Of a stretch of 51,105 nucleotides of DNA, positions 1-51,105 are shown in pieces (within the stretch, counting starts at the first letter, position 1; each line of letters begins with the position of its first letter). The notes below the pieces were generated by a model that ran no database searches, was not told where the DNA came from, and worked only from the letters and a program-made list of their open reading frames with translations. Origin of the DNA: Planctomycetota bacterium (GTDB lineage: Bacteria; Planctomycetota; Phycisphaerae; SM23-33); NCBI GenBank assembly GCA_016235825.1, contig JACRIL010000078.1, forward strand, positions 1 through 51,105, written 5' to 3'. Made by a program: the position numbers and the translations under genes.

Positions 1-1
1 C

Positions 2-136
2 ATCACCGAGACGCAGAACCGCAATCGGCGCGCACGGCAGTCCCACGTGAAAGCCAAACTCAGGCGGTTACGCAGACTTGGCGTCAAGTTGTATAAGCTG
101 CGATGCTGCATCATGCCAGAGGAAGTTTCGTTGTAG
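2..136 (+). CDS. C-terminal end of an unidentified basic protein (partial)
   Basis: The frame starting at base 2 is open from the window edge to a TAG stop at 134-136 and gives 44 residues. The peptide is very rich in Arg and Lys, with a run of basic residues and RRLRRLGVKLYKL near its middle. No domain can be recognised from so short a piece. The gene starts outside the window. The open frame could be chance, but the next gene follows 85 bases later, so a gene end here fits the compact layout. The call rests only on the open frame and its composition. Confidence 0.35.
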   Translation: MTETQNRNRRARQSHVKAKLRRLRRLGVKLYKLRCCIMPEEVSL

Positions 137-221
137 TGTTACGGTAAGTGCGCTAATGATCTTCCATTGCCGGCGGGCAGGCGGTATCCTGAAGGGCGGT
201 TGATTTTCAGGAGAGTCGCAT

Positions 222-1475
222 ATGAGTCAGTTGAACGATCTTGCAGCGGTTCAGGCTTCGGCCCGCAAGGCGGTGGCCGAGGCCGTGGTTACGGACATTC
301 ACACGCACCTGTTTCCGCCGTCGCACGTGCAGATGCTGCTGTGGGGCGTGGATGAACTTCTGACGTATCATTATCTGGTGGCCGAGCTTTTCACGATGGC
401 CCCCCGCGGCCTGACGCCGCAGAAATTCTTCCAGATGCCCAGGCGGGCGCAGGCGGACCTGATCTGGGACCATGTTTTCCTGCGCCACGGGGCGCTGAGC
501 GAGGCCTGCCGCGGCGTGATAACCACTTTGAACCGGCTGGGGCTTGATGTCGGCTCTCGCGACCTTGGGCGGGTCCGCAAGTGGTTCGACAGCCAGCGGA
601 TCGAGGACTATCTGCCGAAGATTATGGAACTGGCGGGCCTGAACTACGTGGTGATGACGAACAATCCGTTCGTGGCCGAGGAGGCCCGGCCGTGGGAACA
701 GACCAGGTGCGTCCCCGACTGCATGAAGGCCTCGCTGCGGATCGACACGATGCTGACGGACTGGAAGGCCGCCGCCAAGGCGATGTCGTCGGCCGGCTAC
801 AAGACCAAGGGCAAGTCGCCCAAGAAGGCGTTCGCCGAGGCCCGGCGGTTCCTTTCCGACTGGTCTGTGCGGATCAGGCCGATCTACATGGCCGCGTCGT
901 TGGGACCGCAGTTCGCATGGCCGGACAAGAAAAACTTCGGCGACGTCATGCGAAAAGTAATTCTGCCGGCGGCGCGGGAACTGAACCTGCCGATCGCGCT
1001 CATGATAGGCGTCCGCAAGGGCGCCAATCCCGCTCTGGGCGACGGGGGCGACGCGGCAGGCGAGGCCGACGTGAATTCCGTGCTCAACCTGTGCCTGGAA
1101 AACCCGGACGTGAAGTTCCTGGTAACGATGCTCTCGCGGGTCAATCAGCACGAGCTTTGCATCGCGGCCCGCAAGACGGGCAACCTGCACCTGTTCGGCT
1201 GCTGGTGGTTCTGCAACAATCCGAGCATCATAAGCGAGATGACGCGGATGCGGCTGGAGCTGCTGGGCGCCAACTTCACATGCCAGCACAGCGACGCCCG
1301 CGTGCTGGACCAGCTCGTCTACAAATGGTCGCACAGCCGCAAGATCGTCGGGGATGTGCTGGCGGAAAAGTGCGGCGAGCTTTTTGAGGCGGGCTGGCGG
1401 CCGACGGAAGACGAAATCCGCCGCGACGCCCGAATGCTGCTGGGCGGGGCGTTTGAGGAATTCCTGGCGAAATAA
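222..1475 (+). CDS. Uronate isomerase-like amidohydrolase (UxaC family, divergent)
   Basis: This cytoplasmic protein of 417 residues resembles glucuronate/uronate isomerase, an amidohydrolase-superfamily metal enzyme that interconverts D-glucuronate and D-fructuronate. The N-terminal metal-binding motif reads TDIHTHLFPP (His27 and His29). The C-terminal part has a CWWFCNNPSII stretch followed by a long helical end, as in UxaC. UxaC proteins are usually about 470 residues, so this one is somewhat short and the family match is distant; the substrate may differ. The start is set by an AGGAGA Shine-Dalgarno just upstream of ATG 222. No other pectin or glucuronate catabolism gene is adjacent. The next gene is a sugar-type oxidoreductase, which weakly supports a sugar acid role. 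Confidence 0.7.
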   Translation: MSQLNDLAAVQASARKAVAEAVVTDIHTHLFPPSHVQMLLWGVDELLTYHYLVAELFTMAPRGLTPQKFFQMPRRAQADLIWDHVFLRHGALSEACRGVITTLNRLGLDVGSRDLGRVRKWFDSQRIEDYLPKIMELAGLNYVVMTNNPFVAEEARPWEQTRCVPDCMKASLRIDTMLTDWKAAAKAMSSAGYKTKGKSPKKAFAEARRFLSDWSVRIRPIYMAASLGPQFAWPDKKNFGDVMRKVILPAARELNLPIALMIGVRKGANPALGDGGDAAGEADVNSVLNLCLENPDVKFLVTMLSRVNQHELCIAARKTGNLHLFGCWWFCNNPSIISEMTRMRLELLGANFTCQHSDARVLDQLVYKWSHSRKIVGDVLAEKCGELFEAGWRPTEDEIRRDARMLLGGAFEEFLAK

Positions 1476-1551
1476 AAAATCTGTTTTATTTGATTGTGCA
1501 AATTTTCAGAAGGATAACGATACCTTGCAGATTTATCGCCGCCAAATTCGA

Positions 1552-1626
1552 GGCCTGAAGGGCCGTCAGATAGTAGCCCCGGGTGAAGCGAAGTCCGCCG
1601 CCAGGCGGACGAAGCGGAACCCGGGG
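1552..1626 (+). repeat. Structured repeat, copy 1 (75 bp)
   Basis: The copy begins with a small hairpin (GGCCT, GAA, GGGCC) and continues to a two-part stem. The outer stem is CCCCGGGT (1577-1584) with ACCCGGGG (1619-1626). The inner stem is GTCCGCC (1593-1599) with GGCGGAC (1604-1610), closed by a GCCA loop. A symmetric 8+8 internal loop, GAAGCGAA and GAAGCGGA, separates the two stems. Comparison with copy 2 shows paired base changes in both stems, so the fold is probably maintained. Confidence 0.7.
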
Positions 1627-1878
1627 AAAAACGGCCCCTTCAATGAAGTTCCAGATTTTCGATCCCGCCACAGGCAGACGAGCCAAAAATTCCGACAACC
1701 CCGGCCGAAGATTTTCGATGAGATATTCATCCGTAATGGAAAAAGCAAGACCCGCGTTTGTCCTTTGCGGCAACAGAACTATGAATCGGCTATTCTCTTT
1801 GAACGCGGTATTCGAGAATTTTGCCGCTTCTGCCGTGGCGCAAACGAAAGTTTGAAAACTTATTCAATGACGATTTAT

Positions 1879-1953
1879 CCCCAGGTTGCGCTTCGGACGG
1901 CTATTGCCGTCCTCAGCTTCACCTGGGGCTACGATCTGCCGGCCCTCCGGGCC
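1879..1953 (-). repeat. Structured repeat, copy 2 (75 bp, opposite strand)
   Basis: On the - strand this copy has the same layout as copy 1. It opens with GGCCC-GGA-GGGCC, then an outer stem CCCCAGGT with ACCTGGGG, an internal loop GAAGCTGA with GAAGCGCA, and an inner stem GGACGGC with GCCGTCC closed by AATA. The stem bases differ from copy 1 but remain paired, while the GAAGC part of the internal loop is unchanged. Confidence 0.7.
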
Positions 1954-2042
1954 TTAAACCACGGCAACACGGATCCGCAAAGTGCGGGGAATTGGGATTC
2001 AGCTGTCGCATCGCCCGTTGCTTACGTTTCATAACTGAACAT

Positions 2043-3119
2043 ATGGCCAAACAATATCGAATAGGCGTCATAGGATACGGGAGCATGGGCATGGGGTACG
2101 TCGAGGCCATGCTAGCCGGCGACCGCTGGGAGGTGGCGTACATCTGCGAGGCGGACCCCGTCCGGCGGGCCTGGGCGGCTCAGGCGGCGCCGCGAGCCGC
2201 CGTGCTTTCCGACGCCCAGCCGGTGCTTTCCGACGCTGCGCTGGACGTGGTCGGCATCTTCACGGTCAGCGACCTGAGGCCGACGCTCATCCGGGCCGCG
2301 CTGGCCGGCGGGTTCCACGTCATCACCGAAAAGCACACCGCCGCCGACCTTGCCGCCGAGCAGGCCCTGCTGCCGCAGATCGAGTCGTCCGGCAAAATGG
2401 TCGCGGTCAACCTGTTCAATCGCAACGCATGGTACCATCGCAGGGCGATGGAGTTCATCGCTTCCGGTCAGATCGGCAGGCTGGCGATAATCCGCATCTG
2501 CCAGATGATGCCCGGCCCGATGCCCGGCGAGGGCCAAAGCCCCGAAGGCCCGCCGTTTCTGGACGCTGGGCTGCACTACGTGGACCTTGCCCGCTGGTAC
2601 GCCGGCAGCGAGTACAGCCGCTGCCACGCGCAGGCCGTCCGCACATGGGGCGAGCAGACGCCGTGGTGGCTTGCCGCGCACGGGCAGTTCGCCAACGGCG
2701 TTGTCTTCGACATCACGCAGGGGTACAACTACGGCCAGCTCGCCCGCGAGAAGACCATCAACTGCTACACCGAGGCCGTCGGCACGCAGGGCGTGGTGCG
2801 GCTCCGCCACGATTTCAACCAGGTCCATATCGAACTGTTCGGCGTAGGCGGGACGGTCCGCCAGACCAATCCGCACGGCGACAAGAAGCTCGACGTGTTC
2901 TGCGACATCTTCGCCCGCTCGCTGGACGAGGGGAAGAATCTTGGCTTCGCGACCGCCAACGACGCCTTCATCGCCGGCCAGATCGCCCGGCAGATGCTTG
3001 AGGCCGCCATGGCCGACGACCCGCCGTCTATCGGAGACTCGCGGGACATCGAGGAAATAATCGTCCACCGCAACTATCTCCGCTCGCTGGCTGGACCGCA
3101 GGAACCCTCCGGCGGGTAG
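2043..3119 (+). CDS. Gfo/Idh/MocA-family NAD(P)-dependent oxidoreductase
   Basis: A cytoplasmic dehydrogenase of 358 residues, probably acting on a sugar or inositol derivative. The N-terminal Rossmann fold shows GVIGYGSMGMGY, a GxGxxG dinucleotide loop, within the first 20 residues. The segment GGFHVITEKHTAAD is the position of the family EKP motif. The catalytic lysine is kept but the usual proline is histidine. DAGLHYVDLARWY is the typical region that holds the active-site His and Asp. The open frame extends upstream to 1821, but that part encodes the intergenic repeat. ATG 2043 gives the proper Rossmann start and is preferred, although no strong Shine-Dalgarno is visible. The substrate cannot be told from the sequence. 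Confidence 0.85.
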   Translation: MAKQYRIGVIGYGSMGMGYVEAMLAGDRWEVAYICEADPVRRAWAAQAAPRAAVLSDAQPVLSDAALDVVGIFTVSDLRPTLIRAALAGGFHVITEKHTAADLAAEQALLPQIESSGKMVAVNLFNRNAWYHRRAMEFIASGQIGRLAIIRICQMMPGPMPGEGQSPEGPPFLDAGLHYVDLARWYAGSEYSRCHAQAVRTWGEQTPWWLAAHGQFANGVVFDITQGYNYGQLAREKTINCYTEAVGTQGVVRLRHDFNQVHIELFGVGGTVRQTNPHGDKKLDVFCDIFARSLDEGKNLGFATANDAFIAGQIARQMLEAAMADDPPSIGDSRDIEEIIVHRNYLRSLAGPQEPSGG

Positions 3120-3141
3120 GCTCATAAAAGGAGGTTTTAAA

Positions 3142-6051
3142 ATGGAACACGAGAGGTTGAACTGGGCTTTTGGGCTGCTGCCAGCGATTGTCGGATGTGT
3201 TTTATCGCCTTCTTACGGCCAGGACGCCCAGACCCCGCGCCTGGACCAGTGCCGCGTGGCCTACATGGGCGAGGCCCACACTAATTTCCGCCAGTTCGCC
3301 GATAGTTCAATCTGGCTGACCGACGGATGGGAAGTTTATAACGACGAATGCAAGGCCAGATATATAAAGCAAAACATGCCCTTTCCATGCCGTCGGGCGA
3401 TCTATTTCGACGGCAAAGACCATTTTTCAAAATGCCAATTCAGGATATTGGACCTCGACCCGCAAGGCCGGCCATGGTTCATGGATAATAGAAACGACAA
3501 ACAAGTTCTTTGCTGGATCGACAAAGAAAAATTAAACCGAAAAGAACTCGGCGGTTATATCGAGTTCGACTCTCATGTTCCCGTCCAGCCATCCGGCTGG
3601 CCAAATATCGGATTGAACGCGTTGTGCGATAAAGATGGGACGATTTGGGTTGCCAACAGGGATCGGATCATTCGATGGAAGGCTCCTGAAGAAACGCCTT
3701 TCGAGATATCTCTGACGGCCCCGGACAATACCGCGCATGATTCGCAGAAGTTGATGGGAGAATATGGCTGGTGTGCGGACCAGCTTTACGCGCTGGCCGG
3801 CTCAATCTGGCTGGTCCGGTCGTCCCAAACCAACAGCCGCACGCCCGGCAGTTCTGTCATTCGATGCGTTCCGGGAGACGCAAGGCATATCATTTCCGTA
3901 TCCAATAAATTCGTTTCCGGGCTGGTATATCATGACGGTAAAATTTACATGCTGGTTGAAGCTGATAAACCCGACTGCATTTACAAGCTGGACCTGGGGC
4001 AACAACAACAGCTCGACGTTGCAACCATAACCCGGAAGATAGCTGAACTGGACGACGAAACCTACAAGGTTCGCGACTCCGCCCAGGAATTCCTCAAAAG
4101 AGTTCCATTATCGCAATCCAAGCTGCTCGAGGACGCCCTGACAGCCAGCACGAGCGCCGAACAGAAAGCCAGGCTTGAAAAATGCATAAAAGCGGTCGCC
4201 GAAGCCTTGCAACAGTCCGTCAATGCGATGCTGGAGAATGCGTCGGCGGCCAGGCTTGTCTTCACCGATCCGGAAGGCAGGCAGTATGTCCAGCCGTACT
4301 CGCAGGATGGCAACGCACGGGCAGAACTGTGGGTTTTTGACGGGAAAAAATGCACCAAGTTTGCCATGCTGTCGGCGAAATTCGGTCTGGATTGCCGCGG
4401 TGACGACGGTTTGATTTACGGCCGCGACGACAAGTCTGTCTTCAGCATAAAACCGGGCGGTGGCATTCCGCAGACAGTAGCTTCGCTTGGAGACTTCGCG
4501 GACAAAGACATTAAAATCGCCGCCAGACATGGAAATCTCTTGTGCATCGTCGTCAACATAATAAAACCGAATAATTGGCCCAAAACGCTGCCTGTCTGGT
4601 TCGACCTGTCCAGCAGAGAAAATCCTCCACCGCTTCCGGGAAAGAACATTTACGGCAAATTGCAGCCCAAGGAAAATGAGGACGACAGGATATCCTTTGC
4701 TTTTGGTCCCGACGGCTACTTCTGGTTTTTAAGCAGCGAACAAAATAAAGATCTGGCCGAGAATTCCCGTCATCCATCGTGGCCCCCACCCGCCTATGCA
4801 ACACAATTGTTCAGGGCTGACGGGCCAAACGTCGAAACGCTGAGCGAATCTCTGTCGACGGATTGTATCGAGGGAATCTGGCCTATCGGAAAAAACTCCG
4901 CCATCGTGGTTCCCCATGGCGGCGGGGACAGAAATGAGAGTTGCCTGTTTTATGACGACAACCGCATTGAACGTTACGCGTCGCTTCACGACCTGTTTGA
5001 AAAACGCCATGGCCGTTTGTTGGAAATGGTGAAGGATGGCGAGGCCTTCTATACCAAGAAATGGTATTTCAGGTCGGCGATGATTCGTCTGGGCGACGCC
5101 TTTTACATTGAAGAAATGCTCGATATAAGGGAAGACAAATACAAAGGATCAAGAAATACCAGCGGCATTTTTTGCGACGGAAAATGGCTGGAATACCGGC
5201 GGGCGCCTCTGAATAAAAGCGAGGATTACCGGCAAATCACGGATCGTCTGGCCGGATTTGACGCCAGGGCGCGCAGGCTGGTGGGTTTTCAGGACGGATG
5301 GAGTTCGCTGAAATGGATAGATGTTATGTCGGGCGGGAGGAAAACTGAAACGCTGGCGAAACACGACAGCGCTTGGGCCTGGTGCTGGGTAAATCATACG
5401 TCCCTGCCCCGCTTCACAACCGCCTGGACGATGACGCCCGAGGCGGCTGAAACGTTTCTGAAAGTGGAACCTAAACGCAAAGAGGAAACAAAAGAAAGAA
5501 ATAGAGTTCCTGGCGTGGAAGACATTTATTTATCTGGCGATATGCCCGCGTTTCGGTCATGGAAAGATGGCGGATGGCATGTCGTGAACCATACGTTGTT
5601 CGGCGGGGCAGTATGGGAGGATGGGGCGGGCAACGTCTGGCATTTCCGGGTGCGCGAGGCGGAGGTGTTTTTTGCCGATGGAAGCTCGCAGCTTATTCCG
5701 CTGGATTGCGGGACCGTGGAGCAGTTTCGCCTCGCGGTGGAATCGCCGGACGCGGTCTGGGTCGCCAGCCAGCAGTCGCTGTGGCGGTTTTTGCTGGTTC
5801 AAAGCGGCAGCGGCAAATCGTGGAAATACATGCCGGAACGCCGATTCCGCCTGCCGCAGATCGGGTTCAATTTCTCGGGGCCGTGGATCTCGGGGAAAAA
5901 CGTATATTACGCCTCCGGATCGAACCTTTATCACTCGCTGCTGAAAGACCTGCTCGACGACAAGGCCGCGGCGGCGGATAAAAGCGTTCTGGAAAAGCCG
6001 GCCTCCCAACCGGCCAGCCGGATGCATGAAATCAATGGGGCTGGAAGCTGA
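3142..6051 (+). CDS. Large exported propeller-like protein with a HEAT-like insertion
   Basis: The protein has 969 residues. A hydrophobic stretch at about residues 9-26 looks like a signal peptide, so it is probably periplasmic or surface exposed. Most of the length is made of short strands with Trp, Gly and Asp (for example DGTIWVANRDRIIRW and DGYFWFLSS), which suggests one or two beta-propellers. Residues about 294-355 break this pattern with a charged helical segment starting KIAELDDETYKVRDSA. It resembles the HEAT-like insertion often seen in planctomycete proteins. The tail carries EKPASQPASR. The start has a strong AGGAGG (3129-3134) seven bases upstream. The gene is less GC-rich than its neighbours except near its 3' end. 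No enzymatic motif is recognised. Confidence 0.75.
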   Translation: MEHERLNWAFGLLPAIVGCVLSPSYGQDAQTPRLDQCRVAYMGEAHTNFRQFADSSIWLTDGWEVYNDECKARYIKQNMPFPCRRAIYFDGKDHFSKCQFRILDLDPQGRPWFMDNRNDKQVLCWIDKEKLNRKELGGYIEFDSHVPVQPSGWPNIGLNALCDKDGTIWVANRDRIIRWKAPEETPFEISLTAPDNTAHDSQKLMGEYGWCADQLYALAGSIWLVRSSQTNSRTPGSSVIRCVPGDARHIISVSNKFVSGLVYHDGKIYMLVEADKPDCIYKLDLGQQQQLDVATITRKIAELDDETYKVRDSAQEFLKRVPLSQSKLLEDALTASTSAEQKARLEKCIKAVAEALQQSVNAMLENASAARLVFTDPEGRQYVQPYSQDGNARAELWVFDGKKCTKFAMLSAKFGLDCRGDDGLIYGRDDKSVFSIKPGGGIPQTVASLGDFADKDIKIAARHGNLLCIVVNIIKPNNWPKTLPVWFDLSSRENPPPLPGKNIYGKLQPKENEDDRISFAFGPDGYFWFLSSEQNKDLAENSRHPSWPPPAYATQLFRADGPNVETLSESLSTDCIEGIWPIGKNSAIVVPHGGGDRNESCLFYDDNRIERYASLHDLFEKRHGRLLEMVKDGEAFYTKKWYFRSAMIRLGDAFYIEEMLDIREDKYKGSRNTSGIFCDGKWLEYRRAPLNKSEDYRQITDRLAGFDARARRLVGFQDGWSSLKWIDVMSGGRKTETLAKHDSAWAWCWVNHTSLPRFTTAWTMTPEAAETFLKVEPKRKEETKERNRVPGVEDIYLSGDMPAFRSWKDGGWHVVNHTLFGGAVWEDGAGNVWHFRVREAEVFFADGSSQLIPLDCGTVEQFRLAVESPDAVWVASQQSLWRFLLVQSGSGKSWKYMPERRFRLPQIGFNFSGPWISGKNVYYASGSNLYHSLLKDLLDDKAAAADKSVLEKPASQPASRMHEINGAGS

Positions 6052-6102
6052 CGGCCGCACAGGTTTCAGGAGCCTTCATGGATTCTCGTTCGAGGTCCGC
6101 GC

Positions 6103-6108
6103 TATAAT
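6103..6108 (+). promoter_or_regulatory. Candidate -10 element upstream of the pterin dehydratase
   Basis: A perfect TATAAT lies 23 bases before the ATG at 6132. The -35 side is poor: TGGATT at 6079-6084 with an 18-base spacer is the best fit. The leader would be very short and contain the AAGGAGG ribosome binding site at 6119-6125. Confidence 0.4.
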
Positions 6109-6131
6109 GATTCAGGATAAGGAGGTCTGAC

Positions 6132-6479
6132 ATGACAGACGATATGAGAAATTCATGTCCGCTGGATCAGCGAACGTGCGTGCCGTGCCGGGGCGGAGTC
6201 GAGCCGCTCAAGGGCGGCGCCCTGGCGGAACTGGCCGGCCAGACGCCCGGCTGGGAGGTCGTCAACGAGCACCATCTGAGCCGGACTTTCAGGTTTCCGG
6301 ATTTCGTCAAAGCCCTTGAGTTCGTCAACAAGGTCGGAGCGACGGCCGAGCAGCAGGGGCATCACCCCGACATTTATCTGACGTGGGGCAGGGCGAGGAT
6401 AGAGACTCACACCCACAAGATCGACGGCCTGACGGAAAGCGACTTCATCCTGGCGGCCAAAATCAGCCGGCTGGCGTGA
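6132..6479 (+). CDS. phhB: 4a-hydroxytetrahydrobiopterin dehydratase (pterin-4a-carbinolamine dehydratase)
   Basis: A cytoplasmic enzyme of 115 residues that dehydrates 4a-hydroxytetrahydropterin during regeneration of the pterin cofactor of aromatic amino acid hydroxylases. The family signature is clear: GWEV near residue 36, then FRFPDFVKALEFVNKVG, EQQGHHPDIYLTWG with the active-site His pair, and a terminal THKIDGLTESDF. The length is typical for the family. AAGGAGG six bases before ATG 6132 fixes the start. No phenylalanine hydroxylase is in the window, as is common for this family in bacteria. A REPIN-like element follows directly. Confidence 0.93.
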   Translation: MTDDMRNSCPLDQRTCVPCRGGVEPLKGGALAELAGQTPGWEVVNEHHLSRTFRFPDFVKALEFVNKVGATAEQQGHHPDIYLTWGRARIETHTHKIDGLTESDFILAAKISRLA

Positions 6480-6500
6480 CGGAGCATCGTGCAAATCCGC

Positions 6501-6631
6501 AATGGGTCAGTTACAGGGGGATTGTGGTGCAGGCATCCTGCCTGCAACTCTACGAATAAAAAATGCAGGCGAGACGCCCGCACCACAAGATGGAGAAATA
6601 TCGTTGGGATTCCCCCTGTAACTGACCCATT
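6501..6631. repeat. REPIN-like nested inverted repeat
   Basis: The outer arms 6501-6520 and 6612-6631 are perfect 20-base inverted repeats (AATGGGTCAGTTACAGGGGG). Inside are two short palindromes in opposite orientation, 6524-6545 and 6565-6586. Each starts with a GTGG head followed by a GCAGGC...GCCTGC type hairpin, and they match one another at 18 of 22 positions. A GTGG-type head followed by a hairpin, present as an inverted pair, is the layout of REP doublets (REPINs). No RAYT transposase is in the window. As RNA the whole unit would fold into a long stem and may act as a terminator for phhB. Confidence 0.75.
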
Positions 6632-6652
6632 ACGCAAGTCCGAATTTAGACC

Positions 6653-6679
6653 TTGAAAACCCCATGACGCGGCTATATG
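6653..6679 (+). promoter_or_regulatory. Weak candidate promoter for the FRP-like gene
   Basis: TTGAAA at 6653-6658 and TATATG at 6674-6679 are separated by 15 bases, shorter than the usual 17. They sit directly after the REPIN-like element and 50 bases before the ATG at 6729. Confidence 0.25.
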
Positions 6680-6728
6680 CTTGGTCCAGCCGGAAACAGG
6701 AAATTATCTGGGAAAGGACGGACCAGCC

Positions 6729-7100
6729 ATGACGAGGCATCCTGCATGGGAAAAGTGGCCCAAGGCGGAGAAGGTAATTGTCCGCCAGGCCTTTAAAAAC
6801 GCGTATCAGCGGGAATGTGCCGCCCTGATTGAAACGCTGAAAAAGGAGCTTGCCGCTGTCGAGAAACCGGAAGACCTGTGGATCTTCGCCGACAAGATCG
6901 CCGACTGCCGCGATGAAATCCACAGGAAATATGACTTCAGATATTCCGTCTTGCAGCGAGTCCTGGCGAATCTCCTTGTCGATGGCTCGCTTTCGCTGGA
7001 CGATCTTCAGGGGTTGAACGAGGAAAAACTGACGGACCTGTCCAAATCTGCCAGAGATTATCGTGAAATCAGAAAAATGTACGAACGGGACGACGGATAA
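6729..7100 (+). CDS. Fluorescence recovery protein-like small helical protein
   Basis: A soluble protein of 123 residues without signal or TM segment. Its pattern resembles the fluorescence recovery protein (FRP) family: a start of the form WEKWPKAEKVIVRQAFKNAY, a charged helix with ALIETLKKEL, then PEDLWIFADKIADCRDEIHR, KYDFRYSVLQRVLANLL and a closing LSLDDLQGLNEEKL. In cyanobacteria FRP detaches the orange carotenoid protein from the phycobilisome, but homologues occur in non-photosynthetic bacteria with unknown roles. The match is from memory of the family pattern and is not confirmed. ATG 6729 is chosen because the upstream part of the frame overlaps the repeat. No carotenoid-binding partner is in the window. 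Confidence 0.6.
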   Translation: MTRHPAWEKWPKAEKVIVRQAFKNAYQRECAALIETLKKELAAVEKPEDLWIFADKIADCRDEIHRKYDFRYSVLQRVLANLLVDGSLSLDDLQGLNEEKLTDLSKSARDYREIRKMYERDDG

Positions 7101-7114
7101 GCGGCCGAAATCCT

Positions 7115-7143
7115 TTGAATGTTCCGCGCTGATGCATTATAAT
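7115..7143 (+). promoter_or_regulatory. Sigma-70 type promoter
   Basis: TTGAAT (7115-7120) and TATAAT (7138-7143) are separated by exactly 17 bases, with 10 of 12 consensus positions matched. It lies 90 bases before the start of the TPR/amidotransferase-like gene at 7233. Confidence 0.6.
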
Positions 7144-7232
7144 ATCAGGATGATGCGAATGTGCCGTTTAGGGTGAAAAACTGGAACTGCCTGATCCCCA
7201 AGCCGCTGCAAGGGACAGTTTTGGAGGCAGAC

Positions 7233-8939
7233 ATGCGGACAATCAAACTCATTCTGTTGGCGGGCATGCTGGCCGGCTGGGGAATCTGTCCGGCCCAGAC
7301 AAGCGCTCCGGCGACGCAGGTCGCCAAAATTACGGAGAAGGACGCCCAGGACGCCTTGCAGATTTTCATAAGCCTGTATGCCGACGACTTCCGCACGGCG
7401 GCGATCAGTCCCGACAAGAAGGACGACATCGAGGTTGCCGGCAAGCTGCTGAACGCGGCCAGGGCGTCAAAGACTCAGCCGGCCCTGGTGTGGCTGCTCT
7501 GCGGGAAGTGTTACGAACTGGCCAGCGTTCTTATCGACGGATACCTTGTAGCCGCCGAGGCGATGCAGGTGGCCATCGACAACGTCCCGGAGAAAAAGGC
7601 CGAGGCGATAGAAAATCTGCTCGTCGTGCTTTATAAGCAGATAAACATGCTGCCGGGCGACAAACGCAAGGAACTGGCGGACTGTTTCGCCCAGATGTCG
7701 CTCACGCTGTCGGACCTGAGGGTCGCGTCGGATGATTTTGACGGGGCTGTGAAAGTCATCCAGAAGGCGCAGGCGACGGCCGGGACGAATTCGCCGCTGG
7801 CGGGCGAGTTGAAGTCGAGAGTGGAATCGCTGATTGAACGCCAGAAGCTCTCAAGGCAGACTGAGCAACTTATGGCCGCGGTCAAGGCCGACCCCAAAGA
7901 CGCCAACGCCCGAAATCAACTGGTAACATTCCTGGTGGTCGAGCTGAATCAGCCGGGCAAGGCCGTCGAATTTCTCACCGACGCGGCGGATGAAAAGGCC
8001 CGTGCTCTGGTTCCCCTGGCCGCGAAAAAAATCGAAGATGTCGCCGAGACCGATCTGTCCATGCTGGCCGACTGGTATCGCCAGCTTTCATCAAAGACAT
8101 CCAGTCAGACCGGCAAGATCAACACCCTGACGCGCGCCAAGGAATATTACGATCTGTTCCTGGTCAAACACACGGCCGACGACCTGGCCAAGACCACCGC
8201 GACGCTGGCGGGCAAGCAGGTCGAGACCGAACTGGCCAAAATCGCCCCGCAGAACGCGGTCAAGCCGGCATCGGCGACAAGTCTCAAGGGCGTCAAGGTT
8301 CTCGTGGTGGCGAGTTCCACTACCCTGGACGGCGATCTGGCGCCGGTCCAAAAACACCTGAGCGACGTCGGAGTCGTGTTTACCGTCGCATCATCCCAGA
8401 ACTTCGCGCCGGAACAGCTCAAACAGGTCAAAGCGGTCCTGATCGTGGATTACAACGGCAGAGACGCTAATGCCGTGCAGAAACTGGCCGAGTTTATCGC
8501 ATTATCCCCTGTTCCATGCGTTGTAACGTCAAGCCGCCTGTACAGCAGCGCTCAGTTTTTCAAGCAGCTTGAGGCCAAACTTGACAAGGGCGACAGCCTG
8601 CTTATCAAGGACCCGCGGCATCCGCTGGCGGCAGGCCTTTCCAAAACCGTCAAGGTTACAAGCGAAACAATGGATATGCAGTGGATGAAGCCTTGCGATC
8701 CGGCGATACCCGTGGCCTTTCTGGGCGACGATCAGGGGAAGGCCGTCATCCTTGCCGTCGAGAAAGGCGCCAAGCCGACGGCCGACAAAAAGGACGGCGC
8801 CGCGTGGGGCCCGGCGCCCGCGCCGGCAAGAAGAGTCATATTCTTTCTGGGCAGGCCGACGCCGATTTACCCCAAATTCACGCCCGAGGCCTGGAAGCTT
8901 TTCGACGCGGCGATCCTCTGGTCGATCGGCGGCAGGTGA
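7233..8939 (+). CDS. Exported helical-repeat protein with a C-terminal amidotransferase-like domain
   Basis: The protein has 568 residues. It begins with a clear signal peptide (MRTIKLILLAGMLAGWG, cleavage near the Pro-Ala-Gln). Residues about 30-330 are helical and TPR-like. From about residue 351 (GVKVLVVASSTTLDG) to the end there is an alpha/beta domain with SQNFAPEQLKQVKAVLIVDY, a pattern seen in class I glutamine-amidotransferase-like folds of unknown function. It ends with a region about a drive to W and FFLGRPTPIYP. No catalytic Cys-His-Glu triad can be identified, so it is probably a binding domain. GGAGG precedes ATG 7233; upstream codons of the frame are untranslated leader. It may work with the envelope proteins downstream. 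Confidence 0.65.
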   Translation: MRTIKLILLAGMLAGWGICPAQTSAPATQVAKITEKDAQDALQIFISLYADDFRTAAISPDKKDDIEVAGKLLNAARASKTQPALVWLLCGKCYELASVLIDGYLVAAEAMQVAIDNVPEKKAEAIENLLVVLYKQINMLPGDKRKELADCFAQMSLTLSDLRVASDDFDGAVKVIQKAQATAGTNSPLAGELKSRVESLIERQKLSRQTEQLMAAVKADPKDANARNQLVTFLVVELNQPGKAVEFLTDAADEKARALVPLAAKKIEDVAETDLSMLADWYRQLSSKTSSQTGKINTLTRAKEYYDLFLVKHTADDLAKTTATLAGKQVETELAKIAPQNAVKPASATSLKGVKVLVVASSTTLDGDLAPVQKHLSDVGVVFTVASSQNFAPEQLKQVKAVLIVDYNGRDANAVQKLAEFIALSPVPCVVTSSRLYSSAQFFKQLEAKLDKGDSLLIKDPRHPLAAGLSKTVKVTSETMDMQWMKPCDPAIPVAFLGDDQGKAVILAVEKGAKPTADKKDGAAWGPAPAPARRVIFFLGRPTPIYPKFTPEAWKLFDAAILWSIGGR

Positions 8940-9107
8940 GTTTTATCCGCTGAGCCCGGCAGGTCGCAGGGCCGGACGATAAGGATTGCTTGCCGGTCCG
9001 GTTCGGAAACGTTACAATTCCCCCCGTCGATGGCAACATCCATTTGATCTGATTCCAGTCGGAGAATCGCGATAAATTCGCGCAGAAACAAAAGTGTTTT
9101 TATTCGC

Positions 9108-10565
9108 ATGACGCCTCTTGCCGGGCTGGTCCTGGCCGCGGCGTCTGTTTGCCTGTTTCCGGCCGGCTGCCGGGACAAACAGGAAAAGCCGGCAGTAAAG
9201 GCCGTTTCCGTGTCCGCAACCAAATCGGTCTGCAAGGACATGCCCATTGAATTCAGGACCTTCGGCACGGTCGAGGCATATGCGACCGTTTCCGTCCGAT
9301 CGATGGTTACGGGCGAGTTGAGGAAGGTTCATATAAATCCGGGTCAGTATGTCGACGGCCCCAGGAACGGCAAACCCGGGACGCCGCTGTTCACTATAGA
9401 CCTTCGGCCGTTCCAGGCGGCATTTGACAAGGCCAAGGCCGACCTGGAAAGCAGCCAGGCCGGCGCCAAAGACGCCCGGCGGCGAGCGGAGGAGTTGAAG
9501 CGGCTCTACGAGGCCAAGGCCGGGGCATATGACGAGATGCGGACCGCAGAGGCTATCGCCGACGCGCTGGAGGCGAGAGTATCGGCCAATCGCGCGGCGG
9601 TGGAACAGACGTCCCTCGACCTGGATTACGCGACCATCGAATCGCCGATCGACGGGCGGGCCGGCGACGTGCTGGTCAAGGAGGGCAACCTGGTCAAGGC
9701 GAACGACGCCGTGCTCGTTACGATCACGAAGATCAGGCCGATCTACGTGACGTTTTCCGCCCCGCAGTCGTACCTGCCGCCGATACGCGAGCGGATGGCG
9801 AAATCCGATCTGGAAGTTCTGGCGGAGGTCAAGAGCCCCGACAGGATCGAGCGCGTTGACAGGGGCACACTGACGTTCGTCAACAATGCAGTGGACGCAT
9901 CCACCGGAACGATACTGCTCAAAGCCACGTTCAATAACGCCAGCGAACTGCTCTGGCCGGGCCAGTTCGTCAATGTTACTCTCATCCTGGGGAGTCAGCC
10001 CGGCGCCGTTGTCGTGCCGGCCCAGGCGGTTCAGGTCGGCCAGCAGGGGCAGTATGTTTACGTCGTCGGGCCGGACAAAAAGGTCCAGCCCCGCTTTGTA
10101 ACCGTTGACAGGAACGTCGGCGAGGAGGCGGTCATCAGTTCGGGGCTGGAGGCCGGGCTGACCGTCGTTGCGGACGGGCAATTGAAACTTTCCCCCGGCG
10201 CTTTGGTGAAGATAGAACAGCCGACCGCCGGACCTGCGACGGCGACTGGCCCGGTTGAAGGCCCGCCAATTCCGGCATCGAAGCCTGCCGTTACAAATCT
10301 GCCGGATGCTGACCGGCTAAAGACGTCGGCAACCCGCCCGGTTGCGGATTCAATCCGTCCGGATGCGGCTTCAGGCCGGCCTGATGTTGCAGATTTTCCC
10401 GCAAGCCAACCCGCCGCCGCGAGCCGGCCGCCGCCGGTCAATCCGACGCCGGTTGCGCCGCCGCCGGCCAGCAGACCAGCAAGAGATGACGGCAGAAAAC
10501 CGCTCGACAATGACGATCCGCCGCGGCCGGAGATCAGGCAGCCGATGACGCGGCCGGCCGGTTGA
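9108..10565 (+). CDS. Periplasmic adaptor (membrane fusion protein, RND-type) with a proline-rich tail
   Basis: This protein of 485 residues resembles the AcrA/MdtA adaptors that join an inner-membrane pump to an outer-membrane channel. A signal with a lipobox-like end places Cys21 at the N-terminus. Then come the barrel-sandwich half-motif (RSMVTGELRKVHINPGQYV), a coiled-coil hairpin rich in Ala, Glu and Lys (about residues 105-170), the second lipoyl half (ATIESPIDGRAGDVLVKEG) and beta-barrel and proximal domains ending near residue 370. The last 115 residues are an unusual Pro/Ala/Arg tail. No RND pump or TolC gene is adjacent. Instead the MBOAT gene starts 20 bases after the stop, so the adaptor may serve polysaccharide export or acetylation. 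Confidence 0.85.
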   Translation: MTPLAGLVLAAASVCLFPAGCRDKQEKPAVKAVSVSATKSVCKDMPIEFRTFGTVEAYATVSVRSMVTGELRKVHINPGQYVDGPRNGKPGTPLFTIDLRPFQAAFDKAKADLESSQAGAKDARRRAEELKRLYEAKAGAYDEMRTAEAIADALEARVSANRAAVEQTSLDLDYATIESPIDGRAGDVLVKEGNLVKANDAVLVTITKIRPIYVTFSAPQSYLPPIRERMAKSDLEVLAEVKSPDRIERVDRGTLTFVNNAVDASTGTILLKATFNNASELLWPGQFVNVTLILGSQPGAVVVPAQAVQVGQQGQYVYVVGPDKKVQPRFVTVDRNVGEEAVISSGLEAGLTVVADGQLKLSPGALVKIEQPTAGPATATGPVEGPPIPASKPAVTNLPDADRLKTSATRPVADSIRPDAASGRPDVADFPASQPAAASRPPPVNPTPVAPPPASRPARDDGRKPLDNDDPPRPEIRQPMTRPAG

Positions 10566-10585
10566 CGTGAGCCTGGGGGGATCGA

Positions 10586-12046
10586 ATGGTTTTCAGCTCG
10601 CATATCTTTCTCTTCTATTTCCTGCCCGCCGGCCTGCTGCTTTATTATCTTTGCCCCCGCCGGCTCAAACAGGCCGTCCTGACTATCCTGAGCTATATTT
10701 TCTACGGCTGGGCCAATCCGCTTTTCGCCCTGCTGATGCTGGCGACCACCCTGATCGATTACATAGCGGGACTCGCGATGACGGGGCAGTTCCGGCTGTC
10801 GGCATGGCGGCGGGCGGTGCCGCCCCTGCCGCCCGGCGGGGCCAGATCGGCCGGCCAGAAGGCGGCATTGATCTGTTCGGTGGCCGCCAACCTGGCGATC
10901 CTGGGCTTCTTCAAATACTTCAACTTCGCGGCGGAGAATTACAACTGGTTCGTGACGGCGGCCGGAATTTCGGGACTTCGTCTCGACTCGGTCATGCGGG
11001 TCGTCCTGCCGCTGGGCATAAGTTTTTACACGTTCCAGTCGATGAGCTACGCGATCGACGTGTATCGCGGCAGGGCGGCGGCGGCCAGGAACTTCGCAGA
11101 CTACGCCTGTTTCGTCTCGATGTTCCCGCAGCTTGTGGCCGGACCTATCATCAGGTTCACCGAGGTCGCCGGCCAGTTGAAAAACCGCTCGCACACGTTC
11201 GAGAAGTTCGCCCGCGGCACGGCGTTTTTCGCGATGGGGCTGGCCAAGAAAATCCTGCTGGCCAATCCCTGCGGCCAGGTCGCCGACGCAGTGTTCGACG
11301 CAGGCTCGCGCGGCGTCGCCGAGGCGTGGGCGGGCGCCGTCGCATACTCGATGCAGATTTACTTCGACTTCAGCGGTTACAGCGACATGGCCATCGGGCT
11401 GGGCCTGATGCTCGGCTTCGTGTTCCCCAAGAATTTCGACTCGCCCTACCTCAGCCGGTCGATCACGGAATTCTGGCGGCGGTGGCACATCTCGCTTTCT
11501 ACCTGGCTGAAGGATTACCTGTATATCCCGCTTGGCGGCAACCGCAAAGGCGCCGGGCGGACCTATGCGAACATCGCTATCGTCATGCTGCTGGGCGGGC
11601 TGTGGCACGGCGCGGCATGGACGTTCCTGATCTGGGGCGCCATGCACGGTGCGTTGCTGATGCTCGAACGGACCGGCGGGAAAAAGGGATTTTGGTCGCG
11701 TCTGCCCGCCCCGGCCGCGACGGCCTGCACGTTTGTTTTTGTGAGTCTGACATGGGTGTTTTTCAGGTCGCCCGACCTGATTTCGGCGATGCAATATCTC
11801 GGCAACATGTTCGGCCTGGGCGGCGAACAGCAGGGTTCGGCGCTGCTTGGCGGAATTATCTTGCGGCCGTATTACCTGGCGTCGCTGGGCGCGGCGTGCT
11901 GCGTAACGTGGCTTGCGCCTCAGACCTGGGACTTTACGCGGACACTGACGGCGCCGAAGGCCGCGCTGGCCGGATTGCTTGTTCTTATCAGCGAGGCGAT
12001 TCTGAGCATTCAGGGATATAACCCGTTCATTTACTTTATTTTCTGA
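10586..12046 (+). CDS. MBOAT-family O-acyltransferase (AlgI type)
   Basis: An integral membrane protein of 486 residues that, by family, moves an acetyl group across the inner membrane for O-acetylation of an exported polysaccharide. The N-terminus VFSSHIFLFYFLPAG and the next helices are typical of AlgI. The family signature FWRRWHISLSTWLKDYLY is present, and LLGGLWHGAAWTFL carries the predicted catalytic His341. The length matches AlgI. The gene lies between the adaptor (20 bases upstream) and the first AlgJ/X-type gene (7 bases downstream), which is the usual pairing of MBOAT and SGNH partners. The polysaccharide is unknown, and no alginate polymerase is present. Confidence 0.92.
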   Translation: MVFSSHIFLFYFLPAGLLLYYLCPRRLKQAVLTILSYIFYGWANPLFALLMLATTLIDYIAGLAMTGQFRLSAWRRAVPPLPPGGARSAGQKAALICSVAANLAILGFFKYFNFAAENYNWFVTAAGISGLRLDSVMRVVLPLGISFYTFQSMSYAIDVYRGRAAAARNFADYACFVSMFPQLVAGPIIRFTEVAGQLKNRSHTFEKFARGTAFFAMGLAKKILLANPCGQVADAVFDAGSRGVAEAWAGAVAYSMQIYFDFSGYSDMAIGLGLMLGFVFPKNFDSPYLSRSITEFWRRWHISLSTWLKDYLYIPLGGNRKGAGRTYANIAIVMLLGGLWHGAAWTFLIWGAMHGALLMLERTGGKKGFWSRLPAPAATACTFVFVSLTWVFFRSPDLISAMQYLGNMFGLGGEQQGSALLGGIILRPYYLASLGAACCVTWLAPQTWDFTRTLTAPKAALAGLLVLISEAILSIQGYNPFIYFIF

Positions 12047-12053
12047 AGGCAAA

Positions 12054-13754
12054 ATGACCGAAGGTCCGGAAAAACCCAGCCGTGAGCAGGTCGCCATGAT
12101 GGAGGTCGGCGCGACGCGGATAAGTCCGCGCCTGGCCCGAATCATGGCGATCTCATTCATCGGCCTGATCGCGGCGGTCCCGGCGATTCAACATGCAGCC
12201 GACCTTTCCCGGAATCCGGCGGCGTGGCCGGAATGTTACGGAATTTTCGGAGCCGTCGGCCGGACCTGCCGCGATGCCCGCCGCGGAGGCGGCCTCGCTG
12301 AAAACATCATGTCGGCCAACGCCCGGCTGACGCGGGAACTTCGCGATTACGAAAACGCCCTTGAGGATGAATCGCAAGTCAACAAATTCCTCCGGCCGGT
12401 TACACAGCTTGCGATCTTCAAGGCCGGGGCCGGCAACAAACAGGTCTATGTGGGAAACGACGGCTGGCTGTTCTACAAACCGGACGTGGATTATGTAACG
12501 GGGCGCGGATTCCTCGAACCGCCCGCCCGCCCCGCCGCCGGAAAAATGCCCGAACCGCGCCAGGCCGATCCCGTCAGGGCTATCGCAGATTTCAACGACC
12601 AGTTGGCCCGGCGCAGGATTCGATTACTCGTCGTGCCGACGCCGAACAAGGCGATGGTGCATCCTGAGATGTTTGCGCACTGTTGGTCGGCGCGCGGGTG
12701 TCCGCCGGCCGGCGAGGGTTTGGAAAATCCGTCTCACGATGAATTCATTCGCCGGCTCAATCGCGCCGGCGTGCCGGTGTTCGATCCGTCGGCCGCCCTC
12801 CGCGAATATCGCCTCGCCGCGGGCGGACGGCAGGCGTTTTTGAAGGGCGATTCCCACTGGACAGCACCCGCGGCTTCGGCGGTCGCCGGGGCGCTTGCCG
12901 AATTCATCGGGGGATGGAATATTCTGCGGCAGGCCCTCCCGGCCGGCTTTCATGCGGACAATGAACCAGTCGCCGGCACGGGCGACCTGACGAGGATGCT
13001 CTGCCTGCCTGACTGGTGCGCGGCCGGCCATGAAAACGGACAGCCGATTGTTAAATCCGTCGTTCGCGACGACAAAGGGGGGATTTGGCAGCCTGATAAA
13101 AACGCCGACATCCTGCTGCTTGGCGACAGTTTCAGCAACATTTATTCCAGTCCGGCGCTGGGCTGGGGGCAGGCCGGCGGACTGGCGGAACTGCTCAGCC
13201 TTCATCTCGACCGGCCTGTGGATTCCGTACTTGTCAACGATAACGGCGCGTGGGCGACGCGGCAGGCGCTGGTCGACGAACTCGCCGCCGGCAGCGACCG
13301 CCTGGCCGGCAAGCGGCTGGTGATCTGGCAGTTCGCGGCCCGCGAGCTTGCCGCCGGCGACTGGCGGATGATCGATCTGGCCGGCCCGCTGATGCCGGCG
13401 ACGCCGGCCTCGGATTTTTACGTCCCGCCGAAAGGAAAAGAGGAGACGGTTACGGCGGCTGTGGCCGCCGTCGGGCCGATACCGCGTCCGCGGAACGAAC
13501 CGTACGACCATATCACATGGGTCCACCTGAAGGCCGTCAACGGGGTCGAAACCAGCCAGGCCCTTGTATATATATGGTCGATGCGGAACAATCGGCCTGT
13601 TGATGCGGCCGGCCTGAAGATCGGCCAGACCGTCAGGCTGCAACTGCGGCGATGGGATGAAGCCCCGGCCCGGATCAAGACGATTAACAGATCGAGGCCG
13701 TATTATGAACCGTTGAAATCGGCCGGGCCGTGCTGGGGCGAGATGGAAAAATGA
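12054..13754 (+). CDS. AlgJ/AlgX-type SGNH-like acetyltransferase, copy 1
   Basis: A protein of 566 residues with one N-terminal membrane anchor (around residues 28-50, IMAISFIGLIAAVPAI) and a periplasmic catalytic domain. Motifs of the AlgJ/AlgX group are visible: GNDGWLFY, the GDSHW block (Asp266, His268) and the GDSF nucleophile block (Asp358, Ser359). By family it receives acetyl groups from the MBOAT protein and transfers them to the polymer. After about residue 470 there is an extra C-terminal region with beta strands not usual in AlgJ; it may bind glycan. The start is seven bases after the MBOAT stop. The gene overlaps the next by four bases, so translation is probably coupled. Confidence 0.87.
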   Translation: MTEGPEKPSREQVAMMEVGATRISPRLARIMAISFIGLIAAVPAIQHAADLSRNPAAWPECYGIFGAVGRTCRDARRGGGLAENIMSANARLTRELRDYENALEDESQVNKFLRPVTQLAIFKAGAGNKQVYVGNDGWLFYKPDVDYVTGRGFLEPPARPAAGKMPEPRQADPVRAIADFNDQLARRRIRLLVVPTPNKAMVHPEMFAHCWSARGCPPAGEGLENPSHDEFIRRLNRAGVPVFDPSAALREYRLAAGGRQAFLKGDSHWTAPAASAVAGALAEFIGGWNILRQALPAGFHADNEPVAGTGDLTRMLCLPDWCAAGHENGQPIVKSVVRDDKGGIWQPDKNADILLLGDSFSNIYSSPALGWGQAGGLAELLSLHLDRPVDSVLVNDNGAWATRQALVDELAAGSDRLAGKRLVIWQFAARELAAGDWRMIDLAGPLMPATPASDFYVPPKGKEETVTAAVAAVGPIPRPRNEPYDHITWVHLKAVNGVETSQALVYIWSMRNNRPVDAAGLKIGQTVRLQLRRWDEAPARIKTINRSRPYYEPLKSAGPCWGEMEK

Positions 13755-14896
13755 GGAAGACGATTTTCATTCTGGCAGCGGCGGTTGTGGCGTCGGCGTG
13801 GGCCGCCGGCGACGATCAGCCCGCCAGCCGGCCGGCCGATTCCCGGCGCGCCGAGGAATTCACCGCACTGTGCGCCGCGCTTGCCGCCCGGGCCCAGGCA
13901 GCCGACACCATGACCGTCGCCGGCGCCGACGGCTGGCTGTTTCTGGCGGGCGAGTTGAAGTTCCTGGCCGTCGGCCGGTTCTGGGGCGACCGCGCGAAGG
14001 TTGTCTCGCGGGCCAACGACCGCGAATCGGCCGACCCGCTGCCGGCGATCATCGACTTCAAAAAACAGCTCGACAAACTGGGCATCGAATTGATCGTCGT
14101 GCCCGTGCCGCCCAAGGCCGCCATATATCCCGACAAACTTCCGGCCGCTTCGGGCGGCGCACAGGCCTTCCCGGCCGCCGGTGCGGTTCGATACGACCCG
14201 GCCCTCGCCGAATTCCACAAGGTGCTGGCGGAAAACGGCGTGCGGACGCTCGATCTGTCCGCCGCGATGTTAAAGGCCCGCGCCGCCGACGCCGCCGAAG
14301 GCCCGGTCTTCTGCCGGACCGACACGCACTGGACGCCTCGCGGCTGCCGGATCGCCGCCGATGCAATCGCCGGCCAGATCCGTCTCTGCCGGTGGTACAA
14401 AAAGCCCGACAAGGCCGTCTTCGCCTCGACGCGGCAGGCCGTCGAGATCGTCGGCGATCTTGTGGACAACCCGGCCGGGGCGAAAAAAGAGACGATTGAT
14501 CTTCTGTGCGTCGGCGTGGAGCGGCAGGGCAAACTGGAACCGCTCAAGGCCGACGCTAAAAGCCCGATCTTGCTGATGGGCGACAGCATGTGCCTGGTCT
14601 GGAACATGTTTCTGCCGGGCGAGCAGGACCAGACCACCCAGCCTCGCGGGCTCCGGCCTTCCACCCGGCCGGCCGGAGCGGGGCTTGCGGACCTGCTGGC
14701 ACTGGAGCTTCAGACGCCGGTCGATCTGCTCGCCGCGATGGGCGGCGGAGCGACCCAGGCCCGCGAAGACCTCGCCGACCGGGCAAAGGCCGACAGGCAA
14801 TATCTTGCCGGAAAAAAAATCGTCATCTGGTGCTTCGCCGCCAGGGCATTCACACTCAGCTTCGACGGTTGGCGGATCAGCCCCCTAAACCGCTGA
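13751..14896 (+). CDS. AlgJ/AlgX-type SGNH-like acetyltransferase, copy 2
   Basis: A second and shorter member, 381 residues, with a cleavable-looking signal peptide (MRKTIFILAAAVVASAWA) followed by a PASRPAD linker. It has GADGWLFL, the DTHW block (Asp191, His193) and a GDSM block (Asp278, Ser279). The ATG at 13751 overlaps the upstream stop as ATGA and is preferred over the in-frame ATG at 13730. Two different SGNH partners for one MBOAT may modify two positions or two polymers. The stop codon lies inside a decayed REP-like repeat (14890-14930). Confidence 0.85.
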   Translation: MRKTIFILAAAVVASAWAAGDDQPASRPADSRRAEEFTALCAALAARAQAADTMTVAGADGWLFLAGELKFLAVGRFWGDRAKVVSRANDRESADPLPAIIDFKKQLDKLGIELIVVPVPPKAAIYPDKLPAASGGAQAFPAAGAVRYDPALAEFHKVLAENGVRTLDLSAAMLKARAADAAEGPVFCRTDTHWTPRGCRIAADAIAGQIRLCRWYKKPDKAVFASTRQAVEIVGDLVDNPAGAKKETIDLLCVGVERQGKLEPLKADAKSPILLMGDSMCLVWNMFLPGEQDQTTQPRGLRPSTRPAGAGLADLLALELQTPVDLLAAMGGGATQAREDLADRAKADRQYLAGKKIVIWCFAARAFTLSFDGWRISPLNR

Positions 14897-14930
14897 AAAA
14901 GCGGCATGGGCATCATGCGATTGGTGCCAC
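14890..14930 (+). repeat. Decayed REP-like repeat overlapping a stop codon
   Basis: Bases 14890-14918 match 25 of 29 positions of the left end of the intact element at 35214. Both read CCGyTGAAAAAGyGGCA followed by a GGGCATC hairpin half. A GTGCCAC at 14924-14930 matches the mirrored end of that element, so an internal part seems to be lost. The TGA stop of the second AlgJ-type gene (14894-14896) is inside the repeat. Confidence 0.55.
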
Positions 14931-15012
14931 ACCCAAACGAAACGACTTGTACGGCGAAGCCGAAAGCTGCGCCGGACAAGTCTCGCCCGCGAAAATAAAT
15001 CGGAAATTTCTG

Positions 15013-15060
15013 TTAAAAGTCCCGCTGATTCGTAGTTGCTTGTGAGGGCATCAACCGGCA
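15013..15060 (+). promoter_or_regulatory. Upstream block shared with the second VWA gene
   Basis: The stretch beginning TTAAAAGT, then CTGATTCGTAGTTG, recurs at 16460 before the next paralogue with few changes. It lies 113 bases before the ATG at 15126. It is either a duplicated promoter region or a regulatory site. Confidence 0.45.
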
Positions 15061-15125
15061 TTGCAGGCCGGGGCGACGGGCGGATGGAAGACTTGCGCAA
15101 TATCGAAGTTCCAAAGGAGCGGAAG

Positions 15126-16325
15126 ATGGCCGGCGTCAGGTGCGAAAACTGCGGCAACAGCCTGAATCTGAAGTCTCTGGCGGAGATATCGTTCAAATGC
15201 CCGCTTTGCGGAGCAAGGCTGCTGGTCCCGGCGGATTGTGCCGGACGGCTGGAAGGCGAAGTCGGCGGCCGGCCGAAAGATGCGTTGCCGGATGGCAATA
15301 ATAAGGAAGCAGGCCGATCCCGACGCGAGGATGCAAATATCCTGGGTATTCTTGCGTGCGGCATGCCATGGGTTTTGAGCATTTTCATGCACGCGGGCGT
15401 GTTTCTCCTGGCGATGTTCGTGGTGTTCATCGTCGCGTCGGCCCGGCCGAAACCGGTGGAAATCCCGGACGTCAAACCGTGTCTGGGACCGCAGGCCAGC
15501 GAGGGCGTAATGACTCCCGGCAACGGAGGGGATATCCGCGTAAAGCCCGCCGCTCCGGTACATGGCAAAATAAAAGGATACTACATCAGGCCCGGCAGAC
15601 TGGCGGCCGAGTCTAACGGCTTTGACGGCAGGGACGACCTGATAGGGACAAAAGAGTCCGGCTCGGCAGGCAGCGGGCAGGCGGAGGAATTTGGGTTGCA
15701 AAGCGGCGGAGGCGGCGTCGGGCCGCAAAAGATTTTGCCGGAAACAATTTTTACGCTCACGGGCGGCGGAAGCGCGAGCGGGCCGAGATGGGGAGGTTGT
15801 ACTTTGGGTGGTTGCGGTAGTTATCAGGTTATTTATGTCATCGACCGATCAGGCTCGATGGCTTGTTCGTTTGATTTTCTCCGCAGGGAAATGCTTCGTG
15901 CGATAGGCATGATGAAAGACGCGCAGGATTTTCATGTGATATTTTATTCCGACGGCGAGCCGATTGAAAATCCGCCAAAACAGCTTGTTGCGGCCAGCAG
16001 GGCCAACAAAATAATGGCTGCCGAATTCCTCAAGGGCATTGCCCCCTACGGGCCGACCGATCCGCTGGCGGCGCTGAATCGCGCATTCGACGTGCTGCAA
16101 AACAAGAAAAAGGGCGGCAAGCTGATCTATTTTCTTTCCGACGGCCTGTTTCCGGACAGCAGCGAGGTGATGAATCTCATAGCCCAGCGGAATCCTCAGG
16201 GGGCCAATCAGGTAATGATCTGCACATTCCTTTACGGCAGCAGGGACAAAAACGCCGAGGCGGTCATGCAGAAGATCGCCATAGAGAATAGGGGCCGGTA
16301 CAAATATGTTGATCCGGAGGAGTAA
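15126..16325 (+). CDS. Zinc ribbon-TM-VWA protein, copy 1
   Basis: The protein has 399 residues. The N-terminal zinc ribbon has Cys6, Cys9, Cys25 and Cys28. A single TM segment (about residues 78-104) contains Ser85-x3-His89. A Gly-rich linker follows, then a von Willebrand A domain whose metal site begins IDRSGSM (Asp240). The topology would be zinc ribbon inside and VWA outside. ATG 15126 is chosen because AAGGAG lies six bases upstream and both paralogues start at the same point of the zinc ribbon. The copy is the most divergent of the three and has extra Cys residues in its linker. By position it probably works with the ExbB/ExbD proteins downstream. Confidence 0.85.
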   Translation: MAGVRCENCGNSLNLKSLAEISFKCPLCGARLLVPADCAGRLEGEVGGRPKDALPDGNNKEAGRSRREDANILGILACGMPWVLSIFMHAGVFLLAMFVVFIVASARPKPVEIPDVKPCLGPQASEGVMTPGNGGDIRVKPAAPVHGKIKGYYIRPGRLAAESNGFDGRDDLIGTKESGSAGSGQAEEFGLQSGGGGVGPQKILPETIFTLTGGGSASGPRWGGCTLGGCGSYQVIYVIDRSGSMACSFDFLRREMLRAIGMMKDAQDFHVIFYSDGEPIENPPKQLVAASRANKIMAAEFLKGIAPYGPTDPLAALNRAFDVLQNKKKGGKLIYFLSDGLFPDSSEVMNLIAQRNPQGANQVMICTFLYGSRDKNAEAVMQKIAIENRGRYKYVDPEE

Positions 16326-16459
16326 CGTCTCTGCTGGTTCGGGCGAAGGCTTACTGCTAACTTCTTTATTTGCAATAAGATAAGCCAAACCCCTGTTCTG
16401 CTGTCCGAAATGGCGGGATCGTCGGGCGGAAACGGGGAAAAATATGCAGAAAAGCACTA

Positions 16460-16507
16460 TTAAAAGTATCACTGGTTCGTAGTTGATGTTGAAGGCCTGC
16501 GGCAGAG
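16460..16507 (+). promoter_or_regulatory. Upstream block shared with the first VWA gene
   Basis: TTAAAAGT followed by CACTGGTTCGTAGTTG matches the block at 15013. It lies 98 bases before the ATG at 16558. An A-rich stretch precedes the block in both places. Confidence 0.45.
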
Positions 16508-16557
16508 GTTGCCGGGGCTGGCAAACATGACAACCGTTAAAGAAAAGGGGTAGGGAA

Positions 16558-17691
16558 ATGGCCGACTTCAGGTGCGAGAAATGCGGGAAGCTGCTGAGCG
16601 TGGACGCCGGGGCGGGGACGTCGTTCAGGTGCCCGCAGTGCCGGGCGCGGCTGCTGGTGCCTGCGGGCCTGGCCGCGCTGCCAAGTCCCAGGATTGCGGG
16701 CGACAACCTCCGGGCCGGGGAAGCTGCCGGCCGGGACGAGGCCGAACAGGTCCAGCACGAGGAGAAGCTATTCGGCGTGCTGGCCTACGGCATGCCGTGG
16801 GTCATCAGCGCATTCATGCACGTCGGCATATTCCTCATGGCGATGTTCGTGGTGTTCATCGTCGCAGCGGCCCAGCCCGTGCGAACCGATATCACGATCC
16901 CCGACGCGGTGTTTAACACGGAAAATCCGGGCGGAGTGATGAATCCGGGCGGCGGCGGCGATCCGAACATAAAGGCTGCCGCACCGGTCAAGGGCACTTC
17001 CCCCGGCCTCTCGAGACGGGAAAGCAAGATCGCAAACTATTCGTCCGAGGCGAGCGGCAATATCCCCCTGATAGGACTGGATACTGGCGGAACCGGTGGC
17101 GGCGGCGGGGCCTTTGATATCGGTCCCGGCGGCGGCGGCAGCGTGGGGATTAAAAGCAATTTCTACGGCAGCGGCGGCGGAAATGTTCACCAGGTCGTCT
17201 ATGTCATAGACCGGTCCGGCTCGATGATCGACACCTTCGATTATCTCCGCAAGGAGATGCTGACCTCGATAGGCCAGCTCAAGGACCCGCAGGATTTTCA
17301 CGTGATCTTCTATTCCGACGGTCCGCCCATGGAGAATCCGCCCAGGCAGCTTATCCAGGCCAACAAGGCCAACAGGCTCATGGCCGCGGAATTCCTCAAA
17401 GGCATCACCCCCGAGAGGCAGACCGACCCGGTTCCGGCGCTGAAGCGCGCGTTTGACGTGCTCCAGGGCGCCAGGAAGCAGGGCAAACTGATCTACCTGC
17501 TGTCCGACGGCCTGTTTCCGGACAACAACGCGGTGCTCAAGCTGATAGCCGAGCGGAATCCGCCGGGCAATGGCCAGGTCGTGATCCACACCTTCCTGTA
17601 CGGCGATAGGCCCAAGGAGGCCGAGGAAGTCATGAAGAAGATAGCCGACCAAAACAAGGGCAGATACCGGTACGTCAATCCGGAAGAATGA
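16558..17691 (+). CDS. Zinc ribbon-TM-VWA protein, copy 2
   Basis: A protein of 377 residues with the same architecture as copy 1. The zinc ribbon has Cys6, Cys9, Cys25 and Cys28. The TM segment (about residues 75-102) includes Ser84-x3-His88. A conserved NPGGVMNPGGGGDPN motif follows, then a Gly-rich linker and the VWA domain with IDRSGSM (Asp218) and later FYSDG and YLLSDGLFPD. The start has a purine-rich GGTAGGGAA upstream. The C-terminus RYRYVNPEE is nearly the same in all three copies, which suggests that the end is functional. Confidence 0.87.
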   Translation: MADFRCEKCGKLLSVDAGAGTSFRCPQCRARLLVPAGLAALPSPRIAGDNLRAGEAAGRDEAEQVQHEEKLFGVLAYGMPWVISAFMHVGIFLMAMFVVFIVAAAQPVRTDITIPDAVFNTENPGGVMNPGGGGDPNIKAAAPVKGTSPGLSRRESKIANYSSEASGNIPLIGLDTGGTGGGGGAFDIGPGGGGSVGIKSNFYGSGGGNVHQVVYVIDRSGSMIDTFDYLRKEMLTSIGQLKDPQDFHVIFYSDGPPMENPPRQLIQANKANRLMAAEFLKGITPERQTDPVPALKRAFDVLQGARKQGKLIYLLSDGLFPDNNAVLKLIAERNPPGNGQVVIHTFLYGDRPKEAEEVMKKIADQNKGRYRYVNPEE

Positions 17692-17698
17692 GAATCCG

Positions 17699-17749
17699 GC
17701 CGCCGTCGCGTGCGCGGGGCGGGCGGGTCCGCAGACGGGCGACGGCGGC
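17699..17749 (+). terminator. Intergenic hairpin after VWA copy 2
   Basis: GCCGCCGTCGC (17699-17709) pairs perfectly with GCGACGGCGGC (17739-17749) across a 29-base loop. Only an A-rich run follows, so it may be a processing or partial termination site rather than an efficient terminator. Confidence 0.4.
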
Positions 17750-17903
17750 GCGAAAAAGATTTCAAAAGAAATCGTGAAAAAAATTGAAAAAGACCGGGCC
17801 GGAGGTTAGAAATAAGGTATCTCCGGCCTGTGCAAACTCCGGGAATTCAGGCCAAGAGTTTGTAAAATTCCAATAGGGTCCTTAAACAAGCAGGAGACTA
17901 GCC

Positions 17904-19055
17904 ATGGCAGTCGATTTCCGATGCGAGAAGTGCGGGAAGTTGCTCAGCGTTGACGCCCCGGCGGGCACGTCGCTCAAATGTCCGCATTGCAAGGCCAAAC
18001 TGGTTGTGCCGGCGGGCCTTGCCTCCCTGCCCAAACCCAAGATAGCCGGCAGGCCGGGCCAGCGCGGGGACGGCGAACCTGACGAGGGCGAGGGAGGGGA
18101 GGGCGAGGAAGAGGAACAGCGCAATGACAAGCTCTACGGCGTGCTGGCTTACGGCATGCCGTGGGTGATAAGCGCGTTCCTGCACATAGGCATATTCCTG
18201 CTGGCGATGTTCATAGTGTTCGTCGTGGCGGCGGTCCAGCCCAAGCCCGTGGGCATAGAGATTCCCGACGCCCTGCTCAACACGGACAATCCCGGCGGGG
18301 TGATGAACCCCGGCAGCGGGGGCGATCCGAACATGAGGGCGGCCGCCCCGGTCAAGAGCAATTCCAAAGGCTTCTCCAAGCGCGAGGGGAAGGTGGCGTC
18401 CGACGCCTCGGGCGAGACCGGCAACATCGACCTGATCGGCCTGGGCGGCGGCGGGGCCGCGGGCGGCGGGGCGCTGGCCGAGTTCGGGCTGGTGGGCGGC
18501 GGCAGCGGCTCGGGCCCCAAGAGCGGCTTCTACGGCAGCGGCGGAAACGCCTACCAGGTCGTCTACGTCATCGACCGCTCCGGCTCGATGATCCAGACCT
18601 TCGACTACCTCCGCAAGGAGATGCTGACCTCGATAGGCACGCTCAAGGATGTCCAGGATTTTCACGTGATCTTCTACGCGATGGGCACGCCGGTGGAGAA
18701 TCCGCCCAAGCAGCTTATTGCGGCCAACAGGAACAACAAGGTGGCCGCCGCGGAGTTCCTCAAGGGCGTTACGCCGGAAGGCCAGACCGACCCTGTTCCG
18801 GCGATGCAGCGGGCATTCCAGGTGCTCCAGGGCGCCAAGAAGACCGGCAAACTGATCTACCTGCTGTCGGACGGCCTGTTCCCGGATAATGCCTTGGTGC
18901 TCAAAACGATCAAGGAACAGAATCCGCCTGGTCCCAATCAGGCCATGATCAACACCTATCTGTACGGCGAAAGGCCCAAGGAGGCCGAGGAAGTCATGCA
19001 GAAGATAGCGACCGAAAACAAGGGCAGATACAAGTTCGTCAATCCCGACGAATGA
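17904..19055 (+). CDS. Zinc ribbon-TM-VWA protein, copy 3
   Basis: A protein of 383 residues that is most similar to copy 2. The zinc ribbon has Cys7, Cys10, Cys26 and Cys29. A Glu-rich acidic stretch (about residues 56-72) precedes the TM segment with Ser90-x3-His94. The MIDAS motif is IDRSGSM (Asp224). The position of FYSDG in the other copies reads FYAMG here. The start is supported by AGGAG upstream. The gene ends 37 bases before the next one, so transcription probably continues through the helical proteins. Confidence 0.87.
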   Translation: MAVDFRCEKCGKLLSVDAPAGTSLKCPHCKAKLVVPAGLASLPKPKIAGRPGQRGDGEPDEGEGGEGEEEEQRNDKLYGVLAYGMPWVISAFLHIGIFLLAMFIVFVVAAVQPKPVGIEIPDALLNTDNPGGVMNPGSGGDPNMRAAAPVKSNSKGFSKREGKVASDASGETGNIDLIGLGGGGAAGGGALAEFGLVGGGSGSGPKSGFYGSGGNAYQVVYVIDRSGSMIQTFDYLRKEMLTSIGTLKDVQDFHVIFYAMGTPVENPPKQLIAANRNNKVAAAEFLKGVTPEGQTDPVPAMQRAFQVLQGAKKTGKLIYLLSDGLFPDNALVLKTIKEQNPPGPNQAMINTYLYGERPKEAEEVMQKIATENKGRYKFVNPDE

Positions 19056-19092
19056 TGCCTGGCGATCTGAATAGAGTTGAAAGGAAGCACTC

Positions 19093-20175
19093 ATGCGCAA
19101 GACGGCTGCAATACTGGCGATTCAATGCCTGATGGCCCTGCCGGCCTGGGCGCAGGGCACGGACGAAGTAACGCCCTACGGCGCCGACGGGAAAAACGCG
19201 GGCATACCGTTCAAGGCCGTCTCCGTAACCGACTTCAGCAGAGAGTACAAGCTGGAGTTCACTGACGGAACGAGGACCTACAGCAAGCCTATCAAGGAAG
19301 TAAGGCAGATCAAGCTGACGAGCAGCGCCGATTTTTCCAAGGCCGAGGAAATGGCCGCCAAGGGAGACGACGGCGCCAGGGTGGTCGCCCAGTACAAGAG
19401 GGCCGAAGGCCAGATGTCGGGCGCCTGGCAGAAAAGACTGATCCAGATACGGCGTCTCCAGGCCGCCGGCAACAGCGGGTTGGTGGGCATCGCCGTGGAT
19501 GACTGGGTCAAACTGGCGAAGGAAAACAGCAAATACGACCCGGTGATACTGGCCCTTGCGCCCACGACGGTCGCGATAAAAGGATCCGAAGAGAACAAAA
19601 AGGCCATCGATATTCTCAAGGCCAATGCCGAAAGCCAGAACGCGAACTTCAAAAAGCTGGTCCGCGACCTGCTCATGAATGTCCTGACGGCGGAGGGACG
19701 GGCCGAAGAAGCCGCCGTGTATGCGGGAGGCGGCGGTGAAACCACGACAGTCAATCCTATCGGGCCGACTCATGTCGTAAGCACGGTGGTCGGAATCGCC
19801 GCGATCAACACTCTCCTTGCGGCCAAAAAGTACGACGACTGCATCGCCCAGGCCAAGGCCGGGCTGAGGAATTTCCGGGACGCCGATCTGCCCGATGCCC
19901 TTTATATTCTCGCGCAGGCCCAGTTGATCAGGGGCAAAGAGTCCAAGGACCAGGCCATGATCGGCGAGGCCGGCCTGAACTTCATGAGAATTTACACGTT
20001 CTACGACACCTATAGCCGTGCCGGCGAGGCGCTGCTGAACGCCGGCATCGCCTGCCAGGAACTTGGAAACAAGAAGGCGGCCATGATCGCGTTCAGCAAA
20101 GTTCTGGAACGATATCAGAATAACGCCGAACTGGCCAAGCGGGCCCAGGCGTGCATCGGCTCGCTGAACAAGTGA
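19093..20175 (+). CDS. Exported helical-repeat protein, paralogue A
   Basis: A protein of 360 residues with a signal peptide (MRKTAAILAIQCLMALPAWA). A short beta-rich N-terminal domain (residues about 35-75, ending EVRQIKLTSSADF) is followed by alpha-helical repeats that look like TPR. The C-terminal part shows the pattern GEALLNAGIACQELGNKKAAM, typical of a TPR unit. It is clearly paralogous to the next gene. No enzymatic motif is present. AAGGAAG lies upstream of the ATG. It probably acts in the periplasm as a scaffold for the neighbouring VWA and ExbB/D proteins. Confidence 0.72.
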   Translation: MRKTAAILAIQCLMALPAWAQGTDEVTPYGADGKNAGIPFKAVSVTDFSREYKLEFTDGTRTYSKPIKEVRQIKLTSSADFSKAEEMAAKGDDGARVVAQYKRAEGQMSGAWQKRLIQIRRLQAAGNSGLVGIAVDDWVKLAKENSKYDPVILALAPTTVAIKGSEENKKAIDILKANAESQNANFKKLVRDLLMNVLTAEGRAEEAAVYAGGGGETTTVNPIGPTHVVSTVVGIAAINTLLAAKKYDDCIAQAKAGLRNFRDADLPDALYILAQAQLIRGKESKDQAMIGEAGLNFMRIYTFYDTYSRAGEALLNAGIACQELGNKKAAMIAFSKVLERYQNNAELAKRAQACIGSLNK

Positions 20176-20189
20176 TTTTTTGACGTCAT

Positions 20190-20209
20190 GCAGGCGGTCC
20201 GACGCCTGC
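20190..20209 (+). other. Small intergenic hairpin
   Basis: GCAGGCG (20190-20196) pairs with CGCCTGC (20203-20209) between the two helical paralogues, just upstream of the GGGAG ribosome binding site of the second. It may influence processing or translation. Confidence 0.45.
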
Positions 20210-20225
20210 CAATGCGGGAGTCGTC

Positions 20226-21254
20226 ATGCGGACGTTCGCGGTCATAATGATGCTATTGGGGGCGCCGGCGGCCTGGGTCCGGGCTGACGACATAACCCTC
20301 ACGACGACGCGAATCCCCTGGCGGGCTGTCACCATCACCGATTTCCGCGACATGCGGGTCTGTTTCACCACGGACAACGGGGTGAAAAAGGAAAAGCCGC
20401 TCGGTGAAATCAGGCAGATAGCGATGTCGTCCAGCGCGGATTTCACGAAGGCCGAGGAGATGCTGGCCAAGGGCCAGTATGAGCAGGCGGTGGAGCTTTA
20501 CACCAAGGCCGGCCGCCAGTTCGACCAGCCCTGGCAGAAAAAGCTTTCGGGCTATCGCCGGCTGGCGGCGGTCTGCAACACCGTGCTGATCGGCACGGCC
20601 GCCGACGACTGGCTGGCCATGGCCAAAGAGAGCCACTACGACAGGACGGTCCTGGATATGGTTCCCGCAAAGGCGGACAAAAAAGGCTCGGCGCAGAACG
20701 CCGCGGCGATAAAGTCTCTGGCCGCCGCCCAGAAGACCGAGAACAGGGATTTTCAGCGGTGCATCTGGACGCTTCTGGTTACGATCCACACGGCCGAAGG
20801 CGACGGCGACAAAGCCGCCGAATACGCCAGGAAACTTGTCGGAGAACAGGCCGACGCCAACGCCCTGCCGATAAACGCATTGCGGGCGCTTCTGGAAGGC
20901 AATAAGCTTGACGAATGCATCGCGGCGGTTTACAAGGGGCTCAAAACCGACAAGTACAAGGATGCCGACCTGCCCGAAGTTTTTTTCATATTGGCCCAGG
21001 CCCAGCTTGCCAGGCACGCCCGGTCGAGCGACCAGGCCCTGCTTGTCGAGGCCGGGCTGAACTTCATGCGCGTGGCGGTTTTCTATCCCTCGAGCCGCCA
21101 GGCGCCCGAGGCCCTGTTCAACGCCGGACAGATAAACAGGAAATTGAATAACAAAGCCGCCGCCCGGGCCGCCTTCCAGAAGATCATCGAGACGTATACG
21201 ACGGATGAGGCGATAATTGCCCGGGCCAAAGAGGCGATTGCATCGTTGAATTAG
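20226..21254 (+). CDS. Exported helical-repeat protein, paralogue B
   Basis: A protein of 342 residues, related to paralogue A along the whole length. It has a signal peptide, a beta domain ending EIRQIAMSSSADFTKAEEM, and TPR-like helices (for example GQYEQAVELYTKAGRQF). The C-terminal repeat EALFNAGQINRKLNNKAAAR aligns with that of paralogue A. The N-terminal beta domain also resembles the start of the CX4CH protein at 27887. The function is unknown; the position within the VWA/Exb locus suggests an accessory role. Confidence 0.72.
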   Translation: MRTFAVIMMLLGAPAAWVRADDITLTTTRIPWRAVTITDFRDMRVCFTTDNGVKKEKPLGEIRQIAMSSSADFTKAEEMLAKGQYEQAVELYTKAGRQFDQPWQKKLSGYRRLAAVCNTVLIGTAADDWLAMAKESHYDRTVLDMVPAKADKKGSAQNAAAIKSLAAAQKTENRDFQRCIWTLLVTIHTAEGDGDKAAEYARKLVGEQADANALPINALRALLEGNKLDECIAAVYKGLKTDKYKDADLPEVFFILAQAQLARHARSSDQALLVEAGLNFMRVAVFYPSSRQAPEALFNAGQINRKLNNKAAARAAFQKIIETYTTDEAIIARAKEAIASLN

Positions 21255-21353
21255 CCGTTAAGTCGGATATTATTCCTGAACTTCGCAAGCTGTCCCCGCG
21301 GCGAAGCGGCGACGGCTCCGTGTGTCCGGTTCGATGAGCCTGCGGCGCGGAGC

Positions 21354-21402
21354 GGCCGGCTGAAGGTCTGGGTCGAAGCGTTTTCGCCCGTTCAGCCGGT
21401 CC
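21354..21402 (+). other. Hairpin in the leader of the ExbB gene
   Basis: CCGGCTGAA (21356-21364) pairs with TTCAGCCGG (21391-21399) 41 bases upstream of the exbB start. The 185-base gap here is the longest inside the locus and may hold a promoter, but no clear -35/-10 pair was seen. Confidence 0.4.
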
Positions 21403-21439
21403 AAACCGACAGGGACTTTGAGATTCAAGGAGATTGTAG

Positions 21440-22081
21440 ATGAATTACTTCAACGTCTTGTTCTGGCCCGGCGGCGGCGCCATAGGCCTGGTTTTGTGGT
21501 GCGTGAACGTGATCGTATGGTCTCTGATCATACAGCACTTCATCATCATACGCCGCACCACCATTGTGCCGGACCTGGTCAAGGCGCAGCTAGAGGAGTT
21601 CTTCGCCAACAAGCGCTACCGCGAGGCGATCGAGATGACCGCCAACGACCCCAGTTTCCTGGGCCAGATCGTGCACGCCTCGCTGAGCGAGGCCAAGCAC
21701 GGCTACCCCGCGATGGAGCGCGCCCTCGATGAGGCCGCCGAGCACAGGGTCACCAGGATGCTGCGGTATACCGAGTGGCTCAACCTGCTGGGCAACCTTG
21801 GCCCGATGGTGGGCCTGTTCGGCACGGTCTGGGGCCTGATCAAGACGTTCTTCGTAATCGTGGAAAAGGGCGGCTCGGTCAAACCGGCCGAACTTGCCGA
21901 AGCGCTGGGCATCAAGCTGGTCTGCACGCTGCTGGGCCTGGCGGTGGCCATTCCCGCGCTGGCCGCTTATGGCGTGATGCGCAACAAGATCGACAGCCTG
22001 ACGGCCGAGGGGCTTGTAACGGCCCAGCAGTTTATTTCAAACTTCCGTCCGGCCGCCGGCGGGGCCAAGAAGCCCGAGTGA
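21440..22081 (+). CDS. exbB: MotA/TolQ/ExbB proton channel protein
   Basis: An inner membrane protein of 213 residues, the stator subunit that uses the proton gradient together with ExbD. An N-terminal TM helix (about residues 10-35) is followed by a cytoplasmic helical part, then LLGNLGPMVGLFGTVWGLIK and the last TM segment LVCTLLGLAVAIPALAAYGV. Both blocks are family signatures. The length is close to ExbB. AAGGAG seven bases before ATG 21440 sets the start. It is followed by three ExbD-type genes, a 1:3 gene ratio. Confidence 0.93.
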   Translation: MNYFNVLFWPGGGAIGLVLWCVNVIVWSLIIQHFIIIRRTTIVPDLVKAQLEEFFANKRYREAIEMTANDPSFLGQIVHASLSEAKHGYPAMERALDEAAEHRVTRMLRYTEWLNLLGNLGPMVGLFGTVWGLIKTFFVIVEKGGSVKPAELAEALGIKLVCTLLGLAVAIPALAAYGVMRNKIDSLTAEGLVTAQQFISNFRPAAGGAKKPE

Positions 22082-22121
22082 TTTTCGCGGGGAATCCGCT
22101 CTTTAGCAAGGAGTCGCAGAC

Positions 22122-22616
22122 ATGAAGAAAAAGAAACGCGGGTCGCCAGGAGAGGTGGGGTTCAACTACACCCCGCTGATCGACGTAACGTTCAATATTA
22201 TCATTTTCTTTATTCTGACGACAGAGATCGCCGAGGCCAATCTGGCCCAAGTAACTCCGCCATATCCTGCGGACAGCGTCGCCCATGGCCGCGTGGCGGG
22301 CGAAAATCACTGCACCGTGAATATCGTGGTGAAGAACCCTGACTCCAAGGATACGGAAGGCGCAGGCGAGGCCAAGGAATATCAGATAGACGGCGAGCCT
22401 ATCCCGCTGGGCGATGTCGAGAGGCTGTCCCAGGAGTTCAAGAGCCGCCAGGCGAACTGGCAGAGGCCGGCCGGCGCCAGCAAGGACGCCGAGTTCTATA
22501 TTGAGGTGCGCGGTGACGAGCGCGTCAGATACGACGCGGTGGCGCCGGTTCTGCTGGCGGCAGCCAAGGCCCAGATAAAGAAGATGACTCTGACGGCCAA
22601 GAAGAAAGACGATTAA
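22122..22616 (+). CDS. exbD: ExbD/TolR-type protein, copy 1
   Basis: A protein of 164 residues with a short basic cytoplasmic start (MKKKKRGSPGE) and one TM helix, FNYTPLIDVTFNIIIFFIL, containing the proton-carrying Asp21. The periplasmic part includes a VNIVVKN strand and a YIEVRGDERVRYDAV block as in ExbD/TolR. It is the most canonical of the three. AAGGAG is present upstream. It would form the stator with ExbB. Confidence 0.92.
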   Translation: MKKKKRGSPGEVGFNYTPLIDVTFNIIIFFILTTEIAEANLAQVTPPYPADSVAHGRVAGENHCTVNIVVKNPDSKDTEGAGEAKEYQIDGEPIPLGDVERLSQEFKSRQANWQRPAGASKDAEFYIEVRGDERVRYDAVAPVLLAAAKAQIKKMTLTAKKKDD

Positions 22617-22645
22617 CCCCAGATTCTCCACGGGAGAAATGCAAG

Positions 22646-23206
22646 ATGAGCGAAGACAATAACATTCCCAGACTTCCAGCAAGCGCACCCAGGCCCGCAG
22701 GCGGCGCCAAGCCGCCCGGAGCCGCCGCCCGTCCGCCCGCCGAGGCGCACTATGTAAAACCCCGCAAGAAAAAAGAGGTCGAGACGACCAAGATTCACCC
22801 GCCTCTGCTGGCCCTGATCGACGTGCTGTTCACGCTGATGATGTTCTTCATAATAGCGGCCAGGACCAAGCTGGCCGAGGGCGAGATTCCCGGTTCGCTG
22901 CCCAAGATCGGCGGCGCCGCTGCCGCCGCCAGCACGACTCCGCAGCCTATCACCATCACCGTCCGTCCGATCGGCGACGGGAACTTCGCGTGCCAGTTCG
23001 ACCTTGACGGGCAGGCCCTGACTGAGCCGGGCCAGCTTTACGAGATACTGCGTCGCAAGCAGGCGGCCTACGGCCCCGGGACTGCCGATACGGTTCCGGT
23101 GATAATCAGGCCGATACAGGCCGCTCGCTGGAAATGGGTTGTCGAGGCGTTCAACCAGGCCTTGCGGGCGCAGTTCAAGGAGATAGGATTTTCTTCGGCC
23201 GGATGA
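22646..23206 (+). CDS. exbD: ExbD/TolR-type protein, copy 2 (extended N-terminus)
   Basis: A protein of 186 residues. The first 50 are Pro/Ala-rich and basic (ending YVKPRKKKEVETTKIHPP), longer than in usual ExbD. The TM helix LALIDVLFTLMMFFIIAA carries Asp59. The periplasmic domain follows with the ITVRPIGDG strand. Its sequence is close to copy 3 and far from copy 1, so copies 2 and 3 are the product of a later duplication. It starts 30 bases after copy 1 ends. Confidence 0.9.
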   Translation: MSEDNNIPRLPASAPRPAGGAKPPGAAARPPAEAHYVKPRKKKEVETTKIHPPLLALIDVLFTLMMFFIIAARTKLAEGEIPGSLPKIGGAAAAASTTPQPITITVRPIGDGNFACQFDLDGQALTEPGQLYEILRRKQAAYGPGTADTVPVIIRPIQAARWKWVVEAFNQALRAQFKEIGFSSAG

Positions 23207-23274
23207 TTTATCGTGCCGCCGGAACGGCCTGATATGGTTCCGTCGGATGGGCCGGTTTATGTCGGGGTTTTATT

Positions 23275-23318
23275 GATCCCGAAGGCTCGCGGAGGCGCAA
23301 TCCGCCGCGGGCGGGATC
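23275..23318 (+). other. Hairpin between ExbD copies 2 and 3
   Basis: GATCCCG (23275-23281) pairs with CGGGATC (23312-23318), and inside it CGCGG pairs with CCGCG. A GTAAAAAGAGGGAG stretch with the ribosome binding site of the next gene follows. Confidence 0.45.
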
Positions 23319-23340
23319 GGTAAAAAGAGGGAGAAGCGAC

Positions 23341-23868
23341 ATGTTTGACATGGACAAATCGTGGAATGACGGCCCGAGGTCGCCGGATGCGACCGGACAA
23401 TCGCCGGCCGCGGAGCCATATGCCAGACCCCGGAAGAAAAAGGAAGTTGAGCCGACCAGGGTTCACCCGCCTCTGCTGGCCCTCATCGACGTGTTGTTCA
23501 CGCTGATGCTGTTTTTCGTTATCGCGGCCAGGACCAAACTGGCCGAAGGCGAAATTCCAGGCTCGCTGCCGAATATCACCGGAACGGATGAAGTATCCGC
23601 TGAACCTATAGCGATAACGGTCAGGCCTCTGGGCGACGGCCAGAACAACTGCCAGTACGAACTGGACGGCCAGGCCCTCAGCGACGCCGGAAAACTTTAC
23701 GAGCGCCTCAGTTCCAGGCCCAAGTTGTACGGGATCGGGACGCTGGAAAATATCCCGGTGCTCATCAGGCCGCTGCGGGGCGTCCGCTGGCGATGGGCGG
23801 TCGAGGCGTATAACCAGGCCTTGCGGGCCGGCTATCATAAAGTCAGGTTTGACCCCGGATATTATTGA
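23341..23868 (+). CDS. exbD: ExbD/TolR-type protein, copy 3
   Basis: A protein of 175 residues with an N-terminal extension of about 40 residues, then RKKKEVEPTRVHPP, the TM helix LALIDVLFTLMLFFVIAA with Asp50 and a periplasmic domain closely similar to copy 2 (RPLRGVRWRWAVEAYNQALR). The sequence through the TM and the next 15 residues (RTKLAEGEIPGSLP) is almost identical in copies 2 and 3. GGGAG lies upstream. Confidence 0.9.
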   Translation: MFDMDKSWNDGPRSPDATGQSPAAEPYARPRKKKEVEPTRVHPPLLALIDVLFTLMLFFVIAARTKLAEGEIPGSLPNITGTDEVSAEPIAITVRPLGDGQNNCQYELDGQALSDAGKLYERLSSRPKLYGIGTLENIPVLIRPLRGVRWRWAVEAYNQALRAGYHKVRFDPGYY

Positions 23869-23944
23869 AGAAAGCGAAGAAAGGTTTTTCATCCGAAATG
23901 CAGGCCATGCCGCGAGATTCGGCGAATTTTGAAGGAGCAGGATA

Positions 23945-26900
23945 ATGCGTATAAGGACAGCGATCATATCAATCTGCCTGTGCGCGCCGCTGGCTGTTCA
24001 AATGCCCGCCTCGGCGCAGGCGCCCGCCAGGCCCGCGGGCAGAAACCCATATGACAGCCTGGAGAATGACAAGCTCCGGCAAGCCCTTACCAACATGAAG
24101 ATGGGCGAGTTCATTCAGGAACTGGCCAAGAGCCTCACCGGACCGGAGAAGGACCTTACGGAAATGGCGGGCCTCCTTGTCGGGGCCGACGCCGCCGCGG
24201 ACCAGAAAAAACGCGAGGCTTTGTACGATGAGGCCTTCCAGAAGCAGGAGAAAATCGTCGAAGCAATGACCAAGGCCCTGTCCAGGGACCCCACCGGCGA
24301 AGATGTGGTGAAGGTGTACAACGCCAGAATCTCGCTTATCGACATCCAGGGCCTGCGGCGGACCAAGATATATACCGACCGGATGCTGTATCTGCTTGCC
24401 GGCGAGGAGGATCGAAAGGAAGTCGAAGAGCACACCGCCATCGCCGTCAAACTGCTGGATGCGCTCACCAAAGACATCAACACCCAGTTGAGCAAGTGGG
24501 GCCAGGACACCAATCGGCTGATCGCGGACCGGCCGGCCCTGGAGGAGATACTGCCCATCCTTAAATACAAGAGCGCCTGGATCAAGTATTACCGCGGTTC
24601 GTCCATCCTGGCCGACGACAAGAGCAAGGATGCCGAGCGGAAAACGGTGCTCAACGAGAGCATAAACCTGGCGAACGAGTTCGTGAACAATCCCGAATAT
24701 GGAGTGGTGGTCTGGAGCAGGCGGTTGCGAGCCAGCGGATATCGCGAAACGGGCCAGCACAAGGTGGCCGAGGCTGATTTCGCCGCCGTGCTGGGCGACG
24801 CGACCGCTCCACCCGACGCCAAGCTGGAATCGTTGTTTGAGTCCGCCCGCAATCTGGCGGAGGCGGGGGCCGAATTCATCAAGAATGACAAGCTCGACCA
24901 GGGCAATGAAAAATTCAATCTCGCCATCAAAGCCCAGGAGGAATTTCCCCAAGCTGCGATGGACGCAGTGAAGAACGAAAGCGCCAGGCTGGGCGTCGAT
25001 CTTAAGGCTGCTATGTTATGGGGATACATCTACGAATTATGGTCCAAGGCCGTCAGGCCCAAGGATCCCAAAAAGGCCGATGAGTATATGATAAAGGCCC
25101 AGGATTCCATTGTGAATCTGATGAATAAATATCCGCAATACAATGAAGAACTGATAAAGATATTCAAGGAAAAATACCGCACGGGCAGCGGCGGGGCGAA
25201 TCCTGAGACGATGAATCCGCCCATCCTGTTCGGTCTGGCGATGGAGGAAATCCGCAAAAAAACAGATGATGGAAGAAAAAAAGCCCTGGAATATCTGGAT
25301 GTTCTGATCCACCGGGCGGAAAAAGGTGAACAAACCGCCAAAGGGATGTATCCTTTGGCCCTGCTGAATAAGGGGATAGCCTGCTCGTATTTGGCTAAGA
25401 ACATCGAGGCGGCTGAGACGCTGAAGAAAGTCGTTGAGCTTTTCCCTAACTTTGAAAAAGCGCCTTTGGCCGCCTATAACGCCGTTAATATATACAATAC
25501 CATCATAAACGACTATTCCAAGGCGCATCCCGGCGAAGACATTCCGATCAACTACCGCGAGGGGCTGGTCAAGTGCATCCTGGAAATGCTGGCCAGATAT
25601 GAGAAGAATCCGGAGTCTTTCAAGGGGAGCCTTGAACAACTGCCCGAGCAAAATCGCGATCTGCGGATATGGTACTATGATCTTGGTTTCAACAGCGAGG
25701 TGCTGGCGGATTATTCCGAGACGGCCCGGCGGGCCAAGGGTCCGGCGTCGGCGCCTGCCGGCAGCCAGCCGGCGTCAGGTCCGGCAGTGCCGGCCAAAAC
25801 GCGGGAGCAGTGGCTTGCCGATGCGATTGGCGCATATGAAAAGTATCCCCAGGACAAGCCCGAATACATACAGTGCCGCGACCGCATCGTGCACATAACC
25901 TGGAGGCCGTTTGAAGATTTCGGCGAGGAGGACCTGAAGAAAGACAAGGAGGCGGTTCTGAAGGTCGTGCCGAAATTGCAGGAATTCATAACCTTTTCCA
26001 AACAGAAGATCGGTCAACTCAAGACTGCGGTTCAGACGGCTGAAAACAGGGCGGAACTGGAAAAACCGGTCAGCGAACTGTTGAGGATGTATGATCAGAC
26101 AAAACCGGGAAGTGACGAAGCTGCTCGACTCAAAAATGCCATTGACTATAAACAACTCCAGGAGAGCGGGTCGTGGGCTGAGTTTACGGCCCTGACCCTC
26201 CTTTACGACCTGAGGAACGAAAAACAGGTGCTGCCGGAGATCGACAAGTTTCCGGAAACATGGCCCGGCATGCCTATTCTCCGCAACAGCAGGGAGTACG
26301 TCATCCGCAAACTGGTGGACGAGGGCAAGATCAAGGAGGCCATCTCCAAGATCCAGGAATTCCAGCGCAAATATTCCTCCAAGGATGCCACGGACCTGAT
26401 AAGCCTCGTGCTCAGCAAGGTCCGCAGGAAGATCAACGACTTGCAGGCTCTGGCCAAAAAGGATACGGCCAAAAAGCAGGAACTGGAAACTTACGTCAAG
26501 GCATACGCGGAATTTGCCGGAACGCTGTATGACGACGCCAAGAAAAGCGGCGCCGAACCGGAAAAACTGTATCCGCTGACGCAGATGTACGGCGAATCGC
26601 TCCTGCTGCGGGCCGATTCCGCCACTGACGAGGAGAAAGCCAAATTCTACAAGGATGCCCAGGCCTGCTTCCAGGAATGTTATGACTACGACTTCAAGGA
26701 GCGCCAACAGACGTTCAAAAAGGGAAAATTTGACGAGATCGATCGCCGGCTCAAGGCGGTCGATAGCGTCGGCGCCGATTACAACCAGTTGGACAAGCTG
26801 ACGAAGGACTATTTCAAGTTCTGTTCCGATAACGGGATCGAGATCATCAGCGGCGAGGAGATTCAGTTGAGGCTGACCTCCGACGCGATGATTGCCGCCC

Positions 26901-27538
26901 CCAATGAGCAGGAGCGGGAGAAAAAGTTCAAAAAGGTCAAGGAACTGCTGACGGCGGTGTACAAGGCGCTGCTGCGGCAGGATGATCGCGGCCAAACACG
27001 GATCGACGCCCTGATACCGATCGACGCGACGAATGTCCGCGGCGTCGGCAAATGCGCCTTCCATCTCAAGGACTACGGGAGCGCCAAGAAATATTACGAA
27101 CAACTGCTTAAAGGTCTGGATCCGGTGAAATACTGGGAAATGTACTGGGAAGCCAAGGCGGATTTATTTGAGGCTCTGCTGGAGCTGAATCGCAAGAACG
27201 CCGATCCGAAGAGCCTGATCGCCCTGGCGATGTCGATCAATAAGCTGCTGATCGACGCCGAGAACGATGAAAGGCTTGTGATGCGCATCCGGCCTTACCG
27301 CGACAGGATGCTCGCGGTCAAGAATCAGGCCAATGAACTGGCAAAGGTCTCGGTTCCGGCCCCGGCCACCGAACCCGCCCATGGGGCGGAGACGCCGGGC
27401 GCGGCCGAAAGTCGGCCGGCATCATCTCCCGCCGAGGGCGGGGCGCCTGCGCCGGCAGAGCCGGCGGCGTCGGAGCCGGCAAAAACGCCCCAGCCCGCAA
27501 AGACCCCTGAATCGTCCCCGGCTTCAGGACCTTCGTAA
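23945..27538 (+). CDS. Very large exported TPR-like protein
   Basis: A protein of 1197 residues with a signal peptide (MRIRTAIISICLCAPLAV). Almost all of it is alpha-helical with repeat patterns such as YNAVNIYNTI, ALLNKGIACSYLAKNIEAA and GKCAFHLKDYGSAKKYYEQL, the last two typical of TPR. Two low-complexity regions (about residues 600-618 and 1140-1197) carry Pro, Ala and Ser. The protein probably forms a large periplasmic scaffold. AAGGAG lies before ATG 23945. Its position as the last gene of the ExbB/D cluster suggests a structural role in that system. Confidence 0.72.
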   Translation: MRIRTAIISICLCAPLAVQMPASAQAPARPAGRNPYDSLENDKLRQALTNMKMGEFIQELAKSLTGPEKDLTEMAGLLVGADAAADQKKREALYDEAFQKQEKIVEAMTKALSRDPTGEDVVKVYNARISLIDIQGLRRTKIYTDRMLYLLAGEEDRKEVEEHTAIAVKLLDALTKDINTQLSKWGQDTNRLIADRPALEEILPILKYKSAWIKYYRGSSILADDKSKDAERKTVLNESINLANEFVNNPEYGVVVWSRRLRASGYRETGQHKVAEADFAAVLGDATAPPDAKLESLFESARNLAEAGAEFIKNDKLDQGNEKFNLAIKAQEEFPQAAMDAVKNESARLGVDLKAAMLWGYIYELWSKAVRPKDPKKADEYMIKAQDSIVNLMNKYPQYNEELIKIFKEKYRTGSGGANPETMNPPILFGLAMEEIRKKTDDGRKKALEYLDVLIHRAEKGEQTAKGMYPLALLNKGIACSYLAKNIEAAETLKKVVELFPNFEKAPLAAYNAVNIYNTIINDYSKAHPGEDIPINYREGLVKCILEMLARYEKNPESFKGSLEQLPEQNRDLRIWYYDLGFNSEVLADYSETARRAKGPASAPAGSQPASGPAVPAKTREQWLADAIGAYEKYPQDKPEYIQCRDRIVHITWRPFEDFGEEDLKKDKEAVLKVVPKLQEFITFSKQKIGQLKTAVQTAENRAELEKPVSELLRMYDQTKPGSDEAARLKNAIDYKQLQESGSWAEFTALTLLYDLRNEKQVLPEIDKFPETWPGMPILRNSREYVIRKLVDEGKIKEAISKIQEFQRKYSSKDATDLISLVLSKVRRKINDLQALAKKDTAKKQELETYVKAYAEFAGTLYDDAKKSGAEPEKLYPLTQMYGESLLLRADSATDEEKAKFYKDAQACFQECYDYDFKERQQTFKKGKFDEIDRRLKAVDSVGADYNQLDKLTKDYFKFCSDNGIEIISGEEIQLRLTSDAMIAAPNEQEREKKFKKVKELLTAVYKALLRQDDRGQTRIDALIPIDATNVRGVGKCAFHLKDYGSAKKYYEQLLKGLDPVKYWEMYWEAKADLFEALLELNRKNADPKSLIALAMSINKLLIDAENDERLVMRIRPYRDRMLAVKNQANELAKVSVPAPATEPAHGAETPGAAESRPASSPAEGGAPAPAEPAASEPAKTPQPAKTPESSPASGPS

Positions 27539-27695
27539 GACAGTTTGCGGTCGGACAAATGCCCGGACATGACCGGCAGGCGGCTCGCTCAATGCCGCCG
27601 TGCTTTATCATGTCGATCGCGAGCTTGACAAGGCGGGGCGTAAAGGCCAGAATCAACCAATCCGGCCGTGCGGAGCATTGTTCTGCCGGGCAACC

Positions 27696-27770
27696 GGCGG
27701 CATACCCAAGCGGTTCAAGGGGACGGATTGCAAATCCGTTATCTCGTGGGTTCAAATCCCACTGCCGCCT
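27696..27770 (+). tRNA. trnC: tRNA-Cys (GCA)
   Basis: The acceptor arms GGCGGCA and TGCCGCC pair perfectly. The anticodon stem ACGGA/TCCGT closes a TTGCAAA loop with anticodon GCA. The T arm is GTGGG-TTCAAAT-CCCAC. The discriminator base is T, as expected for bacterial tRNA-Cys. CCA is not encoded. Confidence 0.95.
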
Positions 27771-27886
27771 GTTTTGGCGCCGAGCGATTTGTCAACGGAT
27801 ACGCAAAAAAACTGCCGATGCGCCTATCTTTTGGGCTGTTCAGTTGTCGATATTATAGGGACGAACACTGCAATCGGAGAACGATC

Positions 27887-29185
27887 ATGACGGTTAACCG
27901 GGATTCGCGGCTCGCGTTGGGAATGGTTCTGGGCCTTTTTCTGGCCTGTGCGGCTTTTGGCGAGGATCAGATTCTCGTCAAAAAGGACGGCATCAAGATC
28001 ACAGGCGAGATAACCAAGGAAGGGGACAATTATAAAGTCAAAACACGGGCGGGCGAGGTGGTCGTGCCCGCCAAAGACGTGGACCGGATTGATCCGACGC
28101 CCAGAGGCGTCTACGGCAAAAAGGCCGCCGAACTCAAGCCCGACAGCGCCAATGTCGCACAGAAGAGATACGAACTGGCCCAATGGGCTTTTGAACAGGG
28201 GCTTTTCAACGAGGCGATGGAGCAGGTGAAACTGCTGGAACAGGCTCAATGGGGGGGCGAGGGATCGTTCTATGCAACGGTCGGCCCCAAGCTCAAGGAA
28301 AAGATCGAAAGCGCCATTGGCGGCAGAACGCCCGATAACGGCGGCACGCCCGCCGCCACTCAGGGCGTTGGCAACACGCCGAAAACAGGCGGCGAGGTCG
28401 TTCACGACTTTACCAAGGAACTGTTGACGCCCGAACAGATTTCCCGGATACGCCTGGAGGAACTGACCAAGGAGGACAAGGATGTAAGGGTCGAATTCAA
28501 ACCGAATACCCTGAAAGGATTCATGAAAAAGCTTGCGGGCCGGGACGGCTACGACGAAAAAACGTTCCAGAAGATGAACGACTTTGAGAAGCTCTGGTTC
28601 ATGCTGGACGCTTTCGGCGGCAAGGACAGGGATGAGGTGAAAGACGCCGTGAAGATAAATACCGACCCGAAATTCATGGTGGAATTCAGGAAAATCTGGC
28701 CGCTGATCAGGTCAAACTGCGCGTCTGCGAATTGCCACGGCGGGTCGGGATCGGACATCAAGGGCGGATTTTACCTTTACAGCGGCGGAGGAAACATTGA
28801 GCGGGAATTATACACCAATTTCATAATTCTCAGGGGCTTTAACAAGGGCGCCAGGATGATAGACGTCCAGCAGCCGGAGAAATCGCTGCTGCTGTGCTAC
28901 AGCCTGCCGCGGGACAAGACTGACATGAAGCATCCTTTCGCCAACCAGAAAGAGATTAACGCGGGCGGCGCCACGGTCAGCCCGATCGAAAAACCCTTCC
29001 TCTGCGACAGCAAGGATTCAGTAAACTATAAGAAGATATCCGAGTGGATGTCCAGCCTTCAGCTTCTCATGAGGGTCGATTATAACCTTGACAGTTGGGC
29101 GCCCTGGGGCGTGGAAAAACGCTTCTTCCAGCTAAAGGTATCCGTGAGGGAAATCCTTGGCGAGACGCGTCCTGCCGGCAAGTAG
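27887..29185 (+). CDS. Exported protein with a CX4CH haem-like motif
   Basis: A protein of 432 residues. ATG 27887 is chosen over the longer frame because the upstream part covers the tRNA, a signal peptide follows directly (LALGMVLGLFLACAAFG) and GGAGA is upstream. Residues about 28-70 form a small beta domain (VKKDGIKITGEITKEGDNY) of a kind common in planctomycetes. The middle is helical. Around residue 275 the block NCASANCHGGSG gives Cys278-x4-Cys283-His284, similar to planctomycete cytochrome-like domains but with four residues between the cysteines rather than two. The rest resembles those domains in having a DVQQPEKSLLL block. Haem attachment is not proven. Confidence 0.65.
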   Translation: MTVNRDSRLALGMVLGLFLACAAFGEDQILVKKDGIKITGEITKEGDNYKVKTRAGEVVVPAKDVDRIDPTPRGVYGKKAAELKPDSANVAQKRYELAQWAFEQGLFNEAMEQVKLLEQAQWGGEGSFYATVGPKLKEKIESAIGGRTPDNGGTPAATQGVGNTPKTGGEVVHDFTKELLTPEQISRIRLEELTKEDKDVRVEFKPNTLKGFMKKLAGRDGYDEKTFQKMNDFEKLWFMLDAFGGKDRDEVKDAVKINTDPKFMVEFRKIWPLIRSNCASANCHGGSGSDIKGGFYLYSGGGNIERELYTNFIILRGFNKGARMIDVQQPEKSLLLCYSLPRDKTDMKHPFANQKEINAGGATVSPIEKPFLCDSKDSVNYKKISEWMSSLQLLMRVDYNLDSWAPWGVEKRFFQLKVSVREILGETRPAGK

Positions 29186-29228
29186 GAATGAACCTCAAAA
29201 CAATCAAATCATAAGGGGCCGGCCGGAG

Positions 29229-29876
29229 ATGCATCCAGTCCTGGTGATAGTGTTGGTGGGAAGCCTGGCGACAGCCGTGGTTTCCTTTGTCGTTCTGGGC
29301 TTGCGGCGATGGCGTCGCACGGCCGGCCTGGCCGCCAGGGCCCAGTCGATGGGGTTGAGATTCAGCCCCGACGACCCGTTTGACGTCCCTCGCCGCTACC
29401 GCCAGTTTCCTGTTATTTGCAGCGGCCACAGCCCTCTGGCGGAAAACGTCTCTTATGGGCGGGTCGACGGCTGGCCGGTCCGGGCGATGCAATTTCACCA
29501 CGAGAACGGGCACGGCACGCGGAGGCTGACGAAGCATTACAGCATTATAATCTTTGAACTCGGCTTTCCGCTTCCGGCGGCGACGCTATGGAATGACCGC
29601 GATCTGGCCGACGCCCCCCTGGAAGTCAGGCCGGCATCTGGCCGGCTCGACTGCTGGGCGTACGGCGGAGACGCCGAATTCGCCCGGCTGTTCACCCGGC
29701 TGGCCGGAAATCTGGGCAAGGACGGATTCAGCGTTCAAACTCTGGGGCAGTCCATATTTTTCAGCGTTGTGGAAAAGCGGACCGGGGGATTTTACACCGA
29801 CTATATAAGGCCGATTATCGCCGTGCTTGAGAACCTGCCTCAGGCCGGACAACGCGCCGAAACGGGCCGTGCATAA
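29229..29876 (+). CDS. Small membrane-anchored protein of unknown function
   Basis: A protein of 215 residues with one N-terminal TM helix (HPVLVIVLVGSLATAVVSFV) followed by a basic stretch (RRWRRT). The rest is an alpha/beta domain with no motif that can be named. ATG 29229 is preferred since it begins exactly at the TM helix; AAGGGG lies some 15 bases upstream, so the ribosome binding site is uncertain. A strong hairpin terminator follows the gene. Confidence 0.6.
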   Translation: MHPVLVIVLVGSLATAVVSFVVLGLRRWRRTAGLAARAQSMGLRFSPDDPFDVPRRYRQFPVICSGHSPLAENVSYGRVDGWPVRAMQFHHENGHGTRRLTKHYSIIIFELGFPLPAATLWNDRDLADAPLEVRPASGRLDCWAYGGDAEFARLFTRLAGNLGKDGFSVQTLGQSIFFSVVEKRTGGFYTDYIRPIIAVLENLPQAGQRAETGRA

Positions 29877-29921
29877 GAAACTATCCGAATAACCGCGATA
29901 GGCTCTTAAGTTGTTCGGACA

Positions 29922-29956
29922 GGCTCCAGGCCCGAAGAGGGCCTGGAGCCTTTATT
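29922..29956 (+). terminator. Rho-independent terminator
   Basis: A perfect 12-bp stem, GGCTCCAGGCCC with GGGCCTGGAGCC, is closed by a GAAGA loop and followed by TTTATT. It separates the upstream genes from the lipoprotein gene at 30072. Confidence 0.85.
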
Positions 29957-30071
29957 CACGGGATGCAGCAGGCTGTGAGAATCTGTTGATAATCAATGTA
30001 AAGTATGGTAAAAAAGACTGTTGTAGAAGCTTGACTTGGGTCGATGACTATAGTCAGTCGGGAGAAAAACC

Positions 30072-32234
30072 GTGTTTAGACATAAAGCTGGATTTTTCAC
30101 CGTTGCAACCATTTTGACGGTTGCCGCAGCGACTCTGCTCATGGCGTGCGGCTGCCAGGACTCCAAAGTTCGCAAGGCCGGCAAGGATGTCCGCCAGGCC
30201 GTCGACGATGCCCGACGACTCTACGACGCCGCCCAGGCGATGCTTTCCACCCCGGTATACATAGACACCGCGAAAAATAATGAAGTCCTTCCGGGCGACC
30301 CTTCCGCCGGCCGCAAGGTTGATCCTCTGAGCAGAGGCGTAGACGAAAACAATCTGCAAGCGAAAAAAGATATAAAAAAGCAATGGGACCTCATAATAAA
30401 AGTTCAGACGATGGCGCCCGACGCCGACGAAACCGGCGCCAAAAGCCAGAGCGAAGTGCTGACCCTGAAAAACATTCTGGATAAGCATTATAAAAACTGG
30501 CAGGATATTGTGGCAAAAAGCGAAGGCGTAGACCCCCAGGAGATTCTTGACGGCAGGGTCGCACTGACCGTCATCGACAAGCTCAATGTGATCGGCGTTA
30601 TCAAACCGGGCGATTACGACAAGCTCAAACAGGAACTTTCCAATCTGGCCATACCCTGGACTTTGCCGACCACTCTTCCGTCTCAGCCGCCGCCCAAGGT
30701 GGTCAAGGCCCAGAGCGATGACGACCAGAAGAACGTAACCGAGCCTTATCTCCGAAGCCCGGCCAATCCTGCCAGCATCGAGATACTGGACCCCCAGATC
30801 GCGGGAACTTCGATGCCCGCCGGCGGCGCCGGTTCAAGCCATTCCCTGAGCCTGTCCCCGATGGACCCGTCTCTGGTGGTCAATCCGAAGGTTCCGGCCA
30901 AACTGAAGGAAGCCGAGGCGATCCTTACGAAGGCCATCGACGAGAATAAGGACGCCCCGAAGTCCGATCTGGTGCTGGCATATTCGATGCTCGCCAGGGT
31001 TCGCTGTCTGGCGGGCTACTACCAGTATCTGACATCCAAGCCCTATTGCCAGGCGATTGACGGCGCCGCCAGGCGGGGCGAGTGGGTGGTCTGGCTGATC
31101 AAGATCGACGCCAACAAAAAACCGTATTTGGACGAACTGCTGAAAATACAGGATGAAAAAACCGACCTGAACGACAAACTGCTCAAGGGCGAGGAAGACG
31201 CCAAAAAAATCCACTCGGAAATCACGGCCAATTCCGACGAGCAGAAGAGGGTAGCCGACGATATCGAAAAGCTCAAGACCCGGATCTCATCCCTGAGCAA
31301 TGAAATCATGGATCTGAAGGCCAAAAGCGCCCGGCAGAAGGGCGAAGAAAGCATCAAGACCTACGATCTGACCGAGCCCAAAAACCAGGAGGTCAAGGAT
31401 TCGTACCTCAAGATCGGGCAAATGGAGATTCAGCTTGACGATTTGAAGGTGAAGGGTAAGGAATTGCAGGCCAAACTGGCGGAGGCGAATGCCAAGTTAG
31501 CGGCCGGCAAAGAAATCACTGACAAGCGGACCGACGCCAAGGGCAAGATTGCGGCCCAGCAGAAGGGTATTGACGACCGTCTGGCCGTCTGGCAGGACCT
31601 GATGAAGCAGATTACCTCCGAGATGTTCGAGCTTGCCGGCCAGGCCAGGACCTCTTTCGAGGAGGCGAAAAAGGCTTACGACAAGGCGAAGGGAGATGTA
31701 ACCAAGGCCGACATAGACTGCTCGCAGGGTGAAAAATCCGGCATTCAGGCGCAGCTCGGCGATCTGAGGATGACGCTCGGCGAACAGACGGTCAGGAATT
31801 GTCAGATGCTCAACAGGGTAAGGGATTTTGCCGCTTTGGTGAAAACCACATATGATGCGGCCAAGCTGCCGCTGCCGGACTCAATCGCCAAACTGGATGA
31901 CTGCTGCAAGAATATGGATGACCTCAAGAAAGCGGCCGCCGACAGTTTCAGCGCGGCGGCAAATAACTTTGAGGCCGCGGCCAAGAAGCTGGACAAGAGC
32001 CTGGAAAATCTCGACAAGGAAGCCGCCAAGGGTCTCGACGCCAGGGACCTCAAGTGGGCTTACGAGGGCAGGATGGCCGACGCCTACGTCATGCTTTTGA
32101 CGCTCGATCCCGGCAATGCGGAATACCGCGCTAATGCCCTGAAAAATCTCGACGACGCGCTGAACGGCAAGGATGCCTCGCCGATGCTTGAAAACATCCG
32201 CAGGCTCCAGGAAATTCTGAATCCGAAAAAATAA
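30072..32234 (+). CDS. Coiled-coil lipoprotein
   Basis: A protein of 720 residues starting with GTG at 30072 after GGGAG. The signal ends in LLMAC, so Cys26 is probably lipidated. Residues about 360-500 are a long coiled coil (for example VADDIEKLKTRISSLSNEI and DDLKVKGKELQAKLAEANAK). The C-terminal part is again helical and Lys/Ala rich. There is no recognised catalytic domain. It could be a structural lipoprotein of the envelope and, by composition, belongs with the helical proteins of the preceding locus. A terminator follows it. Confidence 0.7.
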   Translation: MFRHKAGFFTVATILTVAAATLLMACGCQDSKVRKAGKDVRQAVDDARRLYDAAQAMLSTPVYIDTAKNNEVLPGDPSAGRKVDPLSRGVDENNLQAKKDIKKQWDLIIKVQTMAPDADETGAKSQSEVLTLKNILDKHYKNWQDIVAKSEGVDPQEILDGRVALTVIDKLNVIGVIKPGDYDKLKQELSNLAIPWTLPTTLPSQPPPKVVKAQSDDDQKNVTEPYLRSPANPASIEILDPQIAGTSMPAGGAGSSHSLSLSPMDPSLVVNPKVPAKLKEAEAILTKAIDENKDAPKSDLVLAYSMLARVRCLAGYYQYLTSKPYCQAIDGAARRGEWVVWLIKIDANKKPYLDELLKIQDEKTDLNDKLLKGEEDAKKIHSEITANSDEQKRVADDIEKLKTRISSLSNEIMDLKAKSARQKGEESIKTYDLTEPKNQEVKDSYLKIGQMEIQLDDLKVKGKELQAKLAEANAKLAAGKEITDKRTDAKGKIAAQQKGIDDRLAVWQDLMKQITSEMFELAGQARTSFEEAKKAYDKAKGDVTKADIDCSQGEKSGIQAQLGDLRMTLGEQTVRNCQMLNRVRDFAALVKTTYDAAKLPLPDSIAKLDDCCKNMDDLKKAAADSFSAAANNFEAAAKKLDKSLENLDKEAAKGLDARDLKWAYEGRMADAYVMLLTLDPGNAEYRANALKNLDDALNGKDASPMLENIRRLQEILNPKK

Positions 32235-32312
32235 ACCGGCGGCTGCGTGTGTTTGCGGCCGTTTGCGGGCCGTGTTTGGCCGGATTCCCGCGGATTGGCC
32301 GATAATCAAAAC

Positions 32313-32343
32313 AGGGCGGATATAATATCCGCCCTTCTCTTTT
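32313..32343 (+). terminator. Rho-independent terminator
   Basis: The near-perfect palindrome AGGGCGGATAT, A, ATATCCGCCCT (32313-32335) is followed by TCTCTTTT. It ends the transcript of the coiled-coil lipoprotein gene. Confidence 0.8.
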
Positions 32344-32472
32344 CCGCCCGCCTGACGCGAAAATGCGTTGCCATGCCGGACATTTTTTATCATACTTGGA
32401 TGCAGCGGCCGTTGACGGCTGATTGATGAGTCGGGCTGCATGAAGCCGGCTCGCGTTTAGGACCCTCGCGTA

Positions 32473-34161
32473 ATGCCGAAGTATCAGAATAAACAGATCG
32501 AAGACCTGTCAGCGGAACTTTCCGCGGGCCTGCGAAGGCTCAAAAAGAGCTACGTCGATGCCGCCGAGTCCCTCGTCCAGATGATCGAGCCGGACCGGGA
32601 CTATCCGTTTGAATTCGTGATTTTCAGGATCACAGGCTACCGGACCAGGCGGGGCCAGAACATGAATTCCCTGGTGTCGGGCAAAACGCTCCGCCGCGAC
32701 CTGCTTCAACTGATGATCGACGTGTCGGACAGCTTCGATCTGAGGACCACCGATTACGCCGAGCCGGTCTACGACAACCAGGCCCTGGCGAGCCATTACA
32801 GCATCTCGCTCAAGACCGTTCAGAGATGGCGCAATCGCTGCCTGCCGTCAAGGCGCATGATTTTTCCCGACAGCAAGCGGCGGCTGGCCTTCCTGGACAG
32901 TTCCGTCCGCTGGTTCGTCCAGAACAACCGCGGGCAGGTCGTCCGGTCGATGAAGTTCACCCAGTTGACCCTTGCCGACCGCAACGATATCATCCGCCGC
33001 GCCAGACGGATGATTTCATTCACGAACTGCACGCTGAGCGACGTGGCCCGCCGCCTGGCCACCAGGACCGGCAGGGCGGTCGAAACCGTCCGCTACACGA
33101 TCCGCAAGCACGATATCGAGCACCCGGACGACGCGATCTTTCCGAATCTCACCGGGCCGCTGGACGAGCAGGAAAGGTCCGTCATATACCGCAATTTCAT
33201 CAGCGGCATGCCTGTCCCGGCGATAGCCAAACAGTATCGCAGGACCCGCGGAAGCATTTATCGCATAATCAACGAGATGCGGGCCCTGCAACTGCTCCAG
33301 AGGCCCATCGCCTACATACATAACACCCAGTTCGACAAGCCCAATGCCGACGCGATTATCATGGCCGGCATCGCCCCGCCCGATCCGCCGGAACGCGGCA
33401 AACCGGCATCCAGGCAGCCTCGCAAGTCCGGCGTCGACCTTCCGCCCTATTTGAGCGCGCTTTACGAAGTTCCGCTGCTTGCGCCCGATCTGGAGGCGGA
33501 CCTTTTCAGGCGGTACAACTATCTGAAGTACAAGGCCGACAAACTCCGCAAGCAGATCGACATGAACCACGTCCGCACCGCGCAGCTCAAGGAGATCGAG
33601 AACCTGCTGTTGTCGGCCAACGTGATAAAAAACCGGATCGTCCGATCGAATCTCCGGCTGGTCGTTTCGATCGCCAAGAAGCATATGGCCGGCCCGCTCA
33701 ACCTGTTCGAGTTGATAAGCGACGGCAACGTTTCGCTCATGAGGGCGGTCGAGAAGTTCGATTATTCCCGCGGGTACCGGTTTTCCACGTACGCCTCGTG
33801 GGCAATCATGCGGAATTTCGCCCGCAGTGTTCCGCGGGAAAAATACCAGCTCGACCGGTTCGCCACCGGGCACGACGAAGTGCTTGAAATTGCCGCAGGC
33901 CTGCGCGGGTATGACCCGGCGGAGATGAACGTTTCGGAATTGCGGGAGAGCATCGACTCGATGCTGACCCAACTATCGCCGCGCGAGCGGGCCATACTGA
34001 TCGACCATTACGGGCTGGACGAGACCGTCCAGCCCAAGACGTTCGACCAGCTCGGCCAGAGCATGGGAATATCCAAGGAGCGGGTCAGGCAGATCGAGCT
34101 GCAGGCCCTCAAAAAGCTGCGGGACATGGTCGAAAAAAAGCGTGCCGAACCTGCTAAATAA
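32473..34161 (+). CDS. Sigma-70 family factor with a multi-HTH N-terminal extension
   Basis: A protein of 562 residues. The C-terminal part is a sigma-70 factor: LPPYLSALYEVPLL (like region 1.2), NLRLVVSIAKKHM and LISDGNVSLMRAVEKFDY with RGYRFSTYASWAIMRNFAR (region 2), and LSPRERAILIDHYGL with KERVRQIELQALKKLR (region 4, about residues 496-555). Region 3 is reduced. The first 320 residues instead hold at least three helix-turn-helix-like units (around residues 100-125, 180-215 and 240-275). This type is known in planctomycetes. The start lacks a good ribosome binding site. The target promoters are unknown. Confidence 0.88.
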   Translation: MPKYQNKQIEDLSAELSAGLRRLKKSYVDAAESLVQMIEPDRDYPFEFVIFRITGYRTRRGQNMNSLVSGKTLRRDLLQLMIDVSDSFDLRTTDYAEPVYDNQALASHYSISLKTVQRWRNRCLPSRRMIFPDSKRRLAFLDSSVRWFVQNNRGQVVRSMKFTQLTLADRNDIIRRARRMISFTNCTLSDVARRLATRTGRAVETVRYTIRKHDIEHPDDAIFPNLTGPLDEQERSVIYRNFISGMPVPAIAKQYRRTRGSIYRIINEMRALQLLQRPIAYIHNTQFDKPNADAIIMAGIAPPDPPERGKPASRQPRKSGVDLPPYLSALYEVPLLAPDLEADLFRRYNYLKYKADKLRKQIDMNHVRTAQLKEIENLLLSANVIKNRIVRSNLRLVVSIAKKHMAGPLNLFELISDGNVSLMRAVEKFDYSRGYRFSTYASWAIMRNFARSVPREKYQLDRFATGHDEVLEIAAGLRGYDPAEMNVSELRESIDSMLTQLSPRERAILIDHYGLDETVQPKTFDQLGQSMGISKERVRQIELQALKKLRDMVEKKRAEPAK

Positions 34162-34209
34162 GAGCCGGTTTTTCAGAAACTTTCCGGACGTAAGCGTGTC
34201 TGATATAGC

Positions 34210-35190
34210 ATGAACAAACGATGGAAAAAATATGCGCTGTTTGCGGTTGCCCTGCTGGCCGGCGCGGGAATAGGCTGGCTGTTGTCGCCCAACAGGCTTG
34301 CTCCTTCCGGCGGCGCCGGGCCTGAGAAGGCATTGTCGGCAGAACGCCAGCCGATGGCCGGCGAAACGCCGGCAAGCCGCCCGTCATCCTCGCCGGCCAA
34401 ATACCCGTCCGACGAACTAAAAGAGGCCTGCAAAAAAGCCCAGAAAGACCTTGCCGAAAAGCTGGACGATTCGTTCTCGTACATCGTCGAGCCGCCGTTC
34501 GTGGCGGCGGGCAACATGACCAAACAGCAGTTGCAGGCGCTTGTCGAGGCCGACGTGCTCAGGCCGGCCGAGGCCCTGTATGCCAGTTATTTCAAAGTCC
34601 GGCCGGACAAGGTTATCACCGTCCTGCTTTTCGCCGACGACAAGAGCTATCGGTCATGGGCGAAGAAACTGTTCGACGACACGGATGTCTCGCATTTCGG
34701 CTATTACAAGCCCGACCGGCGGACGATGGTGATGAACATAGGCACCGGCGGCGGCACGCTCATCCACGAACTGACTCACGCCCTGATCGTCTACGACTTC
34801 CCCGACCTGCCTACGTGGTTCAACGAGGGCCTGGCCAGCCTGCACGAGGGATGCTACGTCAACAAGGACGAGATCGTCGGGGCTCTCAACTGGCGGCTGC
34901 CGGCCCTGCAGAAGGCCATCGCCGACGGCAAGCTGCGGTCGCTGGAGGACCTGGTTACAAAACGGGACTTTTATGGCACGCAGCAGGGAATAAATTACGC
35001 GCAGGCCCGATACTTCGTCATGTACATGCAGCACAAGGGCGTGCTCAAGGATTTCTACAAATATTTCCTGGCCAATCATGGCAAGGAAGGCGACGACGTC
35101 AAGGCCATCGAACACGTCTTCGATACCGGGATCGGGAGCGTTGAAAGGGCCTACATCAAATGGGTCAAGGCGCTCCAATATCGCCAGTAG
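34210..35190 (+). CDS. Membrane-anchored zinc metallopeptidase-like protein
   Basis: A protein of 326 residues with an N-terminal TM anchor (YALFAVALLAGAGIGWLL) and a PASRPSSSPA linker. The peptidase domain has HELTH (His186, Glu187, His190) and a downstream WFNEGLASLHEG, where Glu206 is a likely third zinc ligand as in gluzincins. Such proteins in planctomycetes are usually annotated as DUF1570 or peptidase MA-like. It would act in the periplasm. The gene follows the sigma factor by 48 bases and may share its transcript. Confidence 0.82.
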   Translation: MNKRWKKYALFAVALLAGAGIGWLLSPNRLAPSGGAGPEKALSAERQPMAGETPASRPSSSPAKYPSDELKEACKKAQKDLAEKLDDSFSYIVEPPFVAAGNMTKQQLQALVEADVLRPAEALYASYFKVRPDKVITVLLFADDKSYRSWAKKLFDDTDVSHFGYYKPDRRTMVMNIGTGGGTLIHELTHALIVYDFPDLPTWFNEGLASLHEGCYVNKDEIVGALNWRLPALQKAIADGKLRSLEDLVTKRDFYGTQQGINYAQARYFVMYMQHKGVLKDFYKYFLANHGKEGDDVKAIEHVFDTGIGSVERAYIKWVKALQYRQ

Positions 35191-35213
35191 CGGATTCTTT
35201 AGGGCATAAGCAG

Positions 35214-35363
35214 CCGTTGAAAAAGTGGCACGGGCATCTTGCCCGTGTGTTCCACGACCGTCTCGGTCGTGGTTTGTGTTATTTTGTTGGATTCCAGGGG
35301 CGGGACGCCCCTGGAACACACGGACGAGACGTCCGTGCCACGAAAAATGACACTTTTCAATGG
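35214..35363. repeat. REPIN-like element with four hairpins
   Basis: Two 48-base units (35225-35272 and 35294-35341) face each other. Each has a GTGG head, a first hairpin and a second hairpin (CCACGACCG/GGTCGTGG in one, CCAGGGGC/GCCCCTGG in the other). The stem bases differ between units but stay paired. Imperfect ends CCGTTGAAAAAGTG and, inverted, CCATTGAAAAGTG enclose the unit. It lies between the metallopeptidase and the Asp-box gene and probably ends transcription of the former. Confidence 0.8.
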
Positions 35364-35384
35364 ACTGACAGGGAGGTTTATTGA

Positions 35385-37751
35385 ATGGCTATCGGCATGA
35401 ATTGGCGAACCCTGATTGCCGCTGCGATTGTGGCGGCAGGATTGCATGGCCTGATTGGCGCCGGTGAGGCGCCGGCTCAATCGAAGCAGGCCGCTTCCGG
35501 GAAAAACGGGGATGTATGGCAGCCGCTGGGACTTTCGGGCGGAGGGTCGATGTTTTGCCCGGCGATCAGCCCGGCCGACCCCAAGCTGATGCTGATCCAC
35601 TGCGACATGAGCGGGGCATATATCTCGCGCGACGGCGGGCGGAACTGGACGATGATCCACGCCGACCAGCTTTCGGGCAACACGTCATGCCAGCCGGCGT
35701 TTCACCCGACCGATCCTCAGATCGTATATTCCGCCGATGGCTGGTCGGGCCAGCTAAAAGTCAGCCGCGACGCAGGAAGGACGTGGCAGAAGATCGGCGA
35801 CCTCAAGGGCAGGCTCACGGGGCAGATAGCGATAGACCCGGCCAGGCCACAGCGGATGCTGGCGGGAGTCGATGATGGCGCGTGCGTCTCGCAGGACGGC
35901 GGAAAAACCTGGGGCAAATGCGCCGGCCCGGAGGGCAAGGTCATCGCGTTCTTTTTCGACCGGACCAGCCCGGTCGAAAAACGCATCTGCCTGGCCGCCA
36001 CAGAAAAAGGAATCTGGCGATCGGACGACGGCGGAAAGACATGGGCGTCGAAGTGTCGGGGGCTGCCCTGGCGGGAGATTCGCGGTTTTGCGGGCGGGGC
36101 CAGGCCGCCAGCTGAAAATGCGGCCGGCGCAGACGCCAAAGGACTGACGATCCTTTATTGCGCGATTCCGTGCAAGGTTCAGGAAGGCAAACTCGCCGGC
36201 GGAATTTTTATCTCGAAGGACTGCGGCGAGACGTGGACCTCAGGCCTCGGCGAGGGGCTTAACAAGGAGACCAAGGCATTCGACCAGTGGGCCATGGGCG
36301 ACGTCGTGCAATATCATCAGGTCCTGACAACCGACGCCGACCCGCTGCGCGTTTACGCCTTTAACGCCAACACGGGCATTCCGCCGCCGCATCATACGGC
36401 CATCTATCGATCCGACGACGCCGGCGCGACCTGGAAACCGACGTTCAACCCGGACCCCCGCTGGCCCGGCTGCAATCTTCAGCCGGACTACACTACACTC
36501 GGCGACGGCCAGTTCTATCAGGCCGTTCCTTACGGCGCGGCGATCTGCCAGACGAATCCCGACATCGTGATGGCCGTGGATAGCGGCAACTGCTTCATCA
36601 CCAATGACGGCGGCAAGGCATGGCTCACCGGGCATTGCAAGGTCGCCAATCCCGAAAAGATCGACCCCAAGGCCCGCCGCAATCCGCTGGCGGAGTTTCT
36701 CAACACCGGCCTGGTCGTAACAACCACGTGGAATTATTACATCGACCCGTTCGACCCGGCCCGGCATTACATCTGCTACACGGACATCGGCTTTGCCCGC
36801 AGCGAAAACGCCGGAAAGACATGGCTGTGGTGGGGGCCGGGCGAGCGGCCGCAGTGGCGGAATACCTGCTATGAACTTGCGTTCGACCCGCAGGAAAAGG
36901 GCAAGGTCTGGGGCGCGTTCTCGAACGTGCACGACATACCCAACGACAACATCATCCAGAACCGGCACAATGCCAAAGGTCCCGGCGGCGTGTGCGTGAG
37001 CACGGATTTCGCCCAGAGCTGGCAGGCGGGCAACCAGGGCCTGCCCGTCGCGCCGGCCCTTTCGGTCGTGGTCGATCCGGCCAGCCCCAAGGGCAAGCGG
37101 ACGCTTTACGCCGCGGTATTCGGGCACGGCGTTTACAAATCGGCCGACGACGGCAAAACATGGACGGCAAAAAACAGCGGCCTGGGTTCGCAGACGAACA
37201 TGCGGGCGACGAAAGTTATTCTGCATTCGGACGGCACGCTCTGGGTCCTGATAACCGCCCTCAAGAGCGGCAAGGATTTTGTGAAAGACGGCCCGGGCCT
37301 CTATCGCTCTGCCGACGGCGGCGAGACGTGGCAGTGCGCAACGGCCGGTAATCCGCTTTACTGGCCCAAGGATTTCTCCGTCAATCCGCAGGACGGCAAG
37401 ACGGTCCTCGTCGGCGCCGCTGACGCCGGGCAGGACAAGCAGGGCGGACTGTACCGCACCGACGACGGCGGAAAGACATGGAAACTCCTGGTCCGCAAGG
37501 GGCCGCAGCACTTCGGCGGTTTTTTCAGCCCGCATAACAAGGGGTGGATTTACATGACCCTCTGCGAGAATTCGCCCGGACCGGCACTGTGGCTTTCCAA
37601 GGACGACGGCAAGACCTGGCTGCCTTTTGAGAATCTGCCCTTCCGGAATATCCAGCGGGTAGCGTTCGACCCGAAGGACAAATCCGTCATCTATCTGGCC
37701 ACGTTCGGGGCAAGCGTGCTGCGCGGCCCGGCAGAACCCTTCTATGAGTAA
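35385..37751 (+). CDS. Exported Asp-box beta-propeller protein (BNR/GH74-like)
   Basis: A protein of 788 residues with a signal peptide (LIAAAIVAAGLHGLIGAG). At least ten Asp-box repeats are spread along the chain, such as SRDGGRNWT, SQDGGKTWG, SDDGGKTWA, SADDGKTWT and SKDDGKTWL. This pattern is found in sialidases, GH74 xyloglucanases and sortilin-like propellers. The number and spacing favour a double seven-bladed propeller like GH74, but the catalytic Asp pair cannot be assigned by eye. GGGAGG eight bases upstream fixes ATG 35385. Carbohydrate binding or cleavage fits the island context. Confidence 0.8.
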   Translation: MAIGMNWRTLIAAAIVAAGLHGLIGAGEAPAQSKQAASGKNGDVWQPLGLSGGGSMFCPAISPADPKLMLIHCDMSGAYISRDGGRNWTMIHADQLSGNTSCQPAFHPTDPQIVYSADGWSGQLKVSRDAGRTWQKIGDLKGRLTGQIAIDPARPQRMLAGVDDGACVSQDGGKTWGKCAGPEGKVIAFFFDRTSPVEKRICLAATEKGIWRSDDGGKTWASKCRGLPWREIRGFAGGARPPAENAAGADAKGLTILYCAIPCKVQEGKLAGGIFISKDCGETWTSGLGEGLNKETKAFDQWAMGDVVQYHQVLTTDADPLRVYAFNANTGIPPPHHTAIYRSDDAGATWKPTFNPDPRWPGCNLQPDYTTLGDGQFYQAVPYGAAICQTNPDIVMAVDSGNCFITNDGGKAWLTGHCKVANPEKIDPKARRNPLAEFLNTGLVVTTTWNYYIDPFDPARHYICYTDIGFARSENAGKTWLWWGPGERPQWRNTCYELAFDPQEKGKVWGAFSNVHDIPNDNIIQNRHNAKGPGGVCVSTDFAQSWQAGNQGLPVAPALSVVVDPASPKGKRTLYAAVFGHGVYKSADDGKTWTAKNSGLGSQTNMRATKVILHSDGTLWVLITALKSGKDFVKDGPGLYRSADGGETWQCATAGNPLYWPKDFSVNPQDGKTVLVGAADAGQDKQGGLYRTDDGGKTWKLLVRKGPQHFGGFFSPHNKGWIYMTLCENSPGPALWLSKDDGKTWLPFENLPFRNIQRVAFDPKDKSVIYLATFGASVLRGPAEPFYE

Positions 37752-37764
37752 AGGTCTCCTGTCA

Positions 37765-37852
37765 GCCACGAGCTGCTGGTCGGGATGAAGTGGATGTGGA
37801 AGCGAGGATGCCGATTGAGCCATTGCTGCACCTTTTCGTGCTTAGTCGCCAT
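37765..37852 (-). pseudogene. IS630-type transposase fragment
   Basis: Reading leftward from 37852 the peptide runs KHEKVQQWL, NRHPRFHIHF, IPTSSSWL. This is the region before the last catalytic residue of IS630-family DDE transposases (usually followed by NxVERWF, absent here). Nothing else of the transposase is found, and the frame runs out near the end of the Asp-box gene. The codons just before it belong to the repeated leader sequence, so the fragment is fused in frame to a copy of that leader. Confidence 0.7.
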
Positions 37853-37900
37853 ATTTCTCATCTTGGTATACATCCTGCCGCGGTTAAAAAATTCGATAAA
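37850..37900 (-). promoter_or_regulatory. Repeated leader element, copy 1 (- strand)
   Basis: On the - strand it reads TTTATCGAATTTT, then AACCGCGGCAGGATGTATAC and AGATGAGAAATATGGC. It matches the leader of the ECF fusion gene including the start codon region, and leads into the transposase fragment. Confidence 0.65.
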
Positions 37901-37969
37901 TGTGAGTTTCTTCGCTGTTTTGGGCGGGCAACACAACTCAAATCGGCCGATTTGGGCCAGTTTGAATAA

Positions 37970-38021
37970 TTTATCGAATTTTCCGATGCCAGCAGGACGT
38001 GTATTATTGAAGGAGATTATC
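37970..38021 (+). promoter_or_regulatory. Repeated leader element, copy 2
   Basis: TTTATCGAATTTT is followed by CGATGCCAGCAGGACGTGTAT, trimmed here to its conserved core GCAGGACGTGTAT, and then AAGGAG six bases before ATG 38022. It is divergent from copy 1, with 69 bases between them, so the two would fire in opposite directions if they are promoters. Confidence 0.6.
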
Positions 38022-40418
38022 ATGAAATTAGCCGGATTAATTGTCCTGGCAGCGGCAGTAGTCGTTTGCCCTTCGATTGCATCGGCCCAGTTCGACTTCA
38101 AAAACGCCAGGATCCAGTTCTCCGACCAGGCCGTCGGGAAAGCCATCGAAAAAGGGACCGAGTTTCTATTATCCCGACAGATGGCCGACGGAAGCTGGTC
38201 CGCTCCCCTCTTTTGGGGCAGGGAATTTGGAACCAGAAATGATAATCATAACTGCAAGATAGGCGCCACGGCTATCGTCTTGTATGCTCTCATGGAAAAG
38301 GGGCTGACGTTCCAGAATGAAAAAATCGCTAAAGGTCTCAAGTGGCTGGCTGACAACCCCGACTCCGATGAAGGAAAGTTCACAACATACGCGATTTCTT
38401 TCAGATGCCAGGCATGGCTGCGGGCGTGGAAGCAGGCCAGGGACAGCGACAAAGCCGCCGCAAGCAGGTACCGAAAGCTTCTGGAAGCGGATGTCGCCAA
38501 ATATTTGCCGGACAAAGACAAGCAGTTTAACGGCGGCTACTGGTATTATATGAAATCATCCCGCCTGGCAGATCCACGTTATGCCGATCCTTCCAACAGT
38601 CAATACGGCGTTCTTGCCGTCTGGGCAGGCTATCGGGCGAACATGGAAATACCGAAGGATTATTGGGACAAAGTCCTGAAATACTGGATGCCCCTTCAGA
38701 AACCCGACGGAGGATGGAGCTATGAAAGCGGAGAGAACTCGACTTACACCATGACCGCGGCGGGAATCGCATCTCTGTTCGTCTGCATTGACGCGCTGAT
38801 GGGGGACAAATTCATCAAGTGCAACGTGCCGACGGAGTATGCACCCGTCAAAAAAGGTCTCGACTGGTACATCGCCAATTTCAGGAACGTGATATCGCAA
38901 AGACCGGTCGGCAGCCAGGACGGAGAATTTTTCTACGGCTTGTACGGGATTGAGCGGATAGGCCTGGCCAGCGGCTACAAGTATTTTGGCGACGCCGACT
39001 GGTACAAGCTGGGTTCGGTCAGAATCCTGAACCTCCAGGCCCAGGATGGTTCATGGACCAGCCACTGGGGACCCGATATAGCCTCATCATACGCGATGCT
39101 GTTTCTGATCCGCGGGCAGCACGGCGTGATCTTCAACCGGCTTGAGTACGACGGCGACTGGAACAACCGGCCGCGGGCGCTGGCCAATTTCTGCCGCTGG
39201 GCCGAGAATATCTATGAGCAGGAGGTCAACTGGCAGATCATCACGCTCAAGAGCAATGTCGGCGAGTGGCACGACGCGCCTGTATTGACACTGACAGGCG
39301 CCAAGGCGCCCAAATTCACCGACGAGGACATCGTCAAGCTGCGGACATACGTCAATCAGGGCGGGACGCTCTTTTCAATAACCGAGTGCGGCGGCGGAGC
39401 GGCGTTCGGCAAGGGGATGAAGGATGCTTACGCAAAAATGTTCCCGAAGTATGAGTTGACGGCCGCCGGCAAAGATCACCCGATCTTCACCTGCCAGTAC
39501 AAGCTGCCCGGCGTGCCGGCGTTTTTCATCGTCAGCAACGGCATCCGGCCGCTGGCGATCCACACGGACGCCGACCTGCCGGTTTCGTGGCAGACATATG
39601 CGGCGGCTACGGCCAGGATGAATTTCGAGGCTGGCGCCAATGTACTGATGTACGTAACCGACAAGCATCTCGTAAACCGCGGTTCAAAGGTCTGGCCGGA
39701 AGAACCGGCAAAGTCGCCCTCGCGAACGCTCAGGGTTGCGAGGGTCCGCTACGCCGGCAACTATGATCCCGAGCCGTTGGCGCTGCAGCGTCTGGGCAGG
39801 CAGATGGCCCAGCAGCATGACCTGAAGTTGGATATAGCCATGCCTCCGGCCGGAGCGCCGGCAAGCGGACCGTCCAACTCCGCCGCGACGGGCCTGCCCG
39901 AAACAGGCCTGCTGCCGTCGGAGCTTGCGGCAGACGTCAAGATTGCATTCTTGACGGGCACGGGCGGGTTCAAACTGGCGGACCAGGAAAAGCAGGCGTT
40001 GAAGAAGTGGGTGGACGACGGCGGGCTGCTCGTGATGGATGCGGCGGGCGCTTCCAGGGGCTTTGCCGACTCGGCCAAGGATTTGATAGCCGAACTGTGG
40101 GGCGCCGATGTGCTTCTGCCTCTGCCGCTGGACAGCCCGGTTTACCAGCTCAAGGACATGAAGATCGACAAGGTCAAGTATCGCCGCGCGACACTGACGC
40201 GCATCGGCGGAATCACGGAACCGCGTCTGTTGAGCGTGCTGGCGGGTGACAGGCCAAAAGTAATTGTCAGCGCAGAGGATCTGACTGCGGGACTGGTCGG
40301 ATACAGCAGTTGGGGCGAAGACGGGTATATGCCCCAGTCGGCTTTTGAAATCGCCAGGAATATCGCCATCTACGCATCGGTGGAAAAACCGGCCTCCGGT
40401 CCGGCTGCCCGGCCTTAG
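38022..40418 (+). CDS. Toroid (terpene-cyclase-like) plus tandem DUF4159-like protein, copy 1
   Basis: An exported protein of 798 residues with signal peptide (LIVLAAAVVVCPSIASA). Residues about 25-390 form an alpha/alpha toroid with QMADGSW, QKPDGGW and QAQDGSW motifs as in squalene cyclase and prenyltransferase folds. The catalytic DXDD motif is not seen, so the toroid may bind rather than cyclise. From about residue 402 (NWQIITLKSNVGEWHDAPV) and again from 637 (DVKIAFLTGTGGFKL) follow two alpha/beta domains of DUF4159 type. ATG 38022 has AAGGAG. The upstream extension of the frame is not coding. Confidence 0.82.
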   Translation: MKLAGLIVLAAAVVVCPSIASAQFDFKNARIQFSDQAVGKAIEKGTEFLLSRQMADGSWSAPLFWGREFGTRNDNHNCKIGATAIVLYALMEKGLTFQNEKIAKGLKWLADNPDSDEGKFTTYAISFRCQAWLRAWKQARDSDKAAASRYRKLLEADVAKYLPDKDKQFNGGYWYYMKSSRLADPRYADPSNSQYGVLAVWAGYRANMEIPKDYWDKVLKYWMPLQKPDGGWSYESGENSTYTMTAAGIASLFVCIDALMGDKFIKCNVPTEYAPVKKGLDWYIANFRNVISQRPVGSQDGEFFYGLYGIERIGLASGYKYFGDADWYKLGSVRILNLQAQDGSWTSHWGPDIASSYAMLFLIRGQHGVIFNRLEYDGDWNNRPRALANFCRWAENIYEQEVNWQIITLKSNVGEWHDAPVLTLTGAKAPKFTDEDIVKLRTYVNQGGTLFSITECGGGAAFGKGMKDAYAKMFPKYELTAAGKDHPIFTCQYKLPGVPAFFIVSNGIRPLAIHTDADLPVSWQTYAAATARMNFEAGANVLMYVTDKHLVNRGSKVWPEEPAKSPSRTLRVARVRYAGNYDPEPLALQRLGRQMAQQHDLKLDIAMPPAGAPASGPSNSAATGLPETGLLPSELAADVKIAFLTGTGGFKLADQEKQALKKWVDDGGLLVMDAAGASRGFADSAKDLIAELWGADVLLPLPLDSPVYQLKDMKIDKVKYRRATLTRIGGITEPRLLSVLAGDRPKVIVSAEDLTAGLVGYSSWGEDGYMPQSAFEIARNIAIYASVEKPASGPAARP

Positions 40419-40452
40419 TTCCGGACAATGGCCCGGCGCAGGGAAAAATATA

Positions 40453-40502
40453 TTTATCGAATTTTTTGACGGCGGCAGAACGTATATAAATAGATGGGAA
40501 AC
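40453..40502 (+). promoter_or_regulatory. Repeated leader element, copy 3, before the ECF fusion gene
   Basis: TTTATCGAATTTTTTGACGG continues with CGGCAGAACGTATATAAAT to the first ATG of the ECF fusion gene. TTGACG and TATAAA could be -35 and -10, but the spacing of 13 to 15 bases is short for sigma-70. An autoregulatory ECF promoter is an alternative. Confidence 0.6.
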
Positions 40503-43500
40503 ATGGCTACCGCAAATTTAACGGCAACGAACGACGGAGAGCTGCTGACCGCCTTTGTCGAGGACCGGAGGCACGAGGCCTTCGCGGAAATCGTCAGGCG
40601 GCACGGGCCTCTGGTCCTGGGCACCTGCCGGTCGGTGCTGGGGAACAGTTCCGACGCCGAGGATGCCGCTCAGGCGGTTTTTCTGGCGCTTTTCCACAAG
40701 GCCTCGTCGCTCCGGCGGCATCCCACGCTTGCCGGCTGGCTGCATCGCGTGGCCTGGTATGCGGCATCCTGCGAGAAGCGGTCAATAACAGTGCGAACGC
40801 GGCACGAACAGGAGGCAGCCGCCATGAAATGGAAAACGGCACAAATGCAAGGTGAGAGCGTTCCGTCGGACATGCTTCACGCGGGGCTGGCCAAACTGCC
40901 CGACAAATACCGCCTGCCCATCATACTGCATCATCTTGAAGGGTACAGCCAGGACCAAATCGCACAAATGTTGGGCAAGAAAAGAGGCACGATCATGTCG
41001 CGTCTCAACTACGGCAGACAGCTCCTGCGGACCCACCTTGCAAAAACCGGCGCGGCTGTTTCGGTGGCCGCCTTGACGACTGCGATGGCAAGCCAGGCGA
41101 CCGCCAGTGTCTCGTCCGCATTTGTGGCCTCGGTAACCAAGATGGCGGCTTTGACGTTTACATCCAAAGCGATTGCCACAGGAGCGGCGTCCGCCAAAGT
41201 TCTGGCGCTTTCGAAAGGAGCTTTAAACATGCTGTTCATTGCAAAGGTGAAGGTTGCCGCGATGCTGACGGCGGTGATTTGTCTGGTTGGCGCGATGGCG
41301 GCGGGCACATACATGGCGGCGGCTGCCGGGCCGGGCGGAAGGCCTGTAAGACCGCCGGCTACATCAACTGCGCCGCCCAAAGCCGCTCCGCCCAAGGTCG
41401 AAACGATCGCGCCTGCAAACCCCTCGACCCCGCCGGCATCTTCGAACGACAAGGTTACAGTCGTGGAAATCACCGACAAGATACTGGTCAAGGATACCTG
41501 CCGGCTCGGCATCAATCTTGGGGGCGATAGCGTCTTTAACGGCGCCGTGCTGGTAAAAAAGCGGGTGCAGGAAAACTTCGAGGGCACGCTGTATCGCCAG
41601 TGCCACTTTTCACCTCAAACCGACGCCAACGGCGTGCTGAGCTGGTCTCAGGTGACGGAAGACTGGAAGAAGGTTTTACTCGAAGGGACATACACAATCC
41701 TTTCAGGCCCCAACAAGCAGACCAGCGGGAAGATCAAATCCATCGGCTCCAAAGATAGGCAGGGACGGCAACTGGCATATTTCGAATTGGACAAGCCGAT
41801 CACGGCAGAACAAAATGCACGAATCGGGCTGTTGGTGGAGAATCTTGAGAGGATTCGCGAGGGTCAATTCCGCCCGCTGGGAAGTTCCAGCACAACGAAG
41901 GACAACCAGATCGTCATCGGCGACACGCCTCCGGAAAGCTTCGGCTGCGCGGCCTTGTGCCTGAAGTCGGCAAGCGGTCCGGCCAGTGTCATGTATCGGA
42001 TATCCGCACAGCGATTCGCCGACAACAACGGCACCTGGCACGTCGAGTTATGGGCAAAGGCCAAGGAAGGCAACCCCAAATTGACGGTTGAATTTGTCGA
42101 AGGCCAAAACATTTTAGCCAGCCAACCCGTGGAGTTGACGAACCAGTGGAAGAAATATCAACTGACGCTCAAAGTGGAGGGATTCACCGAGCCCAAAGAC
42201 GCCCAGGATGCCGCGGGGGCCATGGGACAGATCGTTTTAAAGTCCGATGGAGGCCAGGTTCTGGTTGACGATATCGAGGCATGGAACGAGAGCGACAAAA
42301 ACCCGACGGCATTCCGCGACGATTGCGTCGAGGCCGTTAAATTATACAATCCCAGCGTTTTGAGATTTTTGCAGATAGGCGGCAATTCGGTGGAAAACAC
42401 GCTGATGCCTCCTATAAAAGCCTATGCCTACTCTTCTTCACTATCCGATACAATCGGGCCTTACAACATGCGTTTGAGTAGCACGTTTGGCGCGTATAGT
42501 CTGCACGAGATGTATCAGTTGTGCGAATATCTGGGCGTCGAGCCTTGGTACTGCCTGCCGGGAACCATGCACATGGACGAGATGAAGAGTTTCATGGAAT
42601 ATCTTGGCGGTCCGGCAGACAGCAAATACGGCAAGCTCCGGGCCGACATGGGCCATCCCAAACCCTGGACGGAAACGCTCAGGCAGATTCACGTGGAATT
42701 CGGCAACGAGGCCTGGAACAGTGCCGCACACTACAAATGCGGCGGATTCAACGGGCCGGATTACTGGAAGGACCTTATAAGCCTCGGCAAGACCTCGCCA
42801 TACTACAAATCAAATGTCATTTTCCATGCCGGCTCGCACGCGAATAATATCGGTGTGACAGAACAGATTTGCGCCGACGTGCCAAATGCCGACCGGATAT
42901 CGATTGCGCCATATATGGCGCAATTCCTTGAGAAGGCTGACGTGGAAAAACTGGACAGCGATGACAAGCTTTTCCGGTGGGTGTTCAGTTGGGCATTGCA
43001 AAGAACGCTTAAAGAAGACAGCTCCTTGAACAGGACATATGCGGCAACCAGGAAGGCCGGCATCGAATTGTCATTCTACGAGGTCAACTATGGGGCCAGT
43101 GGCGATGGGCCGCCTGAACCCCGCAACACCATTATCACATCGCTTGCCGGCGGCGTGAACCTGGCGAACACCTTGCTTCTCATGCTGAAGCGGCAAGGCA
43201 CTCGAATACAGAATGTGTTTGTGCTGGCGCAGTATGATTCCAAAATGCCAAACGGAGGCCGAGCCCGTTTGTCTGGTGTAGCCCTGACCATGCGCAAGGG
43301 GAAGGAGCGTTACAGACCGACGTTCCTGGGCTGCGCCCTGGCCAACAAAGTTCTGGGCGGGAATCTGGTTGAAACCGTCCACAGCGGGGCAAACCCGACT
43401 TTCCAGGGCGCCGCCGGAAGATCGGAGGACAGGAAGACCTCGCTGGAAAACTTCAGCGCAGACTGCATCTGGAGCTACGCCTTCAGCGACGGCAAGAAAC

Positions 43501-43745
43501 GGGGGCTGATCCTGGTGAATCTTGACCTTAAAGACAGCCGGCCGGTGGAAGTGCGATTCCAGGGCAAGCCCAAAGGACCGGTGAAGTGCTGGACCATGGC
43601 GGGCGACAAGCCGTCCGCGAGCAATGAACTCGAGAACGACAAACCGCAGGTGGAAATCGTCGAATCGCAATTGCAGTTGGAAAACGGCGGCAAGTTGACG
43701 CTGCCTCCCTGTTCGATGCAGGCATATGCGTGGGAGGTCGAATAA
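40494..43745 (+). CDS. ECF sigma factor fused through a TM helix to a glycosidase-like domain
   Basis: One open frame of 1083 residues. Residues about 20-95 are sigma region 2 (HEAFAEIVRRHGPLVLGTCR, DAEDAAQAVFLALF, LAGWLHRVAWY) and 131-182 region 4 (LPDKYRLPIILHHLEGYSQD, GTIMSRLNYGRQLLR). An Ala-rich stretch leads to a TM helix at about 252-279 (VKVAAMLTAVICLVGAMAAG) and a Pro-rich linker. Outside follow a beta-rich, CBM-like region (about 325-605) and a TIM-barrel-like domain with HVEFGNEAWN (Glu739) and ELSFYEVNYG (Glu863), positions expected for acid/base and nucleophile in clan GH-A. The start could be ATG 40494 or 40503. No separate anti-sigma gene is adjacent. Confidence 0.85.
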   Translation: MGNMATANLTATNDGELLTAFVEDRRHEAFAEIVRRHGPLVLGTCRSVLGNSSDAEDAAQAVFLALFHKASSLRRHPTLAGWLHRVAWYAASCEKRSITVRTRHEQEAAAMKWKTAQMQGESVPSDMLHAGLAKLPDKYRLPIILHHLEGYSQDQIAQMLGKKRGTIMSRLNYGRQLLRTHLAKTGAAVSVAALTTAMASQATASVSSAFVASVTKMAALTFTSKAIATGAASAKVLALSKGALNMLFIAKVKVAAMLTAVICLVGAMAAGTYMAAAAGPGGRPVRPPATSTAPPKAAPPKVETIAPANPSTPPASSNDKVTVVEITDKILVKDTCRLGINLGGDSVFNGAVLVKKRVQENFEGTLYRQCHFSPQTDANGVLSWSQVTEDWKKVLLEGTYTILSGPNKQTSGKIKSIGSKDRQGRQLAYFELDKPITAEQNARIGLLVENLERIREGQFRPLGSSSTTKDNQIVIGDTPPESFGCAALCLKSASGPASVMYRISAQRFADNNGTWHVELWAKAKEGNPKLTVEFVEGQNILASQPVELTNQWKKYQLTLKVEGFTEPKDAQDAAGAMGQIVLKSDGGQVLVDDIEAWNESDKNPTAFRDDCVEAVKLYNPSVLRFLQIGGNSVENTLMPPIKAYAYSSSLSDTIGPYNMRLSSTFGAYSLHEMYQLCEYLGVEPWYCLPGTMHMDEMKSFMEYLGGPADSKYGKLRADMGHPKPWTETLRQIHVEFGNEAWNSAAHYKCGGFNGPDYWKDLISLGKTSPYYKSNVIFHAGSHANNIGVTEQICADVPNADRISIAPYMAQFLEKADVEKLDSDDKLFRWVFSWALQRTLKEDSSLNRTYAATRKAGIELSFYEVNYGASGDGPPEPRNTIITSLAGGVNLANTLLLMLKRQGTRIQNVFVLAQYDSKMPNGGRARLSGVALTMRKGKERYRPTFLGCALANKVLGGNLVETVHSGANPTFQGAAGRSEDRKTSLENFSADCIWSYAFSDGKKRGLILVNLDLKDSRPVEVRFQGKPKGPVKCWTMAGDKPSASNELENDKPQVEIVESQLQLENGGKLTLPPCSMQAYAWEVE

Positions 43746-44006
43746 CATCGGTTGGCGCAGAGCCGCCGTCTCGCGCGATCCGGAGAGCGGTCTCCAGACC
43801 GCGTCGAGGGCCGGGGCGTTCGCGGGAAAACGCCACTGGCAGAAAACCGCCGGAACACTAAAATCGGATGAAGGAATTGACAGAATCAATTGCATGAGAA
43901 CCCGGATCAGCATGCAAACATGGATATTGCGTCCGCAGACTTTGAAAGACAGAAGGACAATTACGATCAAGATCAATTTTACTTGCCATATAAAGGAGTC
44001 CGGCAA
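43746..44006 (+). other. Intergenic region with a small palindromic repeat
   Basis: The 261-base gap contains GCGGTC-TCCA-GACCGC (43787-43802), a hairpin of a dispersed-repeat type. No promoter of the leader-element type was found before the gene at 44007. A palindromic ATTGA-CAGAA-TCAAT lies at about 43875. Confidence 0.4.
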
Positions 44007-46310
44007 ATGCGGCTCGCCATATCTCAAATAACAGGTATTGTGGCCTTGTTCGCTTTTACTTCCAATGCTGCGGCCCAGCGAAGTGCTGACATCCCCCTCA
44101 CCGACCAGAATATCGAAAAATCCATCACCAAGGCGGTGGAATACATTTTCTCCAGGCAGAAGGATGATGGAAGCTGGCCCCCATATGAGAAGGGGCAGCC
44201 ACCGAGCCAGTTTATCTACAAGGAAGGCCCGACTGCCATGAGCATCTATGCGCTGGTCGCCAGCGGCGTGCCGGCAAAGGACCCAAGGATTGCCAAGGCG
44301 CTTGATTGGATGGTCAAACCGGAGAATCAATGCGATCTCATCTACTCCGTTGCCTTCAGGTGCATGGCTTGGTACACGGTCAACAAACAGCTCGACAACA
44401 AATATATGAAGCAGTTGTCAGCAGATACCGATCTTCTTATCAAAGCAGGCCCCGATGGGTTATATAACTATACGTGTCTCGCTCGCGATGTCGGCGACAG
44501 CTCCAACAGCCAATACGGGCTCTATGGCGTCTGGACGGGGGCAAGGGCTGGAATAGAAATCAACAAGGATTATTGGGACAAATGCCTCAAACGCTGGATA
44601 AAGGCCCAAAACGATGATGGGGGTTGGGGTTATTACCTCACCGAACGCAGGGGTGAGGGAACAAGAGCGGCAAGTTACGGGGGCATGACTGTCGCCGGCA
44701 TAGCGTCGCTCTTTGTCTGCATCGACTGGCTGCATATGGACAAGTTCATCAAATGCCAGGTGAGTTCCGAAATAGCCGCCGTGAAAAAAGGACTGGATTG
44801 GATGGACAAGAACTTCCCCCAAAGCCTGAGGGCTCAGCCGCCGTATGGATTTAACTACTATTTCTACGGCGTTGAGCGTGTTGGACTTGCCAGCGGTTAC
44901 AAATATTTCGGCGCCACCGACTGGTACAAAGCGGGGGCATCCTGGCTGCTGAATAGTCAACAACCCGACGGGCATTGGCTGGACGAACAGGTTCACGGCA
45001 CAAACTACGGGCTTTTGTTCCTGATTCGCGGGCGGCTGCCGGTGCTGATCAACCGGCTGGAATACAACGGCGACTGGAACAACCGGCCGCGGGCCTTGGC
45101 CAACTTCTGCCGATGGTCCGAGAAGACCTTCGAGACCGAGAGCAACTGGCAGATCATCACGCTCAAATCAGATGTCAACGAATGGCACGACGCCCCGATC
45201 CTGACCATCACCGGCTCGAAGGACCCAAAGTTCTCCGCCGAGGACATCGAAAAACTCCGGGCGTTCGTCCATCAGGGCGGAATGCTCTTCAGCATCACCG
45301 AGTGCGGCGGGACGCCGTTCGGAACCGGCATGAAGAACCTGTACAAAAAGCTCTTCCCGAGATACGAGCTGGCCGCCTGCGGCCGCGACCATCCGCTCAA
45401 CACGCTGCTCTACAAATCCGGAGCGGCCGCGAGGTTTTCGGAGATCAGCAACGGCATCCGCCCGCTGGCGATACACAGCGACGTGGATCTTCCGGTTTCC
45501 TGGCAGCAGTACCAGGTTGCGACGGCAAAGTCTAGTTTCGAGGCCGCCGCGAACGTGGTGATGTACGTTACGGACAAGCAGTTCAGGTTCCGCGGCTCGA
45601 AGGTCTGGCCGGACCAAGCCCCCGCCGACAGGAAGATCAAGGCCGCCCGAATCCGGTACGCCGGCAACTACGATCCCGAGCCGCTGGCGCTGGAGCGGTT
45701 GAGCCGCCTGATGGCCCAGTCGCACAAAATTCAGATTGATTATGATTCGGCGATATCCGCCAGCGCCCCGGCCTTGCAGGGCGCGACCCCGCCCGCCTCG
45801 TCCATGCCGATCACGGGCATCCTGACAACCCAACTGACAGCCGACATAAAGCTCGCATTCCTGACCGGCACGGGCGGATTCAAGCTGCCTGACGATGAAA
45901 AGGAGGCCCTGAAAAAATGGGCCGATGCCGGCGGGCTGCTTGTCATGGACGCCGCCGGCGGCGGCAAGGGCTTCACCGACTCGGCCAAGGAACTCCTCGC
46001 CGAACTGTATGGCCCAGACGCCCTGCTGCCGATGCCCATGTCCAGCCCGATCTACCAGATGAAGGACATGACGATCGAAAAGGTCAGGTACCGCAAAACG
46101 ACCAGGTCCCGCATCGGAGGGATGACCGAGCCGCGGCTGATGAGCGTGCAGGACATCGACAAACCCAAAGTTATTCTCAGCGCCGAAGACCTCACCGCCG
46201 GAATGGTCGGCTACAGCAGTTGGGGCCTCGACGGATACGACGCGCCATCCGCTTTCAACATCATCAGAAATATAGTAGTCTATGTGATGATGGACAAACC
46301 TGTCCGATAA
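44007..46310 (+). CDS. Toroid plus tandem DUF4159-like protein, copy 2
   Basis: A paralogue of the protein at 38022 with 767 residues: signal peptide (GIVALFAFTSNAAA), toroid with QKDDGSW, QNDDGGW and QQPDGHW, then two DUF4159-like domains starting near residues 378 (NWQIITLKSDVNEWHDAPI) and 612 (DIKLAFLTGTGGFKL). The two copies are more alike in the DUF4159 part (SNGIRPLAIH, DLPVSWQ) than in the toroid. ATG 44007 has AAGGAG eight bases upstream; the longer frame to 43890 is not supported. It follows the ECF fusion gene by 261 bases. Confidence 0.82.
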   Translation: MRLAISQITGIVALFAFTSNAAAQRSADIPLTDQNIEKSITKAVEYIFSRQKDDGSWPPYEKGQPPSQFIYKEGPTAMSIYALVASGVPAKDPRIAKALDWMVKPENQCDLIYSVAFRCMAWYTVNKQLDNKYMKQLSADTDLLIKAGPDGLYNYTCLARDVGDSSNSQYGLYGVWTGARAGIEINKDYWDKCLKRWIKAQNDDGGWGYYLTERRGEGTRAASYGGMTVAGIASLFVCIDWLHMDKFIKCQVSSEIAAVKKGLDWMDKNFPQSLRAQPPYGFNYYFYGVERVGLASGYKYFGATDWYKAGASWLLNSQQPDGHWLDEQVHGTNYGLLFLIRGRLPVLINRLEYNGDWNNRPRALANFCRWSEKTFETESNWQIITLKSDVNEWHDAPILTITGSKDPKFSAEDIEKLRAFVHQGGMLFSITECGGTPFGTGMKNLYKKLFPRYELAACGRDHPLNTLLYKSGAAARFSEISNGIRPLAIHSDVDLPVSWQQYQVATAKSSFEAAANVVMYVTDKQFRFRGSKVWPDQAPADRKIKAARIRYAGNYDPEPLALERLSRLMAQSHKIQIDYDSAISASAPALQGATPPASSMPITGILTTQLTADIKLAFLTGTGGFKLPDDEKEALKKWADAGGLLVMDAAGGGKGFTDSAKELLAELYGPDALLPMPMSSPIYQMKDMTIEKVRYRKTTRSRIGGMTEPRLMSVQDIDKPKVILSAEDLTAGMVGYSSWGLDGYDAPSAFNIIRNIVVYVMMDKPVR

Positions 46311-46331
46311 AATCCGTTTATAGGAAAGGGA

Positions 46332-48545
46332 ATGACTTTGCGAAATTTAACAGGAGTTCTGACATTGCTTATGGGTTTTTCGGCGCTGACAGGATGTGCC
46401 GTTAACTTACAAACTACGACGCTTGCTTCAAAGGAACCCGAAATGAAAGGCAAATCATTCGACGGAGGTGATATCATATTCGACGGCTGTTTCTATGATT
46501 ATCGCGACGCAGGAGGAAAGAAGGGAATCACTTTGTGGATTCCGCCAAACGTGGAATATGTTCGCGGGATTCTTTTCCACGGAAACCCCGGCGGAAGCGG
46601 GGGAGACCGGCGTTTTTTAGCGAGGGATTTGGCGTTGCAGGAATTCGCGGCGAGGTTCGGTTTTGGGGTCGCCGGGGTTACCTGGTTCCCCGGCGGGCAG
46701 GTACGGACCGGAACGGGCAAGGTGATTCTGAAGGTGTTTGAAGACTGGGCGCGGATGGGGAAAAATCCGGAGCTGGCGCACGTGCCTTTTATCGCCAGGG
46801 GAAGCTCCAACGCCGGCGTTACCGCATATGCCTTGGCATGCGTGGCGCCGGAACGGCTGATCTGCATCACGCCCAACGTGGGGCCTTCATATGGGGCGAT
46901 TCCACCCGAAGACGCGGTGCTGGGCGTCCCGGCGTGGATGCACGTCGGGCCTGACGACCCGTTTTTCAGGGACGGAATGGAGGACACCGCCGAGCTTTTC
47001 CGCGTTACGGGTCCCAAAGGCTCTCTGTGGGCCTGGGACGCCGAACAGAACAAGAAACACGAGATCGGCCACATCGACGATGTGGACATGGCGTATTACG
47101 AGACGTGCATCCGGCTGCGCCTGCCCGCCGACGCCGATCCGCGAAAGGGGCCGGTCAAACTCAACACCCTTCGGCGCGAGGACGGCTGGCTGGCCGACGC
47201 CTCGACCTGGGAAGGTCCCCGCGGCGCCGCGCAGATCGCCCCTGCCGGCCAATACAAGGGCGATCCGCTCAAGGCCGTCTGGCTGCCCACCGCCGAGATG
47301 GCGATCCTGTATCGGGCCATCGCGACGTACAACAACCCGCTTAAGCTGCGGATAGCGAACCTGAAAGAGATTGTGAACCCCAACGCCAGAGGCACGCTCC
47401 TGGGTTCGATAGGAGGAAACATGGTAGATCCGGGATCGAAACTGGTCCTGGAGTGCGAGGCGGCGGCAAATCTGGAATACGAAAAAGTGGAATTTTACCA
47501 GTGCGGGAAAAAACTCGGCGAGGTCCGGCGCGGCGAACCGCTGAAATGGGAAGCGGCGGCGGACGGCAGCCGGGCGGCTAACGCTTTTGTGGCCGTGGCT
47601 GTAGGCAAGGACGGGACGATCTTCACGTCATATCCGGCGTACGTGATAGTTCGCGATCCCAAGCTGTCGGCGGCACTGGAAGCCCAGCGGAAAATTTGGC
47701 TGGAAAATGTTATTGCGACAGGCTCCAGGCCTGCGGCCGGTTCGTCGGCGGAGCCGGGCAAGACGGCGACGCCGGCATCGCCTGACGACCCCGTCCTGAC
47801 GGCTTACGGCCTGACAGCGGATCAGGAAGAGCAATTCGGCAAGGCCGATGGAATATCGCCTTTCTGGGCCGCATTCGGAGCGGATAGCGATCGTGCCGCG
47901 ATAACCCCGCAATCGCACGGCAGCGGCCAGAAGAAAAACTCCGAACCAGCCGCCCAGCCAAAGGGCGAAAATGCGTCCATGAGCGTGAAGGCGGCCCACA
48001 GCCGGGCCGGCATGTATCTGCTTTTCGAGGTCAGCGGCGGCGAGGCCAGGCCGGATGAAGGCGTAGATTTCCATATCGCCCGGCTGTCCTCGAAAGAACT
48101 CTGGTCGGGCAATCCCGTCGTCAGCCGGTTCTCGGCCGTTCAGAACACTCTGGCCCTCAGCGGGATGCAGTATCAGGCGAACTTCGGAGCCGCCGACAAG
48201 CCGGATGCGGCCGTCCGACTGACGTACCCATGTCCGTTCACCATGTTCGCGCCGCAGACGCACAGCGATGCCGAGGCGAGGGATAAGTATGGGATTGTGG
48301 TGCGCCGGCACCGCCTGGAAGGCGGAAAACGGGCCATGGAATGGTTCATTCCCTGGGCATATATCGGCAAACCCGGCCCAATGACCGAACCAGCCGTTGG
48401 AACCCGTCTGGGCCTGGTGCTCGGATACAACGGAGCGTTGAATCTGCGATGGCCCTGCGGAAAGGACCCCTGGAAACAGAACGTTGAGCAGGGACAAAAA
48501 GAAAACGCCTGGGGCGACCTTGAGATCGTAGCCCCGCGATTCTGA
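46332..48545 (+). CDS. Lipoprotein with an alpha/beta-hydrolase-like domain and a CBM9-like C-terminus
   Basis: A protein of 737 residues. LTGC sets the lipidated Cys22. Residues about 55-270 look like an alpha/beta hydrolase: strand GILFHGNPGG, then the nucleophile elbow RGSSNAG (Ser159 with small residues around it) and a late HEIGHID that may hold the catalytic His. A central beta-rich region follows. From about residue 540 the pattern with YLLFEVSGG and EWFIPWAYIG resembles family 9 carbohydrate-binding modules. It may be an esterase acting on a surface polysaccharide. The gene begins 21 bases after the toroid gene ends and is probably in the same operon. Confidence 0.72.
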   Translation: MTLRNLTGVLTLLMGFSALTGCAVNLQTTTLASKEPEMKGKSFDGGDIIFDGCFYDYRDAGGKKGITLWIPPNVEYVRGILFHGNPGGSGGDRRFLARDLALQEFAARFGFGVAGVTWFPGGQVRTGTGKVILKVFEDWARMGKNPELAHVPFIARGSSNAGVTAYALACVAPERLICITPNVGPSYGAIPPEDAVLGVPAWMHVGPDDPFFRDGMEDTAELFRVTGPKGSLWAWDAEQNKKHEIGHIDDVDMAYYETCIRLRLPADADPRKGPVKLNTLRREDGWLADASTWEGPRGAAQIAPAGQYKGDPLKAVWLPTAEMAILYRAIATYNNPLKLRIANLKEIVNPNARGTLLGSIGGNMVDPGSKLVLECEAAANLEYEKVEFYQCGKKLGEVRRGEPLKWEAAADGSRAANAFVAVAVGKDGTIFTSYPAYVIVRDPKLSAALEAQRKIWLENVIATGSRPAAGSSAEPGKTATPASPDDPVLTAYGLTADQEEQFGKADGISPFWAAFGADSDRAAITPQSHGSGQKKNSEPAAQPKGENASMSVKAAHSRAGMYLLFEVSGGEARPDEGVDFHIARLSSKELWSGNPVVSRFSAVQNTLALSGMQYQANFGAADKPDAAVRLTYPCPFTMFAPQTHSDAEARDKYGIVVRRHRLEGGKRAMEWFIPWAYIGKPGPMTEPAVGTRLGLVLGYNGALNLRWPCGKDPWKQNVEQGQKENAWGDLEIVAPRF

Positions 48546-48889
48546 AATAGCGGTCATCCGCAATTTCATCGGCATTCGTGGCTTTGAAGATCAAGACGGC
48601 TGCACTGGTGCCATCGGAGAAAAACCTGTCCGATAATGCCGCCGCCTTGGTGCCAGGGCCAGGAATTGGGGGTTTCTTTGAAGGGAAATTATGCGATCCT
48701 CTAACGTCTTAAGTTCCTGCCATAGCAAGAGTTAGCCCGCGAAAAGCAATGCATTGTCCATTGTTTTGCCGGTTCACCTCACCACGTTTTGACGGAGAGT
48801 CATTTTTATCGAATTTTTCAACGGCGGCCGGATGTATATCTATAGATGAGAAACATGACAACCAGATTTTGGTTCTTAAGGGGCACCCT
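48546..48889 (+). other. 344-base gap with a leader element and little else
   Basis: The first 200 bases hold no recognisable gene. AAACCTGTCCGATAA here repeats 15 bases of the end of the toroid gene (46296-46310), possibly a chance or decayed match. The right third contains the fourth copy of the leader element and a 15-codon reading frame that runs into the next gene. Confidence 0.45.
48808..48857 (+). promoter_or_regulatory. Repeated leader element, copy 4
   Basis: TTTATCGAATTTTTCAACGG, then CGGCCGGATGTATATC and AGATGAGAAACATGAC. It matches the ECF gene leader including its first two start codons, but the downstream sequence is different. Confidence 0.65.
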
Positions 48890-48893
48890 GTGA
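48846..48893 (+). other. 15-codon leader frame overlapping the next start
   Basis: ATG 48846 opens a frame of 15 codons that ends in TGA at 48891-48893. It overlaps the GTG start (48890) of the next gene as GTGA. Its first codons (Met-Arg-Asn-Met) match the start of the leader copies. It may couple translation or be a relic. Confidence 0.35.
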
Positions 48894-50242
48894 ATACAGT
48901 CAAACTCGCTTCAATAGCGTTGGTCCTTGTCGTTGCCGAGGTCGCATTGGCTCAAAGTCCGACTCCTGCGTCCGCCCCGGCAGCCAAAGCCGCATCTGGC
49001 GACCCCCAGGCCATCCCGGTCTGGCAGAGCGGGTTTGAGGATCCGTCGCTCGGCGAATGGAGCTATATCGCCCGGCATGTCTTTTCCCGCGACGGGAAAC
49101 TTCTCGCCGGCCGCATGGAATCCTACGCGATTACGACCGAAAACGTGTTCTCCGGCCGTTACGCGTACAAAGGATGGATAGTCGGCGCCCAGACTGAATG
49201 TCATCGGCCCTACCCCTGCCATGGCTTCAGGGTTGAGTCGCCGATAGTGAACTCCTGGTACGTCTGGCTGGACTGCGACCCGACGAAATTCGCCGACAGG
49301 GACTGGATTCACTTCGCCACGTGGTGCAACTCCAAATGGGGACCTGGACTTCACACCATGTCGGTGCGATCCAAGGCGCTGGTGCTGGAGATGTGCCACT
49401 GCGACTGGAAGTGGGTTGGGCCGCCCGAAATGCGTAAGTTCCCCCTGAAAAAGTGGGTGCGATTCACATACTACGGCCATTACCGCCCCGCTGGCGACGG
49501 CAAGATATGGGTGTGGATGGACGGCAAGCTCATCTTCGAGGCTCAGAAGAACCACTCCAACCAGTTCTTCGAGGCTGTACACTGGGGCATGTACACCAAC
49601 GGCAACGTTGACAACGGCGTGCAGTACAACGACGACATCCAGGTTTGGCGGCTCTCCGCGCCGTGGGCGGACAGGAACCGCGAGCCGCCCTCGCCCTACA
49701 AGAGCAATCCGAACGCCTCGCCGCTCAAGATAGTGGCCGACAGCAACGCGAGAGACGCCGCTGTGGTTTCCAGGCCCCCTGCTGCGAATCCGGGCGCGAC
49801 CGGCGTTGTTTCAGTCTCCCAGGCAAAGCCGAAGATTGAGGAAAAACCCAAACCTGTGGTTGCATCCGAAAAACTCGTTACAATGGAAGACTGGGTTGCC
49901 AAACTCAGGTTCCGCCTGGGACTGTATCTCAAGAGCGGCCAGGCGCCCAGATTCCAATGCAGGACGCTCGATGCCAGGGTTGACGTTGAGTCGATGGACG
50001 GCGGCGGCCGGCTTACGTTGGTCGACCGCGGCGGGAAAAAAACGGTCATTGAGTGGGAAAAGCTGACTCTCGACGATTATATAGGCATGACCGAAGACAT
50101 GGCCGGCATGACGGATACCGCCCTCGATCACGCTATGCTGGCGTATTTTTACCACAACATCGAACAATTCGACAAGGCCCAGGAACACCTTAAAAAAGCC
50201 GGCTCGTACGAAAAGGCTGTCAAGGAAGCCACCGGCATGTAA
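48890..50242 (+). CDS. Exported lectin- or polysaccharide-lyase-like protein
   Basis: A protein of 450 residues starting with GTG 48890, chosen because AAGGGG lies six bases upstream and a signal peptide (VKLASIALVLVVAEVALA) follows. Residues about 40-265 form a concanavalin-like beta sandwich with WQSGFEDPSLGEWSY, FPLKKWVRFTYYGHYRPAGD and IWVWMDGKLIFEA. The pattern resembles heparin-lyase-I-type lyases (PF14099), but catalytic residues are not assigned. After a Pro/Lys linker, residues about 325-450 are a separate small domain ending in TPR-like helices (EQFDKAQEHLKKAG). It may bind or cleave an acidic polysaccharide. Confidence 0.68.
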   Translation: MNTVKLASIALVLVVAEVALAQSPTPASAPAAKAASGDPQAIPVWQSGFEDPSLGEWSYIARHVFSRDGKLLAGRMESYAITTENVFSGRYAYKGWIVGAQTECHRPYPCHGFRVESPIVNSWYVWLDCDPTKFADRDWIHFATWCNSKWGPGLHTMSVRSKALVLEMCHCDWKWVGPPEMRKFPLKKWVRFTYYGHYRPAGDGKIWVWMDGKLIFEAQKNHSNQFFEAVHWGMYTNGNVDNGVQYNDDIQVWRLSAPWADRNREPPSPYKSNPNASPLKIVADSNARDAAVVSRPPAANPGATGVVSVSQAKPKIEEKPKPVVASEKLVTMEDWVAKLRFRLGLYLKSGQAPRFQCRTLDARVDVESMDGGGRLTLVDRGGKKTVIEWEKLTLDDYIGMTEDMAGMTDTALDHAMLAYFYHNIEQFDKAQEHLKKAGSYEKAVKEATGM

Positions 50243-50611
50243 TACCAGCTTTCGTTAAAGGCAACCTTGTCTTGTGGCCCTGTGCGGGCATAAAATAACA
50301 TTCAGAAAGCAATTTTGGGTAAATACAATGAGCCGCGTTATGACAAAAACAGGATGGATACGAGAAAGAATAACGAAGCCTTGCCTGTATGGCACGGCGA
50401 GGAGTTCTGACGGCGCAGATGCTGTTTTGACAAAAAGCGGTTTTTTGAACCCTTTTAACGGCAGGAAGGCACTTATCGGCAGACGGCGTGAATCCGCGAG
50501 GCCGGCCTTTCTGTCGGACAGAATTGCTCTTATGGAAAAGAACAGGCTCGCTCCGTGAGCGGGCAAAAACATTCAAAGACCAATTTCGGAACAATTACAA
50601 GGAGTCGGGCC
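50243..50611 (+). other. 369-base gap with a small hairpin
   Basis: No convincing gene is present. A 94-codon open frame (50274-50558) has no ribosome binding site and no family-like pattern. GCTCGCTC (50546-50553) pairs with GAGCGGGC (50557-50564), followed by AAAAA, 48 bases before the next start. Confidence 0.45.
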
Positions 50612-51105
50612 ATGAAGCGAAGAATAGTGGGATTGCTGGTTGCGGCACTTATTATGCCGGGCATGATGAATATTGCCGCAGCCGCCGAGCCGCTGGACAG
50701 CGGGTTGACGGCCGGCGTGTTCAAGTACAACGGGACCGGGCCTGGCACGGCGGCGGGCAAGGCCGTAACGATGCTCCAGATAACCCCCAGGGCCGGCGGT
50801 TCGCAGATGGCGATCGCCATACCCAACAACGATCCGGCCGGCACCAGGGCCGACCCCAACACCGCGGCAATGAATGTGATAAGGGACCTCAAGGCCGGCG
50901 ACCTGGTCAAGGTCCGATACAACAAATTGCCGGCCCCCGGAACGCTGGACAAGATCGAGAAGGCGACCGCCCGTCCCGGCGACGCTGACCCGGAGGCCGC
51001 CGAGTTCATCAGGTTGGGCAGCGTGAAGGTCGCCGACCAGGAATATCAGGGCGTTTTGTACAGGAAGGGCGGGCGTGAACTGACTGCCCTTGTGCCCAAC
51101 AAGAA
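50612..51105 (+). CDS. Exported protein of unknown function (3' end outside the window)
   Basis: An open frame runs from ATG 50612 to the end of the window, 164 codons. AAGGAG lies eight bases upstream. It starts with a signal peptide (RRIVGLLVAALIMPGMMNIA). The mature part has short beta strands and Pro/Gly-rich turns, for example AGVFKYNGTGPG and LKAGDLVKVRYNKLPAPG. No family is recognised from this part. Confidence 0.75.
   Translation, partial: MKRRIVGLLVAALIMPGMMNIAAAAEPLDSGLTAGVFKYNGTGPGTAAGKAVTMLQITPRAGGSQMAIAIPNNDPAGTRADPNTAAMNVIRDLKAGDLVKVRYNKLPAPGTLDKIEKATARPGDADPEAAEFIRLGSVKVADQEYQGVLYRKGGRELTALVPNK

Follow-up and report, generated by a model that had tools for sequence, protein, structure and literature searches.

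Which client does an ExbB/ExbD proton motor serve where its genes stand in line with genes for three VWA proteins and no TonB is detected? Motors of this 5:2 type drive a short list of known jobs, and we know of no established use of them in planctomycetes. The question is raised by positions 1 to 51,105 of contig JACRIL010000078.1 of the Planctomycetota assembly GCA_016235825.1 (Phycisphaerae; SM23-33), a stretch referred to here as the window.

A first-pass annotation had proposed that the VWA proteins act in TonB's place in an undescribed system. The novelty so claimed has to be given up, because the protein family, its SHLS helix, its synteny and AF3 models of the motor complex are already contained in an article by Williams-Jones et al. 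(June 2025; PMC12204202). There, the vWA force transducers of the PVC group, with their SHLS helix, are encoded beside genes of the TPR and tolQ kinds and a pair of tolR genes; Planctomycetes are named as carriers of the first of two vWA families (Fig. 4a,b), the linker is about 100 residues long, and AF3 models of relatives place the vWA helix on the TonB/TolA motor site. The same article describes how TonB and TolA dock: one face of a single helix, with Ser...His...Leu...Ser, binds the motor.

Gene content and order of the cluster

The set listed by the first-pass annotation, namely three genes for zinc ribbon-TM-VWA proteins, two for exported helical proteins (here TPR1 and TPR2), exbB, three exbD and one for a 1197-residue helical protein, is present in full with matching domains and motifs, and all ten genes lie on the + strand, each at its predicted position (15126-27538). 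The cluster and the neighbouring features are as follows.

15013-15040, +: 28-nt element (TTAAAAGTNNCNCTGNTTCGTAGTTGNT) upstream of VWA1, common to 16460-16487
15126-16325, +: VWA1, 399 aa, with zinc ribbon, membrane helix carrying S85/H89, linker and VWA domain
16460-16487, +: 28-nt element upstream of VWA2, common to 15013-15040
16558-17691, +: VWA2, 377 aa, laid out as VWA1 (sequence and structure model)
17904-19055, +: VWA3, 383 aa, 67% identical to VWA2
19093-20175, +: TPR1, exported, with signal-like N-terminus and CpoB/YbgF-like TPR end
20226-21254, +: TPR2, paralogue of TPR1 (42% identity)
21440-22081, +: ExbB, ExbB/TolQ-type proton channel subunit with GLFGTVWG motif (PF01618)
22122-22616, +: ExbD1, ExbD/TolR-type subunit with membrane-helix Asp (LIDVTF; PF02472)
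22646-23206, +: ExbD2, of another ExbD type than ExbD1, with Asp (LIDVLF; PF02472)
23341-23868, +: ExbD3, paralogue of ExbD2 (59% identity; PF02472)
23945-27538, +: exported all-helical protein of 1197 aa, predicted to be an alpha-solenoid whose tail is disordered and rich in Pro and Ala; its gene recurs as the closing one of the core module
27887-29185, +: exported protein with CX4CH motif, family-level neighbour, no Pfam match
30072-32234, +: coiled-coil protein, probable lipoprotein, family-level neighbour and candidate member of the system

The further claim that these genes share one direction and are separated by short gaps stands for the direction and the gene content, but not for the gaps, which reach 232 nt. 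Most of them measure 29-76 nt, those from VWA3 through TPR2 and from ExbB through ExbD2 being short, and long gaps lie 5' of each VWA gene (212-232 nt), of ExbB (185 nt) and of ExbD3 (134 nt); because of the gaps before the VWA genes and ExbB, a single transcript for the cluster is not established. Promoter and terminator scans yielded little above chance. The 28-nt element upstream of VWA1 and VWA2 is a candidate promoter or leader, around which the similarity extends over about 110 nt, through the start codon; two near copies lie elsewhere in the genome (C3:4018-4043, - strand, and C85:33242-33267, + strand), and no intact VWA gene follows these distant copies.

Downstream of the cluster lies a tRNA-Cys gene (27696-27770), past which a conserved order of further genes is seen within the window's family: those for the CX4CH protein, a 239-residue protein, the probable coiled-coil lipoprotein and a sigma-factor-like protein of 562 residues. 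The CX4CH motif, possibly a c-type haem site, is present in 13 of 15 homologues of the 27887-29185 protein, whose gene, standing behind the tRNA, perhaps belongs to a transcript separate from the cluster. The 562-residue protein (32473-34161) is sigma-70-like with extra HTH domains, and its gene has a conserved place as the last of the family-level block. A functional link to the upstream acetylation genes (MBOAT and two AlgX-like; 10586-14896) was considered and rejected, as these are nearby in none of the fetched relatives. Elsewhere in the window, a member of the fluorescence recovery protein family (PF18032, 1.1e-19) is encoded in this planctomycete at 6681-7100, and the genes for two DUF4159 proteins (37785-40418 and 43890-46310) flank that of a 1083-residue protein whose N-terminal part is an ECF-type sigma factor.

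The VWA proteins and their partners

Each VWA protein (377-399 residues) contains two CxxC pairs, one hydrophobic helix (residues 86-104 in VWA1, with equivalents in VWA2 and VWA3) and a C-terminal VWA domain, in which the DxSxS metal site is intact in all three cases. VWA1 is about 50% identical to VWA2 and to VWA3, and the latter two are 67% identical to each other, so that the three are paralogues. The structure model of VWA2 places the zinc ribbon at residues 1-38, the helix at 61-104, a disordered segment at 106-196 and the VWA domain at 199-377; the VWA fold is confident (pLDDT about 90) and is matched in Foldseek by solved VWA domains, including 4jdu, a Bacteroides aerotolerance-related VWA protein. 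The order of helix, disordered linker and globular end is TonB-like, and a disordered linker of about 100 residues with a vWA-fold end is shared with the published vWA force transducers. If the VWA domain is in the periplasm, the zinc ribbon must be cytosolic.

The helix carries the Ser and His of the docking face. Ser-x3-His is present in VWA1 (S85/H89) and at the equivalent positions of VWA2 and VWA3, and it occurs in 62 of the 67 helix-bearing VWA proteins from ExbB-containing loci (66 if Ala or Gly is admitted in place of Ser, and all 67 if only a His in the segment is required), against two of 314 other predicted membrane helices from the same loci; as the sequences and loci are related, these figures, like the linkage counts given below, are not independent trials and show conservation. 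Moreover, a PW..S...H.G core (P80, W81, S84, H88 and G90 in VWA2 numbering) does not vary across an alignment of 17 relatives, although their identity to VWA2 goes down to 31%. The remainder of SHLS is absent from the three VWA proteins at the TonB spacing, His+7 being Ala and His+11 being Val in VWA1-3. Since PMC12204202 ascribes SHLS to 'many', not all, members, the missing Leu and second Ser are not taken to exclude membership. Past the helix, a short hydrophobic-Pro motif (ITIP/IEIP-type) is found in 27 of 67 VWA proteins, where 4.7 are expected from shuffled segments; it lies mostly 21-28 residues past the helix His, a near-fixed distance, at the site of the TonB/TolA motor box, and the single-chain model of VWA2 has no strand at that expected position.

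The zinc ribbon is carried by 28 of 87 motif-bearing VWA proteins, mostly from the window's own family and class, together with two distant loci (L054 and L061). Among its matches to solved structures, RNA-polymerase zinc ribbons score much better than the AgmX/GltJ zinc domain (7zok), which is one of the weak matches; at an E-value of 0.24 the latter is not significant, and the ribbon as a proven relative of GltJ was rejected. Pairs of VWA genes, one with and the other without a ribbon, occur in two loci (L084, 8725-11122, and L092, 8365-11194), which suggests mixed transducers on one motor.

The motor genes retain the expected signatures. ExbB matches PF01618 at 5.6e-24, keeps the channel motif GLFGTVWG as in solved ExbB and has TolQ as its best curated relative; ExbD1-3 match PF02472 at 1.2e-16, 1.3e-8 and 8.2e-8, all three with the membrane Asp, and ExbD1 is only distantly related to ExbD2 and ExbD3. 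The C-terminal TPR regions of TPR1 and TPR2 match TIGR02795 at 1.3e-9 and 2.6e-8, both below the family cut-off, as are the scores of all cluster proteins against the curated TolQ, TolR and YbgF models. In its model, the 1197-residue protein forms an all-helical superhelix and has a tail that is disordered (mean pLDDT 75, pTM 0.48); for this model Foldseek returns generic solenoids with TM-scores of at most about 0.2-0.3, and its sequence gives only weak CpoB/TPR matches among solved structures. A Campylobacter flagellar periplasmic scaffold chain (9hmf), also among the Foldseek matches, was too weak to use.

Conservation of the neighbourhood and genomic context

A VWA profile search covered 246 genomes of the phylum, as well as 40 near relatives; loci were chosen by the VWA match, irrespective of neighbours or ExbB, and the other families were mapped by iterated profiles. 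ExbB lies on the same strand, at most 6 kb downstream, for 64 of 77 motif-bearing VWA genes with at least 4 kb of downstream sequence each, and 61 of these 64 are also accompanied by two or more ExbD genes; the other 13 have no ExbB nearby in the fetched stretch, so that the linkage is not universal. The association of VWA with exbBD that the first-pass annotation had proposed to look for in other genomes is therefore found across the phylum, and the opposite outcome, a family with no such neighbourhood, did not occur. By hand count, VWA occurs together with ExbD in 35 of the 40 relatives.

Most often the genes run in the order VWA, TPR, ExbB, ExbD, ExbD and large helical protein; among the 57 loci with VWA and ExbB, a recognised homologue of the large protein is found in 38 and one of TPR1 in 36. 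This core module is near-universal in the class sample. Three VWA genes are found only in the window among the fetched loci, two in nine loci, and three ExbD genes in five, one of which includes a 77-residue fragment.

The absence of TonB that had been remarked for the cluster holds, by domain search, for the whole genome (completeness 93.7%), in which neither TonB_C (PF03544) nor TonB_2 (PF13103) has a match anywhere, nor does the TonB-receptor plug domain (PF07715), and PF02472 matches nothing but ExbD1-3 of the cluster. As ExbD was detected nowhere else and searches for TonB_C, TonB_2 and the plug domain gave no match, the motor most probably has the VWA proteins as its clients. No TonB client can thus be recognised for the motor, a divergent one or one encoded in the 6% left unassembled being conceivable. 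Similarly, 30 of the 40 relatives have no TonB_C, and 39 have ExbD. Two further PF01618 matches lie outside the cluster, one of them in a flagellar MotA/MotB-like locus. The other (G000:C233; L046, about 1589-3583, - strand) is an ExbB-like gene followed by one for a coiled-coil protein, with no ExbD in the locus and an Asp in the N-terminal helix of the coiled-coil protein; it is possibly another proton motor.

A proposed trans-envelope motor and its relation to known systems

The reading that we prefer, with a probability of about 0.68, is that the cluster encodes a trans-envelope motor in which ExbB and ExbD pull VWA transducers docked via the Ser-x3-His helix. ExbB, expected to be a pentamer, and an ExbD dimer, probably of one ExbD1-type and one ExbD2/3-type chain, would turn proton flow into motion; the single helix of a VWA protein would dock on the outside of ExbB by its Ser-x3-His face, like TonB or TolA; the disordered Gly-rich linker, of about 90-130 residues, would span the periplasm; and the C-terminal VWA domain would hold a ligand via its metal site and be pulled. 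The likely periplasmic scaffold or ligand would be TPR1, TPR2 and the solenoid of 1197 residues, their conserved linkage being what makes them the leading candidates. Through the cytosolic zinc ribbon the cell could have a handle on the transducer, by which to recruit or gate it, as is reported for the ribbon of GltJ. That the VWA proteins stand in TonB's place is plausible in view of the invariant PW..S...H.G core, the Ser-x3-His pair and the phylum-wide linkage to ExbB/ExbD. As to the output, Tol-like envelope maintenance is our guess, and it is the most probable one because the parts most resemble TolQ, TolR and CpoB and because almost the whole class sample carries the core; a role in gliding or adhesion is possible.

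A true substitute for Tol-Pal, in which the VWA machine pulls the outer membrane at division and TPR1 and TPR2 are equivalents of CpoB, is doubtful but credible. ExbB is nearest to TolQ and the TPR proteins to YbgF/CpoB, and the breadth of the core in the class and the lack of TonB_C and TonB_2 proteins agree with it, whereas the cluster is without TolB or Pal, the genome's single OmpA-domain lipoprotein lies elsewhere, and every curated Tol score falls below its cut-off; it also overlaps the explanation by pulled VWA transducers, from which its output alone differs. Decidedly improbable is an adhesion or gliding-like machine, whose motor would drive the VWA proteins along or against the envelope as in Agl-Glt, with a zinc ribbon acting like that of GltJ. 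The pairing of ExbB with two types of ExbD, the TPR proteins and a transducer of zinc ribbon and TM helix do recall AglRQS-GltJ, 7zok appears among the ribbon matches, and gliding is also raised as a possibility by the authors of PMC12204202; however, RNA-polymerase ribbons outscore the non-significant 7zok match, and no C-terminal domain of TonB type, such as GltJ has, was found in the genome.

There is only a slight chance that the VWA proteins form a Bat/YfbK-like chaperone or insertion module merely adjoining a Ton or Tol motor. The VWA and TPR genes are reminiscent of Bat loci, and 4jdu is among the structural matches; yet the absence of MoxR ATPase and DUF58 reported at first pass is upheld for the window genes scanned against Pfam, the Ser-x3-His helix and the linkage to the motor would be left unexplained, and the motor would have no TonB client in a genome without TonB_C, TonB_2 or Plug. 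A bolder version of the preferred reading, which we consider unlikely, is that in Phycisphaerae the VWA-type motor would be the ancestral core energised trans-envelope machine replacing both Ton and Tol, with several zinc-ribbon-gated VWA transducers sharing one ExbB/ExbD motor with interchangeable ExbD and pulling a giant solenoid linked to a lipoprotein.

Because the genome's only detected ExbD genes are tied to VWA transducers and no TonB or plug domain was found, the published proposal of vWA transducers could be tried by a knockout here with no interference from Ton. The presence of a zinc ribbon points to regulation from within the cell, and the solenoid, its gene being conserved, is a first candidate for a periplasmic partner. 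As the central idea is already in print in PMC12204202, what is new lies in the variant anatomy and in a genome without detected Ton.

Among known systems, the Bat aerotolerance/MoxR loci share the company of VWA and TPR genes, whereas a proton motor stands here and neither MoxR ATPase nor DUF58 is encoded by the scanned window genes. Tol-Pal differs in its tolB and pal genes, which the cluster does not contain, the one OmpA-domain lipoprotein being encoded elsewhere in the genome. With TonB-ExbB-ExbD and TolA-TolQ-TolR, the cluster has in common the proton-channel subunits and a single-helix transducer with Ser-x3-His; unlike in those systems, the C-terminal domain is VWA rather than TonB_C, and the genome has no detected TonB-receptor plug domain. 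GltJ/AgmX of Myxococcus consists of a cytosolic zinc ribbon, one helix, a periplasmic part and a TonB-like end, and is served by a motor of ExbB with two ExbD types; zinc ribbon, helix, periplasmic part and motor composition thus recur here, while the TonB-like end does not and no significant sequence relation was found.

The second vWA family of PMC12204202 likewise joins a VWA domain on a membrane helix to a TolQ-like gene, but it has a transpore helix with Asp and no tolR, whereas the helix of the window proteins has no Asp and has His instead, and three ExbD genes adjoin. The closest likeness is to the first family, with its Ser/His helix, linker, VWA end and neighbouring TPR, tolQ-like and two different tolR-like genes; in contrast to what is described in the text of that article, where the word zinc does not occur, the window encodes a cytosolic N-terminal zinc ribbon, three VWA, two TPR and three ExbD proteins and the 1197-aa solenoid, and its VWA genes lie upstream of the TPR and motor genes. 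A search of the non-subscription literature beyond PMC12204202 returned no paper on this combination, and what is apparently new is a genome with no detectable Ton whose motor locus unites a zinc ribbon on the cytosolic side, VWA and ExbD genes in triplicate, the family-level downstream block and the recurrent alpha-solenoid gene.
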